Source: Arcuatula senhousia (Eukaryota > Mollusca > Bivalvia > Mytilida > Mytilidae). From it: a DNA stretch of 64,000 nt. Numbering within the stretch: the stretch's first letter is position 1; every line of letters begins with the position of its first letter. The position numbers were made by a program, and so were the translations under genes. The notes beneath the pieces were generated by a model that saw nothing but the letters and a program-made list of their open reading frames with translations, did not search any database and was not told the DNA's origin. The stretch is from contig OZ020313.1 of assembly GCA_963971305.1 (NCBI GenBank), forward strand, positions 57,608,203 through 57,672,202, written 5' to 3'. Below, in pieces: positions 1-64,000 of this stretch.

Positions 1-110
1 TAGTGTGGTTTGTTTCGTAATGATGATGTTTGTCTTCCAGTTTTGTCTTTGTTTTTACGGTTTTATGATGTCGGTTACCCATTCGGTACAACTTTGCTTG
101 CTTCATTCAG
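1..110 (+). mobile_element. Penelope-like 3' tail, subtype B fragment
   Basis: This matches the end of the 3' tail seen at 18,718-18,880 and 37,606-37,890. It ends in the subtype-B signature: a 'tttacggttttatgat' stretch followed by a TTAC-CC-TT(C)GGTAC block and 'tttgcttgctt'. It carries no coding sequence and runs directly into a subtype-A tail, so two tails sit head to tail at the window edge. Confidence 0.7.
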
Positions 111-250
111 TTATTTTTGTGTTTCCATGTTTTACATGTTCATGATGTTGTCTATTTTGTCCCGTTCTTGTTTGTGTTTACTGGTTTTGTCTATGCCCTT
201 TAGGACTTTTGACATTGGCTACCCCATTGGTAACAAAATTCTTGTGTAGC
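111..250 (+). mobile_element. Penelope-like 3' tail, subtype A fragment
   Basis: This is the same sequence as the last ~140 bases of the tail that follows the complete reverse transcriptase at 40,167-40,447. The shared run goes from 'ttcagttattttgtgtttcc' through 'gtttactggttttgtct' and 'ggacttttgacatt' to a CCCCATTGGTA end. The short reading frame across it is not a gene. Confidence 0.7.
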
Positions 251-274
251 AACATTCAGACCCACCATTTCGTT

Positions 275-394
275 TGAAATGCCTGTACCACGTCAGGACC
301 ATTGCGGTTCACCAATTCTCCGGCATGACTGATTCATTTTTGTCATTTTCTCTGGACTATGAGATTGATCATTCAAGTTCGGTAGTTTTGTTAT
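275..394 (+). repeat. Dispersed repeat beginning ATGCCTGTACCA
   Basis: Related sequence is seen at 57,041-57,140 (+) and, for its second half, at 61,255-61,320 (-). The second half shares 'tttttgtcattttctctgg' and 'actatgagattgatcattca'. The repeat stops where Penelope-like coding sequence begins, so one is probably inserted in the other. Confidence 0.5.
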
Positions 395-640
395 TCCCTT
401 TATCCACTTCGGCTTATGGAGTTTTCGTATCACAGTTGATTCGTTACTCCAGAGCTTGCGGGAATTAAATCGATTTCCTTCGCAGAGCGTCACGTTTGAC
501 ACAGAAATTGCCTACACAGGGTTATGTTGCTCCACAGTTGCTGTCTTCACTCAAGAAATTTTACGGCTGACACCGTGCACTCGTAGACAAATATGGGATT
601 TCTATCTCTCAAAAAATGCAGATGTTGGTTTGTCGTAGAG
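395..640 (+). pseudogene. Penelope-like RT, C-terminal remnant
   Basis: Translated across two frames, this reproduces the last ~75 residues of the intact reverse transcriptase at 38,508-40,166. It includes AYGVFVSQLIRYSRACG, then IDFLRRASRLTQKL, QGYVAP-LLSSLKKFYG and KYGISIS, ending at the family's common stop after DVGLS. The copy has in-frame stops (one after RACGN, one after FYG) and a small indel near the end. It is a 5'-truncated dead copy that leads into the usual 3' tail. Confidence 0.8.
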
Positions 641-890
641 TTTTATTTTATCTTCCCTGACACATTGAATTGGTAATCATCAGCACGACGGGTGTGCTAT
701 AGCAGTCAGGATCTGCTTAATCTTCCAGAGATCCTGAGTTCACTCTTGTTATGACTTGAGTGTTGTTGGTTTCCGTTCGGTTGATTTTGTGTTTTGTGTT
801 CTACGTGCTGTTCTTGTTTGTGTTAACCGGTTTTGTCGTCGTTGTTTCGGACTTTTGACACTCGAATGCTTCAGTGGTGCATTTGTGCTT
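641..890 (+). mobile_element. Penelope-like 3' tail, subtype A
   Basis: This tail follows the remnant coding end. It has the family landmarks in order: a 'gacgggtgtgctatagca' block, 'ctgagttcactcttgt', a T/G-rich stretch, 'tttcggacttttgacac', and an end near 'ctttcttaac'. It is diverged from the 40,167 copy but collinear with it. Confidence 0.75.
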
Positions 891-1098
891 CTTTCTTAAC
901 CTAGAAAGTAACACAACCTCCGCACCACATTAATGTGTTTATTTCACAATGAATATTCCAGGGCTTTTTAATTATTTTTCTAATTCGATGACCCGACTTA
1001 AAGTTGGGTAGTTTTTTACTACCAGTTTAGTTGTCCCATGCAATGCATATTATTTAAAATTTTATGTTTCTCTTTTCCCCATACTATGTATATTTTAG

Positions 1099-1189
1099 GT
1101 ATGTTTTAGTTGGTCCGCCTGATAACGCATGGGGAGCAGAAATAGAAAACAATACATGGAATGGAATGGTTGGTCAATTACAACGAAAG
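1099..1189 (+). CDS. iGluR-A exon: S1 segment
   Basis: The exon is 91 bases, with acceptor ttttag and donor gtataa. The first base completes a codon, then it encodes a segment with GPPDNAWGAE and TWNGMVGQLQRK. That corresponds to the S1 region ending just before the ligand-binding strand ('EWNGMVGEL' type in known receptors). The iGluR-B equivalent (53103..53193) is the same length and phase. Confidence 0.85.
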
Positions 1190-4100
1190 GTATAATCATC
1201 CTGATGACATGATGATTTATAGATAAAGAAAATAACAAAACTATAGAGCATATATTATCAATCTCAAATGTCTGAGAGAAAAGACAAAACAAGGCACACA
1301 CACACACACGTTCCTTAAATGATATGTATGTTTAAATTGTTTCGTCCATGTCCAAACTCTAACCCTTAATAGATATCAAGATATCTGTGTTGAATTAATC
1401 AATTCATGAACTAGCTGCCTAAACAGTGTTGTAAACATGTAATCGTAATTTTCATACGAAAGACTGGTAGTGCCATAAGCGCTTTCGCATTTCTTGATTG
1501 AAACTACAAATATCATAGTTTCAAGTTGACATTTCTTAGTTTTAAATGCAAATTTTGAACTGAGAACTGTCGACTTGGAACTGCAAAAAATTTCTCACTT
1601 CCAAGTTGACATTTCTAAGTTCCAACTTGACATTTCTCCGTTCAAAGATTGCATTTCTCAGTTCTAACTTGGAAGTGAGAAATGTCAAGTTGAATGAGAA
1701 ATGTCAAGTTGGAAGTGAGAAATGTCAACTTGGAAGTAAGAAATGCCAAGTTGGAAGCGAGAAATGCCAAATTGGAACTTCGAAATATCAACTTGGAACT
1801 ATGATTTTTGTAGCTCCAATCGAGAAATGTGAAATAACTTAATATGGCACTACCGGTCTTTCGTACGTTCATGTACTTGTTTAATTGATGCCAAATTCAC
1901 TGTTTTAGGAAGTAGATATAGTGGCCACAGCTCTTACTGTTCTGTCTCAGAGAGAAAAAGTCATGGATTTTACACATCCCTATTACTACGAGTTCTCCTC
2001 CATTCTGATAAGAAAACCAGATTATCAGGAGAATAATTGGCGGAAGCTGGTGGATCCATTAAGTCCGACTGTCTTTTTATGTGTCTGGTTATCTATACCT
2101 GTTGTTGCTTTTCTGCTATACTTCCTGGAGAAGACAAATCTGTTATACCGTAACTTGAGGAAAGTGAAATGGGCCGGGCTGCACCACTTTACAGATTCTT
2201 GTTGCTATGTATATGGAGCACTGATGAGTCATGGTAAGGAATCTAAACGATATATATATGTATTTGTTTCTCACAAAAAGGTAAGACAGATAAAATAAAA
2301 CATATACTTTTCCGAAAATGTGTCGATCAAATTTATCTGGACTTTGTCATGGCAATTATCTATAAATGTTGGGTCGAATTAGACTCTATGTACCAATCAC
2401 GTTTTTCTTTTGCTATCTTAGATTCCGGTAGTTACACAGAAATATGATTGCGAGACACAATATTGTGAAAAGAAGAGCCTTGAGCATGTTGAGCAGGATG
2501 CCAAATTTAACCTGAATATTTAATGGTTATAGTTCTATTAACTAAAAAGTGTGTTGTTAGAAGAGCAGGTTAACACAAAATAGGGGCATCTAGCATTTTA
2601 TGTGTTATCTGTTTTTTCGTCCTGTCCATGTTTGTGATAACTGGTTTCGTCTCTGCCCTTTCGGAATTTGACACTCGGATGCCCCATTAGTACTTTTGCT
2701 TCAATCAATTATGGTACAATCCAAAACTAATCTTCCTCCAGTTGAAGAATGACTAAAGAAAGATAATCTTGATGTGTTCTGGCATTTATGTTGTTAAAGA
2801 TCCATGCCACATCACAAATATTGATTGGAACAGTTAATTATAAAACAAATTTTATATAGCGAAACAATGATAAATAATACTGAACAGGCCAAACAAAAGT
2901 AAGATTTTTTGGAAATCAGAACATAAATTCCATTTAGATGACGTAAATTTAAATGTAATTAGAGACGATAGCAGTGAAAAACATACGAACATAAAAAAAA
3001 CAAAAAAAAAAACAAGTGTATTTTATAAAAAAATATATAAGAAAAAACTGAAAACAAAATTAATGACTAAATATCTCTTTACTAATTAAGTTTATATAAA
3101 CTCGAGTTAAATTTGCCTTGTTTAAAACAGTAATCTTAAAAAATAATATGTATATATTTTAACGCAAAAAGGGTAAAATCATTCAGTTAAAACAGTCGGT
3201 AATAAATCTTTATTTTGTGAAAGGTGGAGACCATGTAGTGAGATCTGGCTCTGGTAAAATCCTGATCAGTGTCTGGTGGATATTTTGTATCGTCGTCGTC
3301 GCTTCCTACAGAGGAAATTTCATAGCTTTTCTGACCATAACAAAGAAGACCCTCCCGTTCAAGGATGTTGAAGGTTTAGTTTCACAAGACACGTACAAGT
3401 GGGGAACTGCTGGAGCGACTGTTTATGAAACCATATTTAAAGTAAGATTTATTCGTTATTCATTTTTATTAATTATATAGTTTGATATAAAGAACAAATA
3501 TAACATTTGGTCTCCCTTTTTGGTGGTAACTTTTCCTGGGGGCAACTTAAATATGACTTTCTTTTAACAATTACACAATAATTCACAATAACAAAATTAC
3601 TAAGCTGGCCAAACTGATGTGCCATAAGCAAGACAAAGACATTCCGGAGATATTGAATGGTCCTGGTTTGTTACAGTAATTTGGAAAGAAATAGTCGAAT
3701 GAACCTGAACTTCGCTTTTCCATTGCTGATTTATTATTGGCGCTTACTTTTCCCTTCCATTGCTTACTTGGGGCTCGGTCGTATCAAGATTTTACAAAAA
3801 AAATCATAAAAGACATATATAGTTTTCAGAGTTACCTGAAAGACAAAACTTCTGGAATGGAATTGTCAACTTTAACAGAACCGACAGGAGTGTTCTCAGT
3901 GGGGACTACGATACACAGGTACAGAAGGTGTTAGGAGGACATTATGCCTTCATTTGGGATAATATTCCGATGGAGTTAAGTGTAGCAGACAGTTGTGAAT
4001 TAGAAACTATCCCAACTGATATATTCTCTACATATGCTATTGGTTTACCTGAACAATCACCGTTTGTCAAGATATTCTCTGATCAGTAAGTAGTTAGATA

Positions 4101-5910
4101 TAGATTATCTGGCTTTAAACCTTTTATAACTGTTATTTTTGATAATATGTCACTTGCTTACTTTACTCTAGAAGAATATACGGATATAAATTTAATAAAG
4201 GAGCGGAATCTTTGACATAGGTTTGTTTGTGCTGATGAATAATATGCATATCTACATCCTGTAATACACAGAACATTAGAGCAAAGAAGGATAACTCTAA
4301 TTTACCTATATGACTATACGGACCAAATAGTCATCAGCTATATAGAAAATGCAATAAATGAATGTTAGAAAAATATCAAACATGACAAAATATAACCATA
4401 TAAATTAAGAAATAAAACACACAGGCCAAAATCTTTTCCGGCCACACATATAGACCCAAAGCTATCCTAGTCTTTAATTTTCTGTAACAAAATTATATTG
4501 TTTGATTGGTTAATTTAATATATTTATCATATTCTTAACATAATGTTTAGTTGAAAAGCATAGTCAATGGCATCACATGTGCACGCGGGGGCATGATATG
4601 CCATACATATCAAGTCCTCTCGGGAGCAGGTCATTGTCAAAATATTAGAACAAATAAACGCACATAAACGTTAAATGTGTGAGAAATGGAGAATGTCGAT
4701 CGGGCGGACGAGCGTCCGGCCGGACGGGTACCTTGGGAGTGAGAGAAAATCGTAACAGATTTCTCAGCAACTACTGATTACAGTTTCTTGATATCTGGTC
4801 TACAGCTTCAGCATTTGGACCATTACGTCGGAGTCGATTCCAACATTACATCTGATCACCTAATTCCTGTAACGCAATCCGGCTATTTTTGACTTTTGCA
4901 GATTTTTTAAAGTTTCTATTGAGAAATTCCGAATTATTATAGAATCAGCTAATGAATTATATATTCTACATCGGATGTACAACAATAAAAAAAAACCAGT
5001 ATTATAAATAGTAAGACCAAAATCCAAAATACCAAAAATGTAAATATTTGTATAAAAGCAGCACATGTAAATTGTATGGTTTATGGCAATCCAATACGGT
5101 CACTACATCTACAAATTAAAATTTCACATAAAAATAAGTACTTAGATATTTAACCCTAACCCTTATATGCATTTTATTTAGACCATGGGCCAATTGCAGA
5201 ACTGCGAGTAGTGCCAAATGGCCTCGTTGAAGGCTGCTGGCGGTTGTCCGTTGTGGTTTTTCTAAATTGTCGTTTGATTGTGGGCTGTGTCGAGTACACT
5301 TATTCCATATCTCATTATTTTGTATTGCATAAAAAACCTATATTGAAAAACAAATTTTACTCAAGATTTCATTTTGGTATATAAAACATCTAATATATTG
5401 AAATCACATGTTATTCGTATAAAGACTCATAGATATACTTATTATGAAGTGACATATATGTTAACGGATATCTTATTTGGATGTAGTGCATGCAGTTTAG
5501 ATTATTTTTCTTTATAGGCCTCAAGAGTACACTCCTTTATTTCTCATGTCATTTGATAACGCATATAGCATTGTAGGGCTTACCACTGTGTATAAAACAG
5601 ATAAAAAAGACGATGCATAGAAAATCACGAATAAACTGAGCAGGAAAATGATATCACTTTCATAAGACATATTTGTTATAGGATAATATCCATCTTAGAA
5701 AGTGGACACATGAATTTATGGGTATCTTCTGTGTGGAGAGTGCCAAAATCCTGCAAAGATGATGAAATGACAACAGCTAAGACGATATCATTGTTTGATT
5801 TCCAGCTGGCCTTCTACTCGTGTGCTGTTGGTATAGCATGTTCTCTGACGGTGTTAGTTGTGGAGTTAATCAGACTTTGTTGGAACAGAAGACAAAGATC
5901 AAGACAATGA
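1099..5910 (+). CDS. iGluR-A: ionotropic glutamate receptor-like gene, 5' partial (5 exons)
   Basis: This is a ligand-gated cation channel subunit of the ionotropic glutamate receptor superfamily. Exons 1099..1189, 1909..2233, 3224..3441, 3823..4085 and 5682..5910 join in one frame for about 374 residues, with GT-AG introns throughout. In order they encode the end of S1, M1, the pore loop, M3, S2, M4 and a short basic tail. S1 has the binding arginine in VLSQREKVMDF. M3 reads SYRGNFIAFLT where AMPA receptors have SYTANLAAFLT. The Q/R-site position in GALMSHGGD is serine. The S2 acidic position is D in YAFIWDN. No exon for the amino-terminal domain or the first half of S1 is visible upstream; it lies outside the window or is lost. 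The last five exon junctions and phases match iGluR-B, so the two are old duplicates. The subclass (IR-type, delta-like or a mollusc-specific clade) cannot be set from sequence alone. Introns carry a foldback element and a Penelope-like tail. Confidence 0.88.
1454..1867. mobile_element. Foldback/MITE element in iGluR-A intron
   Basis: Terminal inverted repeats of about 25 bases bound the element (left 1454-1480 containing ACGAAAGACTGGTAGTGCC, right 1840-1867 as its near-perfect complement). The interior is made of a ~20-base unit related to GAGAAATGTCAAGTTGGAAG. The unit lies on one strand in the left half and on the other in the right half, so most of the element can fold on itself. No coding capacity; it ends 41 bases before the next exon. 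Confidence 0.7.
1909..2233 (+). CDS. iGluR-A exon: ligand-binding strand, M1, pore loop
   Basis: The acceptor is ttttag and the donor gtaagg (phase 1). It encodes EVDIVATALTVLSQREKVMD, then FTHPYYYEFSS, the linker NNWRKLVDPLSP, a hydrophobic M1 (VFLCVWLSIPVVAFLLYFL) and the pore segment GLHHFTDSCCYVYGALMSHG. The arginine of SQRE aligns with the conserved alpha-carboxylate-binding arginine. The proline of the usual PLT motif is alanine here. The 325-base length is one codon shorter than in iGluR-B. Confidence 0.9.
2234..3223 (+). other. iGluR-A intron
   Basis: GT-AG intron. It contains a Penelope-like tail fragment (2,595-2,707) and a very AT-rich stretch with A-runs (about 2,930-3,170). I see no other coding or structured feature. 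Confidence 0.8.
2595..2707 (+). mobile_element. Penelope-like 3' tail, subtype A fragment
   Basis: It contains the tail landmarks 'gtgttatctgttttttcgtcc', 'ggtttcgtctctgccctttc', 'ggaatttgacactcgg' and 'ccccattagtac'. Only the last ~110 bases of the tail are present. Confidence 0.65.
3224..3441 (+). CDS. iGluR-A exon: M3 and start of S2
   Basis: The acceptor is gaaag and the donor gtaaga (phase 0). It encodes GGDHVVRSGSGKILISVWW, then IFCIVVVASYRGNFIAFLT (M3), the linker ITKKTLPFKDVEGLVSQ and TYKWGTAGATVYETIFK (start of S2). The GTAGATVYETIF segment occupies the place of the GT-SGST ligand-contact loop, but serine and threonine contacts are not conserved. The exon is the same 218-base length as in iGluR-B. 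Confidence 0.9.
3823..4085 (+). CDS. iGluR-A exon: S2 lobe
   Basis: Acceptor is atatag at 3821-3822 and donor gtaagt (phase 2). I chose this start over the nearer 'ttcag' because it keeps phase 0 from the previous exon and gives FSELPERQNFW, parallel to HSNLPERKKLW in iGluR-B. The exon continues through SVLSGDYDTQVQKVLGGHYA, FIWDN, an acidic D at the S2 ligand position, and STYAIGLPEQSPFVKIFSD, the conserved approach to M4. Confidence 0.87.
4690..4860 (+). repeat. Dispersed repeat with TTTCTCAGCAAC core
   Basis: A 'gatttctcagcaactact' core follows a GC-rich head ('gacgagcgtccggccggac'). Related cores occur at 6,649-6,662 after 'ctgctcgtccgtccgttcg' and at 9,586-9,598. I infer a family of interspersed elements; boundaries are not clear. 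Confidence 0.4.
5163..5325 (+). repeat. Dispersed repeat, copy 1 of 2
   Basis: Direct-orientation match to 12,175-12,320: 'tatatgcattt-atttagac', 'tggttgtcc-ttgt-gttttt', 'tctaaattg-cg' and 'cttattccatatc'. It is non-coding and of unknown class. Confidence 0.6.
5682..5910 (+). CDS. iGluR-A final exon: M4 and C-terminus
   Basis: The acceptor is ttatag. The first base completes the split codon. It encodes ISILESGHMNLWVSSVWRVP, KSCKDDEMTTAKTISLFDFQ, the M4 helix LAFYSCAVGIACSLTVLVVE and a short basic cytoplasmic tail LIRLCWNRRQRSRQ, then TGA at 5908-5910. The TAKTISLFDFQ approach to M4 matches iGluR-B (EAKTIMLLDIQ). The tail is about 70 residues shorter than in iGluR-B. Confidence 0.9.
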
Positions 5911-6554
5911 TGTTACTTTGTTACGTTCCTAACATTACGGTATAAGACGAAGCTTAGACTGTTAAAGTGAAAGACACGGATCAATAGACTACGTTGTGCT
6001 ACATCTGTTATTCCTCATTATATTTTGCTTTTATTCGTTTCATTTCGGGATTATGGAAAAGAAGGATCAATAGACCAGACTTAATGCACATAAGATATGT
6101 CATAACTACCAGGAGCATAAAAACAAAGTTCTGATAATTACTACAAAATTACATGTTCAATATTTAATTCTAATTGATAACTGTGACAAAAAGGCGTCTC
6201 TATTTTTATGAAAGTAAGCCTTGAAAAGTTAATTCAATATTAAAAAAATGCAGATCACGTTGTATTCATTCAGCAGGTTCATGTTAAATTCAACAGAATC
6301 ATAATTGGCTTATAGGGGGGATTCTTTTTTAAATTCTAATAGACTCTAATATACATTGTACCAGCGAAATTGAAAAAGGAAAGATTAGTTTATGTTCAAG
6401 CATTAGAATCCATATTACCGTATTATCAATTGTAGACTGTTAATATATCGTGTAAATTGGAGGAAAATGACGATTAGAAGAGCGGGCGGTAGTATTTATA
6501 AAATGTGTGGCATAATAACTTTAATATGAAACTTTATAATTTCTATCTTCAGTT
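5911..6554 (+). other. 3' flank of iGluR-A, nothing else recognised
   Basis: This is AT-rich sequence with no clear reading frame. No well-placed AATAAA signal stands out close to the stop, so the transcript end is not assigned. Confidence 0.5.
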
Positions 6555-6720
6555 ATAATATCCCCACTTCGATGAAGAAGGGGGTATACTGGTTAACCTC
6601 TGCTCGTCCGTCCGTTCGTCTGCACCATAATTTTCGTTAAAAATACAGTTTTCTCAGCAACACAAATCATAGTGGCTTAAAACTTGGTTTATGGCTTTCT
6701 TATCATGTCCTTTATCGGAA
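6555..6720 (+). repeat. Dispersed repeat with GAAGAAGGGGGTATACTG core
   Basis: The segment runs from 'atatccccacttcgatgaag' through a GGGGGTATACTG core, CGTCCGTCCGTTCG and TTTTCTCAGCAACAC. A reverse-oriented relative is at 40,615-40,680 (tgttcgtgtgttcg / atatcccctcctctttaaa). No coding content. Confidence 0.5.
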
Positions 6721-6861
6721 ATAATAAAATTAGGTCTGTCGGATATCTTCTTCCTATTTACCGTCTTAGTCCATTTTCATCACTACTAGTCAATAGTCCA
6801 TTTGCCAATTTGCTTCGGATTTTTATTTCGGAATCGATTTAATTTTACCGTTTACATTACC

Positions 6862-7150
6862 GTTATGCTGGGGCACACTATCACGATTTTGACATACGGA
6901 TGGACACACGAATGTGAAAATTTCAACTTCGTGCGAAGTTAGTCCCGAACTTGCTAAAAATCAAAATCAAAACCGATGGGTATGCGATTAGAACAAATGA
7001 CTCAACGATTAGAAAAGTTGCACATACGAATAGCTGCGAACCGATTACGAAGTTGTTACGAAGTTATCAAGAGTAGTCGAGAGTTAGATTCGAAGGAGAA
7101 ACGAAGTTATACGATGGCTGTACGTCGTTGTGTTTAGCATATGATGGGTC
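6862..7150 (+). repeat. Left arm of a terminal-inverted-repeat element, ACGAAGTTA-rich
   Basis: The arm opens with TTATGCTGGGGCACACTATC, the inverted match of the sequence ending at 9,216. The inside is packed with short variants of ACGAAGTTA/ACGAAT. It is not clear whether this arm and the 8,735-9,216 arm bound one 2.35-kb element or are two separate insertions. Confidence 0.5.
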
Positions 7151-7184
7151 TATGATACATCACGATAGGTATACGAAGTATGAA

Positions 7185-7735
7185 ATGTAATAACGCGATT
7201 TGCAAGAAGTTTACATAGTTTAGTCTATATAAATTGTCCTTTGCTGCCTCCTATTAGTATGCATGTAAACGAAGGCTCACCAAGTATACCCCTGCTGTCC
7301 ATGATGTCGATCAGTAAGTTGATCTTAAGCTGTTAAAATAGAACAGAACAAGATGATGTTACTTTATCATGTTTTGTTCTTGCTTCGTGTGAGTTGACCG
7401 AAGCACACAAAATCTGAATACAGCAAGTATATATTGTAACTATGTTTTAACATTACACCAAAGCATACATTGTTATTGCAAATCGCGTTAGATATGACAA
7501 ACCGTTTTGCAATTAAGTGTGAAATGTAATAACGCCTTTCGCAATAAAATTATAGTTCATTCTACAACTTGGTCGTTGTTTTCATTATTGGTATATATGG
7601 ATGAAAGATAGTACTAGGGACCTCTAAGTACACACACACTGCATGTCCCCGATGTCAACCAGTAAGAGTAGATAATTCTCAATTTAATATATAGATACTG
7701 AAGATAAAAAAATGATGTTACTTGATTTGTTAAGC
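7185..7735 (+). repeat. Degenerate ~345-bp direct duplication
   Basis: Two collinear copies (about 7,185-7,380 and 7,515-7,735) share 'gtgaaatgtaataacgc', a 'gtcc--gatgtc-a-cagtaag' block and 'aaaatgatgttactt'. The last block also resembles the sequence just after the iGluR-A stop ('caatgatgttacttt', 5,905-5,920). No reading frame survives. Confidence 0.45.
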
Positions 7736-8734
7736 TCTGGTAAAGTCTACGAAAGTTACGCGAGTAACCCGTTTTAACGCGAAAGTAACGGGTAATTACG
7801 GAATAGAATAGCGAGAAAATTGAAAAAAGCGCGTTATACTGCGAAAATAGATTTTTAGATTACCAAAATGAGCCCAATGGGCTTTTGTATTTTTTGTCAT
7901 CAAGTTCAACAATTTAAGCCGTTGCAAACGATTATTGAACAAAGTGCGCCCAACTTACAATACACAACTTCCTCACCGGTCCCATATCTAAAAGATTAAA
8001 GGCGAACCGAAACGGAAGTGATCTGTAACCCGTAATGGTGGGTGGACTCGCATACAGTTCATACCAAAAGGCATTTTAATAACTATAATGGTTTAGAAAT
8101 AAAAAGTGTGGGAAATTGAAATTTCAGTGAATTTCCAAAGCTCAAAGGGTCCTAATTCCTGTAGAATTTTCAGACCGGAACGACACGTTAATCTGATCAT
8201 TAACTCATCATGGTAGACTCACATTCCAAAAATCAGTTTAATATCTATGTATAAGGTTTTTTAAAAGGTGCGCAAAACTTATTGTGACAGCGAGATGTCC
8301 GTCCGGACACACGGAGCGCATACCTAAAGAGGGAAGCGCCTGGTTGGAAAGAACGGGACGAAAAGGAAAGCGTCAGAAAATTCTAGATCCAGACTGTCTT
8401 CGCCTTGTTTTGTCTTTTCTTCTTGTACTATTGAGACTGATCATTCTAGTTCTGATTTAAAAAAAAAATCCTTTATTACATTTTGGAAACAAGAAAATTA
8501 TGAATAGAGAGTAAATGAGGGTATTTGTATCATAAGTTGCTGTCTTGTGAATCTTCTTCCTGCTGCATGTTAATTCAATGAAAAAATGATGAGCTACATG
8601 TACTTTTCTTTTTCTCAAAGATTCACTACTGTAACACGTCATACCTGAACTAAAAGCCGAACTAAAATCGACTAATCAAATCCCTATAAGGCACTTTTGA
8701 CACGTTTGATATGTTTTACTTCTGAAACCGTATA
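7736..8734. other. Non-coding interval
   Basis: I see a GTAACCCG/CGGGTAATTACGG palindromic patch near 7,762-7,800 and weak internal repetition of an 'atggt-g-actc-cat-c' motif at 8,035 and 8,208. No supportable gene is present. Confidence 0.4.
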
Positions 8735-9216
8735 GCTTTGACCAGTACCGTGTTTCCATCTCCGTGCCGTTACTCTATGCCATTACACTAGTTACGATGG
8801 ATATACGAATACAAGGCGAGGTCTTCGCGACGTCGTGTTTCCTTCGCACAACCTATGGAGAGCTTCTCGTTTCATTCGTGCAGCCATCGTAAGATAAATG
8901 AAACCGGCGACACTTAGAAGGCAACACGAAACCAGAAGATGCTTTCACGAAGTTATTACGATAGAAAGGATGGATTAACGAACACAACACGAACATGGAC
9001 CTTCGCACGAACCTTCGGCAGTATTTTAACATGTTAAAAATTTCGGAGGCACTACGAAGTTTACCCCGAAGTCAGAAAATTTCTACAGAAGGTGCTTCGA
9101 TGGAAAAAGATGGCAACACGAATAGCGCGATCTTATTACGATCAGTCCCGATTTAAAAAAAATCCATATCGTGTTTCAATCGAGGTCTAAATCGGGATAG
9201 TGTGACGCCAGCATTA
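8735..9216 (-). repeat. Right arm of terminal-inverted-repeat element, ACGAAGTTA-rich
   Basis: It ends with AAATCGGGATAGTGTGACGC and CAGCATTAT, the inverse of the opening of 6,862-7,150. The interior is rich in ACGAAGTTATTACGAT-type words like the left arm. No coding sequence recognised. Confidence 0.5.
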
Positions 9217-9774
9217 TGAAAAATCATGTTGGTTTCCAAAATGGATAGAAGTAGGACAAGCCTCGGATTTCATCGTGTACGTCTTGAATAATTCACGTGA
9301 AAAATTTAAACAACTTACAGAGATTTAAATGTTTTTGACAACATATTCTAATAAAATATACCACATCATTTTATACTACGCTATCAAAATAATTCGAATA
9401 TGCGTTGATTAGTGTATTCAAAATATCGGAATTGCATTGAGAGCAAGCGATGTTCTATTCCTTGTCCGGTGGCTGGGTACCGACGGTAACAGTAAATCCG
9501 GTAAAATATGACTAAGTACCCAAAATAATAAAAGTGAACAACAATTGGCAAATGCACTATTGATAAAAATGTTTGTAACATTTTTCTCAGCAACTATATA
9601 TATCAAAGTTGCTTGTAGTTTTTTGTTGATCAGGTAGGCTGAAGTTTAAATTTGAACATGGTCAAAGGTTGTAGGTCAAAGTCATACCATAGCAACAAGG
9701 AAACTATTAAAGAAACTTATTTTTGGTTCAGCATGATCTGTTATTATGCGGAACTTTGGTTTTGACCTATATGT

Positions 9775-10546
9775 TACGCAGGTTGGTTAATACACTTTTC
9801 CGGAAAATCGTCCGTTTCCCGACCCTTTCTAAACATAAAAAAATAAAAATCAATTATAAAGTTATTTTATATCGAAATGAACAGGAATTTGATATGTACT
9901 TAGAAAATATGTAAATGCGTTAAAATACTGTTCATATAGTACCTTAAATAAGTATCCATGGCAATCATTTTGTCTGCAACATTAATTTTTGTCGGATTTG
10001 GAAACTGAAGTTTAGCACCCCGAAAAGCACCATCGAATTGATTAAAAATCATTTATTTGGGTTCGTTTTTGATCAATTTATTCGGATTTAGGTGCTCATT
10101 GTTGATAATGTTACGAATAATTTAAATTTTTGGATGCGTTTTTCATCTTGATATCAATTTTTTGTTATAATTTTAAAAAATACAAAAGAATGAGCAGCAA
10201 TTCTCAAATTCTATATTTTATGATCTATCATGTGGTGAAATTCTAAAACAGTCGATGTCGATCTTCGGGGTGCTAAATCCGATTTAAGAAATGAGGTATC
10301 AAATTTCGTCTGATTTGCCAAAAAAAGGTAAAAGGGGCGGGACTTAATTTCCAATAGAAAAATCTTCTATTCGGGTTTTTCTAACTGTTGAGTAATATTA
10401 ATAAAATAAAATGGTTTGGATAACTGTAAATAATTATGTCAGACTACATAAGACAATAAAACTCCAAATATTTTATCAAATCTATATGGTACAGGCATTT
10501 TATTTTTCCGAGTATTCGTCGCAATAAGGGGACAACTCTTGGAAAC
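9775..10546 (+). repeat. ~770-bp interspersed repeat, copy 1 (inverted relative to copy 2)
   Basis: This region is the reverse complement of 21,026-21,830 over nearly its full length. Shared landmarks include 'ggggcgggacttaatttcca', 'gaaaagcaccatcgaattg', 'aaatgcctgtaccatatag' (inverted) and 'ttccggaaaatcgtccg'. It is diverged by scattered substitutions. Short open frames in both copies are broken differently, so I treat it as non-coding. Class unknown. Confidence 0.75.
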
Positions 10547-11649
10547 TTTTTTTTTTTACTTTTGGCGGGACTAACGTCATTAACATCACTGTGTATATTC
10601 TGATTTAAGAGTGATAACAGAAAATGGCGAAACTTTTGTATAACGATTTCGGGAAAGACGTTGCCATTCCTCTCGGAAGAATAGAACATTATTTTTTTCT
10701 AAATCATCCGTCGTCATATAACTATCCTTTATATTTGCATTTTTAATCTTTATATGAATTGATTTTTTTTGTTCTGTTGGTTGTGTTGAATTACTTGTAG
10801 AGATTGGTACATGTAAATGAAAATTTGAAAAATAGCATTCTTTTTACTTTTTAAAAAATACTGGAGATAATAAAGAAATTGTTGGGTAAAAAAAGATGGC
10901 CAAGTTATATCCAGCGACTCCATAAAAATGAATCTTAAGCTTTATAAATTCATTGAATGAATTATTGGTAGGAATGGAAGCTTAGTGGGTGCTGCAACTT
11001 AAAAGACTTCTTTCTATTTGTGTCAGGATCATTTGGATTTGGATTCGGCAATGGACCCTTAAGGCGTGGCCCTGGACCAACAAAGCGGGGATTTTTTCTA
11101 CCCGCAAACAGAACATTGTAGCATGTACCTGTTTTGTTTTAGTAATTCTGTATGCCTTGAAATTAATCCTGCAACAAATTATTTTTGTATTGATCAGATT
11201 CTAAATGATCGTGACTCCTGGGTGAAGATATAAATTAAAGGCTAGCTGTTGATTAAACAGGCAGATAAAAGACTATTCCTTCTGCGACAAAGACGATAAC
11301 TTAATGATATTGTCATCACATCAAAGAAGGTAATTCCGTATGAGAATCTTGACAATGATTAGAAGAGATTTTCTGTCATTAATATTCTTGAACAAACGTA
11401 ACCCATCAAACCTTTAAGTATAAACAATAAATTGAAAGTAGATTAATACCAACAAACACATTTTTGCCACAACCATTATTTCTAAGGTACGAGACCGTAA
11501 CACCATCTTCATAGGTACTCATTAAACAGATTTACATTGATTTTTTTACAAATTAATGCCAATTACCCTGAAGATAAACACACACGTACTGTTTTGTATA
11601 TCAAAAGTTGCATTTGTTAATGTTTATTTCAATTTTCGTTTAACTTGCT
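10547..11649. other. Non-coding interval
   Basis: This is AT-rich sequence with homopolymer runs. I see no gene, RNA gene or clear repeat boundary. Confidence 0.5.
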
Positions 11650-11945
11650 TGTCGTTTTGAATGAACCGTCAACTTTGGAGAGTTCCTCTACCGTCCGTTT
11701 GAATTAACTGTCACTTTTAGAGAGTTCCTCTACCGTCCGTTTGTTTGTTATTGTCGTTTTGAATTAACCGTCACTTTTAGAGAGTTCCTCTACCGTCCGT
11801 TTGTTTGTTCTTGTCGTTTTGAATTAACCGTCTTTTTTAGAGAGTTCCTCTACCGTCCGTTTGTTTGTTCTTGTCGTTTTGAATTAACCGTCAACTTTAG
11901 AGAGTTCCTCTATCGTCCGTTCGTTTGTTCTTGTTGTCTTTTGTA
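11650..11945 (+). repeat. 60-bp minisatellite, about 5 copies
   Basis: The unit runs GTCGTTTTGAATTAACCGTC / ACTTTTAGAGAGTTCCTCTA / CCGTCCGTTTGTTTGTTCTT. The period is exactly 60 bases in the last three copies. The first copy is truncated by an internal deletion, so the first interval is shorter. No coding content. Confidence 0.85.
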
Positions 11946-12120
11946 TATGGTTCTCTCTAGTGGAATTGGACTTTGATCAATTTGATTTTTATTGTGTGTT
12001 TAATTTTTGTGCAGTGTCTGGGATAATTGATGGGGGAAGGATAGGGCCAAAAAACTAGTTTAACCCCGCCACATTTTATGTGTGCATGTCTTAAGCAAGG
12101 ACTTTTTGACAAAGCTTTTC
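11946..12120 (+). repeat. Dispersed-repeat tail with AACTAGTTTAACCCCGCCAC
   Basis: This directly follows the minisatellite and reads AACTAGTTTAACCCCGCCAC then ATTTTATGTG. From general memory, this type of block recurs in mussel genomes. In this window only the short ATTTTATGTG part is repeated (2,597), so assignment is tentative. Confidence 0.4.
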
Positions 12121-12174
12121 TGTTCCTTGTTTAAGAAGGGGGTCTATTTGTGACTATTTCAGGACTGGATTTGA

Positions 12175-12480
12175 ATTATATGCATTTCATTTAGACTATG
12201 GACCAATAGCAAAACCGCGAGCAGCGCCTGATGGTTGTCCATTGTTTTTTTTCTAAATTGCCGCTTGTTTTGTGAGTTGTGTCGCAAACACCTATTCCAC
12301 ATCAGATTATTTTTTATTTAGAGTATTTTCATCCTTATTAGATCCAGTGTTTACCCGGTTTATAATATTGAAAATAATGAGATGTGGAATAAGTGTACGC
12401 AACACAGCTCACATTACAAGCAGTATAACACTTTTAGTCTTTAGAGTATTTTCAACCTTACTAGATCCAGTACGTGTCTG
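12175..12480 (+). repeat. Dispersed repeat, copy 2, with internal inverted and direct repetition
   Basis: The first part matches 5,163-5,325. It then shows 'attatttttt-tttagagtatttt' followed by 'tagatccagtg' at 12,316-12,352 and again at 12,432-12,472. An inverted echo of the 'cctattccacatc' block lies at 12,380-12,400 (gatgtggaataag). The pattern suggests a partly self-complementary element; ends not defined. Confidence 0.5.
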
Positions 12481-13374
12481 TCCGTTTCGTTAACTTTATG
12501 TGACGATATATTTACAATATAAGTGGCTCAATTTTGCATCCTTTTAATTTTATTAAGGACATTTACTTTTAAAGTTTTGACTAACACTTATTTGTTTAAC
12601 AGGAATAAATGTAATATTTCTTTAGCTATTAGATTATATGTTTTTATCTATTGCATAGGATAACTTAGCTACTTAATTGGCGATTGCTTTATGAATCTGC
12701 ATCATGTGGTGTCTTTTATCGAAGTTTGTCTGTACATTTATATTTAGGGAACTGTTACAGGAGAAACATCTTATCACGCATATCAAATTGCTACAAATAA
12801 AAGTACTGATAGCATTTGCCCCAAAATATATCAAATATCACATTTTACACCAGCATTATAATAGTTGCATGATAAACTCGTTTATTTAATAGGATGTTAT
12901 GTCACTATAGATCAATGCATCGATTTCATTACTTTTTTTAACACCATTGTTGCTACATGTATGACTTTTGCTGCAGAAAATCATAATGTGTAACAAGAAA
13001 TTGTAATAAGAAAAAATATTTTTAAATATTCATGATTTATTTTATTGATTAATTGTATATATAACCATAGGTTAAATGATAAAGCTGGATCAGATCATTA
13101 TATTCCCGCTAGACAGCACCAAACATTCACGATATGAACGTTCATTAGTTCGATATCACTCATTTGTCAAATATGGCATTAGTAAACATTCAGAATTCAC
13201 TGTATACTAATTCCAGTATGTCTGGAGGACATAATCCAGTTTTAGCTTTAGTGTCACTGATTCTTCATTTGAAATGGACATCTATTTGTGTGATATTTGA
13301 TAGAAATTCGGGTAAGTTGATTATGCTAATGGACCTGGTTCACCAAGACTTATATTTGGCCTAAAAAATTGTAA
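12481..13374. other. Non-coding interval
   Basis: AT-rich. Short frames are present but none has recognisable protein features. Confidence 0.5.
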
Positions 13375-13640
13375 TTCTTGAACAACTTTTTTGACCAACA
13401 CTAAGTCGATCTTTGGCAACGTGTAGGTGTGTTATAGCCAAGAGTCCCGGAGGACCTGAGCTCACTCTCATTTCGACTTGAGTTTACGTTGCTGAATGCG
13501 ATTTTGTTGTGATATGTGTGTTAATGATGTGTGGTTTGTTCAGTTGTAATATTTGTTTGTCTACCGATTTTGTCTTTGTCTTTTCGGTCTAATGATCAAT
13601 ATTTGATATCCCCTTTGGTACACATTTGCTTCAAATCTAA
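13375..13640 (+). mobile_element. Penelope-like 3' tail, subtype B
   Basis: It starts near 'ttttttgaccaacactaa', includes 'ggcaacgtgtaggtgtgtt', 'ctgagctcactctca', 'gcgattttgttgtgatatg' and ends 'cccctttggtacacatttgc'. This is the subtype-B order seen at 37,606-37,890, without coding sequence. Confidence 0.75.
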
Positions 13641-15540
13641 AATATCCATAACATTTATTTTTATTATCATTCAAACTTTTGACTTTCTAATAAGTTCACG
13701 AAATATGATTTTAAGACAATTTGAAATAGTCAAATAGTTTTAGAAAATATAGAGGCGAGAACACAATTCGCCCACATTTTGTCTTACTTGAAATACATTT
13801 ATTCTATTGTATCTAATAAACATAGATTAAACATCGTTAGCGACAAATGGCCCACCTCTGAAAATGCTAAACACTAAGCAAAATGAGTGAATAAGGGCGA
13901 TTTTACTACAAATATTGTTATTTTGACCATTAATATGATAATATTGTTTAAAATTCAGTGGTGTCAGTAATGAAGATGCCTTAGATTCTTTAAAATATAT
14001 CTGTGTAATGTGATATGCAACACTTTAGGATTAAATCAAATACTTAAAAAACAAAATATATAAATGCCGGAATAGAGATGGTTATGAATAAAATAAACCT
14101 TAAACGTCATATAACATTATACAACAGAACCTATACGGACAATTATGTAGCATTGTTTCATGCATAGATGGCTTGGAAGTTTTTTTATCTCACTACCCAA
14201 GGCAATAAAAAATATAAGTTCTTCTTCATGAAGGAGTGAATCAAATGATCAAAACATGTTGTTGTTTTCAGATGCATCAGACCCTAAAATGATATTAGAT
14301 TCCAACCGTGCCATAAAACCTGAAGCAAACCCGTGTCTTTAAAATAAATACATGGAGTCAGATAGAATCTGATACTTATGCTGATCTTGATTTTTCAATG
14401 TCCGAATATTCTTCTCAAAGTTCCAAGTATGGCTTAAATTTTCTGAAATATATTTTTGTGTATTAAAACATAGAAGAAATTGTAAAAGAGATAATGGGGA
14501 AAATATTTTCTGGCAACGTAATTTAATTGTGCTTTCTATACATTTATATACATTGATTGCATTTCAATGAAGTAAATAATGTCAAGGTAATTTTTCAAAA
14601 TCTATAGCGAAACGAAACGCACTCATAAGTGTCATTTTTAGAATCAACCACAGAGTTACGACTTCATTGGCCACTAAAAATAATTTGGAATAATTGGGAC
14701 TATCCAGTTTAAACATTTCTTCGTTTTTTTCCCTTTCAAATAAAGTCAATTAAATAAGTATGCTATGCTGGCAATTATTGCAATGCCTTAATCGTATTAC
14801 ATATTTTTTTACTTTTTTCTTGTGGTTGTTCTTGGTCTTTCTTCTATTATTTTACAATTGTTCGTTCTTTTTCATTATTAAACATATCGTTTTATGACAA
14901 TTATCTATAGAAGCTAACCACTGGAATAAAGATGAATAGACCGAGTATATAATTGGCAAACTAAATACAGCTATATATTCCTCTGCATAATAGATTAAAA
15001 TAATAAAGGTAAAGCTTTGGAAATTAATGAGATCTTATTGATTCTGAGAAAATAATGGATCCTCATTAATACATATTAGATATACCATAAATACAATAAT
15101 GACAATACCTGAACAAAAATACGTGCATCTGGTAAATACGTAATTACCTGACAGTTTACAAGATTAATTAACACCTCATAGGAATACTAACTTTATGATA
15201 TATTATAGAAAATGCCAATGATTTGCCGAAAGTTGATAATTCATGTTATGAGGTGTTAACACAAATTTGTCATTATTTTTATTAATAACATTTTACATAA
15301 CCGTAACACAAACGTTTCTGACTCAATAACACGAGCATTTATGGTTAGTTTTGGTATTGCTGTGAGTAAGGCAGAATCAGTGTAAGCGATTTTAGTTTAA
15401 ACAGTATTTTATTGTTATAAGCACTACAATAGGTTACAATATAATATTTCAATATAAGGATTCGGAAACAATGCAAGCTTTTTTTTATATCCGTCTCCTT
15501 AATTATAACTTAGCAAGTATCAATATGATAGAAATGCAAG
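13641..15540. other. Non-coding interval
   Basis: About 1.9 kb of AT-rich sequence. I see no convincing gene, tandem repeat or terminal inverted repeat. The last part (from about 15,380) may be the 3' UTR of the minus-strand LINE that follows. Confidence 0.45.
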
Positions 15541-16905
15541 CTCAAGAATGAAAATGCTGACTTATATATAAGTAATCAAAGATTTGATAAAAATGGTGTA
15601 CAATTAATAAATTATACAAGATAAACAAAAAAAGATAAATATTTTGAGGCTTATAGTGTAAATCGTTTTGACTCAGTAAGTATTTCTGTACTTGTAAGAA
15701 TAAATGGGAATTTTGCTGATCTGTTAGGGCTTGTGAACCAAAAAGAAGTGTATTACAATCAACGGTGACTGGTAAATTTAGAGAGAGAAATGTACCGTTT
15801 CTCAAGTCTCTATAACGAGTACAATTCAATAAGAAATGTTCAGAATTTTCAATTTTGCCTCACACACATAAAGAGGAATTGACCAAGTTTTTTGAAAATA
15901 AATGCTCGCCTAATGAGCTGCACTCCATACGTAAGCGAGCGTGCAAAATTTGACCTCTGCGGCTGCCAGCATAATAGTATTTTGGAATATATTGCTGGAA
16001 GAGAACTCGCTTCTTGAATATACTAACGGATTTTGAGTTTCTTACATCAGACAGCAAATTGTTCCACAATTTTGCGGTGTGCGGTAAAAAATAGTCTGAG
16101 TAAAACATGGTTTTTGTTCGAGGCTCAGCTACATTTAGTGATCTTCGTGTGTAATGGTTATGTTGATCTGCAACAAAACCTGGTAGCATATTTTGGAGGT
16201 AGCCCGGAGACAACCCGTTCGACATTTTGTAGAACATGATAAGTCTATGAGCCTTTCTCCTTTCAGACATCTTAGTCCAACTTGTCTCTTTATATAGTTT
16301 TTGTTTCGATGTCAGACTGATGCCGCCAGTTACTATTCTGGCGGCTCAAGCTGAATTCCTTCAAGTTTATTCTCAAGATACTTAGTAGTAGTATCCCATA
16401 TGATATCTCCATATTCCAAAATGGGTCTAATGTAGGATGAATAAATATTTTCAAGTGCTTTTCTATCAAGAATACAGCGGAATTTACGCAATATATTGAG
16501 TCGATTATACGCTTTATCAACAATGCTGTTAATATCACATTCCACTGACCGTTGTTTGATAGAACTATTCCAAGATGTTTGTGATTTGTGACGTCTTGCA
16601 TTCCCTCTCCATTCGTGTAAAGAGGGGTTGAATGGGCTTAATTGATTTTCTAGAAATCGTCATACTTTCTGTTTTTTGGGGGTTAAACGTGACCAACCAT
16701 TTATTAGACCATTCATATACAGAAATCAGGTCTGAATTGAGGATCTCAACAATTAAGGAAATACTAGTGTCGTCTGCAAATAGCGGCAAGTCAGCCTGAA
16801 TTTCTACGACAATGTCATTAATAAATACTAAAAATAATAGAGGGCCCAATATTGAACCTTGTAGGACTCCTTCTGAGATTTTATTGAAAAATGTTCCATT
16901 CTATG
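15541..16905 (-). pseudogene. 5'-truncated LINE reverse transcriptase (ORF2) remnant
   Basis: Read on the minus strand from about 16,905 down, three frames give the second half of a LINE ORF2. The order is the B motif region GVLQGSILGPLLFLVFIND, the catalytic LFADDTS box, EWSNKWLVTFNPQKTE, VTNHKHLGIVLSNNGQW, then RPILEYGDIIWDT. The thumb and C-terminal part follows, with KAHRLIMFYKMSNGLSPGYL and AKLWNNLLSDVRNSKSVSIF. Frameshifts separate the pieces and the sequence upstream of the B motif (finger, palm A motif and endonuclease) is absent. This is the usual shape of a dead, 5'-truncated non-LTR insertion. It is a different family from the LINE at 25.9-32.0 kb. Confidence 0.85.
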
Positions 16906-17702
16906 ATCGTCACCAGGATAACATGTCTTCATATAAATTTCAAGCTGCCATATCTTAATAATCTTTGTCTTAATATTGATGATTGTTATATGTCCCCAAG
17001 TAGGACCAAACACGGACAAATAAAGAATTAAATTGAATACCTCTTGTAAAAGTAATACTTTTAAATCATTACAAACAATTGGACAAATGTCATACTCACT
17101 ATATAAATATGTTTTATTGGGATTTCATACTTTCAAAGAAGGATAAACAGAACTTAAAAGAAATTGCATCAAAATGGTCTTAAAACATACCAAGACAAAA
17201 ATAAATCATCTTAAATCTCTACTTGGCGTAAAAATCACCAACTTAATCTTTCAATTATCAATGAAAAGTAAGTCATGTTTTTTTTTCAAGTTAAAGTGCA
17301 GGTAAATAGACACAATACTATTTTTGTTTCTTCTTTGTGTTGTCAGAATTTAAAGAAATCTGAGAATGGTTTTTTTATTTGGTGTAAAATGCAAGTCTAA
17401 AATGTAGCCAAGCTGATAAAAGGAGACGATTGAAGTCTTACAATTTCAACCAACCTAACTTAGGAGGCCTCTCCCTTCTAAAACGTTATTTTATATTTTC
17501 TTATTGTCATTCCAAGAGTTATATAATACATGTATTAGTAAAACGTGAAAAGTTTTCCAGCTAAAGCAGCTGCATTGCGTACTGCGGAATTAAAAAAAAA
17601 TGTTTTAGCAAGCTGAGTCAAGTGGGCCATTGCTTTTTCTAACCAGGATGTGAGATATTTATCTATTTTATAGATAAGATTTCAATACTTATATAGGAGG
17701 TT
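16906..17702. other. Non-coding interval
   Basis: AT-rich flanking sequence between the LINE remnant and the large inverted-repeat element. Nothing recognised. Confidence 0.5.
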
Positions 17703-17921
17703 AGTAGTATATATGTGGTGATGACCCCGCATTTTTTGGGAGGTTAATTAGGTTAATGGCATTTGCGCAGGCATATGACGCCATATCCGCTTCCGGTCCG
17801 CCATCTTGAATCTCAGTAACAATCTTGGATATCGTCGGCCATTATGCTTCTGGTTCCGTCATTTTGTTTTGATGCAACTCCCGGTTATTTAAGGGGAGGT
17901 AATTTCGGAAAGTCGCTGCAC
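17703..17921 (+). repeat. Left 219-bp terminal inverted repeat
   Basis: It contains CCGCCATCTTGAATCTCAGT and CCGTCATTTTGTTTTGATGC, whose complements occur in the right arm. The arms are similar but not identical, with scattered substitutions. Confidence 0.85.
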
Positions 17922-18150
17922 TTTAAGAGAATGGCGCAGATTTAAAGCATGGAGGCTTGCATATAAGAAAAAAGAGCAACCTTAAGGAATGCATTCTTTG
18001 AATGTGCATGGAATAGAACGAAAGACAATTCAATTCATGCATGTAATGAGGGCTCTGTTAGCAACATGCTACACTTTTCAGAAGAGAAAGATAAATTTAC
18101 AAGGATGAAAGAAAAATCATCAGATAGAAACAGAACGCCGAGGAGGAAAG

Positions 18151-18715
18151 ATGTACCATTGCGACGAATGCGGATACACAAGCCAAAAGCTATTCAATCT
18201 ACAAAGACAAAAAGTGCAGAAACATCAAACGAAAACGGAAGAACCAGAATGGTTGAAGGAAAACCCGGAATGGGAAACGGATGAGAAGGAAACGGATACG
18301 GAATCAAAAATGACTGACGACCTGTCTGAAGACAAAGAGACTTACCCCGGAAAACAGTTCGATCCGTGAAACGACTTTATTGGACAAGTGATGATCCGAG
18401 TCAAGGACGAACACAAAAAGAAAGTCAATGAATACACGGACCGTGGCCATCACGAGATAGAGGTTACATCAAAAGCAGACAGGTATATGTTACCGCTGTA
18501 TAGAGAAGCTCTAAAAAACCGTTACGTCAATAACATTTTGTGGCAAATGGAAATGGCACACGAGACCCCCTCCACAAAAAGATCAAAGAGACGGCAAAAC
18601 GACTGAGGAACGATGAAGATTACGAGTACAAAGAGTCCTGGAAATACGCAGCTGAGAAGAGAAAGTACTTGCTGGACGACAAAATCAAACAGTTCAGACT
18701 CGGTGAGGAGAGTGA
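18151..18715 (+). pseudogene. Broken C2H2 zinc-finger-like protein of unknown family
   Basis: The frame starts with MYHCDECGYTSQKLFNLQRQ then KVQKH: a C2H2-finger pattern whose first histidine position is glutamine. An acidic linker (EEPEWLKENPEWETDEKE) follows. After an in-frame TGA at 18,367 the same frame continues with a helical segment (KKVNEYTDRGHHEIEVTSKA, then LYREALKNRYVNNILWQMEM). A frameshift near 18,560 is needed to continue with RDPLHKKIKETAKRLRNDED and KESWKYAAEKRKYLLDDKI. One stop and one frameshift make it a pseudogene. The coding end runs straight into a Penelope-like tail. I do not know the family or function; its place inside inverted repeats suggests mobile-element cargo. 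Confidence 0.6.
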
Positions 18716-18717
18716 AG

Positions 18718-18880
18718 AACCCTTTCGACTTGAGTTCGCGGTGCTGAATGCGGTTTTGTTGTTATGTGTGTGTGTTTTATGTTGTTATGTGGTTTGTTTT
18801 GTTGTGATGATTTTTTGTCTTTGTCTTTACGGTTTTATGATACTGATTACCCCTTTGGTACACTTTTGCTTGCTTCATGA
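18718..18880 (+). mobile_element. Penelope-like 3' tail, subtype B
   Basis: The tail runs 'cctttcgacttgagttcgcg', 'gctgaatgcggttttgttg', 'tgtgtgtgttttatgttg', then 'acggttttatgatactgatt' and 'cccctttggtacacttttgc'. It is almost the reverse complement of 41,107-41,290. It is inserted inside the inverted-repeat element directly after the zinc-finger pseudogene. Confidence 0.8.
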
Positions 18881-19249
18881 AGACTGAAAACCTTTTATTG
18901 TTTTCATACGAAAGTATAGAAACTTAAAATCGCCTTGTTATCCCTTATGCCCAATATGAATTCTATACAAACACACAAAACAATACCTTATACCCCATAG
19001 CCAGTACATACCTTATGAAACACCACCAATTACAAGACTTCGAATACTGTAAAAACCAAGAGTTACTCCCCCTTAGATAAAGACCAAGCGAAGAATTGAA
19101 AAGAAACTTTAAAATGCTATATTACACGCTTAGTATACAACAAGAACACATTAGGATCCCTATATGGTCAAGACCTGACTGACCACTGACTATCACCGAC
19201 TCAAACATCTCAGAAAAGGTATCTACACCTTGCGACCTTTCCAATGATA

Positions 19250-19266
19250 CGCTCCCGAAGGGAGCG
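19250..19266. repeat. Short hairpin CGCTCCC-GAA-GGGAGCG
   Basis: A 7-bp perfect stem with a 3-base loop. A related 'cttcgggagcgtcac' follows at 19,530. It sits inside the inverted-repeat element; role unknown. Confidence 0.5.
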
Positions 19267-19740
19267 ATAATGGTAGAAATGTCAATATTCTAGTTGTACT
19301 ATGGGCTCAATTTTCCTTCAACGTCCGGTAAACCACGCGCGGTTTCCCAAACTTTCTGCGTCTTTTTAACGCTTTTTTCTTTGAAAATTCCTGACGTCAT
19401 TAAGCGCACACAGGACCCACAAGAAAGCTACTTTGTTTTTATTTTCGAATAAGAATTTGTTTCAATTAATTGCCCAATAAACATTTGAAAACTTATTTTA
19501 GCTTGTAAAATATTTAAGGATACGTTAAAACTTCGGGAGCGTCACAGGTATAACCTGCATCATATTATACAACAACTAAACCTTTGATCAGAAATAAGAA
19601 ATGGTCACCTAATTGTCAAGCCCTGAATGACCACTGACCACCACAAAGGAAATCAACGGAAAGAAAATGTCGAACCAAAGACCATGCAACAAACCCGAAA
19701 GAAATAGGTCAGGAAACAACAAAGATATACGCCTTTTACC

Positions 19741-19959
19741 GTGCGGCGACTTTCCGAAATTACCTCCACTTAAATAACCGGAAGTTGCATCAAAACAAAA
19801 TGACGGAACCGGAGGCATAATGGCCGACGAGATCCAAGATGGCCACTGAGATTCAAGATGGCGGACCAGAAGCGGATATGACGTCATATGCCTGCGCAAA
19901 TGCCGTTAACCTCACTAACCTCCCGAGAAATGCGGGGTCATCACCACATATATACTACT
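19741..19959 (-). repeat. Right 219-bp terminal inverted repeat
   Basis: Reverse complement of the left arm at 17,703-17,921, ending TCACCACATATATACTACT at 19,959. Differences include an extra CATCTTG-type step in the middle of the arm. Confidence 0.85.
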
Positions 19960-20393
19960 GAGGGTTACCAATGATTTATAAAATTAGCACAACTTGTAGC
20001 TTTATCGAGTGAATTGAATATTTTTCAAATTTTTCTTATCCTGATGTATTTTTTGTTACAAAGGAAATCATACCCCATAATATCGCTCTACATTAGAAAT
20101 GTGTGCTAGTCCTGTTTCATTTAAACCAATGCAAATGAGGTGCTATTTTATTTCATTTTACATATCATACACAATATTTTATTGAAAACATGAATTTATA
20201 ATACTTGTGGTGCCAATAGTTACAATATCAACATCCCTAATTAAATTCTATCTTACAGAAGAGCGCATACTTATTCTTTTGTCTTGTTTTTACCATCTTT
20301 CTGTTGACAATGACTAATATCACACTTATTATTCATAGCGGTAAGCTGATTTAAAGTCGAGATTTAAGTTAACAATCAACATATGCTCTATGG
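19960..20393. other. Non-coding interval
   Basis: AT-rich; nothing recognised. Confidence 0.5.
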
Positions 20394-20655
20394 AGCTTTT
20401 ATATCGACTATAATTTGCCTTCTCATGGGGTTTTTGATTACATGATTCCCAGGCCATTTTAAAGGTGATTACTTGATTACAAGAGCAAATATTTAATGAT
20501 TATTAGATTACCCAGGTTTGAATTATTGATTATTTGATTACTATAGGGAAAAAGTTTTTGATTACATTTCTAAAAAATAAGTGATTATTTGATTACTTTG
20601 GCAAAAAAATGCTGATTACTTGATTCCTGGTACCCCCCATGAGGAGCCCCTATAA
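20394..20655. repeat. GATTACTTGATTA-rich element with inverted ends
   Basis: The interior repeats GATTA(C/T)TTGATTAC with spacers. The ends carry inverted words: 'cttctcatggggt' on the left and 'ccccccatgaggag' on the right, with 'ctataat' at both ends. It is consistent with a small foldback element; no coding content. Confidence 0.5.
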
Positions 20656-21025
20656 TACAGACATACAGACAATTATAACATAGCATGTAGATAAATAACA
20701 TAAAACACACACACAGAGTACAGTAGACAAAACATATACATACAGACAGACAGGCACACAAAAATAAGAAATAAAATACTAGTAGATAACAAATAAATAA
20801 GAAATCTTAAGGAGTATCAGCAACTCGATTCAGATGATATCAATAGATCTGACATCTTAACGCCAATCCAGGAAACAAAGATTCGGATCATTTGCCGCGC
20901 CTTGCAACTTGAAATAAAAACAATGCCAATGAAACATAAACTTAAACTACAGAAGATCTGACAAATATAGACAAGGAATAATAAAAATTCTAAATGAAAA
21001 ACAGAGATTAACTGATCAATTCAAG
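20656..21025. other. Non-coding, CA/ACAGACAG-rich
   Basis: Short CACACACACA and ACAGACAGACAGG stretches lie near 20,706-20,760. No gene recognised. Confidence 0.5.
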
Positions 21026-21830
21026 TTTCCAAGAGTTGCCCCCCTTATTGCAACGAATACTCAGAAAAATAAAATGCCTGTACCATATAGATTTGATAAA
21101 ATATTTGTAGTTTTATTGTCTTATGTAGTCTGACATAATCATTTACAGTTATCCAAACCAATATATTTTATTAATATTACTCAATAGTTAGAAAACCCCG
21201 AATAGAAGAATTTTCTATTGGAAATTAAGTCCCGCCCCTTTTACCTTATTTGACAAATCAGACGAAATTTGATACCTCATTTCTTAAATCGGATTTAACA
21301 CCCCGAAGATCGACATCGATTGTTGTAGAATTTCACCACATAATAGACCATAAAATATTGAATTTGGGACTTGCTGCTCATTCTTTTGTATTTTTGAAAA
21401 TTATAACAAAAAATGACATCAAGATGAAAAACGCAGTTTTTCTCATTCTGATTCACCCTTTTGGTCCAAAAATTAAAATTATTCTTAACATTATCAACAA
21501 TGAGCACCTAAAGCCAAATAAATTGATCAAAAACGAACCCAAATAAATGGTTTTTAATCAATTCGATGGTGCTTTTCGGGATGCTAAACTTCAGTTTCCA
21601 AATCCGAGAAAAATCATGTTGCAGACAAAATGGTTGCCATGGATATTATTTATGGTACTATATGAGCAGTATTTTAATGCATTTACATATTTTCTAAATA
21701 CATATCGAATTCCTATTCATTTCGATATAAAATAACTTTATTATTGATTTTTAATTTTTTCTGTTTAAAAGGGTCAGGAAACGGACGATTTTCCGGAAAA
21801 GTGCAGTAACCAACCTGCGGAGACCGCAGA
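21026..21830 (-). repeat. ~800-bp interspersed repeat, copy 2 (inverted relative to copy 1)
   Basis: Reverse complement of 9,775-10,546. It begins at 'ccaagagttgcccccctta' and includes 'taagtcccgccccttttacc' and 'ttcgatggtgcttttcggg', ending near 'gattttccggaaaagtgcag'. A 98-codon frame is open here but broken in the other copy, so I do not call a gene. Confidence 0.75.
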
Positions 21831-22526
21831 TGATACAAATGATCTCTGATCTCATAACTTGGGAATAAGAATGAGAACTTCTGAGATCTCTATTTGTATT
21901 TTTATCTTTGAATCATCCAGTCATTATTTTTGTCAGAGTCAAAATGAAATTGATGTTTCACTTTTTTTTGTCTTCAATATTCATAGTTATTTTATGGATA
22001 TTGTATTATATCTATTTACATGTTTGAATTTATTATTTAAAATCAGAGTGCATTTTTGAAACTGATAACTTTTAATTCTTCATATTTTCATAAAAAGTAC
22101 ATTTGTGATTAATGAATCTCTATTTGTTACGATAAAATAGAAACAACTATTTTACCGTCACATATGTTTAAATCAAAATCACCATTATTATTATCCAAAT
22201 GGCCTAGGTGTGAGAAGTATTTATAAATATCCAGTCCAAGAAGTGTTTGATTTCTTCTTTAATGTAACATCACAGCTCTTTTGTTCTAACAGGGGTGGTC
22301 TAAGCCGGATCATCCCTCGGAATACCCTGTTCTACTTTTTCAACTCTATTATTATTTTTCTTTTGTTTTTCAAGACTCTTTTTTTGAGAAATGTTCACTA
22401 AATTTGACATAGGAAACTTATAAAATCAACAACAAGGTATATTTGAAGATTGAAAAATACATAGTTCCGACTGGGATTAGAACGAGGGTCATCGTCATTC
22501 CTAGACAACATTTATATTTACTAGAC
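21831..22526. other. Non-coding interval
   Basis: AT-rich; short frames without recognisable features. Confidence 0.5.
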
Positions 22527-22695
22527 CAGTGGCGGATCCAGGGGGTCCAGGGGTCGGAACCCCCCCCCCCTTTCCTCCGAAATTTTAAAATTTTTGTGTA
22601 TATTTTCAGCAAAGTTGGTCTGGAACCCCCCCCCCTTTGGCCCAGAGAACCCAGTATATGGACCCCCCTTTCGAAAATGTCTGGATCCGCCCCTG
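22527..22695. mobile_element. 169-bp MITE with GGCGGATCCAG ends
   Basis: The left end is CAGTGGCGGATCCAG and the right end CTGGATCCGCCCCTG, imperfect inverted repeats of 15 bases. The interior has runs of C (GAACCCCCCCCCC, twice) around an AT-rich centre. From general memory, elements with these ends are widespread in marine invertebrate genomes. It is non-coding and non-autonomous. Confidence 0.75.
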
Positions 22696-22864
22696 TAGAC
22701 CACGAAACCGGTGCAAATCTTGTGTTAAAAATTTTACGTAAAGGATATTGAAGGGGCAAAATATGGATACACTATATCATAATGTATAAAATGTTTTTTA
22801 TTTGATTCTCAATGCATAGAATGTATGCTAATGTTTGTACTAGTATTTTACATGACATATTTTG

Positions 22865-22975
22865 AAGTAATAGTTATCACATTCAGTAAGATAACCCCGT
22901 CCGGCCTCCGGTCGTCGGGGTCGTCGGGGTGATCTTTTACTGACATATTGCGTCCTCATGTACTAACTATTACTT
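22865..22975. repeat. ~110-bp imperfect palindrome with GC-rich centre
   Basis: The arms are AAGTAATAGTTA and TAACTATTACTT, with inner arms TCAGTAAGATAACCCCG and CGGGGTGATCTTTTACTGA. The centre repeats GTCGTCGGGG. The structure is that of a small foldback element or a long hairpin. Confidence 0.65.
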
Positions 22976-23572
22976 AAACCGTTAAAAAATATATAATTTC
23001 TTTTTTTTTGCACTTCCTAAAACATACCTTATCAAATCATTTTATTTGCTAAAGTAAAATCAATACCCAGATTTGCACTCAATGATATTTCATAAGGCCT
23101 ACATATACCTTTAAGTAAACGGAAAGTACCGTTAGCATTTCCAGCTCACCGCTGTGTTATTCTTTAAACACAGAACTTATTGTATATATGTTATAATGTT
23201 GTAACGATGTTTTGAATTGTAGTTTATGCTTGAAAACGCAGTAGACTCTTTTGATCTGTTGAAAAACTCACTCATCTGTTGCACACTTAAATCATCTTTT
23301 TCACAAACATAAGTTCAATTGAAAATAGGTTATGAAAAATAAACGTAGCTCAATGTATTGTCCGGAACTTTGTTGTTATTCTTATTTCCAAATATGCGTA
23401 TAGATCTTAAAAACAAAGCTTATCTAAACATATTAAGAATCATGTTTTAAGAACTAACTACTAAAAATCGTATGAAATATCTGGCCCTGTATTGGCCTTG
23501 ATATTTTCTTAAAACGAATAGAAAACAGCTTGTTACTCTAAATCAGATTTCTGTACTGTTTGCACAGTAACA
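22976..23572. other. Non-coding interval
   Basis: Nothing recognised. Confidence 0.5.
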
Positions 23573-23705
23573 GCTGAAGTACCACAGGATTCCGCCCTTG
23601 CTTTTCATTATGTTTATTATATCAATAATTTAACTGACAATTTGGGGAATATCGCACAGCTGTTTGCAGATGACACATCCCTGCAATCTGCTGTGATAAA
23701 AAAGA
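23573..23705 (+). pseudogene. LINE reverse transcriptase fragment (B motif to catalytic box)
   Basis: Translation gives VPQDSALAFHYVYYINNLTD, then NLGNIAQLFADDTSLQSAV. This matches the VPQGS-LGPLLF-IFIND...LFADDTS signature of non-LTR reverse transcriptases, with the glycine and leucines degraded. The fragment is short, and a Penelope-like tail follows within about 30 bases. Confidence 0.75.
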
Positions 23706-23732
23706 CAGAATAAGTGATGACTTGATTGATCT

Positions 23733-23815
23733 TTTGTTTTTATGTTTTGTGTTTCTTTGTGCTATTTTTTGTTGTTGCCCTTTCGGACTTTTGACACTTG
23801 AATGGCCCATCTAGG
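23733..23815 (+). mobile_element. Penelope-like 3' tail, subtype A fragment
   Basis: It shows 'ttttgtgtttctttgtgcta', 'ttgttgccctttcggac' and 'ttttgacacttgaatggccc'. Placed between two parts of a LINE remnant, it is probably inserted into it. Confidence 0.65.
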
Positions 23816-23904
23816 AAAATTGAGAGATTAGAAAAATTCTAAGAAGTTGGAAGCTGCCAGAATTTAAAATGGTTTAATAAATTTGCTAGTACAGATGCTC
23901 CTTA

Positions 23905-24080
23905 CCATAAAAACTGGCTGGGGTACTTTTAATGACAGACGTAAAAAAATGAGTATCTTTCATAAAATACACAATAGGATCTGTCCTAAATATCAAAGTA
24001 ATTGCCACCTTTGGTCTCGGATGATTCTAGGTAAATCTACAAACCAATCAAGAAAAAATAAAGTTCCAGTTCGATATTGA
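23905..24080 (+). pseudogene. LINE ORF2 C-terminal fragment
   Basis: The frame TGWGTFNDRRKKMSIFHKIH, then NRICPKYQSN, corresponds to the 'W.L..RR...L.L.YKI.N...P.YL' region downstream of the RT domain in LINE ORF2. With the 23,573 fragment it marks a mostly deleted LINE copy. Confidence 0.6.
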
Positions 24081-24439
24081 CTGAATGCTCAAGCAAAACC
24101 ATTTGTATTTATTCCGTTTTCAGTATCCCTCTAAATTAACCTTGCAATCTCTGTAAGGTATTCTCTAATATTTGAAATTTTAAATTGAATCTTAACTTGA
24201 GGCTCCCAGGAGGTTGCATCGCTCAGCTGGTTTTATATAATACTTATAAGCTAAATTCACAAAGGTCTGTTGAACTGCAAAATGGTCATGTAAACGTTCT
24301 CAAGGAAACAACCCCTAAAAGAAAAGGTCTTTCAACTTTGACACGCTATATAATTTGTAAACTCTTATATGACTAACCATATGCAACTTATTTTTTTTCA
24401 AATATCATATATAGTTTTTAAGATCTGTGGCTACATAGG
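24081..24439. other. Non-coding interval
   Basis: Nothing recognised. Confidence 0.5.
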
Positions 24440-25190
24440 TGAAAAATTTGAAAAAAAGGTCAATAACTCTTCTTTAAAATAATATAGCTGGTAGATCTAA
24501 AAAAAACCTGATCAATTTTGTCTTTAAAAAAAAATTATAAGATTAATCATTTTTTAGATATTTACAAAACACTACTATTTACCACAACGTTCTATTTATA
24601 GTCATGGAAGCCGCATAATTTTGTAAAGGACATGATATAAAACAATTCTCCCAAGTGTGTGTACATTTTCCCAATGGTTTGGAGAAGAATTTTGAAACAT
24701 TGAACAAAAAGCTGTGACAATGATAAATTATTATGTTCTATGGGGTATATCTTTGTACGCAACACCATTTATCATATCTTATTATCGTATATCTTTAAAG
24801 GAACAGTCTAACGATTTGTATTTTTCCTGATATATATGTTGAACCATATGCAATATAAAATTTTCAAATATCTTGTGTAATGTTCAAGGTATTGGACTAA
24901 AAAGTAAAACATTTGCAAAAAATCAAGAAAATAGGCAATAACTCCTACATGAGTACTTGGGTCTTCTTAAAAATTTCAGGGAAAGTAGATCTTGAGATGT
25001 TAATTTCCTTAATTTAACCAAAATCTTGATATCCGCAACCATTTTTGAATTACTAGTAAAGACTGCAATTCGCCCTTCTATTTTTAGCCATAGCGGTGAT
25101 GTTTTTTTGGTAGAGGACATAATATAGAACAAGGCTACCAAATATGTTTACATTTTGCCAAGTGGTTTCAAAGAAAAAGATTTTTAAAAG
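24440..25190 (+). repeat. Two diverged direct copies of a ~270-bp repeat
   Basis: 24,440-24,710 and 24,915-25,190 are collinear. Both contain 'ggtcaataactc/ggcaataactcc', a 'gtagatct' word, a 'gg--a-gc--cat--t' block, 'gagga/aaggacat-atata-aa' and 'acattttgcc/acattttccc-a-tggttt'. No coding content. The second copy is followed by GGACGGACGACGGACGA. Confidence 0.55.
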
Positions 25191-25929
25191 TTGGACATTA
25201 GAAGGACGGACGACGGACGACCCATTCGGATGAAAATCGCACGTGCATTTGTTGGGCTGCATATGATGTATCAATTTTTCCTTGAGTATCCTATATTGAA
25301 ATCGAAATTTGAATATTAATTTTGATTTCAAATTTTGAATATCAAACCTACATGTATTCTTTTTATTTGGAAACTATTGAGGTAAATTCTGCTTTTTCTG
25401 AATAATTCAAATCGTATATAAGCCGATCCAATAGATTTCCAACATGTCAATAGAGTTACTACCACCACAAAAATGTCAAACTACTTATGTACAGCGCATG
25501 TAGTCAAATGTATGCATTGTATATTCGTAGAGAGGGCAATCAATGAGTTGGTATAACTTTATATTATAATTCACATAAGTGTCATAAATTTTGATTGGCT
25601 AAACATGAGGGTGATATTTTGATATAACACTCCTCTATTTCTGACTGTACAATGACGTCATTTCATTAACTGAAAGTAAAGGTATCAGTATGATACAACA
25701 CATGCTACCTGCGTACAGGGATGATATATTTACTTCGTGTGATATTCTGGCGTAACACCCTCTACAACAGACAGTATGTGTATATGTAAAAAGGACAAGG
25801 ACGTGCAACAAGAACAACATGATTTAAAGTGCTCCAATATAAATAGGGATTTGATGGATATGAATGTGTAATATACAACATGTTTTACTGCTGTAGTTAA
25901 GATATGTGAAAATCTACATTTTGCCACAA
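25191..25929. other. Non-coding interval, possibly including LINE 5' UTR
   Basis: No gene recognised. The 5' end of the LINE that starts coding at 25,971 may lie in this interval; I cannot place it from one copy. Confidence 0.45.
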
Positions 25930-25970
25930 GAAACTTTTCTAAATTAGTTATTTGAAGCTATAAAAACAGT

Positions 25971-27134
25971 TTGTTTACAATCACAAGGGTCGGAAAGTGT
26001 GTGATCAATATGGCCGCCTCCATGGACAAAAAAGATCAACTAGCTGATATGTCCCAGTCCCTCTCTCAGCCCAACCCAACTACTCCGTCAATACTAGGAA
26101 CTACAGGTGGCAATAAGAGACCTAACCCTACTAGTCCTGATTTATTTCCAAGCTCTCAACCACTAACTCTGAGACCACTCAAACGTCGCAATTCATATGG
26201 TGACCAAAGAGATGTTAAAGCTGTTGCTTCCAAGAAAGCTACAACAACACGAAAGAATTTATCTGACAAAATCCTTGAAGCATTGTCAAGCCCTGAGATA
26301 CTAAATGCAATAATCCCAGTTCTTGCTGACAAAATTTCCGAGTCTCTATCTTCCAACATTGAAGTAGAGGTACAAAGGAGGGTATCAGAACAACTCCAAC
26401 CATTAAAAGATCAAGTAGAAGCCCAAGCTCAAACTATAGAGGTTCAAAAACAGAAAATGACACGTCAATTTATTGACATAAACAGTCTACAAACAGCCAC
26501 TCAAGGGCAAATACAAAAAGCTAACCAACAAGCTAAAGATATTGAATACCTCAACAACAAAATTGCAGAGTTAGAGTTCCGTCTAGAAAATCAGGAACAA
26601 TATTCTAGGAGAACCAGTCTCCGATTTCATAATATTAGTGTTCCAATTGACGAGAGGGGTAGAATCCAACATCCAGTGGACACAGATCAACTAGTTTTGA
26701 ACATTATAAATAACAAACTTCAGCTAAAGAACATTACTATAAACGATATTGGAAGATCGCATGTCATTGGAAAGGTCCACAACGGCAAGTCGCAAGTTAT
26801 AGTTCGTTTCTTGTCATATCGCACAAGAAAAATGGTTTACACTTCCAAAAAACAACTCAAAGGTGACAGAGATGGCCATTACATTACAGAAAATCTGACC
26901 AAGCACAGAACTATGCTGGTACAAAAGCTCTCCAAAATGAAATATGACAATGAAATAGACTCCTATTGGACTTTTGATGGCCGCATTTTTGCTAAGAGAA
27001 CATCATCAAGCCGTAAAATGATAATAAAAGACTTTTTTGACATCAACGACCTTCGCAACTCGGTGGATCCAAGATCAGACCAAAGACCATCCTCCATCGC
27101 CGACGATGCCGATCTCCATGAACTTGTGGGTTAA
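25971..27134 (+). CDS. LINE ORF1: coiled-coil RNA-binding protein
   Basis: 387 codons, or 374 if the second ATG (26,010, with the better context AATATGGCC) is used. Residues 1-100 are low-complexity and Pro/Ser-rich with basic patches (LRPLKRRNS). About 133-212 is a strongly helical, Gln- and Glu-rich segment likely to form a coiled coil. About 213-310 looks like an RRM-type domain (YSRRTSLRFHNI, then SQVIVRFLSYRTRKMVY). A basic C-terminal domain follows (HYITENLTKHRTMLVQKLS, then FDGRIFAKRT). This is the layout of L1-type ORF1 proteins, which trimerise and coat the element RNA in the cytoplasm. Family assignment is from organisation, since ORF1 sequences diverge fast. It lies 1.2 kb upstream of ORF2 on the same strand. 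Confidence 0.8.
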   Translation: MFTITRVGKCVINMAASMDKKDQLADMSQSLSQPNPTTPSILGTTGGNKRPNPTSPDLFPSSQPLTLRPLKRRNSYGDQRDVKAVASKKATTTRKNLSDKILEALSSPEILNAIIPVLADKISESLSSNIEVEVQRRVSEQLQPLKDQVEAQAQTIEVQKQKMTRQFIDINSLQTATQGQIQKANQQAKDIEYLNNKIAELEFRLENQEQYSRRTSLRFHNISVPIDERGRIQHPVDTDQLVLNIINNKLQLKNITINDIGRSHVIGKVHNGKSQVIVRFLSYRTRKMVYTSKKQLKGDRDGHYITENLTKHRTMLVQKLSKMKYDNEIDSYWTFDGRIFAKRTSSSRKMIIKDFFDINDLRNSVDPRSDQRPSSIADDADLHELVG

Positions 27135-28352
27135 CCTCTTCATGCCTTAACTGTTGAACTTGTATACTTCATTTATTCATTCACTGTTATATTACTATTA
27201 CTAGTAACTATTTTTAGGTTTTCATAAACTGTGGTTAAAAATATCAAATGTCGACCAAATATTTTTTTTTTTAATTTTGATACCAAAATTATTTTTCCAA
27301 ACACATTAGAGTTCATTCTACTTTTTTTTTGAACAATTAAAGATTGAAAGAAAAATAACTCTATCTTTTTAACAAGTATTATTTTCTGGAAATAAAACCC
27401 TAACTCTCTCAAATCAAAACTACTGAAATTCTATTACCTTTATTTAGGATATTTTCTTTACATTTATTTACTTTCATTAGTTTCCGAATGATTATCAAAA
27501 ATATAAAGATACTTATTTTTAACTGAATACTGTATGTCTATTAAATTTGTAAAATCTGTCCTTAAATAACCTACTATTTGTATTGTAAGATTGTTCATTG
27601 AAGCGCGAAACTATATTGACGATTTCTATTGAGTTTTAAATACCTGTTTACCCTATTTGAATGTTTGAAGTAAGCAAAAATACACGTCGTGCGCTCAAAA
27701 CATGGATAAATAAACTAGACTAAGTCTATATTTTTCACTGTTTCTTCTATACATACCACTACCGCATTTATAAATTTAAACTTTCAAGAATTTAGAAACT
27801 TGTGTTGCTTTTGGTTATGAGTAAACTTATTTATACCAACTTCATGTACCTTATTTCAATGAATAGCTAATTTTGATATAGATTGCTGCTAGACCTGTTA
27901 AACTACAACACATGCTCGGAGCCTCTGTTGCTGTAGTTTACCAGACCTATCAATCTATACAAAAATACAAAAGATACATGCATTTACCCAAACAAGAAAG
28001 AAACGACACCCCACTTTACAGTTTTGTACGCGTGTATTTGTGCTTAATTCATGAATAATTACATTGTACATTTGATGCCAGTGTATTGTCTATTATGAAG
28101 CACTGTGGATATTATGGTATATTATTTATTTGAATATTTCCATTGAATCCCTTCCCTTCATTTCCTGAAATTCTATGTTCCATGCGGAGAAATTTCTTCT
28201 CCTTTTTGTTTTTATATTGTATATACATGTTTCCTGCTATCCCCCTATTGTTTGTCGTGAAAGTGCTGACTTTGTCATAACTATCTACATCAAATCCGGT
28301 TTGATTGACTTATGGTCCATCTTAAACTCAAAGTTCTCTATCTTTTCACTTT
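27135..28352 (+). other. Inter-ORF spacer of the LINE
   Basis: A 1.2-kb AT-rich spacer without a sustained reading frame. It contains a 79-base hairpin-forming stretch (27,879-27,957). A spacer this long makes translation of ORF2 by simple read-through unlikely; the mechanism is not visible. Confidence 0.7.
27879..27957. repeat. Imperfect hairpin between LINE ORF1 and ORF2
   Basis: The arms begin TAGATTG and end CAATCTA. The inner stem pairs AAACTACA (27,900-27,907) with TGTAGTTT (27,932-27,939). The intervening AGACCTG/CAGACCT words also pair approximately. It could be RNA structure or a small inserted foldback element. Confidence 0.55.
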
Positions 28353-31300
28353 TTGAAAATGGATAGTGATCTACAAAGATACAGGGCGGCCATAGGTCAA
28401 TTTAACTGTATAAAATCTAAACAAAAAGGATTTCTTAAGCGAAAGAATGATTCATTTTCAGACATCTTAAATGTAAATATAAAATGTTGCTTACTACTAG
28501 TTTTGGCACTTACCGTTCTTCAATCAACTTCTCCTCAAATTGATATTGTTTTTCTGCTGTTTGTGCTTCATTTCATCCTTCTCATTGGAAATGTAGAACA
28601 AAATCCAGGTCCAATACTCGCAGAACGGAACAATGAAAGATATATATCCATTTGTAATTTTAACATACGTAGTATTAGAAGAAAACTCGATTTTGTGAAC
28701 AATGTCTTAGAAGAATTTGATATTTTAGTTTTCACAGAAACGCACTTATCTCAAAATATTCCTAACGAAGATATACTTTTAGACAACTTTTCAAACAATA
28801 TTATCCGCAAAGATCGTAACAGTTTTGGTGGCGGCATTCTTATTTATTGCAAAGACGATTTGTACATAAAACGCATCCAAGAACTTGAAAATAATACTGA
28901 CGAAACACTGTGGGTCGAAATATACGGCCGAGGTGTAAAAATCATACTTTATGCGGCCTATAAACCTCCATCAACTGATACTGAATTATTCCTCACACGT
29001 TTAAACCATGCAATTGGCCTAAGCTATCAATTAGGTGACAATCTCGTGGTCACGGGCGATCTGAATTGTGACCTTCTTGAAACTAACAATAAGCTTCAAG
29101 ATACAATTAATCTTTTCAATCTACGAAATATTATATCCAAGCCGACAAGAGTCACTGATAGATCGAGTTCACTTCTTGACCCAATTATAATTAGTGAAAC
29201 TCTTTCGTATAGTTTCACAGATGTAATTGATGTACCACCTGACGTGTCCGATCATAAAGCATCTATTACTTTTATTGATTGTCCGAATAAGGTCAAGGGT
29301 ACTTTTAAACGTGACGTATGGTTATATGATAAGATAGACAAACAGAAGTTTGAAACCTTACTTGAAAATACTGATTGGAATGAGTTATTACCTGCAGATA
29401 TGGATGTTGATGAAATGTGCAGATCATTTACTGAAATATTTCTAAATATTGCAAAAGAAAGCATACCGACCAAGACTGTTACTGTTTGGAAGCGCGATAA
29501 ACCATGGTTTAGTAATGAATTGAGACGCGAAATTCGAAAGAGGGACCGACTAAGAAAAATTGCTCTACAATCCAAAAATGATAGGGATGTGGCGAGGTAC
29601 AAACAGCAGAGAAATAGGGTAAATAATCTTATAAAGGTAGCAAAAGAAAAATTCGAAGAAAACCTAGATAATATAATACTCGAAAGCGCTTCTACGCCTA
29701 AAACTTATTGGAAAATTATGAAGATGTTATTAAAATCAAACAAAGGATTATCTGACATTCCTCCTCTTAAAGATAACTCTATAGACCCTAATTCTGATAA
29801 TTATGTTTATGACGAAGAACACAAATGTGACTTATTAAACAAATATTTTTCATCCATCTCTCAAGCTGAGGATGTAAATCAACTACCCCCAGAATTTCCA
29901 GAAAGATCAGACAGCTATATTGATAGTATTCAAGTAGAGCAAAGTGAGATAATAGATATAATAAAAATTTTAAAACCAAAAAAAAAGGCATCTGGCCCAG
30001 ATATAATTAGTCATAAAATGTTAAAAATAAGTCCATCGAAGATAGCTGTTCCATTGCAAATATTATTTAATAAATCACTACAACAATGCCAGTTCCCAAA
30101 TGATTGGAAAATTGCCAATGTTGTTCCTATTTTTAAAAAAGGGGATAGTTCTTTGCCGTCTAACTACCGACCAATATCATTAATAAGCTGCGTTGGAAAG
30201 GTATTAGAAAGAGTTGTTTATAAACATGTCTACAATCATCTAGTCGCAAACAATCTTATTTATGAATACCAGTCTGGGTTTTTACCAAAGTACTCAACTG
30301 TTCACCAATTACTTGAAATGTACAACTGTATTTTGAATTCCTTGGAGAAGAAAGAAAGCAACTGTTTTGTGTTTTGTGACTTCTCCAAGGCATTTGATAA
30401 AGTATGGCATAATGGTCTTTTGAAGAAAATCCAGGCATATGGTATTAAAAACGATCTTTATCATTGGTTTGAAAGTTACCTAAATTTTCGAAAACAGAGA
30501 GTTATATTAAATTCGACAAAGTTTTCTTTGTGCAATACGACTGCAGGTGTACCACAAGGATCTGTTCTGGGACCTTTATTATTTATAATCTATATAAATG
30601 ATATTGCTCTAAGACTTACTTCTTTGTGTAGATTATTTGCTGATGACACATCTTTTAACTATTCTCATCACGATCAAGAACAAATAAAAACTGTTATTGA
30701 TCATGATTTGAGAGAGTTGGATGATTGGTCAAGGAAATGGCTTATGTCCTTTAACCCTGACAAAACTGATATTGTATTTTTTTCCAATTTGGAAAACAAT
30801 GACATCTCTTTTACACTTAATGGCGTGTCGATTCCTATATCTAGTTGTCATAAACACCTAGGACTTACTTTTAGTAGTGATGCCAAGTGGAACACCCATG
30901 TTCAAAATATCATTTCTAGTGTAACTAAACATCTGAACGTACTAAGAAGATTGAAATATCAGCTTAGTCGTGATAATTTAGAAAAACTATATCTTGTATT
31001 TATTAGACCATTGTTTGAATATGCATCCGAAGTCTGGGACAACTGTGGCGTCGGTAATGTCTCCAAACTTGAGCAACTACACATGGAAGCTGCTCGTATT
31101 GTAACTGGACTGCCTTTGTTTACCAAACTAGAGACATTGTATAATGAAATAGGTTGGGAAACATTGGCTGATAGAAGACTCAAACGACGTCTTAATTTAT
31201 TTTATAAAATACAAAACCATGACACCCCTAACTATTTGAATAATCTCATTCCTCCGAAAGTTCAAAGTCTAAGTGCTTATCCTCTACGTAATGGTGAAGA

Positions 31301-31805
31301 TATAGTACTTCCTTTTTGTAGACTATCAGTAACAAACAACTCTTTCATTCCAAATACTATTAGACATTGGAACAGCCTTGACATTTCTATTCGAAAATCA
31401 CCTACTATAGGAGCTTTCAAGAATGCTTTAACTTCGTCGGGATTGACTAACGGTGTTGTGCCAAGACACTATTCTTATGGCCCACGGAAGTTTAAAATTA
31501 TCCTCACTCAGTTAAGATGTTCCGCTTCGTTCCTAAACAAAGACTTGCATAAAGCAAATCTTGTACCAAATCCATCTTGTAGATGTGGATTTCCAATAGA
31601 AGATGCGAATCATTATTTTTTAGTGTGCCCTCTATACCGTCACCATAGAACTCAACTTTTGAATAAATTAAACTGGCTTCCAAATCCTACAAGTGTTGCA
31701 ATACTAACGCATGGCGATTTGAATCTTTCTTACGACGAAAATATTCTTATATTCAAAGAAGTTTTCGACTTCATTAAGAGATCTGAACGCTTCAATATAA
31801 CTTAA
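28353..31805 (+). CDS. LINE ORF2: 2A-like leader, AP endonuclease, reverse transcriptase
   Basis: 1,150 codons, uninterrupted. Residues 44-78 are strongly hydrophobic and lead into a 2A-like motif GNVEQNPGP at 79-87. The endonuclease domain (about 97-310) shows CNFNIRSI, TETH with E129, GDLNCD at 235-240 and SDH at 299-301. The RT shows NYRPISLIS near 604-612, CDFSKAFDKVW with D676, AGVPQGSVLGPLLF at 731-744 and the FADD box at 762-765. A C-terminal C-x-C-x8-H-x4-C knuckle (C1076, C1078, H1087, C1092) precedes the end. It nicks target DNA and copies the element RNA there by target-primed reverse transcription. The full set of catalytic residues suggests it could be functional. The N-terminal methionine is the first of the frame; a nearby second ATG lies two codons later. 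Confidence 0.92.
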   Translation: MKMDSDLQRYRAAIGQFNCIKSKQKGFLKRKNDSFSDILNVNIKCCLLLVLALTVLQSTSPQIDIVFLLFVLHFILLIGNVEQNPGPILAERNNERYISICNFNIRSIRRKLDFVNNVLEEFDILVFTETHLSQNIPNEDILLDNFSNNIIRKDRNSFGGGILIYCKDDLYIKRIQELENNTDETLWVEIYGRGVKIILYAAYKPPSTDTELFLTRLNHAIGLSYQLGDNLVVTGDLNCDLLETNNKLQDTINLFNLRNIISKPTRVTDRSSSLLDPIIISETLSYSFTDVIDVPPDVSDHKASITFIDCPNKVKGTFKRDVWLYDKIDKQKFETLLENTDWNELLPADMDVDEMCRSFTEIFLNIAKESIPTKTVTVWKRDKPWFSNELRREIRKRDRLRKIALQSKNDRDVARYKQQRNRVNNLIKVAKEKFEENLDNIILESASTPKTYWKIMKMLLKSNKGLSDIPPLKDNSIDPNSDNYVYDEEHKCDLLNKYFSSISQAEDVNQLPPEFPERSDSYIDSIQVEQSEIIDIIKILKPKKKASGPDIISHKMLKISPSKIAVPLQILFNKSLQQCQFPNDWKIANVVPIFKKGDSSLPSNYRPISLISCVGKVLERVVYKHVYNHLVANNLIYEYQSGFLPKYSTVHQLLEMYNCILNSLEKKESNCFVFCDFSKAFDKVWHNGLLKKIQAYGIKNDLYHWFESYLNFRKQRVILNSTKFSLCNTTAGVPQGSVLGPLLFIIYINDIALRLTSLCRLFADDTSFNYSHHDQEQIKTVIDHDLRELDDWSRKWLMSFNPDKTDIVFFSNLENNDISFTLNGVSIPISSCHKHLGLTFSSDAKWNTHVQNIISSVTKHLNVLRRLKYQLSRDNLEKLYLVFIRPLFEYASEVWDNCGVGNVSKLEQLHMEAARIVTGLPLFTKLETLYNEIGWETLADRRLKRRLNLFYKIQNHDTPNYLNNLIPPKVQSLSAYPLRNGEDIVLPFCRLSVTNNSFIPNTIRHWNSLDISIRKSPTIGAFKNALTSSGLTNGVVPRHYSYGPRKFKIILTQLRCSASFLNKDLHKANLVPNPSCRCGFPIEDANHYFLVCPLYRHHRTQLLNKLNWLPNPTSVAILTHGDLNLSYDENILIFKEVFDFIKRSERFNIT
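28587..28613 (+). other. 2A-like ribosome-skipping motif in ORF2
   Basis: The codons for GNVEQNPGP lie at residues 79-87 just after a hydrophobic stretch. Family 2A peptides end D-(V/I)-E-x-N-P-G-P; here the D is N. 2A-like motifs are known at the start of ORF2-type proteins in APE-type LINEs of invertebrates. If active, it would release an 86-residue hydrophobic leader from the endonuclease-RT. Confidence 0.7.
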
Positions 31806-32036
31806 ATGCTATCTTTGGTAGACCAACATCCACAAAAGTAAGCACTTTCCTCTTTCCTTTTCCCTCCCCCTTCTAAACCTGTGATTTAACCCCAAAATAT
31901 TATTTAATGCACGTTCTTGTACCTTGTGTTTTGCTGTAATGTATATTTCTGTATTGCGGAGAGGACGTCCTAAGTATGCATTTACTTGTGTCCAATCCAT
32001 TTTGTATAATTTACAAATAAAATATGTTTAAACTAA
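31806..32036 (+). other. LINE 3' UTR
   Basis: It contains AATAAA at 32,016-32,022 and ends with an AAACTAAACTA tail. No further structure recognised. Confidence 0.6.
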
Positions 32037-32330
32037 ACTAATATGTTACACCCATTTGTTTTATTCGCAACAAAATATCATTAAACTAATCAGAAAATGA
32101 TAAGGGGTAATAGGTCAACCAAGTTCAAATCATAGTGCCTGACAAAAATAACTATTCATTTATAGCTTACCTTCGTTACAACCTTTATTAAAATTTCATA
32201 TTACCCAGTCATGTCTTTACCGTTATTACCTACATGTATAGTGTACTCATGAGTGGTCTTGTCTACATCTATGTTGTTTGTTTCATTTTTATCTTCCCCA
32301 TATCTTATTCGCTGTGAGAGGATGCTACTT

Positions 32331-32482
32331 TGGAAGAAGTAGAGGTACCAATGGGGTATCCAAATATCAAAAGTCCGAAAGGGCAGAGACAAAACCAGTA
32401 AACACCAACAAGAACGGGACAAAAACAGACAACATGTAAAACATGGAAACACAAAATAACTGAATATCAATCAACAACGCGA
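32331..32482 (-). mobile_element. Penelope-like 3' tail, subtype A fragment
   Basis: Reverse complement of the last ~150 bases of the tail at 40,167-40,447: 'agaggtaccaatggggtatc', 'aaaagtccgaaagggcagag', 'aacaccaacaagaacgggac', 'aaataactgaatatcaatca'. High similarity suggests a fairly recent copy. Confidence 0.85.
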
Positions 32483-32589
32483 CATTGTATGTGGATGACA
32501 AAGTGCTCTGTAGTTGAAGCAAAAACATTTTACACGTTTTTGGGTATTTGTATTAGATGCCTATTCTGCCAGTCATGTAGAAGACTAAA

Positions 32590-33355
32590 TATGTTTTATT
32601 GCAATATTTCTCAATTCTTTCGACACTGCACAATTAATATGTTAGATATTATTAAAGGGAATTATATTTTTCTACATTTATTGCATTTATTTCCTTAATA
32701 TGAATTGAATAATACATTAGTGTTTTTCTTTTCTTTTCATTTCTATTTCTTATGTTGATTAATGATCGCTTTTATTAAAAAATCCTATTTTATCATTAAA
32801 CTAATGAGGAAATGAAAAGCAAACAACATTTGACACCGTTTTGGGTAATATTATTATTATTTAGTCCATTCAGTCACTCATGTGGTATTCTTTGTTAATT
32901 CAATATCTGATTCAATAAATTTCTTTAGTGATGCATTGCCATGATTTTCAAACTTTTGACGCCTCTAGGATATTATCAATGCCTGTTGTCTTTCAATTCT
33001 TCAGATGTTTTAAGGCTTTGATACATCTTATAATGTACAATTATAACTTTGGGGTGTATCTTTATTGTTTTTATCGACTCAAGAAAAAGATATTTTTACT
33101 GAAGATGATTGCTCGATATATTCTGGCTGAGCTGATAAAAACACCTAATGACCGAATGTAGAATGCGACATGTGTTTTATTGTATTATTTCTTACATTAT
33201 TTCGACACTGCACAAATAATACGTAAGATATTATTATCAGGAATTACATTTTTCCACATTTATTATTTTGAGCTTGAACAATACATATTAAGTGTTTTTT
33301 TCTTTTCATTTCTCTTTCTTTTGTTGGTTAGTGATCGCTTTTTGAAAAAGCACCT
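32590..33355 (+). repeat. Direct duplication of ~200 bp, ~580 bp apart
   Basis: 32,590-32,790 and 33,172-33,355 share 'tttcgacactgcacaa-taat', 'agatattatta', 'tacatttattg/atttattat', 'ttttcttttcatttct' and 'agtgatcgctttt'. No coding content; an old tandem duplication or two copies of one element. Confidence 0.6.
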
Positions 33356-33900
33356 CCCTCATTGTTGGTCTATGTAGCGTGAAAGAAAAGACGAGCTGAC
33401 ACCTACCTTTTGCAGTCATTGTTATTCATGCAAACTCATGAAACTGCCCAATAATTAGTCATAAATGTTACTTAGTCTGTGCAAAAATGTTCCAACACAA
33501 GCCAACAATGCTAGAACAAATCGTTTGTTCATCTCTTACGTTAAAGCTTTACAGAATTGTATCACTTATTTGTTGTAATTTATAGTATAGAGGCAAAATT
33601 TTGTTGGACCTATCTCCATACTGTGTTGTTTTGTAGCAACCATGTTGTATTGTTCTTATCATGTTCTACCTATCACTATGACGAGTGAATATTCAGATCA
33701 AAATTACAACATAAATGCAGCCAAACATTAACTGCGACTTTTGTTGGTAAAAAGTATATAAACCAGTGTAGAGAAAACTTGAATTGTATCAAGCAGCAAT
33801 ATTTTAATGTCTAGAAATTACGAGAAATTACCATACAAGTAACTTTGAAAATAAATTGCGCTGTTATTTAAAGATACGCAAATAAAATAATTAGATGGGC
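33356..33900. other. Non-coding interval
   Basis: Nothing recognised. Confidence 0.5.
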
Positions 33901-34210
33901 GTGGTAAATGGGGGATCTCAACACGAAAACAAGTGCTTCAAAAACGCTGAAAACGAAGCACGAGTAATAAAAATCGCCAAACATGAAACACAAGAAAAAT
34001 GAAGTCAGATAATCGAAAACACGAAATCAAGTGCCTCAAAAGGGCAGAAAACGAAACACGGGCAATAAAAATCTCAAAACACGAAACACGGGACAAAAAT
34101 GCAGACAAAAATGGAGAACGTACAGCCTCCCCAGCACAAAATTACAAGAAATAACTATCAAAATCACGAAAACACGTAAAATAAAAACGTAGAAAACGTA
34201 GCTTGAAAAT
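33901..34210 (+). repeat. AACACGAAA-rich direct repeat
   Basis: Two adjoining ~115-base copies share 'aacacgaaa-caagtgc', 'aaaacgaa-cacg-gcaataa' and 'aaatc-c-aaacacgaaacac'. Non-coding. Confidence 0.6.
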
Positions 34211-34967
34211 AACCATTTAACACCCTTTTCAATGATAGATACATAAATATAATATCAAAAAGTTTAAGTAAAAAACATAATAGTCAGTCTTTGGACAATT
34301 TTTATATTTTGACTTTTACCTTTGTGTGTTGGTTATCCTTTGAAGGCCGTATTCACATCTCATTATTATCTATTACCTGTCATTTGATAATTTTATTAAT
34401 TTTGGATAGACCTTTGAGAGGAAGGGGTGTTTATGAGAAAATATACATGTTACAACATGTCTGTGTTATGTTATCACCATTTGCAATATCTTTAGTAGTA
34501 CCTGTATTCTAATAGATTGTTTTCTGAGTTACTTGGCTATTAAACCCCGGCGACCTAATGATCAACATATAAACTGTAACTTTATCTTCAAACATCTATG
34601 TTACTAATGTGAATTAATACTTCAAATATCAGATGAATTTTATCTGATCTGTTCATTTATTTATTGCTCTGAAAATTTGTTATCTAAATTGACAATTTAA
34701 CAAACGCAGAATGAATGCACTCAAATATGTATTAAAAATTGATGGCAAAAATTGCATATAATTACACAGTACCAATTAAGAATTCATACTTGTTGTAATA
34801 TATAGCCAGTTCGTGAAAGCAAGTAAGTAGAACATTGCAATGTTTTTAGTATAGTTATCATCATGACAAAAGTGTCATAAAATTTATACTGTTTACATTG
34901 TGACATAGGCTAAGCAGATATATTCAATAGCAATATAGCTAATCTTTTGTACTTAAATGAGCAAAAC
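34211..34967. other. Non-coding interval
   Basis: AT-rich; nothing recognised. Confidence 0.5.
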
Positions 34968-35720
34968 AAGCAGTTGAAGTGTACTGGAGGTTAGAAAATA
35001 TATATTTTATATCTCCAAGTTGTAACCAACAGTTGAAGTTAACGGGAGATTAATTAAGATATACTTTATCTCAAGTTATAACGAACAGTTAAAGTAAACG
35101 GGAGGTCAGAGAAAACACATTTTATATCTCAATTTATAACAACTAGTTGAAGTAAACGAAGGTCAGATGAGACATATTCTATATCTCAAGTTATAACAAC
35201 TAATTGAAGTAAACGGGGGGTCAGAAAAGGCATATTTTATATCTCAATTCAAAACAACCAGTTGAAGTAAACGGGAGGTAAGAAAAGGCATATTTTATAT
35301 CTCAAGTTATAACAACCAGTTGAAGTAAACGGGAGGTCAGAAAAGGCATATTTTATATCTCAAGTTATAACACACAGTGGAAGTAAACGGGAGGTTAATT
35401 AAGACCTATTTTATATCTCAAGTTATAACAACCAGTTGAAGTAAACGGGGGGTCAGAAAATGCATATTTCATATCTCAAATTATAACACACTGTTGAAGT
35501 AAACAGGAGGTCAGAAAAGGCATATTTTATATCTCAAGTTATAACAACTAGTTGAAGTAAACGAAGGTCAGATGAGACATATTCTATATCTCAAGTTATA
35601 ACAACTAGTTGAAGTAAACGGGAGGTCAGAAAAAGGCATATTTTATATCTCAATTCAAAACAACCAGTTGAAGTAAACGGGTGGTCAGAAAAGGCATATT
35701 TTATATCTCAAGTTATAACA
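34968..35720 (+). repeat. ~60-bp minisatellite, about 12 copies
   Basis: The unit runs AGTTGAAGTAAACGGGAGGT / CAGAAAAGGCATATTTTATA / TCTCAAGTTATAACAACC. Variant units alternate ('gatgagacatattctatatc' versus 'gaaaaggcatattttatatc'; 'agttataac' versus 'attcaaaac'). The variants recur in blocks, which points to higher-order duplication. Non-coding. Confidence 0.9.
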
Positions 35721-36532
35721 CATTTACTGCCCTGAACATTTCTAACGACAGCTGACAAAATATTTTATATTGAAAAATTTGAAACACCCAAAAGTCCAGA
35801 CTTTGTACAGGTTTCCGAAAGGACTAATGGTTAAGATAACAATGGAATGCTTCTCTATTTATTCAATCTATCTCAAAATCAACGACTATTAGCAAAAACA
35901 ATAGAGTTTAACAACAACGAATGCTACCGCCGTTAAAAAGCATAAAATAAGGATTTGTTGTGTTTGGGGCTACTTTCAAATATTGAACAAAAATATTCAA
36001 CTGATATCCCCTACTTTCTTTATGTAAATAAAGGTAACAACAAAATTACCGAACTGGGATCATCAATCTCATATGTCCAAGAACAAACTATAAAACAAGA
36101 CAGAGACATACCAGATAAATTGATGATCGTACTGGTCCTGACTTGGTACAGACATATTTAAAATTGGTGGGTTGAACCAGGTTTTATTACGCCAAACCTC
36201 CTTCTTGTATTGCAATCTAAGGGTCTAGAAACACAAAACACAACCTAGTTGTGAGACACAATAGAGATAAAGAGGTCATCATCTCAGTGCAACAAACTGT
36301 CACAAAGGAATTGAAACAACCACTCATCATTTCATCTGACAAAATTTGGAATTTTGCAATCAGTGGCTGAACTTTTTTAAGAGACCGGATGAGACTATTT
36401 TCTTATAACCTTGGTCCAAAAGCCGATCACGGCGACAATGGTGTCGGGTAAAAAATAACTGAAAAATTAGTACAAGCTCTGTCATATCTTTACTTCTAAA
36501 AGGGTATTTTTGAATTTGTGAAAAAAGGATGT
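35721..36532. other. Non-coding interval
   Basis: Nothing recognised. Confidence 0.5.
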
Positions 36533-36715
36533 ACAATGAAGAACAACCAAATAAGTTAAAGGGGGTGTGGAACGAAGAACACCAAAATCATATAAAGGGG
36601 ATGAGCAATGAAGAACAACCAAATCAGTCAAAGAGGATGTGGAAAGAAGAACAACCAAATCAGTGAAAGAGGATGTGGAAGGAAAAACAACTAAATCAGT
36701 TAAAGAGGATATACA
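36533..36715 (+). repeat. ~37-bp minisatellite, left part
   Basis: Five or so units of AACCAAATCAGTGAAAGAGG / ATGTGGAAGGAAGAAC. The array resumes at 36,995 with the same unit after an insertion. The apparent short protein across it is repeat-derived. Confidence 0.8.
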
Positions 36716-36994
36716 AATGACAACAAAGTTCCAGACAATAAATTTTGCTACGCCTGACGCGCGTTTCGTCTATTCAAGACTCATCAGAGGCGCTCTACCA
36801 AAACTATTGAAAATGCCAAACACTGTATGAATATGAAGAGCATAGAACAGTATAACCAAAAATACCAAACTGGGGAACAAAATAATTACTAAGATATTCA
36901 ACCTATGTCTGGGGTAGGAAGAACCTTAGGGTTTATGCAATTTTGAAATTTAGACGGATAATTTAAAGCTTTGATGTATTCTCCATGTTGAAGG
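36716..36994. mobile_element. ~280-bp insertion within the minisatellite
   Basis: The repeated array is interrupted by unrelated sequence containing CTGACGCGCGTTTCGTCTAT, TCAAGACTCATCAGAGGCGC and a following A-rich part. From general memory, the GACGCGCGTTTCGTCT / AAGACTCATCAG words are typical of an abundant mussel repeat. It is most likely a SINE- or MITE-like insertion; its ends are approximate. Confidence 0.55.
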
Positions 36995-37072
36995 ATGTTG
37001 AAGGAAGAACAACTAAATCAGTGAAAGAGGATGTGGAAGGAAGAAAAACCAAATCAGTGAAAGAGGATGCAC
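36995..37072 (+). repeat. ~37-bp minisatellite, right part
   Basis: Two more units (AACTAAATCAGTGAAAGAGG, AACCAAATCAGTGAAAGAGG) continue the array of 36,533-36,715. Confidence 0.75.
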
Positions 37073-37514
37073 GATGCAAGGCCACCGAACTAAACCAAAA
37101 CACCTAAACTACAAACGTACACAATAACATATATTTTCTCATTCCTCCAAACCTGACCCTATTTGAAGGGTAATGGGCTTATATGGTTATTAATAAAACA
37201 AACAGTTAACAGATATGGAAAAGACACATTAACACGAGGGCGTAATTTTGAAATAAACATTGCAACATGCCATGGCCAATGTACGAAATTATGAGACTTT
37301 ATAAAGTGTCGGTACTGCTATGGCATCTTGTGCGTTCTGTTCGATTTGTGCTGCTGTTCTGATATTTAAAAGACAAGGCAAGAGTTATGTATTTTTGTTT
37401 TCAAATGTCCCTTATTTCAAATTAAGAAATGACAAAACACGACGAAATTAGTAAATTTTACACATTGTCCTTATAAAATCAGCACGGTCTAATAGCTTCC
37501 CAGGTTGTTGTCAT
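37073..37514. other. Non-coding interval
   Basis: Nothing recognised. Confidence 0.5.
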
Positions 37515-37605
37515 CACATAAGAAATTTTACGGAAGACATCATGTGCATGTATACAAATACGGGATTTCATTCTCTCAGAAGAGCACAGATGTTGGTTTG
37601 ACATA
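37515..37605 (+). pseudogene. Penelope-like RT, last ~30 codons
   Basis: 'aagaaattttacggaagaca' followed by 'tacgggatttcattctctca' and 'gcacagatgttggtttgac' are the terminal codons of the reverse transcriptase (KKFYGRHH, YGIS, STDVGLT then stop TAG). Only this end is present, leading into a subtype-B tail. Confidence 0.75.
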
Positions 37606-37890
37606 GAGTTTGGTAATGTCATCCTTTCCGGATTTGACCAACACTAAATCGATACTTGGCAACGTGACGGGTGTGCTATAGCAAGCAGGAACTGCGTGCT
37701 CTGGAATGAGTTCACTCTTGTTTAAACTTGATTTCACGTTCCTGAATGCGATTTTGTTGTTATTTATATGTGTGTGTTTGTTGTTGTATGGTTTGTTTCG
37801 TTATGATGATTTTTTATCTACCGATTTTGTCTTTGTCTTTTCGATTTTATGATGTTGATTACCCCTTTGGTACACATTTACTAGTTACAG
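37606..37890 (+). mobile_element. Penelope-like 3' tail, subtype B
   Basis: Tail following the terminal codons: 'ggatttgaccaacactaaat', 'gacgggtgtgctatagcaag', 'gagttcactcttgttt', then 'tgtctttgtcttttcgattt' and 'cccctttggtacacattt'. It links subtype B to the same coding family as subtype A. Confidence 0.8.
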
Positions 37891-38302
37891 TCTTCTACGT
37901 TTAAACTATATCACCTTCAAGAGATTTTTCAAAATCAAAATCATGTTCAACAAGGTAATCTCTGAGCTTATGATCATAAGTGATAATTCAGATCCAATAC
38001 CTTGCGTAAAACTTAAGTACTTGGTTATATCAAAAAAGATGACAAAGGAGCATAAAATCACTTTATATCATATGGATGCTATTGGACAAAGCTATGGACA
38101 AAATATTAGACCTTTACCTCATGTTGTTGTCAACAATTGGGATCGAAATATTACTTGTTATATTCATTATGTGTAATCATTTGAGTAATCGGTTAAGCGG
38201 AAGTAGTATACCTATAGCTAGGAGCAGAAAATTCCTAAACACTTATAGTATCATATGGTACCTTATTACAATATAAAGCTTTACTAGTATGTATAATACC
38301 AC
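37891..38302. other. Non-coding interval
   Basis: Short overlapping open frames exist without recognisable protein features. Confidence 0.45.
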
Positions 38303-38411
38303 TGGGCCCAGTTTCATAAAGCAATCGCTAATTAACGTGCTCGTTATCCTATACAAATTAAATGGGCTTACGTGCACGTTAGGCTAACGATCGCTTTATG
38401 AAACGGCACTC
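38303..38411. mobile_element. ~109-bp palindromic MITE
   Basis: The arms are GGGCCCAGTTTCATAAAGC with AATCGCTAA, and TTAGGCTAACGATCGCTTTA with TGAAACGGCACTC. Inner arms AACGTGC and GCACGTT also pair, so nearly the whole element can form one hairpin. Non-coding. Confidence 0.75.
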
Positions 38412-38504
38412 AGACCTCTACGTCATGTCTTTGCTTAGAAAACTGCGACACATAATGACTGTATGCCCATTATGATTATGGGCAAATCTATAATATAGAG
38501 CAAT

Positions 38505-40166
38505 ATGCAATGTGTCAGGTCTTTGCGTCTTGAAGTTACTTTCAAACTTGTGGCTAAAGGACCTAAATATCGTGAGCCAAGACGAATCAACTGGAGCTAT
38601 AATTTCAAATTAATTATGGATTCAGTTGAGGACTATGCCAGAAAATGGGCCAAAAAAGAACAGGAGAAAGAATGTGACGTTTTGTCAGAATGGGTAAAAG
38701 CTGTGAGGTCATTGGTTTTGAAAAGAATCAATTCTTTGAAAGGCTCAATGAGCACTAAGGCAACATCCATTTTCAGCAACGCTGATGTTGCCAAAACATT
38801 GTCCACCTTACATGACAAATATGTTGTTGTACCTGCAGACAAAGCACCAAATAACATCATTTTTGTGTGCAAAAAACACTATAGAGACTGTTTGACAGCT
38901 GAATTGGGGGTTGGTTGTACCAGCAACAGCACCACATACACGGCTACAACACTGTCTAAGGAGGAAATCATTGACAATCACAAATCTGTCATTTCCTCCT
39001 TCGGCCTTTCTGTTGGTGGCAGTAATGGTGACATTCCATCCCTGTATTGGATTCCCAAATTACATAAAAATCCATACAAACAGCGCTTCATTGCAGGGTC
39101 ATCCAAATGTACAACTAAACCTCTTTCAGTTTTGTTGACTTCAATACTTACGGCAGTAAAATCCGGCCTCCAGAAATATTACGATTGTTGTTATTCTAGA
39201 AATGGTGTCAATCAAATGTGGATCCTGAAGAACTCGAAAGAACTGATGGAGATACTTAACTCTAAATCAGTTTCATCTTGTAACAGCATCAAAACATTCG
39301 ATTTCTCCACACTTTACACTTCTATTCCACATGAAAAACTGAAATCGCGATTGGCACAGCTGATTAAACGCAGCTTTTTCAAAAAGAATGGAAAACGCAG
39401 GTACAAATTTCTTGTAGTCGATTATACCAAGACTTACTTTGTCATCAATGAGTCCAAGAAAAAGAACAAATTTACAGAAGACCAAATAATCGACATGCTC
39501 AACTTTCTTATTGACAACATATTTGTTCAGTTTGGTGGACGTGTTTTTCAGCAAACAATAGGGATTCCAATGGGCACTAATTGTGCACCTTTGCTTGCTG
39601 ATTTGTTTCTTCATTCACATGAAGCAGACTTCTTGCAATCTCTTCTAGACAAAAAAGACCGTAGACTAGCTCTCTCTTTCAACCTCACGTTCCGTTATAT
39701 TGATGATGTCCTTTCACTAAACAATTCTCGATTTGGTGACTTTCTCCATCTCATATATCCACAGGAGCTTGAGATAAAGGACACAACGGATTCTAGGAAG
39801 TCTGCTTCATATTTAGATCTACATCTCGAAATTGACTCTCAAGGAAGACTTTCAACAAGGCTCTATGACAAACGTGATGACTTCAACTTTCCAATCGTCA
39901 ACTTCCCCTTCTTGTGTAGCAATATTCCGTCAGCTCCAGCTTATGGAGTTTACGTATCTCAATTGATTCGTTACTCCAGAGCGTGCGGGACTTACATCGA
40001 TTTCCTTAGCAGAGCGACACGTCTGACACAAAAATTGCTCACACAGGGTTATGTTGCTCCTCGGTTGCTGTCTTCACTCAAGAAATTTTACGGAAGACAT
40101 CATGCACTTATAGACAAATATGGGATTTCGATCTCTCAGATGAGTGCAGATGTTGGTTTGTCATAG
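38505..40166 (+). CDS. Penelope-like (probable Naiad-type) reverse transcriptase, 5'-truncated copy
   Basis: 553 codons open to the stop at 40,166. RT motifs in order: VVVPADKAPNNIIF near 107-120; the fingers block SLYWIPKLHKNPYKQRF at 179-195; motif A FDFSTLYTSIP with D266; motif B TIGIPMGTNCAPLLADLF at 351-368; catalytic YIDD at 398-401; and SASYLDLHLEI. These are Penelope-like rather than LINE or LTR motifs. There is no C-terminal GIY-YIG endonuclease. Between motifs A and B lies an extra basic stretch (about 290-335, KKNGKRRYKFLVVDYTKT and following), in the place of the insertion-in-fingers domain shared by telomerase and Naiad PLEs. Naiads carry GIY-YIG at the N-terminus, so this copy is probably missing that part. 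The ATG at 38,505 may simply be the first available one. The protein would copy its RNA at a nicked or free DNA end. At least four decayed relatives in the window share its C-terminus. Confidence 0.82.
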   Translation: MQCVRSLRLEVTFKLVAKGPKYREPRRINWSYNFKLIMDSVEDYARKWAKKEQEKECDVLSEWVKAVRSLVLKRINSLKGSMSTKATSIFSNADVAKTLSTLHDKYVVVPADKAPNNIIFVCKKHYRDCLTAELGVGCTSNSTTYTATTLSKEEIIDNHKSVISSFGLSVGGSNGDIPSLYWIPKLHKNPYKQRFIAGSSKCTTKPLSVLLTSILTAVKSGLQKYYDCCYSRNGVNQMWILKNSKELMEILNSKSVSSCNSIKTFDFSTLYTSIPHEKLKSRLAQLIKRSFFKKNGKRRYKFLVVDYTKTYFVINESKKKNKFTEDQIIDMLNFLIDNIFVQFGGRVFQQTIGIPMGTNCAPLLADLFLHSHEADFLQSLLDKKDRRLALSFNLTFRYIDDVLSLNNSRFGDFLHLIYPQELEIKDTTDSRKSASYLDLHLEIDSQGRLSTRLYDKRDDFNFPIVNFPFLCSNIPSAPAYGVYVSQLIRYSRACGTYIDFLSRATRLTQKLLTQGYVAPRLLSSLKKFYGRHHALIDKYGISISQMSADVGLS

Positions 40167-40447
40167 GGTGTTGTTTTGTCTTCCTTTACTGGATTTGACA
40201 CGCTGAATGGACTATTGGCAACGCGACGGGTGTGCTATAGCAAGCAGGAACTGCTTACTCTTCCGGAGCACCTGAGTTCACTCTTGTTTCGACTGGAGTT
40301 CGCGTTGTTGATTGATATTCAGTTGTTTTGTGTTTCCATGTTTTACGTGTTGTCTGTTTTTGTCCCGTTCTTGTTTGTGTTTACTGGTTTAGTCTCTGCC
40401 CTTTCGGACTTTTGACATTCGGATACCCCATTCGTACCTCTGCTTCT
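40167..40447 (+). mobile_element. Penelope-like 3' tail, subtype A (reference copy)
   Basis: The 280 bases after the stop that recur around the window. Landmarks: 'ttactggatttgacacgctg', 'gacgggtgtgctatagcaag', 'cctgagttcactcttgtttc', 'gttgattgatattcagttg', 'ccgttcttgtttgtgttta', 'ctgccctttcggacttttg' and an end near 'gtacctctgcttct'. Confidence 0.85.
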
Positions 40448-40614
40448 TGTAAATCGTAACACTCTCCCTACATAAATAGGAAGTAGGTGACTTAAAAGCA
40501 TAAAATACTGGACACTTTATTAAGTATGAACCAATATGCGAAAATCAGCGTGTAAGTACTTGCTCAGAATGCTACAACATAATTATTTTTTACGGACACA
40601 CAAACGAACACACG

Positions 40615-40680
40615 AACAGACGAATACCTTTTAGGACAAGGTAATACAGTATATCCCCTCCTCTTTAAAACGGGGTTATA
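40615..40680 (-). repeat. Dispersed repeat, reverse-oriented relative of 6,555-6,720
   Basis: 'cacacgaacagacgaatacc' and 'cagtatatcccctcctcttt' are the complements of the landmarks seen at 6,555-6,620. Confidence 0.45.
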
Positions 40681-40904
40681 AAAAATCAGAATCAATGTTA
40701 TAATTACATTTTCAAATGATAAAAACATTATGGGGAACATAAAGCAATTGAAGACAAATTTTATTTTAAGACCATCGTAGGACCAACTCCAGTCCTCAGA
40801 TACATTAGTTGACGAAGCTGTGGGCTTAAAATATTATTACATGTACAGAGATCTTAATAGATAGTTTTTACGTTATACAGATGCATCCAGACATAACCTG
40901 TATA

Positions 40905-41106
40905 AAAGTTAACTTTAGGCAGTCATTTAGGTTGCTTTTCTTGTTAACTCAAGTTAACCTCAGTCCATTATATAGTTAACTAAAGTTAACTTTAGCCTTG
41001 ACGAAGCAGTCTACGGTGCGGACAACTTTTTTCCATGACAAGGACATCTTAGAGCAGACCAAAGTTAACTTTAGGTCAGAGCAGTCCAAAGTTAACTTTA
41101 GGGAGA
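40905..41106. repeat. Cluster of AAAGTTAACTTT palindromes, left part
   Basis: The palindrome AAAGTTAACTTT or close variants occur at least five times within 200 bases, often followed by AGG and near 'gagcag(a/t)cc'. It resumes at 41,876. The array is interrupted by a minus-strand Penelope-like fragment. Confidence 0.65.
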
Positions 41107-41422
41107 AGCAAAGGTGTACCAAAGGGGTAATCAGTATCATAAAACCGTGAAGACAAAGACAAAACCGGCAGACAAAAAATCATCACAACAAAACAAACCA
41201 CATAACAACATAAAACACACACACATAACAACAAAACCGCATTCAGCAACGCGAACTCAAGTCGAAACGAAAGTGAACTCAGGTGCTCCGGAAGAGTAAG
41301 CAGTTCCTGCTTGCTATAGCACACCCGTCACGTTGCCAAAGATCGATTAAGTGTTGGTCAAATCCGGAAAGGATGACATTACAAAACTCTATGTCAAACC
41401 AACATCTGTGCTCATCTGAGAG
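41107..41422 (-). mobile_element. Penelope-like 3' end, subtype B, minus strand
   Basis: On the minus strand it starts with the last codons of the RT (TCAGATGAGCACAGATGTTG, then GTTTGACATAG at 41,390-41,420). The whole subtype-B tail follows down to 'accaaaggggtaatcagtat' at 41,117. It is very similar to 18,718-18,880 and appears inserted into the GTTAAC repeat cluster. Confidence 0.85.
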
Positions 41423-41459
41423 GGAGGGAACTTAGGTCGAAGCAGACCAAATATAGATT

Positions 41460-41875
41460 TAGGTCAATCAGAATGTATTTTTTTTAATTTTTCAAATTAA
41501 TTCAAATTAATTTGAAATTTGTTCAAAATTAGTAATTAAATGTGGTTTGCTAATCATCCTGCCGAGTTATATTATTTTAAAAAAAAATAAATTTTTAAAT
41601 CAGATAACATTTTTAAGATAAATACATGGCGTAAATAGATAAATATTATAAATATTAGTTCATATAAAAAAATTGAAAACAAATCAACTGTGCTAATATG
41701 AATGAGTAATTTAAATTAACATTTTAGAATAAATACAATTAGTTATTTTTCAACAAGTTACCATTCTTTATGATAAATAAAATAACAATTTTAATCAAAG
41801 AAAATAATTATATAAAAAAAATAATAATATATATAAAAATATATACAGTTTTACTCCAATTAATCAAATGGTAAT
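41460..41875. other. Very AT-rich stretch
   Basis: About 400 bases of mostly A and T, with 'aattaattcaaattaatttg' self-complementary words. No coding content. Confidence 0.6.
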
Positions 41876-42115
41876 GTAAAGTTAACTTTATGTCGCTCTT
41901 GGCGTCAGCGCGGTTTACTTTAGGTTGCTCTAGACTAAAGTTACCTATGGATTGGTGTTAGGCTAAAGTTAACTAGTGGAGCGGTCAAGAAGAGCAGACC
42001 ATGGACCAAGCTTGCTGTTGCAGTTAAATTTAGACCGATCCAGGGTCTGCCTAATGCAAACTAAATAGCAGACCGTAGTTAACTTTAGGCAGTCAAAAAA
42101 ATTACTTTTCTAGTT
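41876..42115. repeat. Cluster of AAAGTTAACTTT palindromes, right part
   Basis: It continues the 40,905 cluster: 'taaagttaactttatgtcgc', 'ttactttaggttgctctaga', 'ctaaagttaactagtgg', 'agcagaccgtagttaacttt'. Units are degenerate, with spacing 30-60 bases. Confidence 0.55.
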
Positions 42116-44221
42116 AACTTGGCATACAGGTTTTGTCTGGTCGTATCTGTACTTCTAGAAAAATCTTTCTTGTTTTAATGTGTTTTCATTCATAATAGGC
42201 CTGTCTTGTTATGTTTATAAGCTAGCTTAGTTCCCCCAAAGGTGAGAACATAAACCTATTCTGATCCTTTTAAGAAAGCTTTTTCACGAGGCAAAGTTTT
42301 CATAGAAATCCGTCTCATAAAACGCTTTCAAATCATAACGCTACCAATATCATTGATTACGAGGAAAAATTTCAAAATAGAATATCAGGATTTTAATATT
42401 TAATAAGATTCTTAATGCAAATCTTTCGGCTCTTAGTGATGTTAATGGGATATGTGATAAGATGAAACACATTTCTAATCAATAAGGCTTGAAAAAACAT
42501 AAATACGTCTTTTTATTGTGGTATTAGATTAATAACTTAGTGCATATAAAGCTTTGAGAATGCCAAGAATAAAAATATTTTACGACCAAAATCATCAATA
42601 AAGGATGTTAATAAGCGAAAAAAGGACAGCTAACGGCTATTTTCTTGTATAATTCTTTTAAACTCAAATTTATACTGTCTGCAGTCTTTGAGTCTTTTTA
42701 AGAGTCTTGAAAGAGACAATATACTCCAATGAAGTTTAGTCAGGGGAAAATTTAATCGAGCAACAGTCCCTTTTAATATTCTGAAGACCTTTCCTACATA
42801 TAAATTAGGTAGTTTTGTTAACGTTCAGGTTTTGATTGTTAACCTAACGTTGAAATGCCACATTTGATGTCACACGCTTCAACATGAAAATTTACATGAA
42901 CAACATTCACACTTAATGTAGGTTCTACGAAGAAATTTGGTTATTAAGGAACATACGGTGCTTGTTGTTGTCTTGTTCACATTCTTGGTTATAACTTTAA
43001 AACTGCTCTCATCGGGCAGTTAACCAAAATATATCAAGAGAAAAACTATTTAACAAAACATAGCTAAATAGAAAGTTGAAAGTGCACATTGTCATTCTAA
43101 AAATAAAACTTATGTATTGTATTTTAGACCAAGGCCAAATTAAGGATCATTAGGATAATTTTAACCATTTTTCAAGAAAATCGAAGTTTGTGCACAGCTC
43201 ATACGACATATTATCAGGATAAATAAAGTATAGCACATGTAGTAGGACTTAGATATTTGCATACCTTGTCATATTGACGCATTTGTTGTTGTTGAAGATA
43301 GCGCATTTTTTGTTCAAATATTTTGCGTTCAAAATGTATTTTGAATAAGGACAAAATATCCCTATTGTACCTCTCAAATGACCTATTAGTGATCATTTTC
43401 AGTCAGATTATAATTAAATATTGCATGAAATTTGAAGCCACGTAAAAAAAAACCGGTAAAAAATAGAACTTGAAAACAATAGAACTAACCATGGAACTAT
43501 TATCAAAAAAGTTATTAAGAATTTATTTTACCTAGGTGCTACGGTTTGTAATTATAAATGCAGATGTTGTTGTACACACACTGAAAAATCGATCTAAAAT
43601 TAGGACATTTTAAGGTGAATGTATAGGTGAACCTTTAAGTATAACAAGTAGCGATATTTTGTCACATTGAATGTTGCTGTGTAGCTAAACGACTGTTAAT
43701 CTCAATGTTTTTATTTTACATATGTACATGATAATGTCCCAACTTAAACACTAAGACCAAACTGTCAGAACTGTCCTCTAAACGAACTGTTCATTTACAT
43801 AAATTGTCTTAAATACATTTGATATCACTAACTCTCATCTTCATAACCTTAAATAAAACAACTCTAGTTTCAGACCTGTTTTACCTGACCTATGGTTCAA
43901 TGTATGTTCCTCGTTCTAATATGACCACTTAGTACTGGTCACATTATCCCAAGACACTGAAACATAAATACACAATTTAAGATCACAGCTTGCTATTTAG
44001 CGTTGTCGATTTTTAATTGGCGCTGTTTCATTGACTTTGAGCATGTGAACTTACCCCACATTTCTTTAATATATAAAAGTCGAGTTTTGTCTTTAAAAGA
44101 GCCACCAAGGAAGCTTTGCAGAAAAAAAAAGAAACACTTGCTGAATCTAAAACTAATAAAACATTACATACGGTGATAATTATTCCAAATAATACCTTTA
44201 CAGTGCCAGTAAACTTTTTTT
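42116..44221. other. Upstream region of iGluR-B, no exon assigned
   Basis: The 5' exons of iGluR-B (signal peptide and start of the amino-terminal domain) would be expected here or further upstream. A hydrophobic stretch is readable near 42,957-43,018 but has no in-frame ATG, so I do not call it. Sequence is AT-rich. Confidence 0.4.
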
Positions 44222-44689
44222 CAAAAAATGCAAAATATTGAACTACTGGATGATATGTCTTGTTTCTCTTAACAAAAAGGAAAATTGTTGAACTATTGAA
44301 TATCATGTGGTGTTTCTCTTTACAGAAAAGGAAATTGTTGAACTACTGGATGTCGTCCTGTCTTTTTTTTTTACATAAAGACAAACTGTTGAACTTCTAG
44401 GTGTCTTGCTTTGTTTTCTATTTACAGAAAGGGAAACTGTTGACTCATTTTTGATGTCATGTCTTACTGGAAGTTGTCTCTTGTTCCTTTTTAGAGAAAG
44501 GACAACTTTTGACTAGCTGGATGTCTTCTTTTGTTTATCTTTTATAGAAAGGGACACTGTTGAACTACTGGATGTACTGTCTTTTTCCAGAAAGGGAAAT
44601 TGTTGAATTACTGAATGTCATATCTTGTTTCTTTTTACAGAAAGGAAAACTGTGGAACTACTGAATGTTCTGTCTTGTTCTTTTTACAG
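44222..44689 (+). repeat. Array A: nine tandem copies of a 3' splice site plus exon head
   Basis: The unit is a T-rich tract ending in ACAG, followed by AAAGGGAAACTGTTGAACTA and CTGGATGTC(CT)TGTCTTG. Copies start near 44226, 44275, 44326, 44377, 44428, 44497, 44548, 44591 and 44641, then the coding copy at 44690. Spacing is mostly 49-51 bases. The AG is kept in six upstream copies (44326, 44428, 44497, 44548, 44591, 44641) and lost in three. The repeated exon part equals the first ~30 coding bases of the exon. Confidence 0.9.
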
Positions 44690-44877
44690 AAAGGGAAACT
44701 GTAGAGCTACTGGATGTCCTGTCTAAACATAAAGTGTTCTTTGTTGTGTACAGCATGTCAGAAGTAACAGCGACAAAAATAGATGCATTGGCAAGCAACA
44801 AGTTGATGGATCACGCCGACAAAATTAATTTTACAGTATTGTGTTCATCAAAATCATGCGGAGAATTTTTAAGAAAG
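44690..44877 (+). CDS. iGluR-B exon: amino-terminal domain segment
   Basis: The acceptor is tttacag and the donor gtaaaa (phase 0). The first two bases complete a codon from an unseen exon. It encodes RETVELLDVLSKHKVFFVVY, then SMSEVTATKIDALASNKLMD, ending CGEFLRK. The mix of alternating hydrophobic strands and helices fits a periplasmic-binding-type amino-terminal lobe. It is the last copy of array A. Confidence 0.75.
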
Positions 44878-47800
44878 GTAAAACATTTAACAGTTTATCA
44901 ATGTCTTACATCATCCTCTGCAATTTAGCAAAATCAAGAAATGGCAGCTCTTCTTAAGACAACAATTGATATCGTAAGTTTTTTTTTATAAATGAAACAG
45001 ATGTTCATATTTTACTAACAACTCGACATGTAATTATAAATCAATGGGAAAATTAAAGTACTGTACAGCGTAAAGTATTACTCTCCATTAACCAACGAGT
45101 ATTGTATTTTACATTGAAGCCTTTCGAATATGAAAGAAAGCACGTATGGAGGAACTCACTGTTACACTTTTCGAGATGGCTTGTTGGTATTTCAGACGTT
45201 CACAGTTCGAACGATATACCATTTTTCAACACGATTCCTTTCGACAATGTTGCTGTAGTTCAGTTTTCATCCAATAGTGTTAACATAAGGACAGACCTGC
45301 AACAGAATAACAGACAAGGGGTAAGAAAAATCCAATGTTTAGTATGCTGTACAGATAGCACTACCTCAATTTAACATTCGATTTTTGTTCATAATCGACG
45401 AACTATGACGATGATGCTACAAATTCATTTTTACGTTTGGTTTAGTTCGTTTAAACTCTAATATAACTATATTTTAACGTCACATGAAGATATTCTTTAT
45501 TTATCAAAAGTAACTTAAACCTAAATGTACACCTGATTAGAGACAGACGGCCGAACACACTCGAACATTTCAAGTCTGTCTACTTTCGTGCCTGTAGATT
45601 ATAAACAGATAGATCATGCTTTAAATGGATATTTTCTCAAACCTCTATATATATCTATTAAATTACACTCAATATCAAACAAAACATTTTATTATTTGTG
45701 TAGACTGTCAACAGACAAACATTCGGTTTAACCAACGCGAGATCATGTAGATTTATAAATTTCATAGAAATAATACAATATGTAAAAAAAAAAAACTTCT
45801 TGTAAGAAGCAGAGGTACCAATGGGGTATCCGAATGTCAAAAGTCCTTAAGGGCAGAGACAACCCTAACCCTAACCACCAGTAAACACCAACAAGAACGG
45901 GACAAAAACAGACAACATGTTAAACATTGAAACACAAAATAACTGAATATCAATCAACAGCACAAACTCCAGTCGAAACAACAGTAATTAACGAACCAAA
46001 AACCTATTTTGTTTAAAAACGAAATAAACTGAATATTTTTTATATTCATAATAGAATTAGAATTAGCCACGGTATGTGATTTGTTGTGGATGACGCTGTT
46101 TTGTCACCGTACACTATACAGTTGAGTCCAGATCTAACATCTCTACTGTCCAGCTCTCCCGACAGTTCTAGAACTGTCCTAACCCTGGACAGCCCCTGTC
46201 ATAAACTGTTCTGGGGTAGAACTGTCAGGAACTGTTCAAACCCATGACACCTTAAGAGCTATTTTAGGCCCTGACAACTTAGAACTGTTCTAGGCCCTGA
46301 CAGGTTAGAACTGTTCTAGCCTAGGACAGTTCTGCGCCCTGACAGTTTTTGTCCTCTTACAGTTCTAAATGACGTCATGCATCGTTTATTGTAATGGTTT
46401 TGTTTGTGTTAAGTTAAGTCAAAATACCTCCAGTTAAGTCAGCCGAATTTTGCATTATTTTCGTCAAAGGATTGTAAATTAAAAAAATTCAGGAAAGTTG
46501 TGTGTACAGATATCAAATATTTTTGCAGAAAGTGAAAGCGTGTTGATATCAAGAGAAGGGATAGGGAAGTTTTATACGTGATATCTGGAAGCTAGAATAA
46601 TCCATAAAAAAAGAAGCTATTATATGTATATTCTAAACTGTTATAAAATCGTCACAACTGGAACTGTCAGGGGTTAGAACTGTCATAGCTTAGAACTGTC
46701 AGGGCACAGAACAGGTTAGAACTTTCAGGGCGTAGGACAGCTTAGAACTTTCAGGGGTTAGAACAGTTCTAAATCTGTCACGGGGTAGAACTGTTCAGAA
46801 CTGTTCTGCGACAGGACAGGGCCTGTCATAAACTGTTCTAGAGCTGTCAGCAGAACAGATTTAGAACAGATTCCTGACAGTACCTGACAGTTCAAAAGAG
46901 ATGTTAGAACTGGACTCAACTGTATGTGCCAGTGGTAGATGTTATGTAATTTGCAAACATGTACCAATCAAAACAAATTTATTTTATATCTTCTTACTGA
47001 ACTGGGGTGTGCACTTGTCATTCTCAATTGTTAGATTATTGTTTTAATTATATAGGAACAATCAACCGACCTTTGTGAAGTCTGGTTTGTTCACACACTG
47101 TTGTGGCAGAGAGCATTTCGAAGTCTACTAGAAATAGGGTTTATACAGAAAAATGGAAGCTTAGTTTTAAGTCAGGATATATTTCCCAACATAAAATTTG
47201 GATTCAATGGTCGACGATTCAAAATCAATACCTTACCAGTAAGTTAGTTTAGTCTTTTTAATACATACTTGGTTGGAATAATGAAAACATCGATGCATTG
47301 GATGCTATGCTATCATAAAATTATCAAGAAGAGATAAAGGCGTATCTACGTCACGTTTGCAAAGGTAAAATAAGGAAATATTATAATTTTAAATCAAAAT
47401 AAACATAAACCGCCAAATCTCTAGAGATATCTTTTAAAGATATAGCATGTTATGTAAGGATATGGCGTTTTGTTTTGTTCCAATGTTTTGATTTCAATGC
47501 TACTGATAAGAGGTAACTCTTTGAAATATCGATATATAGCATATCAAAATTGACCGTTTGTACCCACGTTTTGGTATTTGTAATTATGGAGTAAATTAAC
47601 ATTAGACTTTAACGCATATGTAAACTTAAACTGTAATTGATTCAATTTGACAAAAAAACAATTTTCAATAATATACTCATGGAAAAAAGAAACTGTGCAT
47701 GTCTATTGAAAATCAATTGTACCCATATTTCCCCTAATCAGAAAATTGTAAAAAATACATTTATCGAGTTGAAATTTTCACTGAATGTCGAGTGGGCAAT

Positions 47801-50800
47801 GCAGATCATTTTGGGGTAGAAATCCGAATTTTTTTTAAAATTCCAGTTTCTGAGATTCAAAAATCACTTTTTTAACCCAAAACTCAAAAATCAAGATTTT
47901 CACTCAAATTAAACCTGTTAACTTTCAACCACTAAAAGGAAAAACATTTTTGGCAAAAATCGGCTGAGAAAACTTAATCTAAAAAATGTGCATTGTTTCC
48001 AAAGTGTGATTTTGTGAATTTCGAATTGACACTACCTGATTTCAAACTGCAACCAAACCATCTTTTAGGGGTCTGAAAATGATTTTTTTTTGTCCAGATC
48101 TTAAGTAAAATGATTTTGCAATACTTTTGAGACAAAATGTATCAAATACTTAAAAAAATGTTGAATTTATGATTTTTCAAAGTGATGCACAGTTTCTTTT
48201 TTCCATTAATATATAAGAAGCTTAAATTAAAGAAATTAAATAACACAAATATACTGCTGAAAATGACATGATACATGAATGTTAATGTTAAAGTAAACAT
48301 GCAAATCCTGTTGGTGTTATCTACAATTAATAATAAACTTTACACCATATGGAATTCTACCCATACATTTTATGGTATTTCGCTGATATATTGTTCTCAA
48401 ATTTCCCCACAGGTCAATGAAACAGGAAATCGATAGTTCTACTCCCGGTACATACATATACACTTGCTTAGTTTTGGCCCAATGATAGAAAACATTTATA
48501 TGTCAGGTCATCGCTCAACATAGTGACGACAGTTTTATTGTACAGAAATATTCAATTCTTGTAATAACTGCAGTTATGAATTTCCGATAACGTAAAATCA
48601 AATATACATATCTACCGGAATGCGTAGCAAGCCCCAGGATGAACAAAAATCTATACTTGAATGTGATATAACTTTCGAATTAAAAAAAATGCACATCATT
48701 TTATAGAGTAATATCACGGCCACCAACCTGTTAATTCACCTGAAGCATTGAGATAAATGCACATGAAGTTTGTTAATCGAGACGATTCTTTCTATGACTG
48801 TTTAGAGTAAAAGTTGGGGTCTAAAAGTCATTTATGTACAAAATTGTAACTATTTTGAAGAATTCGAAAAAAAAAACTAATGGAGATTCTTAACTCTAAA
48901 TCAGTTTCATCTTGTAACAGCATAAAAACATTCTATTTCTCCACACTTTACACTTCTATTCCACATGAACAGCTGAACTCGCGATTGGCACAACTGATTA
49001 AACGCAGCCTTTTAAAAAAAAATGGAAAACGCAGGTATAAATATCTAGAAGTCGATTATACCAAGACTTAATTTGTCATCAATGAGTCTAAGAAAAAGAA
49101 TAAATTTACAGAAGACCAAATAATCGACATGCTCAACTTTCTCATTGACAACATATTTGTTCAGTTTGCTGTACGTGTTTTTCAGCACACAATCGGGATT
49201 CCAATGGGCACTAATTGTGTACCTTTGCTTGCTGATGTTTTCTTCATTTATATGAAGCAGAATTCTTACAATCACTTCTTAACAAAAAAGATCGTAGACT
49301 AGCTCTCTCTTTTAACCTTTGAAGTCTGCCTCATATTTAGATCTACATCTCGAAATTTACTCTCAAGGGAGACTTTTAACAAAGCTCTATGAAAAACGTC
49401 ATGACTTCAACTTTCCAATCGTCAACTTTTCCTTTTTGTATAGCAACATTCCATCCGCTCAAACTTATGGAGTCTCGTGTCACCGTTGATTCGTTAATCC
49501 AGAGCTTGCGGGAATTACATCGATTTCCATGGCAAAGCTTTAGGTTTGACTCAGAAATTGCTGATACGGGGTTTTGTTGCTCTACAGTTGCTGTCTTCAC
49601 TCAATCAGTAGACACCGTGTACTCGAAGACAAATATGGGATTTCTATCTCTCAGATATGTGCAGATATTGGTTTGTCGTAGAAATTTGATTTGTCTTCCC
49701 TTACCGGAGTTCCCTCTTGTTGCGATTTGAGTTCCCGTTGTTGATTTTCTTTCGGTCGATTTTGTGTTTTGTGTTTCTTCGTGCTATTCTTGTTCGTATT
49801 TACCGGTTTCGTCGTTGGCATTTCGGACTTTTGACTCTCGAATATTTGTGTCTTTTGCTTCTTTTGAAATTTATTTTTCATGTTTTCCTACTTACCCAAT
49901 TTTTCATGTTTAAGCTAACGTCTTTAATGCCGCTTTTGCTAAAGAAGCAAAGAGGCACCAATATTCGAGTGTCAAAATTCCGAAAGTGACACAACAGCAC
50001 CGGTAAGCATGATTAAACTTTATTCTACTCTCCATTTACTCAAGGTAAAAAAATTGTAAAAAAGTAATGCCTATCTACATACTCTATTTGTTTCAGTCAT
50101 GTAACAGAAAACATTATATACTAGTATTTCATGTTTTGCCTTACATGTCAATAATTTCACAGCTTGAAAAAAAAAGATGTATTCACTATACATTGGTGTG
50201 AAAATCAGTGTGAAATTAAGGAAATATGTTTTTGATTGATAATTCACAAAAGGTATCTTGAAGTGGTAAAGGAAAACATGTTCAAGTGATACCCGGTAAT
50301 GTGGTTTGGAATAAAAAAAAGGGACATTAAGATTATTGTAAACCTCAAACACACCATTCAACTGGTCGCTAGCTGCAATAATCTACATTGATTTACTCTT
50401 AACCGACCTGTAAGCAGAGCAAAATTTATTTGACCTGACTCAATAACCGACCAAATTACCAATAACAATCAATATCTTCATGACACATAAACAAACAAAA
50501 TTTTGATCTTAAAATCTTAAGAGATCATTTCATAGATCAAATGAGTGCAGATATTGGTTTGTCGTAGATATTTGTTTTGTCTTCCTTTACCGGATTTGAC
50601 ACACTGAATTGGAAACTAGCAACACGACGTGTGCGCTATAGCAGGCAAGAACCGGAGCACCCGAGTTCGCTGTTGCTACGACTTGAGTTCGCTTTCTTGA
50701 TTTTGTGTTTCTTTGTGCTGTTCTTGTTCGTTTTTACCGGTTTTGTCTTTGCCCTTCTGGACTTTTAACACTCGAATGCCCCATTGGTGCGTCTTTGCCT

Positions 50801-53800
50801 CTTTCACACATAACAAAAGATTAAACAATCATTAAGTGTAAAATTACTGAAATAACAACAGCAGAAAATGATAAACTTGTTATGCCAGAATATTGTGTAC
50901 ACCTAAATTAACAAACATACAAACAGACAAATAATTTCATTGCGAATTTCTGCGCCCCAAAAGAGCAAAATAATCACAGAAAAATAACAATATACAGTTC
51001 GTAATGCTTGATTATACTGATTGGTTGGATATCTTACCCCTGCCTTTCCATTAAAGACTAATCCAACAGAGGCATTAAAGTCAATACAGTAAATTATTGG
51101 AGGTGGGACTCGCAAGGTTATGTGATTTATTTCATTTTAATAGAAGCCAATTTGAGATGTAATAAATAAACTATATTCATAAATTCGATTGAGTCAGACA
51201 ATTTCTTATTTTTCTTTTTTTTTCTCAAATTAAAACGCAATTTTGTATATCAATACAAATCCAGCAACAATTTGGACAGACATACTTTATTTTACAAATT
51301 AGATTCTTTAAAAATGATAATATTAACAAATGCAACTTACCTGTGTATATATCTCGATAACATTTGATGAACAGTCTTTGACCGACATTTGCGCATTTAT
51401 CTTAATAACAGATTTTCGCTCGTTTTACCGTTTGGTGACCGTGGATATAATGTTTTGTTTTTAAGCGGTCTTGTTTATTATAGTGTTAAAAATCATTTTT
51501 ATTGAATTGTTGTGTTTTCTGTTTGAGTAGGCTTGGTTTGTCATGAAAGCAATTTTTAATGTATTTTTCTGTTTTAGTGGGCTCCGTTTGGCATGAAAGC
51601 AATTTTTGATGTATTTTTGTTTTAGTGGGCTCCGTTTGTCATGAAAGCAATTTTTAATGTATTTTTGTTTTAGTGGGCTCCGTTTGTCATGAAAGCAATT
51701 TTTAATGTATTTTTTTTTGTTTTAGTGGGCTCCGTTTGCCATGAGAGCAATTTTTAATGTATTTTTGTTTTACTGGGCTCCGTTTGTCATGAAAGCAATA
51801 TTTAATGTATTTTTTGTTTTAGTGGGCTCCTTTTGTCATGAAAGCAATGTTTAATGTATTTTTTTCTGTTTTAGTGGGCTCCGTTTGTCATGGAAGCAAT
51901 TTTTAATGTATTTTTTTTATATTTTAGTGGGCTCCATTTGTAATGATAGAGGAGAAAACACATCAGTATATTGGCGTGACCATTCAACTTTTGAAAGAAT
52001 TAGCCCATGGAATGAATTTCACGTAAGTTTGTTTTATATATACTCTCTCAAAAAAGTTACGCAACAGTGGAAAATTTCCTTATATGTTTTAAGTAAACCT
52101 TCCTTATTATAAATTGATATTGCCAAGCCGTTTTTCAATCATTTAATATCAAATAAAACCAAGAAAAAGAGAAACAAGTGAAGTTCATTTTTCATGATTT
52201 GGGCAAAATCCTAACTGTTACGGTTTTTGATAGAACGCGAGTAGAACATTACCAATGTTTTTCCACGGAAAATGTTGGTTGATTTAAACGGGTTGTTGAC
52301 GCATAAAATTAATAGTTGATTTCTACTTGTGATATCTTAAAAACCGGTGAAGTGACGATTTTTCTAAAATCATGAATATAAATTGCAATCATTTCTCGTT
52401 CTTTTGATTTTATTTGATTTAAATCGGTTAAGAAATGGCTTTGAAATACAAAAATAGTATTAGGTAGGTTTATTTAAAATATATAAGAAAATTTTGTATT
52501 GTTGCGTAACTTTTTTGAGTGAGTATACATAGTTAATATAAATATTTATAATTTCGACGTCGGGTTATGATTTTTGCCATATAAACGAACTAGAAATATC
52601 TACATATAATAACACTAGATTTTGGGAAATTACATTTCAAAGCTATGATATTCAACTTTAGTAAAAATCTTTTAAAGTTTTGTCACAAAAAAGAAAGAAA
52701 ATATGATTTATGTTCTCACATTTTTATGAAGTGATGTCAGATCAATTAAGGTGTGAACGATTTTTATAAACAATTATCAATACTTTATTCAATTTCGTTT
52801 TATCATATCTGTTAAAGAGTGTGTTCGAGCTGTCAGAAGCTGCTTGATATCTTTGCAATTTCCACTCCTATCATAGCACATGTTTTTGCTCCTGATGTCG
52901 AAGAAAATTTTTTTTTAGACTATATAAGAACATTTCTTATCTCAAAGACGGCCAGGAAAACATCAACCTGGATAAAACATGTTTATACCCTGGCATATCA
53001 TATAAGTGTTTACTGTAAAAATATACAACTATATTCAAAATTGGTCCATACAATTTGTGTTAGAATAGTTATATAAGAAGTTTGGTTTGACGTATTTGAC
53101 AGGTACGACCTTGTTCCTCCCCCAGATGGTAAATGGGGAGCCCGAAGTTCTAATGGTACTTGGAGTGGCATGATAGGAGAGCTACAGAGAAAGGTAGATA
53201 TTCCAGATACTGATTTAATCATATAGTCTTGTTTTCATTTATGATATACTTTAGCTCATTATTCATCAGTTAGGTTTATTTTGACACTTTAAAGGTGACA
53301 ACATAGACAACTTCTTCGGGCCAATTCATGAATTCTAGATAAGATAATCCATTGAAGGAAACAAAATCGCTAAAAAGAATGCCTATTGATATCTACAATA
53401 CATTTATATTTTAGAATGCAGACCTTATAGTTGCACCACTTGCAATAAATTCTCTGCGCGACGTAGTGATGGATTTTACCCAGCCGTACTATTATGAGTT
53501 TTCAGCATTGCTGTTAAAGAAACAGGATCCGAATGAGACCCGATGGCGAAAGTTACTCGACCCATTTAGTCCGTTGGTTTTGCTCTTTATTGGAATTTCT
53601 CTACCAGCAGTTGCATTGTTCCTGTTTCTTTTCGAACGCCATAATCCGTTTTATAGACACATTCTTAAGCGAGAAACAATGAGAGGACTTCATCATTTCT
53701 CGGATTCGTTTTGGTATATGTTTGGAGCTTTACTTACGCAAGGCTAGTATGTTTAAAGAAAAAATATCAAAGCTAATAAAAAAGACTTTATTTTGTTGGG

Positions 53801-56800
53801 ATACACATTGACCACTAAACTATCTAAATCCTGACACATTTTATATGCGCCTATCTTAATCAAGGAATTACCCATATCCTCAGTGTCTGCTATCTTTATG
53901 CTTTCAGTTTATGTTAAGTTATGGGAAGTAAAACTGGAAGCGTAGAACTAAAAACATAAAGATACGTACACCAAAATGAGGACAATTTACACCAATTCTT
54001 GTTCGATGTCATATATTTTACTTTTAATAAAAAAATTCTTTAAGATTGCTAATATATTAACAAATTGTCCACATTTGGTGTATCTCAGTCTAAAAAACCC
54101 ATCTATTGGTTTTAAAGGGAGGGAAGGGCGGGTAAGGAAACCACCTCATATAAGCTGAGTGACACTGTAACTGACGTATGACAATCATCACATCTACTGT
54201 CTATCCATAAGCATGGATATTAAAATAATGAGAATGAGTAACATGAACTTCCGCCTACGTCATCAGTCAATGAGACTATACCCATATCCTCAGTGTCTGC
54301 TATCTTTATGCTTTCAGTTCATGTTAGGTTATGGGAAGAAAAACTCGACAGCTTACAAGATGCAAATTTCATAACGAAACGACAATAAACCGACTTTAGC
54401 TCTCTTCCCAAAACTCAAAAATAAAATAAAACACCTCATATGAACACGATATGACAAGGACAAGAGTTTATTTGATAAAACTTGCATTAAAAACTGATTG
54501 TGATGGCTTTTGTAATCATCATACAACAATCCCATATTAAGCATGAACACAAGCACCAAAACAAATCTAGGTCTGACACATGCCAAGGTATAACATCCAT
54601 TATTTCAAGTATCTTTTCCGATCTGCACGTGAGTTTGCAAAACGAAGGGATCTCTCCTTCGAGTGTTAACAAGTCCTGAGAATCCCTTTTATTATCTACT
54701 TAGATGAAAATCATATCGGTGTGTAACTATAATATTAAAGCAAAATAAATGGAATAAAAATAATTCTTTACACAAGACCCGTTAAATTCAAATACTAGTA
54801 TATACCAATTTTGTAAAACTTAAAGGAGAAAATCCCCTCGCTTGCAACTCACGTGAGCGAACCCACTAGGGCATCAGTGTCCCTTGAATTGCTAACGAAA
54901 GGAAATTCACAAAGAAAGCAATACCAAACAACAAATTGTATAAAACATTTAACATCAGACAACAAAGTACATATTTAAATAATTTCATTTTATTTGCCTT
55001 GAACATTCGTTTAACACGAAATAACGATCCCTCAAGTCTATTGTTATAGATTGCTATACTATTCACGACGTTTTCTAATTTAGGCTTTGATTTCCGTCTT
55101 CCATCACTGAGTTAATGATTTTCCAGAGCAACTTCGGCGGGATCACTTTTCCCTTCAGTTTCCATTCCATACCTTATGTTACTCTGAAATGAACAATACT
55201 ATACACTGTAAACAAGTTGATTAAGGTGTTTCATATAACATATTGTATCAAATGATTCCCGTTTTAAAACTATTTCTTCTTTTTAATGAATTCTTATTAT
55301 ATATTTGGCAACCAAAGGAAACAGTTAAGAAATTAAAAGGCTTCACTGCTGTATATTGGCCAATAGGACAAGCTTATTATCAGATTATGCACGAACACTA
55401 GGAATTTCTTTCAAAAACAATGTTAAGATCTGATTTGAATATAATACATATTTCGTTGGATAAAACGCACGAACTAACCTCAATCATAAATTCGAATTCC
55501 AGTATTTCCACAAAAAGTAAGCCTCTTCTATCTATAACACTTACATCTCTGAAATCAAAATAAATACTTGTAAATAATTAATAATCAAGCACATGTTCGG
55601 TGTATATTTAAATTTACTCAACCAAATCAAAACACGTCCTCGATAAAAGGACACGTGAACTTCATTTAATACAACAAGGTTATATGTCCATGAAATAGAA
55701 AATACACAATGACATTATGTTCATAAATAAGCATTTATCTATCATTCATATGGTTGCTTAAAATTTGTTGGCAAATAATTTCTTTAAATTTATACTTGAA
55801 AGTTGTTCTAAGCTTTTCTCTACGCAATAAACGTCCACACGTGCGACTTAATATTTATTTCATGAAATATCTTTTCATGGCCACCTAGGCCTATATGTGC
55901 CTGACCACCTAGGTCTATATGTTCATGCCACCTAGGCCTATAAGTGCATGACCACCTAGGCCTATATGTGCATGACCACCTAGGTCTATATCATGGCCAC
56001 CTAGGCATTAATGTGCATGGCCACCTAGGCCTATAAATAATAAGTGCATGGCCACCTAGGCCTTAAAATTATCAGTGCATGGCCACCTAGGCCTATTAAT
56101 TATCAGTGCATGGGCACCTAGGCCTATAAAATATAAGTGCATAGTCACCAAGGCAAATAAAATGGAATACCTAACAGTATGGCGTGTCACACTCGACACG
56201 TCCGTTCCCTAGCTTGGATATTAAAATAATGAAAATGAGTAACATGAACTTCCGCTTACGTCATCAGTCAATGAGACTACTCTGTCAATGCTTACGTTCG
56301 TCCCTTGTGTATTTATTGTTCTATGTCCAGAAATGGGTGTTTGTAAAGTATTTTGGGATTGGCATTGGATCTTATGTTACTAATTGTGCACCTCTGCTTG
56401 CTGATCTGTTTCTTATATACATGTACTATTTTTGCTCCCGGTGGATTTTCACATTTCAATTAATTTATGTAATGTATGTAGTGTACACTTATTCTATATA
56501 TCATGTATGCCGAACATATTGACGAATAATTATTTTTAGTTACCAAGCTTTTCTTGTCTCTATATTAAGGAGAAGAACATATTTCTGAATCATTATTCTT
56601 AGTTACAATGTTTTTGTTTTTGAATATTATAGGTGTTTAACTATGTAAACGGTGTCGAATCAGCATTTTTTAATTACCATGTTTTTCCATTTCAAGGAGG
56701 TGACATACTGCCGATTCATCATTTTAAGCTACCTTATTTCGTTTCTTGCTTTAGGAGGTGAACATATTGCCGAATCATCTTCAGGCAGAACCATTTTAAG

Positions 56801-58807
56801 TTGTTGGTGGCTATTTTGTATCATAATGGTAGCAACGTATAGTGGTAACTTTGTGGCATTTCTTACTGTCTCAAAAGAAAAGCTACCGTTTACAAAAATA
56901 GAGGAACTGGTTGAGCAAAGCCAGTACAAATGGGGGACACCTGGAGCAACTATATATGAAACCATATTTAAGGTAAACCTAATTCGCTTTTGAGGAGGTA
57001 AGCGCACCATAAAACCGGATTTAATTCACAATTTCTATAGTAATGCCTGTACCAAGTCAGGTATCTAGTTTTTCCGGTATGTCTTCCTTGTTTGTCTTTT
57101 CTTTATGACACCAATATTGATTCTTCAAGATTGGTAATTAAGCATTACCTTTATTATATAGAATTTGTAGTGTACAGATGTAGTTATCCCCGTTTTGCTC
57201 ATATTTTTGTTTCAATACAGTGAAATACTGTATCTGCCAACATTTAAGGCCATGCTATTATTTTGTACGTGAGAAAAGCAAATAGAAAGCTCTTCGTTTT
57301 GTTTCCGTATTTATAATATGGTTTTGTTAAATAACTCATATTTCTGCTGTTTCCAAATAATGAGAATATTATAAATAGATTTGTTGGGTTATAAAAAATC
57401 CTCAAGCGAAACTATATTGGTTAGGTTTTAAACAACATCATAGTAAATCTATTCCCGAAACTGATCAATTGTTTAATTTGTCTTCTATTGCAGGTATTAA
57501 ATGTCTGTTTCATTTTTTTCCATTCTAATTAAAAAAGATAATACTGTAGCATTCAAATCTTCCCGAGAGAAAGAAGCTTTGGGAAGGTATGGTGGAATTT
57601 AACAAAACAGATCCATCCGTACTAAGCAGTGACCCTGCAGTTCATATCACCAAGGTCATCAGTGGTGGCTATTGTTACGTTGGCGATAAAACCTACATAG
57701 AACTGGCAATGACCAGCCACTGTAATTTGGCAATGGCGACAGCAGATATATTACCTGTCCAGTATGCAGTCGGTTTGCCTAATAATTCACCATTTCTTCA
57801 GGTTTTCTCAGATGAGTACGTATGCTTAACTGGTAATAGATATTTTATTCAACCACGCTCTTAGAATACATGTATATCTGATAAATAAACTAAATATTTT
57901 ACATTCTTTAATCATAAAAAGATGACTCAAAATTACAGTTTTATACAAAGTTCAAGATCTCAAATTATATTAAGAGTTTTTATTTTCACTCAATTTAAAA
58001 CAAAGATTCGGAGGTCCTTTTTTTGAATTACCTGTATAAAAGGAATGTAGTTCAGCTATTCCAGTTAAATTGTCTTTATGTTATTTTCGATGTCATGACC
58101 GATAATCGAATTGTACGTAAAAACACGAAACGATTACACTTTAGTCTACATTTTGCTGTTTCATTTTATACTACAGTTTCTTTATTCGAGTAAAAATCCC
58201 TATCATAAGAACACATTAATTGTTGATATGTATATAGAATTCCATCTCTCGGGTATTTGACCTATTGTCTGTTCGCCACAATCTGTTACCAAATGAACAG
58301 ATAAAATCACGACAATACTATGTGTTTCAAATCACTTTAGAGACTTAAACATATTTTATATATGATTTCAGAATTGTAGCATTACTAGAGACTGGTTTGA
58401 TACAAATGTGGAAAAAGCAAATTTGGCCAAAGAACGAAAATTGTCGAACAGCTGGAATGACAGAAGCTAAGACAATAATGCTACTTGATATACAGATTGT
58501 TTTCTATTTGATAGGAATAGGCGTTGGATTAGCAGTGATAATTCTTACCTATGAATGCATAAAAAATCGCATACTAATATGTAAAGGACGCACGCAATCA
58601 AAACGACGTGAAACCGTTGTTCATTTTAAAGGAAATATAAAGGACTCTGACGTAGAGACAAATGATAACAGTTTCTGTATCATATCTCAATGTTCTGTCG
58701 AGTCATCAATAAACTCTGATGTTATCTACCAGGCTGATGACGGATATCGAACTCAGACAGTTTCGAGGAGAAATAAAGATGACTCCATTCATGACACCTC
58801 TTTATAA
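44690..58807 (+). CDS. iGluR-B: ionotropic glutamate receptor-like gene, 10 exons, 5' partial
   Basis: This is a ligand-gated cation channel subunit of the plasma membrane. Exons 44690..44877, 44929..44973, 45120..45320, 47056..47238, 51928..52022, 53103..53193, 53415..53742, 56755..56972, 57550..57815 and 58372..58807 join in one frame for 682 residues. The first four encode part of an amino-terminal domain, ending FGFNGRRFKINTLP. The S1 lobe follows (WAPFVMIEEKTHQYIGV...), then M1, the pore loop, M3, S2, M4 and a ~90-residue cytoplasmic tail. The ligand arginine is in NSLRDVVMDF, the Q/R-site residue in GALLTQGGE is threonine, and M3 is TYSGNFVAFLT. Presence of an amino-terminal domain argues against the short IR class unless it is IR8a/IR25a-like. 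Nine introns are GT-AG except one GC donor at 53743. Three exons are preceded by tandem splice-site arrays, and introns hold three TA-flanked MITEs and Penelope-like debris. The 5' end is missing. Confidence 0.9.
44929..44973 (+). CDS. iGluR-B exon: 15-codon microexon
   Basis: Encodes QNQEMAALLKTTIDI between acceptor aatttag and donor gtaagt, phase 0 on both sides, only 51 bases after the previous exon. Both splice signals are good and the frame is kept, but evidence rests on that alone. Confidence 0.6.
45120..45320 (+). CDS. iGluR-B exon: amino-terminal domain segment
   Basis: 67 codons, phase 0, donor gtaaga after CAAGGG. It encodes PFEYERKHVWRNSLLHFSRW, then LVGISDVHSSNDIPF and DNVAVVQFSSNSVNIRTDL. 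The 5' limit is the weak point: the acceptor ttgaag has a poor pyrimidine tract, and a downstream AG (gaaag) is possible. Confidence 0.65.
45805..45986 (-). mobile_element. Penelope-like 3' tail, subtype A, with telomeric-type insert
   Basis: Nearly identical to 32,331-32,482 (same strand) but AACCCTAACCCTAACC replaces the expected few bases at 45,861-45,876, between 'gggcagagac' and 'accagtaaacacc'. The copy extends slightly further than the 32-kb one, to 'aactccagtcgaaac'. Confidence 0.85.
46119..46922. mobile_element. 804-bp TA-flanked MITE built of GAACTGTC words
   Basis: Terminal inverted repeats CAGTTGAGTCCAG(A/T)TCTAAC extend ~27 bases with one mismatch and are flanked by TA on both sides, as for Tc1/mariner elements. 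The interior is dominated by the word AGAACTGTC/GACAGTTCT, on one strand in the left third and the other in the right third, around a plain AT-rich centre. No transposase. It lies in an iGluR-B intron. Confidence 0.8.
47056..47238 (+). CDS. iGluR-B exon: end of amino-terminal domain, linker to S1
   Basis: 61 codons, acceptor atatag and donor gtaagt, phase 0. It encodes EQSTDLCEVWFVHTLLWQRA, then FIQKNGSLVLSQDIFPNIKF and GFNGRRFKINTLP. The last part is the typical 'N.FNGR.L.V.TLP' approach to the S1 lobe, which continues as WAPFVM in the next exon. Confidence 0.85.
47676..48209. mobile_element. 534-bp TA-flanked MITE
   Basis: Terminal inverted repeats contain ATGGAAAAAAGAAACTGTGC and AT; the outermost three bases are less conserved (CTC versus TTA). 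TA dinucleotides flank both ends. The interior is AT-rich without a reading frame. Confidence 0.75.
48877..49681 (+). pseudogene. Penelope-like RT, decayed copy
   Basis: Collinear with residues ~247-553 of the 38,505 RT. It starts at MEILNSKSVSSCNSIKTF, has a stop right after VDYTKT, keeps TIGIPMGTNCVPLLAD and then frameshifts. About 30 codons covering the catalytic YIDD box are deleted (SFNL joins directly to KSASYLDLHLEI). A frameshifted C-terminal part ends at the family stop near 49,681. A 5'-truncated, catalytically dead copy inside the iGluR-B intron. Confidence 0.88.
49682..49862 (+). mobile_element. Penelope-like 3' tail, subtype A, internally deleted
   Basis: It follows the decayed RT. 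The 'gacgggtgtgctatagca' block is missing, and 'gttccctcttgttgcgattt', 'ttaccggtttcgtcgttggc' and 'atttcggacttttgactc' remain. Confidence 0.75.
49943..50003 (-). mobile_element. Penelope-like 3' tail, short inverted fragment
   Basis: 'gaagcaaagaggcaccaata' and 'tcaaaattccgaaagtgaca' are the complement of a subtype-A tail end. It lies in opposite orientation 80 bases after the 49,862 end, making an inverted tail pair. Confidence 0.65.
50538..50803 (+). mobile_element. Penelope-like 3' end, subtype A
   Basis: It starts in the last RT codons ('aatgagtgcagatattggtt', 'tgtcgtag') and continues with 'cttcctttaccggatttgac', 'gtgcgctatagcaggcaag' and 'cccttctggacttttaacac', ending near 'gcctctttc'. 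Confidence 0.8.
51528..51927 (+). repeat. Array B: eight tandem copies of a 3' splice site plus exon head
   Basis: The unit is GTATTTTTGTTTTAG followed by TGGGCTCCGTTTGTCATGAA and AGCAATTTTTAAT. Copies start at 51528, 51578, 51626, 51674, 51726, 51774, 51823 and 51875, then the coding copy at 51928; spacing 48-53. The AG is intact in seven and AC in the 51774 copy. Each unit encodes WAPFVM exactly as the exon does, then meets a stop in frame (TAG of the next acceptor). Copies resemble one another more than the exon (CCG/GTC versus CCA/GTA). Confidence 0.92.
51928..52022 (+). CDS. iGluR-B exon: start of S1 lobe
   Basis: The acceptor is attttag and the donor gtaagt (phase 2). It encodes WAPFVMIEEKTHQYIGVTIQ then LLKELAHGMNF. 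This is the S1 entry with the 'P.V......G..I.LL.E.A...NF.Y' pattern of glutamate receptors. The next exon supplies the last base of the split threonine codon. Confidence 0.9.
52043..52523. mobile_element. 481-bp TA-flanked MITE, 20 bases after a splice donor
   Basis: Terminal inverted repeats CTC(T/A)CTCAAAAAAGTTACGC and AACA, 24 bases with one mismatch, flanked by TA. The structure is typical of Tc1/mariner-derived non-autonomous elements. Interior AT-rich, no reading frame. Confidence 0.85.
52524..53102 (+). other. Rest of iGluR-B intron
   Basis: AT-rich. The 52,819-53,076 frame has no recognisable receptor features. Confidence 0.5.
53103..53193 (+). CDS. iGluR-B exon: S1 segment
   Basis: 91 bases, acceptor tgacag, donor gtagat. 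It encodes YDLVPPPDGKWGARSSNGTW, then SGMIGELQRK. It is the counterpart of 1099..1189 in iGluR-A with identical length and phases. Confidence 0.9.
53415..53742 (+). CDS. iGluR-B exon: ligand-binding strand, M1, pore loop
   Basis: The acceptor is attttag. It encodes NADLIVAPLAINSLRDVVMD, then FTQPYYYEFSALLLKK, WRKLLDPFSP, M1 (VLLFIGISLPAVALFLFLFE) and the pore GLHHFSDSFWYMFGALLTQG. The proline of PLA and the binding arginine are kept, while the threonine of the PLT motif is alanine. The exon must end at CAAG (53,742) to match the next exon, which gives a non-GT donor, gctagt. Confidence 0.88.
53868..54345 (+). repeat. 70-bp direct repeat pair
   Basis: 53,868-53,942 and 54,281-54,345 share 'tacccatatcctcagtgtct', 'gctatctttatgctttcagt' and 'tatgggaag-aaaact'. 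Non-coding. Confidence 0.7.
54205..54278 (+). repeat. Direct repeat, copy 1 (copy 2 at 56,205)
   Basis: 'tggatattaaaataatga-aa', 'tgagtaacatgaacttccgc' and 'tacgtcatcagtcaatgaga' recur at 56,205-56,280 in the same intron, 2.0 kb apart. Confidence 0.7.
55876..56160 (+). repeat. CACCTAGGCCTATA minisatellite, about 10 copies
   Basis: The unit is CATGGCCACCTAGGCCTATA plus TGTG, 24-36 bases long, with variable AT-rich spacers (taaataataag, ttatcag). The CCTAGG palindrome and AGGCCT are conserved in most copies. Confidence 0.85.
56205..56280 (+). repeat. Direct repeat, copy 2
   Basis: See 54,205-54,278; diverges after 'caatgagactac'. Confidence 0.7.
56330..56430 (+). pseudogene. Penelope-like RT motif-B fragment
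   Basis: The frame IGIGSYVTNCAPLLADLFLI aligns with IGIPMGTNCAPLLADLFL of the 38,505 RT, with the PMG changed. About 30 codons only. Confidence 0.7.
56508..56754 (+). repeat. Array C: four tandem copies of a 3' splice site plus exon head
   Basis: The unit is a T-rich tract, AG, then GAGGTGAACATATTGCCGAA and TCAT. Copies start near 56508, 56570, 56633 and 56697, then the coding copy at 56755; spacing 58-64. They are more diverged than arrays A and B. AG precedes the exon-like head in the 56570, 56633 and 56697 copies. Confidence 0.85.
56755..56972 (+). CDS. iGluR-B exon: M3 and start of S2
   Basis: The acceptor is gctttag and the donor gtaaac, 218 bases as in iGluR-A. It encodes GGEHIAESSSGRTILSCWWL, M3 (FCIIMVATYSGNFVAFLTVS), the linker KEKLPFTKIEELVEQ and YKWGTPGATIYETIFK. 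An AG three bases into the exon (ttaggag) could also be used, removing one residue. Confidence 0.9.
56973..57549 (+). other. iGluR-B intron
   Basis: GT-AG. 57,041-57,140 is a relative of the repeat at 275-394 ('atgcctgtaccaagtcaggt'). Remainder not recognised. Confidence 0.7.
57550..57815 (+). CDS. iGluR-B exon: S2 lobe
   Basis: The acceptor is actgtag and the donor gtacgt (phase 2). It encodes HSNLPERKKLWEGMVEFNKT, DPSVLSSDPAVHITKVISGG, then YCYVGDKTYIE with an aspartate at the S2 acidic position, and QYAVGLPNNSPFLQVFSDE. The start was set by parallel with iGluR-A (FSELPER). Confidence 0.88.
57816..58371 (+). other. iGluR-B intron
   Basis: GT-AG, AT-rich, nothing recognised inside. Confidence 0.7.
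58372..58807 (+). CDS. iGluR-B final exon: M4 and cytoplasmic tail
   Basis: The acceptor is atttcag. It encodes VALLETGLIQMWKKQIWPKN, TAGMTEAKTIMLLDIQIVFY, the M4 helix LIGIGVGLAVIILTYECI and a ~90-residue basic then serine/aspartate-rich tail (KRRETVVHFKG, CSVESSINSDVIYQADDGY). It stops at TAA 58,805-58,807. The tail has several serine/threonine sites next to basic residues that could be phosphorylated; no known C-terminal interaction motif is evident. Confidence 0.9.
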
Positions 58808-58927
58808 CAACGTTTTACATATTTTATAAACAAAACATGTCTTAAAGTAATTTTGAGTTTTGTCTCGCCTGCGAAGCAATGCGGGACATATGTGTTACTT
58901 TACCGGCGGCGGCGTTAACTTTTTGGA

Positions 58928-59556
58928 AAAAAGTTTTATGAGCACCTCCGTATCTCGAGAACTATAGGCCCTGGGTTGATGAAATTTGGTATGCATATGT
59001 CCCAGAAGTAGCTTAGCACAGTTGCATCCCCATCTTTTGACCTTTACCTTGATTTTCCAGTTTAGTGACTTTGACAATTTTCAATATGGAAAAGTTTTTA
59101 TGAGCACCTCCATATCTCAATAACTATAGATCCTAGGTTGATGAAACTTTGTATGCCCCAATTGTAGCTTAGCACAAATACATCCCCATCTGTTGACCTT
59201 AACCTTGATTTTCCGGTTGAGTGACTTTGACAATTTTCAATACATAAAATAGCAGTGGAAAAGTTTTGTGAGCACCTCCATATCTCAAGAACTATAGATC
59301 CTAGGTTGATGAAACTTTGTTTGCATATGCCCCAGAAGTAGCTTAGCACAGTTGAATCCCCATCTTTTGACCTTAACCTTGACCTTGATCGTCCTGTTGA
59401 GTGACTTTGACTATTTTCAATACATATAATAGCAATGGAAAAGTTTTGCGAGCACCTCCATATCTCAAGAACTATAAGTCCTAGGTTGATGAAACTTGGT
59501 ATACATATGCCCCAGTAGTGGCTAAGCACAGTTACATCTCCATCTTTTGACCTTAT
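58928..59556 (+). repeat. ~165-180-bp tandem repeat, 3.7 copies
   Basis: Each unit starts near AAAAGTTTT(A/G)TGAGCACC, then TCCATATCTCAAGAACTATA, ATCCTAGGTTGATGAAACTT and a 'gcccca-aagtagcttagcac' block, ending 'tgactttgacaattttcaat'. Copies begin about 58,928, 59,091, 59,257 and 59,437. The long minus-strand open frame through it follows from the repetition and is not a gene. It lies directly 3' of iGluR-B. Confidence 0.85.
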
Positions 59557-59995
59557 TGTAGCACAGTGTGGGGTCTCACCACAAAACATCATCTTGAGCG
59601 TATATCTAAGTCACAAAATCGCGCAGCAAGACTAATGTAAAACAAATCTTATGATTATCCATCAATGATGATGTTTCAGGAACTTAGTTGGATGACTATA
59701 TTTACCAGAATCAACTATTTCCAATCCTTTTTAATGTTTAAATGTATTAATGGATTATCTCCAATTTACATTTAGTGATTTGCATAAATATTCTCTCAGG
59801 TCAACAACATCTGGGCTGCTTCATATTCCACAACCTAATTCTGTATATTTCAAAAGATCGTTTGAATACTCAGGTATTATTATTTGGAATAAATTACCAA
59901 TAGAAATAAGAGGAAATAAAAATTTGGAAACTTTTAAAGTAAAAATATCAGAATATTTTGTAAAGCTTCAGATTGATGGTACACAATTGTAAACA
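59557..59995 (+). pseudogene. LINE ORF2 C-terminal remnant
   Basis: The frame reads HLERISKSQNRAARLM, a stop, then MMFQELSWMTIFTRINYFQS, FMFKCINGLSPIYI, a stop, and DLHKYSLRSTTSGLLHIPQP, followed by GIIIWNKLPIEIRGNKNLET and FKVKISEYF. This is the end of a CR1/Jockey-type ORF2 ('W.L..R......FK...G..P.YL', 'WN.LP..IR....L..FK..L...'). Two in-frame stops. The family differs from both other LINEs here. Confidence 0.8.
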
Positions 59996-60016
59996 TTCTT
60001 GCCATTACAAAACATG

Positions 60017-61215
60017 TGTAACGTGCCCGAGCTGAGGAGATAGTGTTTCAACTAAACACCAGAGTTCGTATCGGGTTTTCCCGAGATATTGAATTCAGTT
60101 CACAAATAAACTTAAGTATGGCCAGATCAAAACCTTAAAGATTGCGTTTCAAAACCAAACTTTGTAGAAACGTTTAAAACTTAACCAAAACACCTACTTA
60201 GAAACACCTAAACTTTGGGACATAGACTTTAACAAAACACCTTAACAGGAAGCGAAGCTTGTATGGAACACTTAACTTTTGTAAACCTAAAACCTAAATA
60301 AAACACTTAACAATTTGAACCTTGCAGAAAAACCGAGCTTTACTAAAACACCTACTTTCTTGAAAACCTAACTTCCCTAAAATATGTGTCTCAAGGCGTG
60401 CAGACCACCGTCATGAGCTTAAGCTGCAATCAGGCCGTCTGTACACCTCCAAACACCCTATAGCACGCCTTAAAGTAACTCCTCGGTAAAGGTCGCTATC
60501 ATGTACGCGGCAAGCCAGAACAGCATTCAAGCAACCTCGGATGCGTTGGTTCAACCAAAGACTACAGTCATGTAGTGTGGCAGGCCGACATCCACAATCT
60601 TGTAGCTTGGAAGAAACCTGTCCAATTTGGCTCAGACCACTATCATGTGCAGTAGCAGCAATTCAGAAGTAAACCACTATCATGTGTTTCCAGCAATCAA
60701 GCGGATACTACTTTCATGTGCAGGAGCAGCAATCAAGCAGTCAAGCCAGATGTAGACACATCCGACCAACAGACTGACGTTCCGCGCCGCCTTATATACC
60801 CCTTCAAACCTAGGTGTCGTGTGCAAACAAACCAAGGCATGTAATTTCGTTCAAACATTAATTCTCTAAATTGTTAACCTTATTAACAAAAATATTTCTT
60901 ATAAACTTAAAAACTCTATAATTCATTAAACATTATCCAACATACCTTAAACAAGAAATAAACTCCCTTTTATACAAACTTTGTACAGGTAAATAAGCAC
61001 TTATACCGTCTAAATTTAAATCTTAGCGGACCATAAAAATCAATACACACCTGTATAACTGTTTCACCTTTTAAATTCCCAAACGATAATTGATTTGTTT
61101 ACGGACACTTTCTAATCAATATAACTCGATGTTTATTTAGCATTTAAATACCAAAATGTAGCTTTTCAAGGTAAACCTAGTGCAGTTAAAGTATCGAATA
61201 CTCAAATTCGCTACA
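60017..61215 (+). mobile_element. Probable 1.2-kb solo LTR
   Basis: It begins TGTAACG and ends CGCTACA, short imperfect inverted ends with the TG...CA rule, flanked by CATG on both sides as a 4-bp target duplication. It contains a TATATA element (60,793), several 'tcatgtgcag-agcagcaatca' direct repeats (60,640-60,760) and no coding sequence. It interrupts the 3' UTR of the LINE remnant. A solo LTR of a Gypsy-type element is the simplest reading; a second copy is needed to prove it. Confidence 0.6.
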
Positions 61216-61449
61216 CATGTTTATATATTGCTTATTTTTTTCTATAAAGCTAATAATAAAATTACCGTACTTGAATGTTCAATCTCATAGTCCAGAGAAA
61301 ATGACAAAAACGAATTATTATTGATTTGCACTGTTTATTGTATATTCGATCAAGTTTGATTGTACCATTGTTTTTATGTGAAGGACTCTATTGCATTATT
61401 AAATGAGTTACCTTCGTTAAATAAAGAATTTTGTTAGTTAGTTAGTTAG
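61216..61449 (+). mobile_element. LINE 3' UTR end with (TTAG)n tail
   Basis: The sequence resumes after the LTR and ends 'taaataaagaattttg' plus GTTAGTTAGTTAGTTAG, a short microsatellite tail as on many CR1/L2-type elements. It also contains a minus-strand match (61,255-61,320) to the repeat at 275-394. Confidence 0.6.
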
Positions 61450-62079
61450 ATATCTTTTGCCGTAGGCACCAAAATGTTACAAGTCAACACAACAGCCCGA
61501 ACAAATAGGAAAAGTGTGAACTTGAAAAAAATATCTCAGTTTATTTTTTCCCCAATTTTATATATAGGGTCAGATTACATAAGTAATAACAGAATATGGT
61601 GTAACTACTTACCTTTTATGAAAATATAATTTTCTGTAGTCCGTTAATATCTCTAGGTGTTGCGTTGAGGCCTGAATTTTAATTTTAATCTATATTTTGT
61701 ATTATTTAACAGTTAATCTTTACATCATTAAAAAAAAGAATTAAATATGAGGACAGAGCATTCAAATTTCTAAAAAAAATGAACGGTACATATTTATTCA
61801 ATATATGAGTTTTGCTTCTAATTATGCTACTAAGATGTGCAATAGTAGTTAATTGACAACTACTAGTTTATTTTTATTTTCAATTCTCTTCTAACGTCTT
61901 TCAAATGCACTGAGAACAACTGAACAGACGTCTAAACATCTAAGTACAAAAATGAGACTATCGAATTTCCAATATCAGCACGAATAAGATAATTATTAAT
62001 GTCATGTATTATGACTGAATGGCAAATGTTGATTTTGACCATTACAATGGTCAATGAAAGTCAATGTGGCAACCAAAAT
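61450..62079. other. Non-coding interval
   Basis: AT-rich, nothing recognised. Confidence 0.5.
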
Positions 62080-63335
62080 TGGCTATGGGTATAAATAGAT
62101 TATGGGTTATGGGTCTTGGGTTTACCTAGGTTATGGTTTGTGGGTATACCAAGGTTATGGATTATTGGTTTACCTGGGTTATGGGCTATGGGTTATGAGT
62201 ATACCTAGGTTATGGGTAATGGGTATACCTAGTAAGTTATGGGTTATGGGTTATGGGTTTACTTATGTTATGGGTAATGGGTCTACCTGGATTAAGGGTT
62301 GTGGATTACGGGTTTACCTGGGTTATGGGTTATGGGTTTACCTAATTAATTGGTTATGGGTATACCTAGTTTATGGGTTATGGGTTTACTTAGTATATGG
62401 ATTATGGGTTTACCTGGATTAAGGGTTGTGGATTACGGGTTTACCTTGGTTATGGGTTATGGGTTTACCTAAAATATGGGTTATGGGTATACCTAGGTTC
62501 TGGGTCATTGGTTATGAGTTATGGGTTTTGGGTTAACCTAGGTTATGGGTAATAGGTATACCTAGGTTATGGGTTATGGGTTTACTTTGGTAATGGATTA
62601 TGGGTAACGGGTTTACCTAGGTTATGGGTTGTGGGTTACGTGTTTAACTGGGTTATGGGTTATGAGTATACATACTTAATGGGTTATGGGTATACCTAGT
62701 TTATGGGTTATTGGTTTACCTAATATATGGGTTATGGGTATACCTAGGTTATGGGTGATGGGTAAATCTAGGTTATGGGTCATTGGTTTACTTTTTTCAT
62801 GGGTTAAGGGTGTACCCAGGTTATGGATTATGGTTCATTGGTCAAGGGTTTACCTGGTTTATGGTTCATGGGTTATGGCTTTACCTGGGTTATGGGTTAA
62901 AGGTATAATAAGGTTATGGGTTATGGGTTTACCTAGTTTATTGGTGAAGGGTTCACCTAGGTTATGGGTTATGGGTAAACCTAGTTTATGGGTCATGGGT
63001 TATAGGTTCAAATAGGTCTTTGGTTGAGGGTTTACCTAGGTTATGGGTTATGGTTCATGGGTCATGGGTTTACCTGGGTTATGGGTTATAGGTATACCTG
63101 GGTTATGAGTGATGGGTTTACCTAGTTTATTGGTAATGGGTATACCTAGGTTATGGGTTATGGGTAAACCTAGGTAATGGGTCATGGGTGATGGGTTCAC
63201 ATGGGTCACGGATAATGGGTTTTCCTAGATAATGGGTAATGGTTCATGGGTCATGAGTTTACCTGGGTTATGGGTTATAGGTATACCTAGGTTATGGGTT
63301 ATTGGTAAAGCTAGGGTTAGGGTATAGGCACTTTG
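62080..63335 (+). repeat. Telomere-like minisatellite (TTATGGG / ACCTAGG)
   Basis: About 1.25 kb of TTATGGGTTATGGGT(T/A)TA joined to CCTAGG or CCTGGG. The main words are TTATGGG (7 bases) and TTTACCTAGG/TATACCTAGG, with period 20-50. The array ends with CTAGGGTTAGGGTATAGG, i.e. with two true TTAGGG-type units. G-rich on the + strand throughout. Long open frames across it (rich in GYGLWV) are repeat artefacts. Confidence 0.9.
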
Positions 63336-64000
63336 CGAAAGTGAGGGATGAGGAATGAGGGATCCCGCCCTCTTTCCTGTCAATCAAGAAACATAAGCGT
63401 TTTGATTGGATGATAATTTAGCAGGCGTTCGCCTGGCAATAAAGACTCTGACTTTGAACTAGTTATACATTTCCGGTTAATGAATCAGGACATACTTTCT
63501 TTGCTAAGGTAAGGTTTATTGAACAACTTTCTAAGAATGGGAATATATCAGTCTTGTTTAACTGCGTAAATGTCACGCAAGAAAATCATCAAATGAAAAT
63601 GAAATGATGGCTTTCCATATCCAGAAAAAAATGTCTCAATTAATGTGAAAAAAAGGATATCTTGCAAACGTATTTAATACAAATATTCAACAGAACGCAA
63701 TGAATTTGCCCTGCAAAAGAACTGCATTTTTATTGCAATATTCCTTCTTGAAGTCCCTGTGTGAACAACATCAATGTAGATGTGAAATATGAATTAGAGG
63801 ATGCCCATTTGATTTTTAGTTGCAGGCTTGGAGGAGTTGGAAAATGAAAATTCTTGCCTGAAAAAAAATGAAAATAAATAAGGGACAGACCATGTAACTT
63901 GAAAGGGGCCTTGGTTTTATGTTTTGGCCATAATATTTTTCCACACGGAGCGCAGAGCGTGGAAAAGATATTTATTTTTCGAAGTTGTCGCGTAAAAATA
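63336..64000. other. Non-coding interval to window end
   Basis: No gene recognised. A short hairpin TTTTCCAC ... GTGGAAAA lies at 63,937-63,966 in a block that looks like part of a dispersed repeat. Confidence 0.45.

Follow-up and report, generated by a model that had tools for sequence, protein, structure and literature searches.

The window analysed here, i.e., the whole stretch of 64,000 nucleotides of Arcuatula senhousia DNA, contains the glutamate-receptor gene iGluR-B, whose exons and arrays all lie on the + strand. Ten exons of this gene, between 44690 and 58809, join into one open 682-residue glutamate-receptor protein, in which ligand-gated channel and glutamate-binding domains were found and whose closest relatives among the matches listed are Mytilus proteins, with at most 58% identity. 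A further exon lies upstream, at 13239-13311 (start approximate), directly followed by the donor gtaagt. Three of the ten exons are preceded by tandem arrays, namely exon a (44690-44877) of the amino-terminal domain, exon e (51928-52022, WAPFVM...) of the ligand-binding domain, and exon h (56755-56972), which carries M3 (GGEHIAESSSGR...). Exons b (44929-44973, after an intron of 51 bp), c (45120-45320), d (47056-47238), f (53103-53193), g (53415-53742, M1-M2), and i (57550-57815) are without arrays, as is the last exon (58372-58809), which contains the stop. Exon g requires a GC donor at 53743 (gctagt), and by reading a nearby GT would make a stop; iGluR-A has GT at the matching place.

The starts of the three exons are well defined. 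In translated alignments with Mytilus homologues, the match opens precisely at 51928, and at 44690 and 56755 to within a few codons; the AG and the reading phase then fix these last two positions. All three exon starts had thus been called correctly in the initial annotation.

Architecture of the three iGluR-B arrays

Array 1 (44217-44689) directly abuts exon a and consists of nine extra copies of about 50 bp, spaced by 43-69 bp, each joining an acceptor to the head of the exon, with the acceptors at 44226, 44276, 44326, 44377, 44428, 44497, 44548, 44591, and 44641. As the upstream exon ends near 13311, the intron that terminates in this array is about 31.4 kb long. Array 2 (51498-51927) has eight extra copies of the same design, with a spacing of 48-53 bp and acceptors at 51528, 51578, 51626, 51674, 51726, 51774, 51823, and 51875. 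Array 3 (56512-56754) is degenerate, with three clear extra copies (acceptors at 56570, 56633, and 56697, spacing 58-64 bp) and a partial one, a match at 56512-56530 without an acceptor. The aligned copies therefore bear out the nine and eight extra copies reported earlier before exons a and e, while the four reported before exon h is generous, three being clear and the fourth lacking an acceptor. By reading of the aligned copies, the units hold about 36 (array 1), 20 (array 2), and 25 (array 3) coding bases, which are the first bases of the respective exons; the earlier estimate of 15-30 bases is thus adequate for arrays 2 and 3 and too low for array 1. The AG is retained in 6/9, 7/8, and 3/3 of the copies, i.e., in 16 of the 20 that could be aligned.

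By eye, the units of the three arrays are unrelated to one another, as had been claimed. A search of the 1.04-Gb genome with the units of arrays 1 and 2 returned only this locus, which also rules against a dispersed or mobile unit. The copies of array 2 have common states unlike the authentic exon head, a comparison for which arrays 1 and 3 have diverged too far.

Each border was probed with 55 bases placed across it against 1 kb of the adjoining intron, together with 200 dinucleotide shuffles. The acceptors of arrays 1, 2, and 3 score 61, 62, and 37, respectively, and the best of their shuffles 30, 32, and 27, so that each exceeds all 200. The remaining seven of the ten acceptors and all ten donors of the gene score only 14-21; for one donor, near 13311, the probe lay one base out of register. 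Arrays are accordingly present at 3/10 acceptors and 0/10 donors. Tandem Repeats Finder (TRF) detects arrays 1 and 2 and misses the degenerate array 3. The M3 acceptor of iGluR-A (~3214) is absent from the flagged sites, in agreement with the initial annotation, which had noted no array there.

Consequences of decoy use

Scored with a matrix derived from 45 receptor-family acceptors, the AG-retaining iGluR-B decoys lie between 4.9 and 12.6, the family mean being 9.5, and 15 of the 16 fall in the usual acceptor range. If any of the 20 decoys were used, translation would reach a stop within 46 residues. This excludes working alternative exon starts for iGluR-B, a role that had been suggested for the decoys. 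More generally, the view that the arrays serve to vary the protein finds one example outside the window, a decoy of a kainate/AMPA-like receptor exon (L062) that is in frame and open and would add 26 residues. Of the 14 decoys of the calcium-channel array described below, 13 lead to a stop and the fourteenth, nearest to the exon, shifts the frame, and together with the 20/20 stops in iGluR-B this makes such a role extremely improbable.

The same stops could be the purpose of the arrays, if the decoys compete with the real acceptor and divert part of the transcripts to premature termination, thereby tuning the level of the receptor. It is in favour of such a function that every iGluR-B decoy is followed by a stop, that 16 of 20 keep the AG and most of these score like authentic acceptors, and that in all eight acceptor arrays, those of iGluR-B and the others below, the AG is retained a little more often than the average dinucleotide of the unit. 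However, most intronic reading yields stops anyway, and by rank the AG is ordinary, with on average about half of the other unit dinucleotides conserved equally well. Arrays 1 and 3 are moreover decaying, similar arrays occur at donors and in unrelated genes, and exon borders are no richer in repeats than intron interiors (see below). We consider a regulatory function of the decoys quite unlikely. The pattern of AG retention in the aligned units fits drift and would be compatible with weak selection. Use of the copies as recursive splice sites was also considered and rejected, since only one aligned copy (56633) has a GT after the AG.

Border-crossing repeats in receptor and channel genes

Two samples were drawn from the same assembly. 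The receptor sample comprises 134 tblastn hits to glutamate-receptor exons, 15 of them inside the window, and the channel sample 21 exons hand-picked as short hits in clusters from 119 profile matches to voltage-gated channels. The exon ends derive from these hits, making the denominators below approximate. A zone of 100 bases was examined at receptor loci and of 140 at channel loci, and each flagged border was read individually before being counted as border-crossing. Outside the window, copies were counted by cut-offs on the alignment score, without per-copy shuffles, and subfamily names apart from calcium channels were assigned by reading of the sequence.

Beyond iGluR-B, five acceptor cases, in two glutamate receptors and two channel loci, and four donor cases were found. 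The acceptor arrays of the receptors precede an NMDA-like exon (L045, 3 extra copies) and the kainate/AMPA-like exon already mentioned (L062, up to 8 extra copies); those of the channels include arrays of 5 copies (L087) and of 3 copies (L073, matching calcium channels).

The most striking relative of the iGluR-B arrays is that of a calcium-channel exon on C9 (C9:39323334-39324593, L088 and L086), where 14 decoy acceptors lie ahead of an exon of 132 bases that matches calcium channels. From its match to solved channels, we take this exon to encode the domain II S4-S5 region. The array consists of 15.5 copies of an 86-bp unit and takes up about 1.26 of the 1.44 kb of the intron, leaving some 180 bp outside it, and 12 of the 14 decoys are identical to the authentic site over the last 25 bases of the intron. 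A second channel locus, on C1, has its own array before the homologous exon, with a unit of about 155 bp. The copies in the two genes are 88-100% identical to their own exon head and 54-62% to that of the other gene, suggesting that the two arrays arose, or were homogenised, independently.

Copies crossing a donor are found in four receptor loci. The largest set belongs to a kainate/AMPA-like receptor (L002, C7 near 2892712), in which up to seven extra copies of the exon tail and donor make up most of a 769-bp intron. The other three (L001, L054, and L064) have a single extra copy each, which in L064 is about 430 bp distant; the donor of L001, at a score of 33, falls short of the threshold of 34 and was included among the crossing cases on the basis of its reading. 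By reading, the homologous receptor exon before M1 has donor copies in three paralogues (L001, L002, and L064), a possible hot spot. The four copies compared from the two C7 receptor loci are 70-78% identical to their own exon and 50-57% to that of the paralogue, and these, too, apparently arose or were homogenised independently. Five further borders (C1445, C4, C5_7057900, C2_30180001, and L072) were flagged, proved to be non-crossing, and were omitted from the crossing counts; C1445 and C4 are probably two copies of one locus.

Altogether, crossing repeats are present at 8/145 acceptors (5/~135 when iGluR-B is left out), at 4/148 donors, and at 84/1446 pseudo-borders placed inside introns, the last figure coming from a strict test in which the repeat must cross the pseudo-border and the first two from zone tests and reading, such that the comparison is generous to the borders. 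The strict test applied to the inferred borders gives 2/91 acceptors (arrays 1 and 2 only) and 0/55 donors, and it is because it missed array 3 and other degenerate cases that zone tests and reading were used for the borders. The zone test itself flags 11/145 acceptors, 5/148 donors, and 83/1015 interior probes (acceptors versus interior, P=1.0), the interior flags being 33/338 in the window, 40/578 at the other receptor loci, and 10/99 at the channel loci. TRF covers 3.45% of interior bases, 3/134 acceptors, and 0/131 donors. Acceptors and donors do not differ significantly in crossing repeats (P=0.25, or P=0.75 without iGluR-B). Within the scope of two gene families, approximate exon ends, and overlapping probes, border-crossing repeats are thus about as frequent as, or rarer than, repeats inside introns; the P values are only a guide, because the interior probes overlap the same arrays.

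These rates bear directly on the initial annotation, which had judged the three arrays hard to explain as random tandem duplication and had proposed a genome scan of exon borders, including 5' sites, for comparison. In the two families, and within the limits just given, the array rate at borders is like that at other intron positions, the outcome that the initial annotation itself had named, for a genome-wide scan, as a refutation, and the argument from non-randomness is not supported. Nor is the proposed link to acceptor sites or pyrimidine tracts, because donors carry crossing copies as well, up to seven at one donor; slippage specific to acceptors is disfavoured for the same reason.

A broader mutational process tied to exon borders was also considered, in which splice sites of either type would be hot spots of slippage or recombination. 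In its favour, three arrays lie in one gene, 3 of the 21 channel acceptors have arrays, one calcium-channel acceptor has different arrays in two paralogues, the donor of one homologous receptor exon has, by reading, copies in three, and the copies are closer to their own exon than to the paralogue's in both pairs tested. Against this stand the border rates, which do not exceed the interior ones, although a mild excess could be masked, since coding constraint should lower the rates at borders. That donors and acceptors are both affected speaks against a cause in the pyrimidine tract. At background rates, the probability that three of ten acceptors carry arrays is 0.005-0.04, for a gene chosen after the fact for having them. 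On balance, we regard a border-tied process as unlikely.

Proposed interpretation as near-neutral mirages

Judged by their sequence organization, the iGluR-B arrays belong to a known kind. In the amphioxus genes Adh3 (as cited in PMC3087553), the globins BflGb6 and BflGb9 (PMC3087553), and PGBD5 and troponin C (PMC3902484), minisatellite-like duplications across intron-exon boundaries, at both 3' and 5' borders, are described under the name of mirages. The reported units measure 10-160 bp and many, not all, of the copies keep the AG or GT, and according to PMC3087553, regular splicing is apparently undisturbed. The arrays of iGluR-B likewise consist of tandem copies (9, 8, and 3 extra ones, plus a partial one) whose units span the boundary with the splice signal and part of the exon and keep the splice dinucleotide often, not always; both types of border are affected in this genome as well, three of the four donor cases being single-copy. 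Unlike those of amphioxus, the present examples come from a mollusc, occur three to a gene, and are known from the genome sequence alone, and the calcium-channel relative has 14 decoys as compared to the 3 and 6 units reported for the globin case in PMC3087553. Mirages are, in short, recurrent in this repeat-rich mollusc genome, at both 3' and 5' exon borders.

We therefore favour, with a probability of about 0.72, an explanation of the iGluR-B arrays as mirages that arose by ordinary minisatellite growth from a border-spanning duplication and whose inert upstream decoys are tolerated. The seed would be a tandem duplication that happened to span the intron-exon border, and the array would then grow by the usual turnover of tandem repeats. 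After such a duplication the exon would still work, provided that splicing uses the copy contiguous with its remaining part. The real exon would retain the copy nearest to its own donor, and it is this copy that the spliceosome would pick. Under exon definition, expected for long introns, sites closest across the exon would be favoured and the upstream decoys would amount to inert intron. The splicing machinery probably ignores the decoys; we infer both their low use and the reason for it. The occurrence of three arrays in iGluR-B would be chance aided by long introns. What counts against the mirage reading is the improbability of three affected acceptors in ten and the fact that homologous borders are affected in paralogues, apparently independently, which hints at hot spots.

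The role of intron length agrees with several observations. In iGluR-B, the three introns that end in arrays are the longest of the ten (P=1/120). In the receptor sample, mirages are present at 9/158 borders next to introns of 700 bp or more versus 0/86 next to shorter ones (P=0.03). This threshold was fixed with the data in view and only narrowly includes one case (735 bp); some of the lengths are minimum values, and the count leaves out 26 borders whose intron length is not known. The arrays themselves lengthen their introns, those of L002 and of the C9 calcium channel being mostly array; given the post hoc cut and these two introns, the link to intron length is to be taken as tentative. In a database study, sites closest across the exon were favoured beside large introns and sites closest across the intron beside small ones; at 3' sites an overall upstream preference was reduced under exon definition, and reversed not in all classes (PMC9225289). 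By this rule, upstream decoys would do less harm where a long intron precedes the exon.

Two other phenomena involve similar elements. Tandem duplication involving splice signals is shared with the AGGT model of intron gain by tandem genomic duplication (also PMC4974935), in which a new intron is made inside an exon. In the present case, existing introns are enlarged at their ends, and exon starts coincide, or nearly so, among homologues. The arrays might still represent early intron gain, as proposed for amphioxus mirages as a source of new introns in PMC3087553, or relics of tandem exon duplication. However, the units hold about 20-36 coding bases and never a whole exon, and the introns must be older than the arrays, because the exons of relatives start at or near the same points, making both origins very improbable. 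NAGNAG tandem acceptors, in which competing acceptors 3 bases apart precede one exon and change the protein by one residue, also place competing acceptors ahead of one exon; unlike them, the arrays of iGluR-B have spacings of 43-69 bp, separate pyrimidine tracts, and decoys that give stops.

Acceptor choice among equals is usually studied with built minigenes. The genes described here provide a natural series of 4 to 15 similar tandem acceptors before real exons, and such near-identical series make the choice directly testable. In iGluR-B the readout would be clear, every wrong choice leading to a stop. In the C9 channel, 12 of the 14 decoys share all 25 terminal intron bases with the real site, so that position rather than local sequence must mark the latter, if only the last is used. 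A bolder generalization would be that exon borders in this mollusc lineage are recurrent targets of tandem amplification across the border, independently in paralogues and at a few percent of borders, with splicing reliably settling, by position alone, on the final one among as many as 15 near-identical acceptors; we consider it rather unlikely as a whole. No report of mirages in molluscs was found in the open-licence literature, which was searched only partly by mollusc or bivalve terms, and as far as that literature shows, the present cases extend mirages beyond lancelets. Apparently new are the occurrence in a mollusc, the number of arrays in one gene, the rates measured against an intron-interior control, and the series of near-identical acceptors.

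Several other repeats and open frames were noted in the window. The 31-kb intron of iGluR-B contains two long open frames at 25956-31805 (392 and 1159 aa), which by reading resemble the two frames of a LINE-type retrotransposon. An open frame of 555 aa at 38499-40166 reads as reverse transcriptase-like and has an apparent degenerate second copy near 48900-49650. At 34965-35720, also in the large intron and at no known border, there are thirteen copies of a 58-bp unit, similar in size to the units of the exon-border arrays, and a long degenerate array with a 24-bp unit (GGTTATGGGTTATGGGTTTACCTA) is found at 62080-63320.
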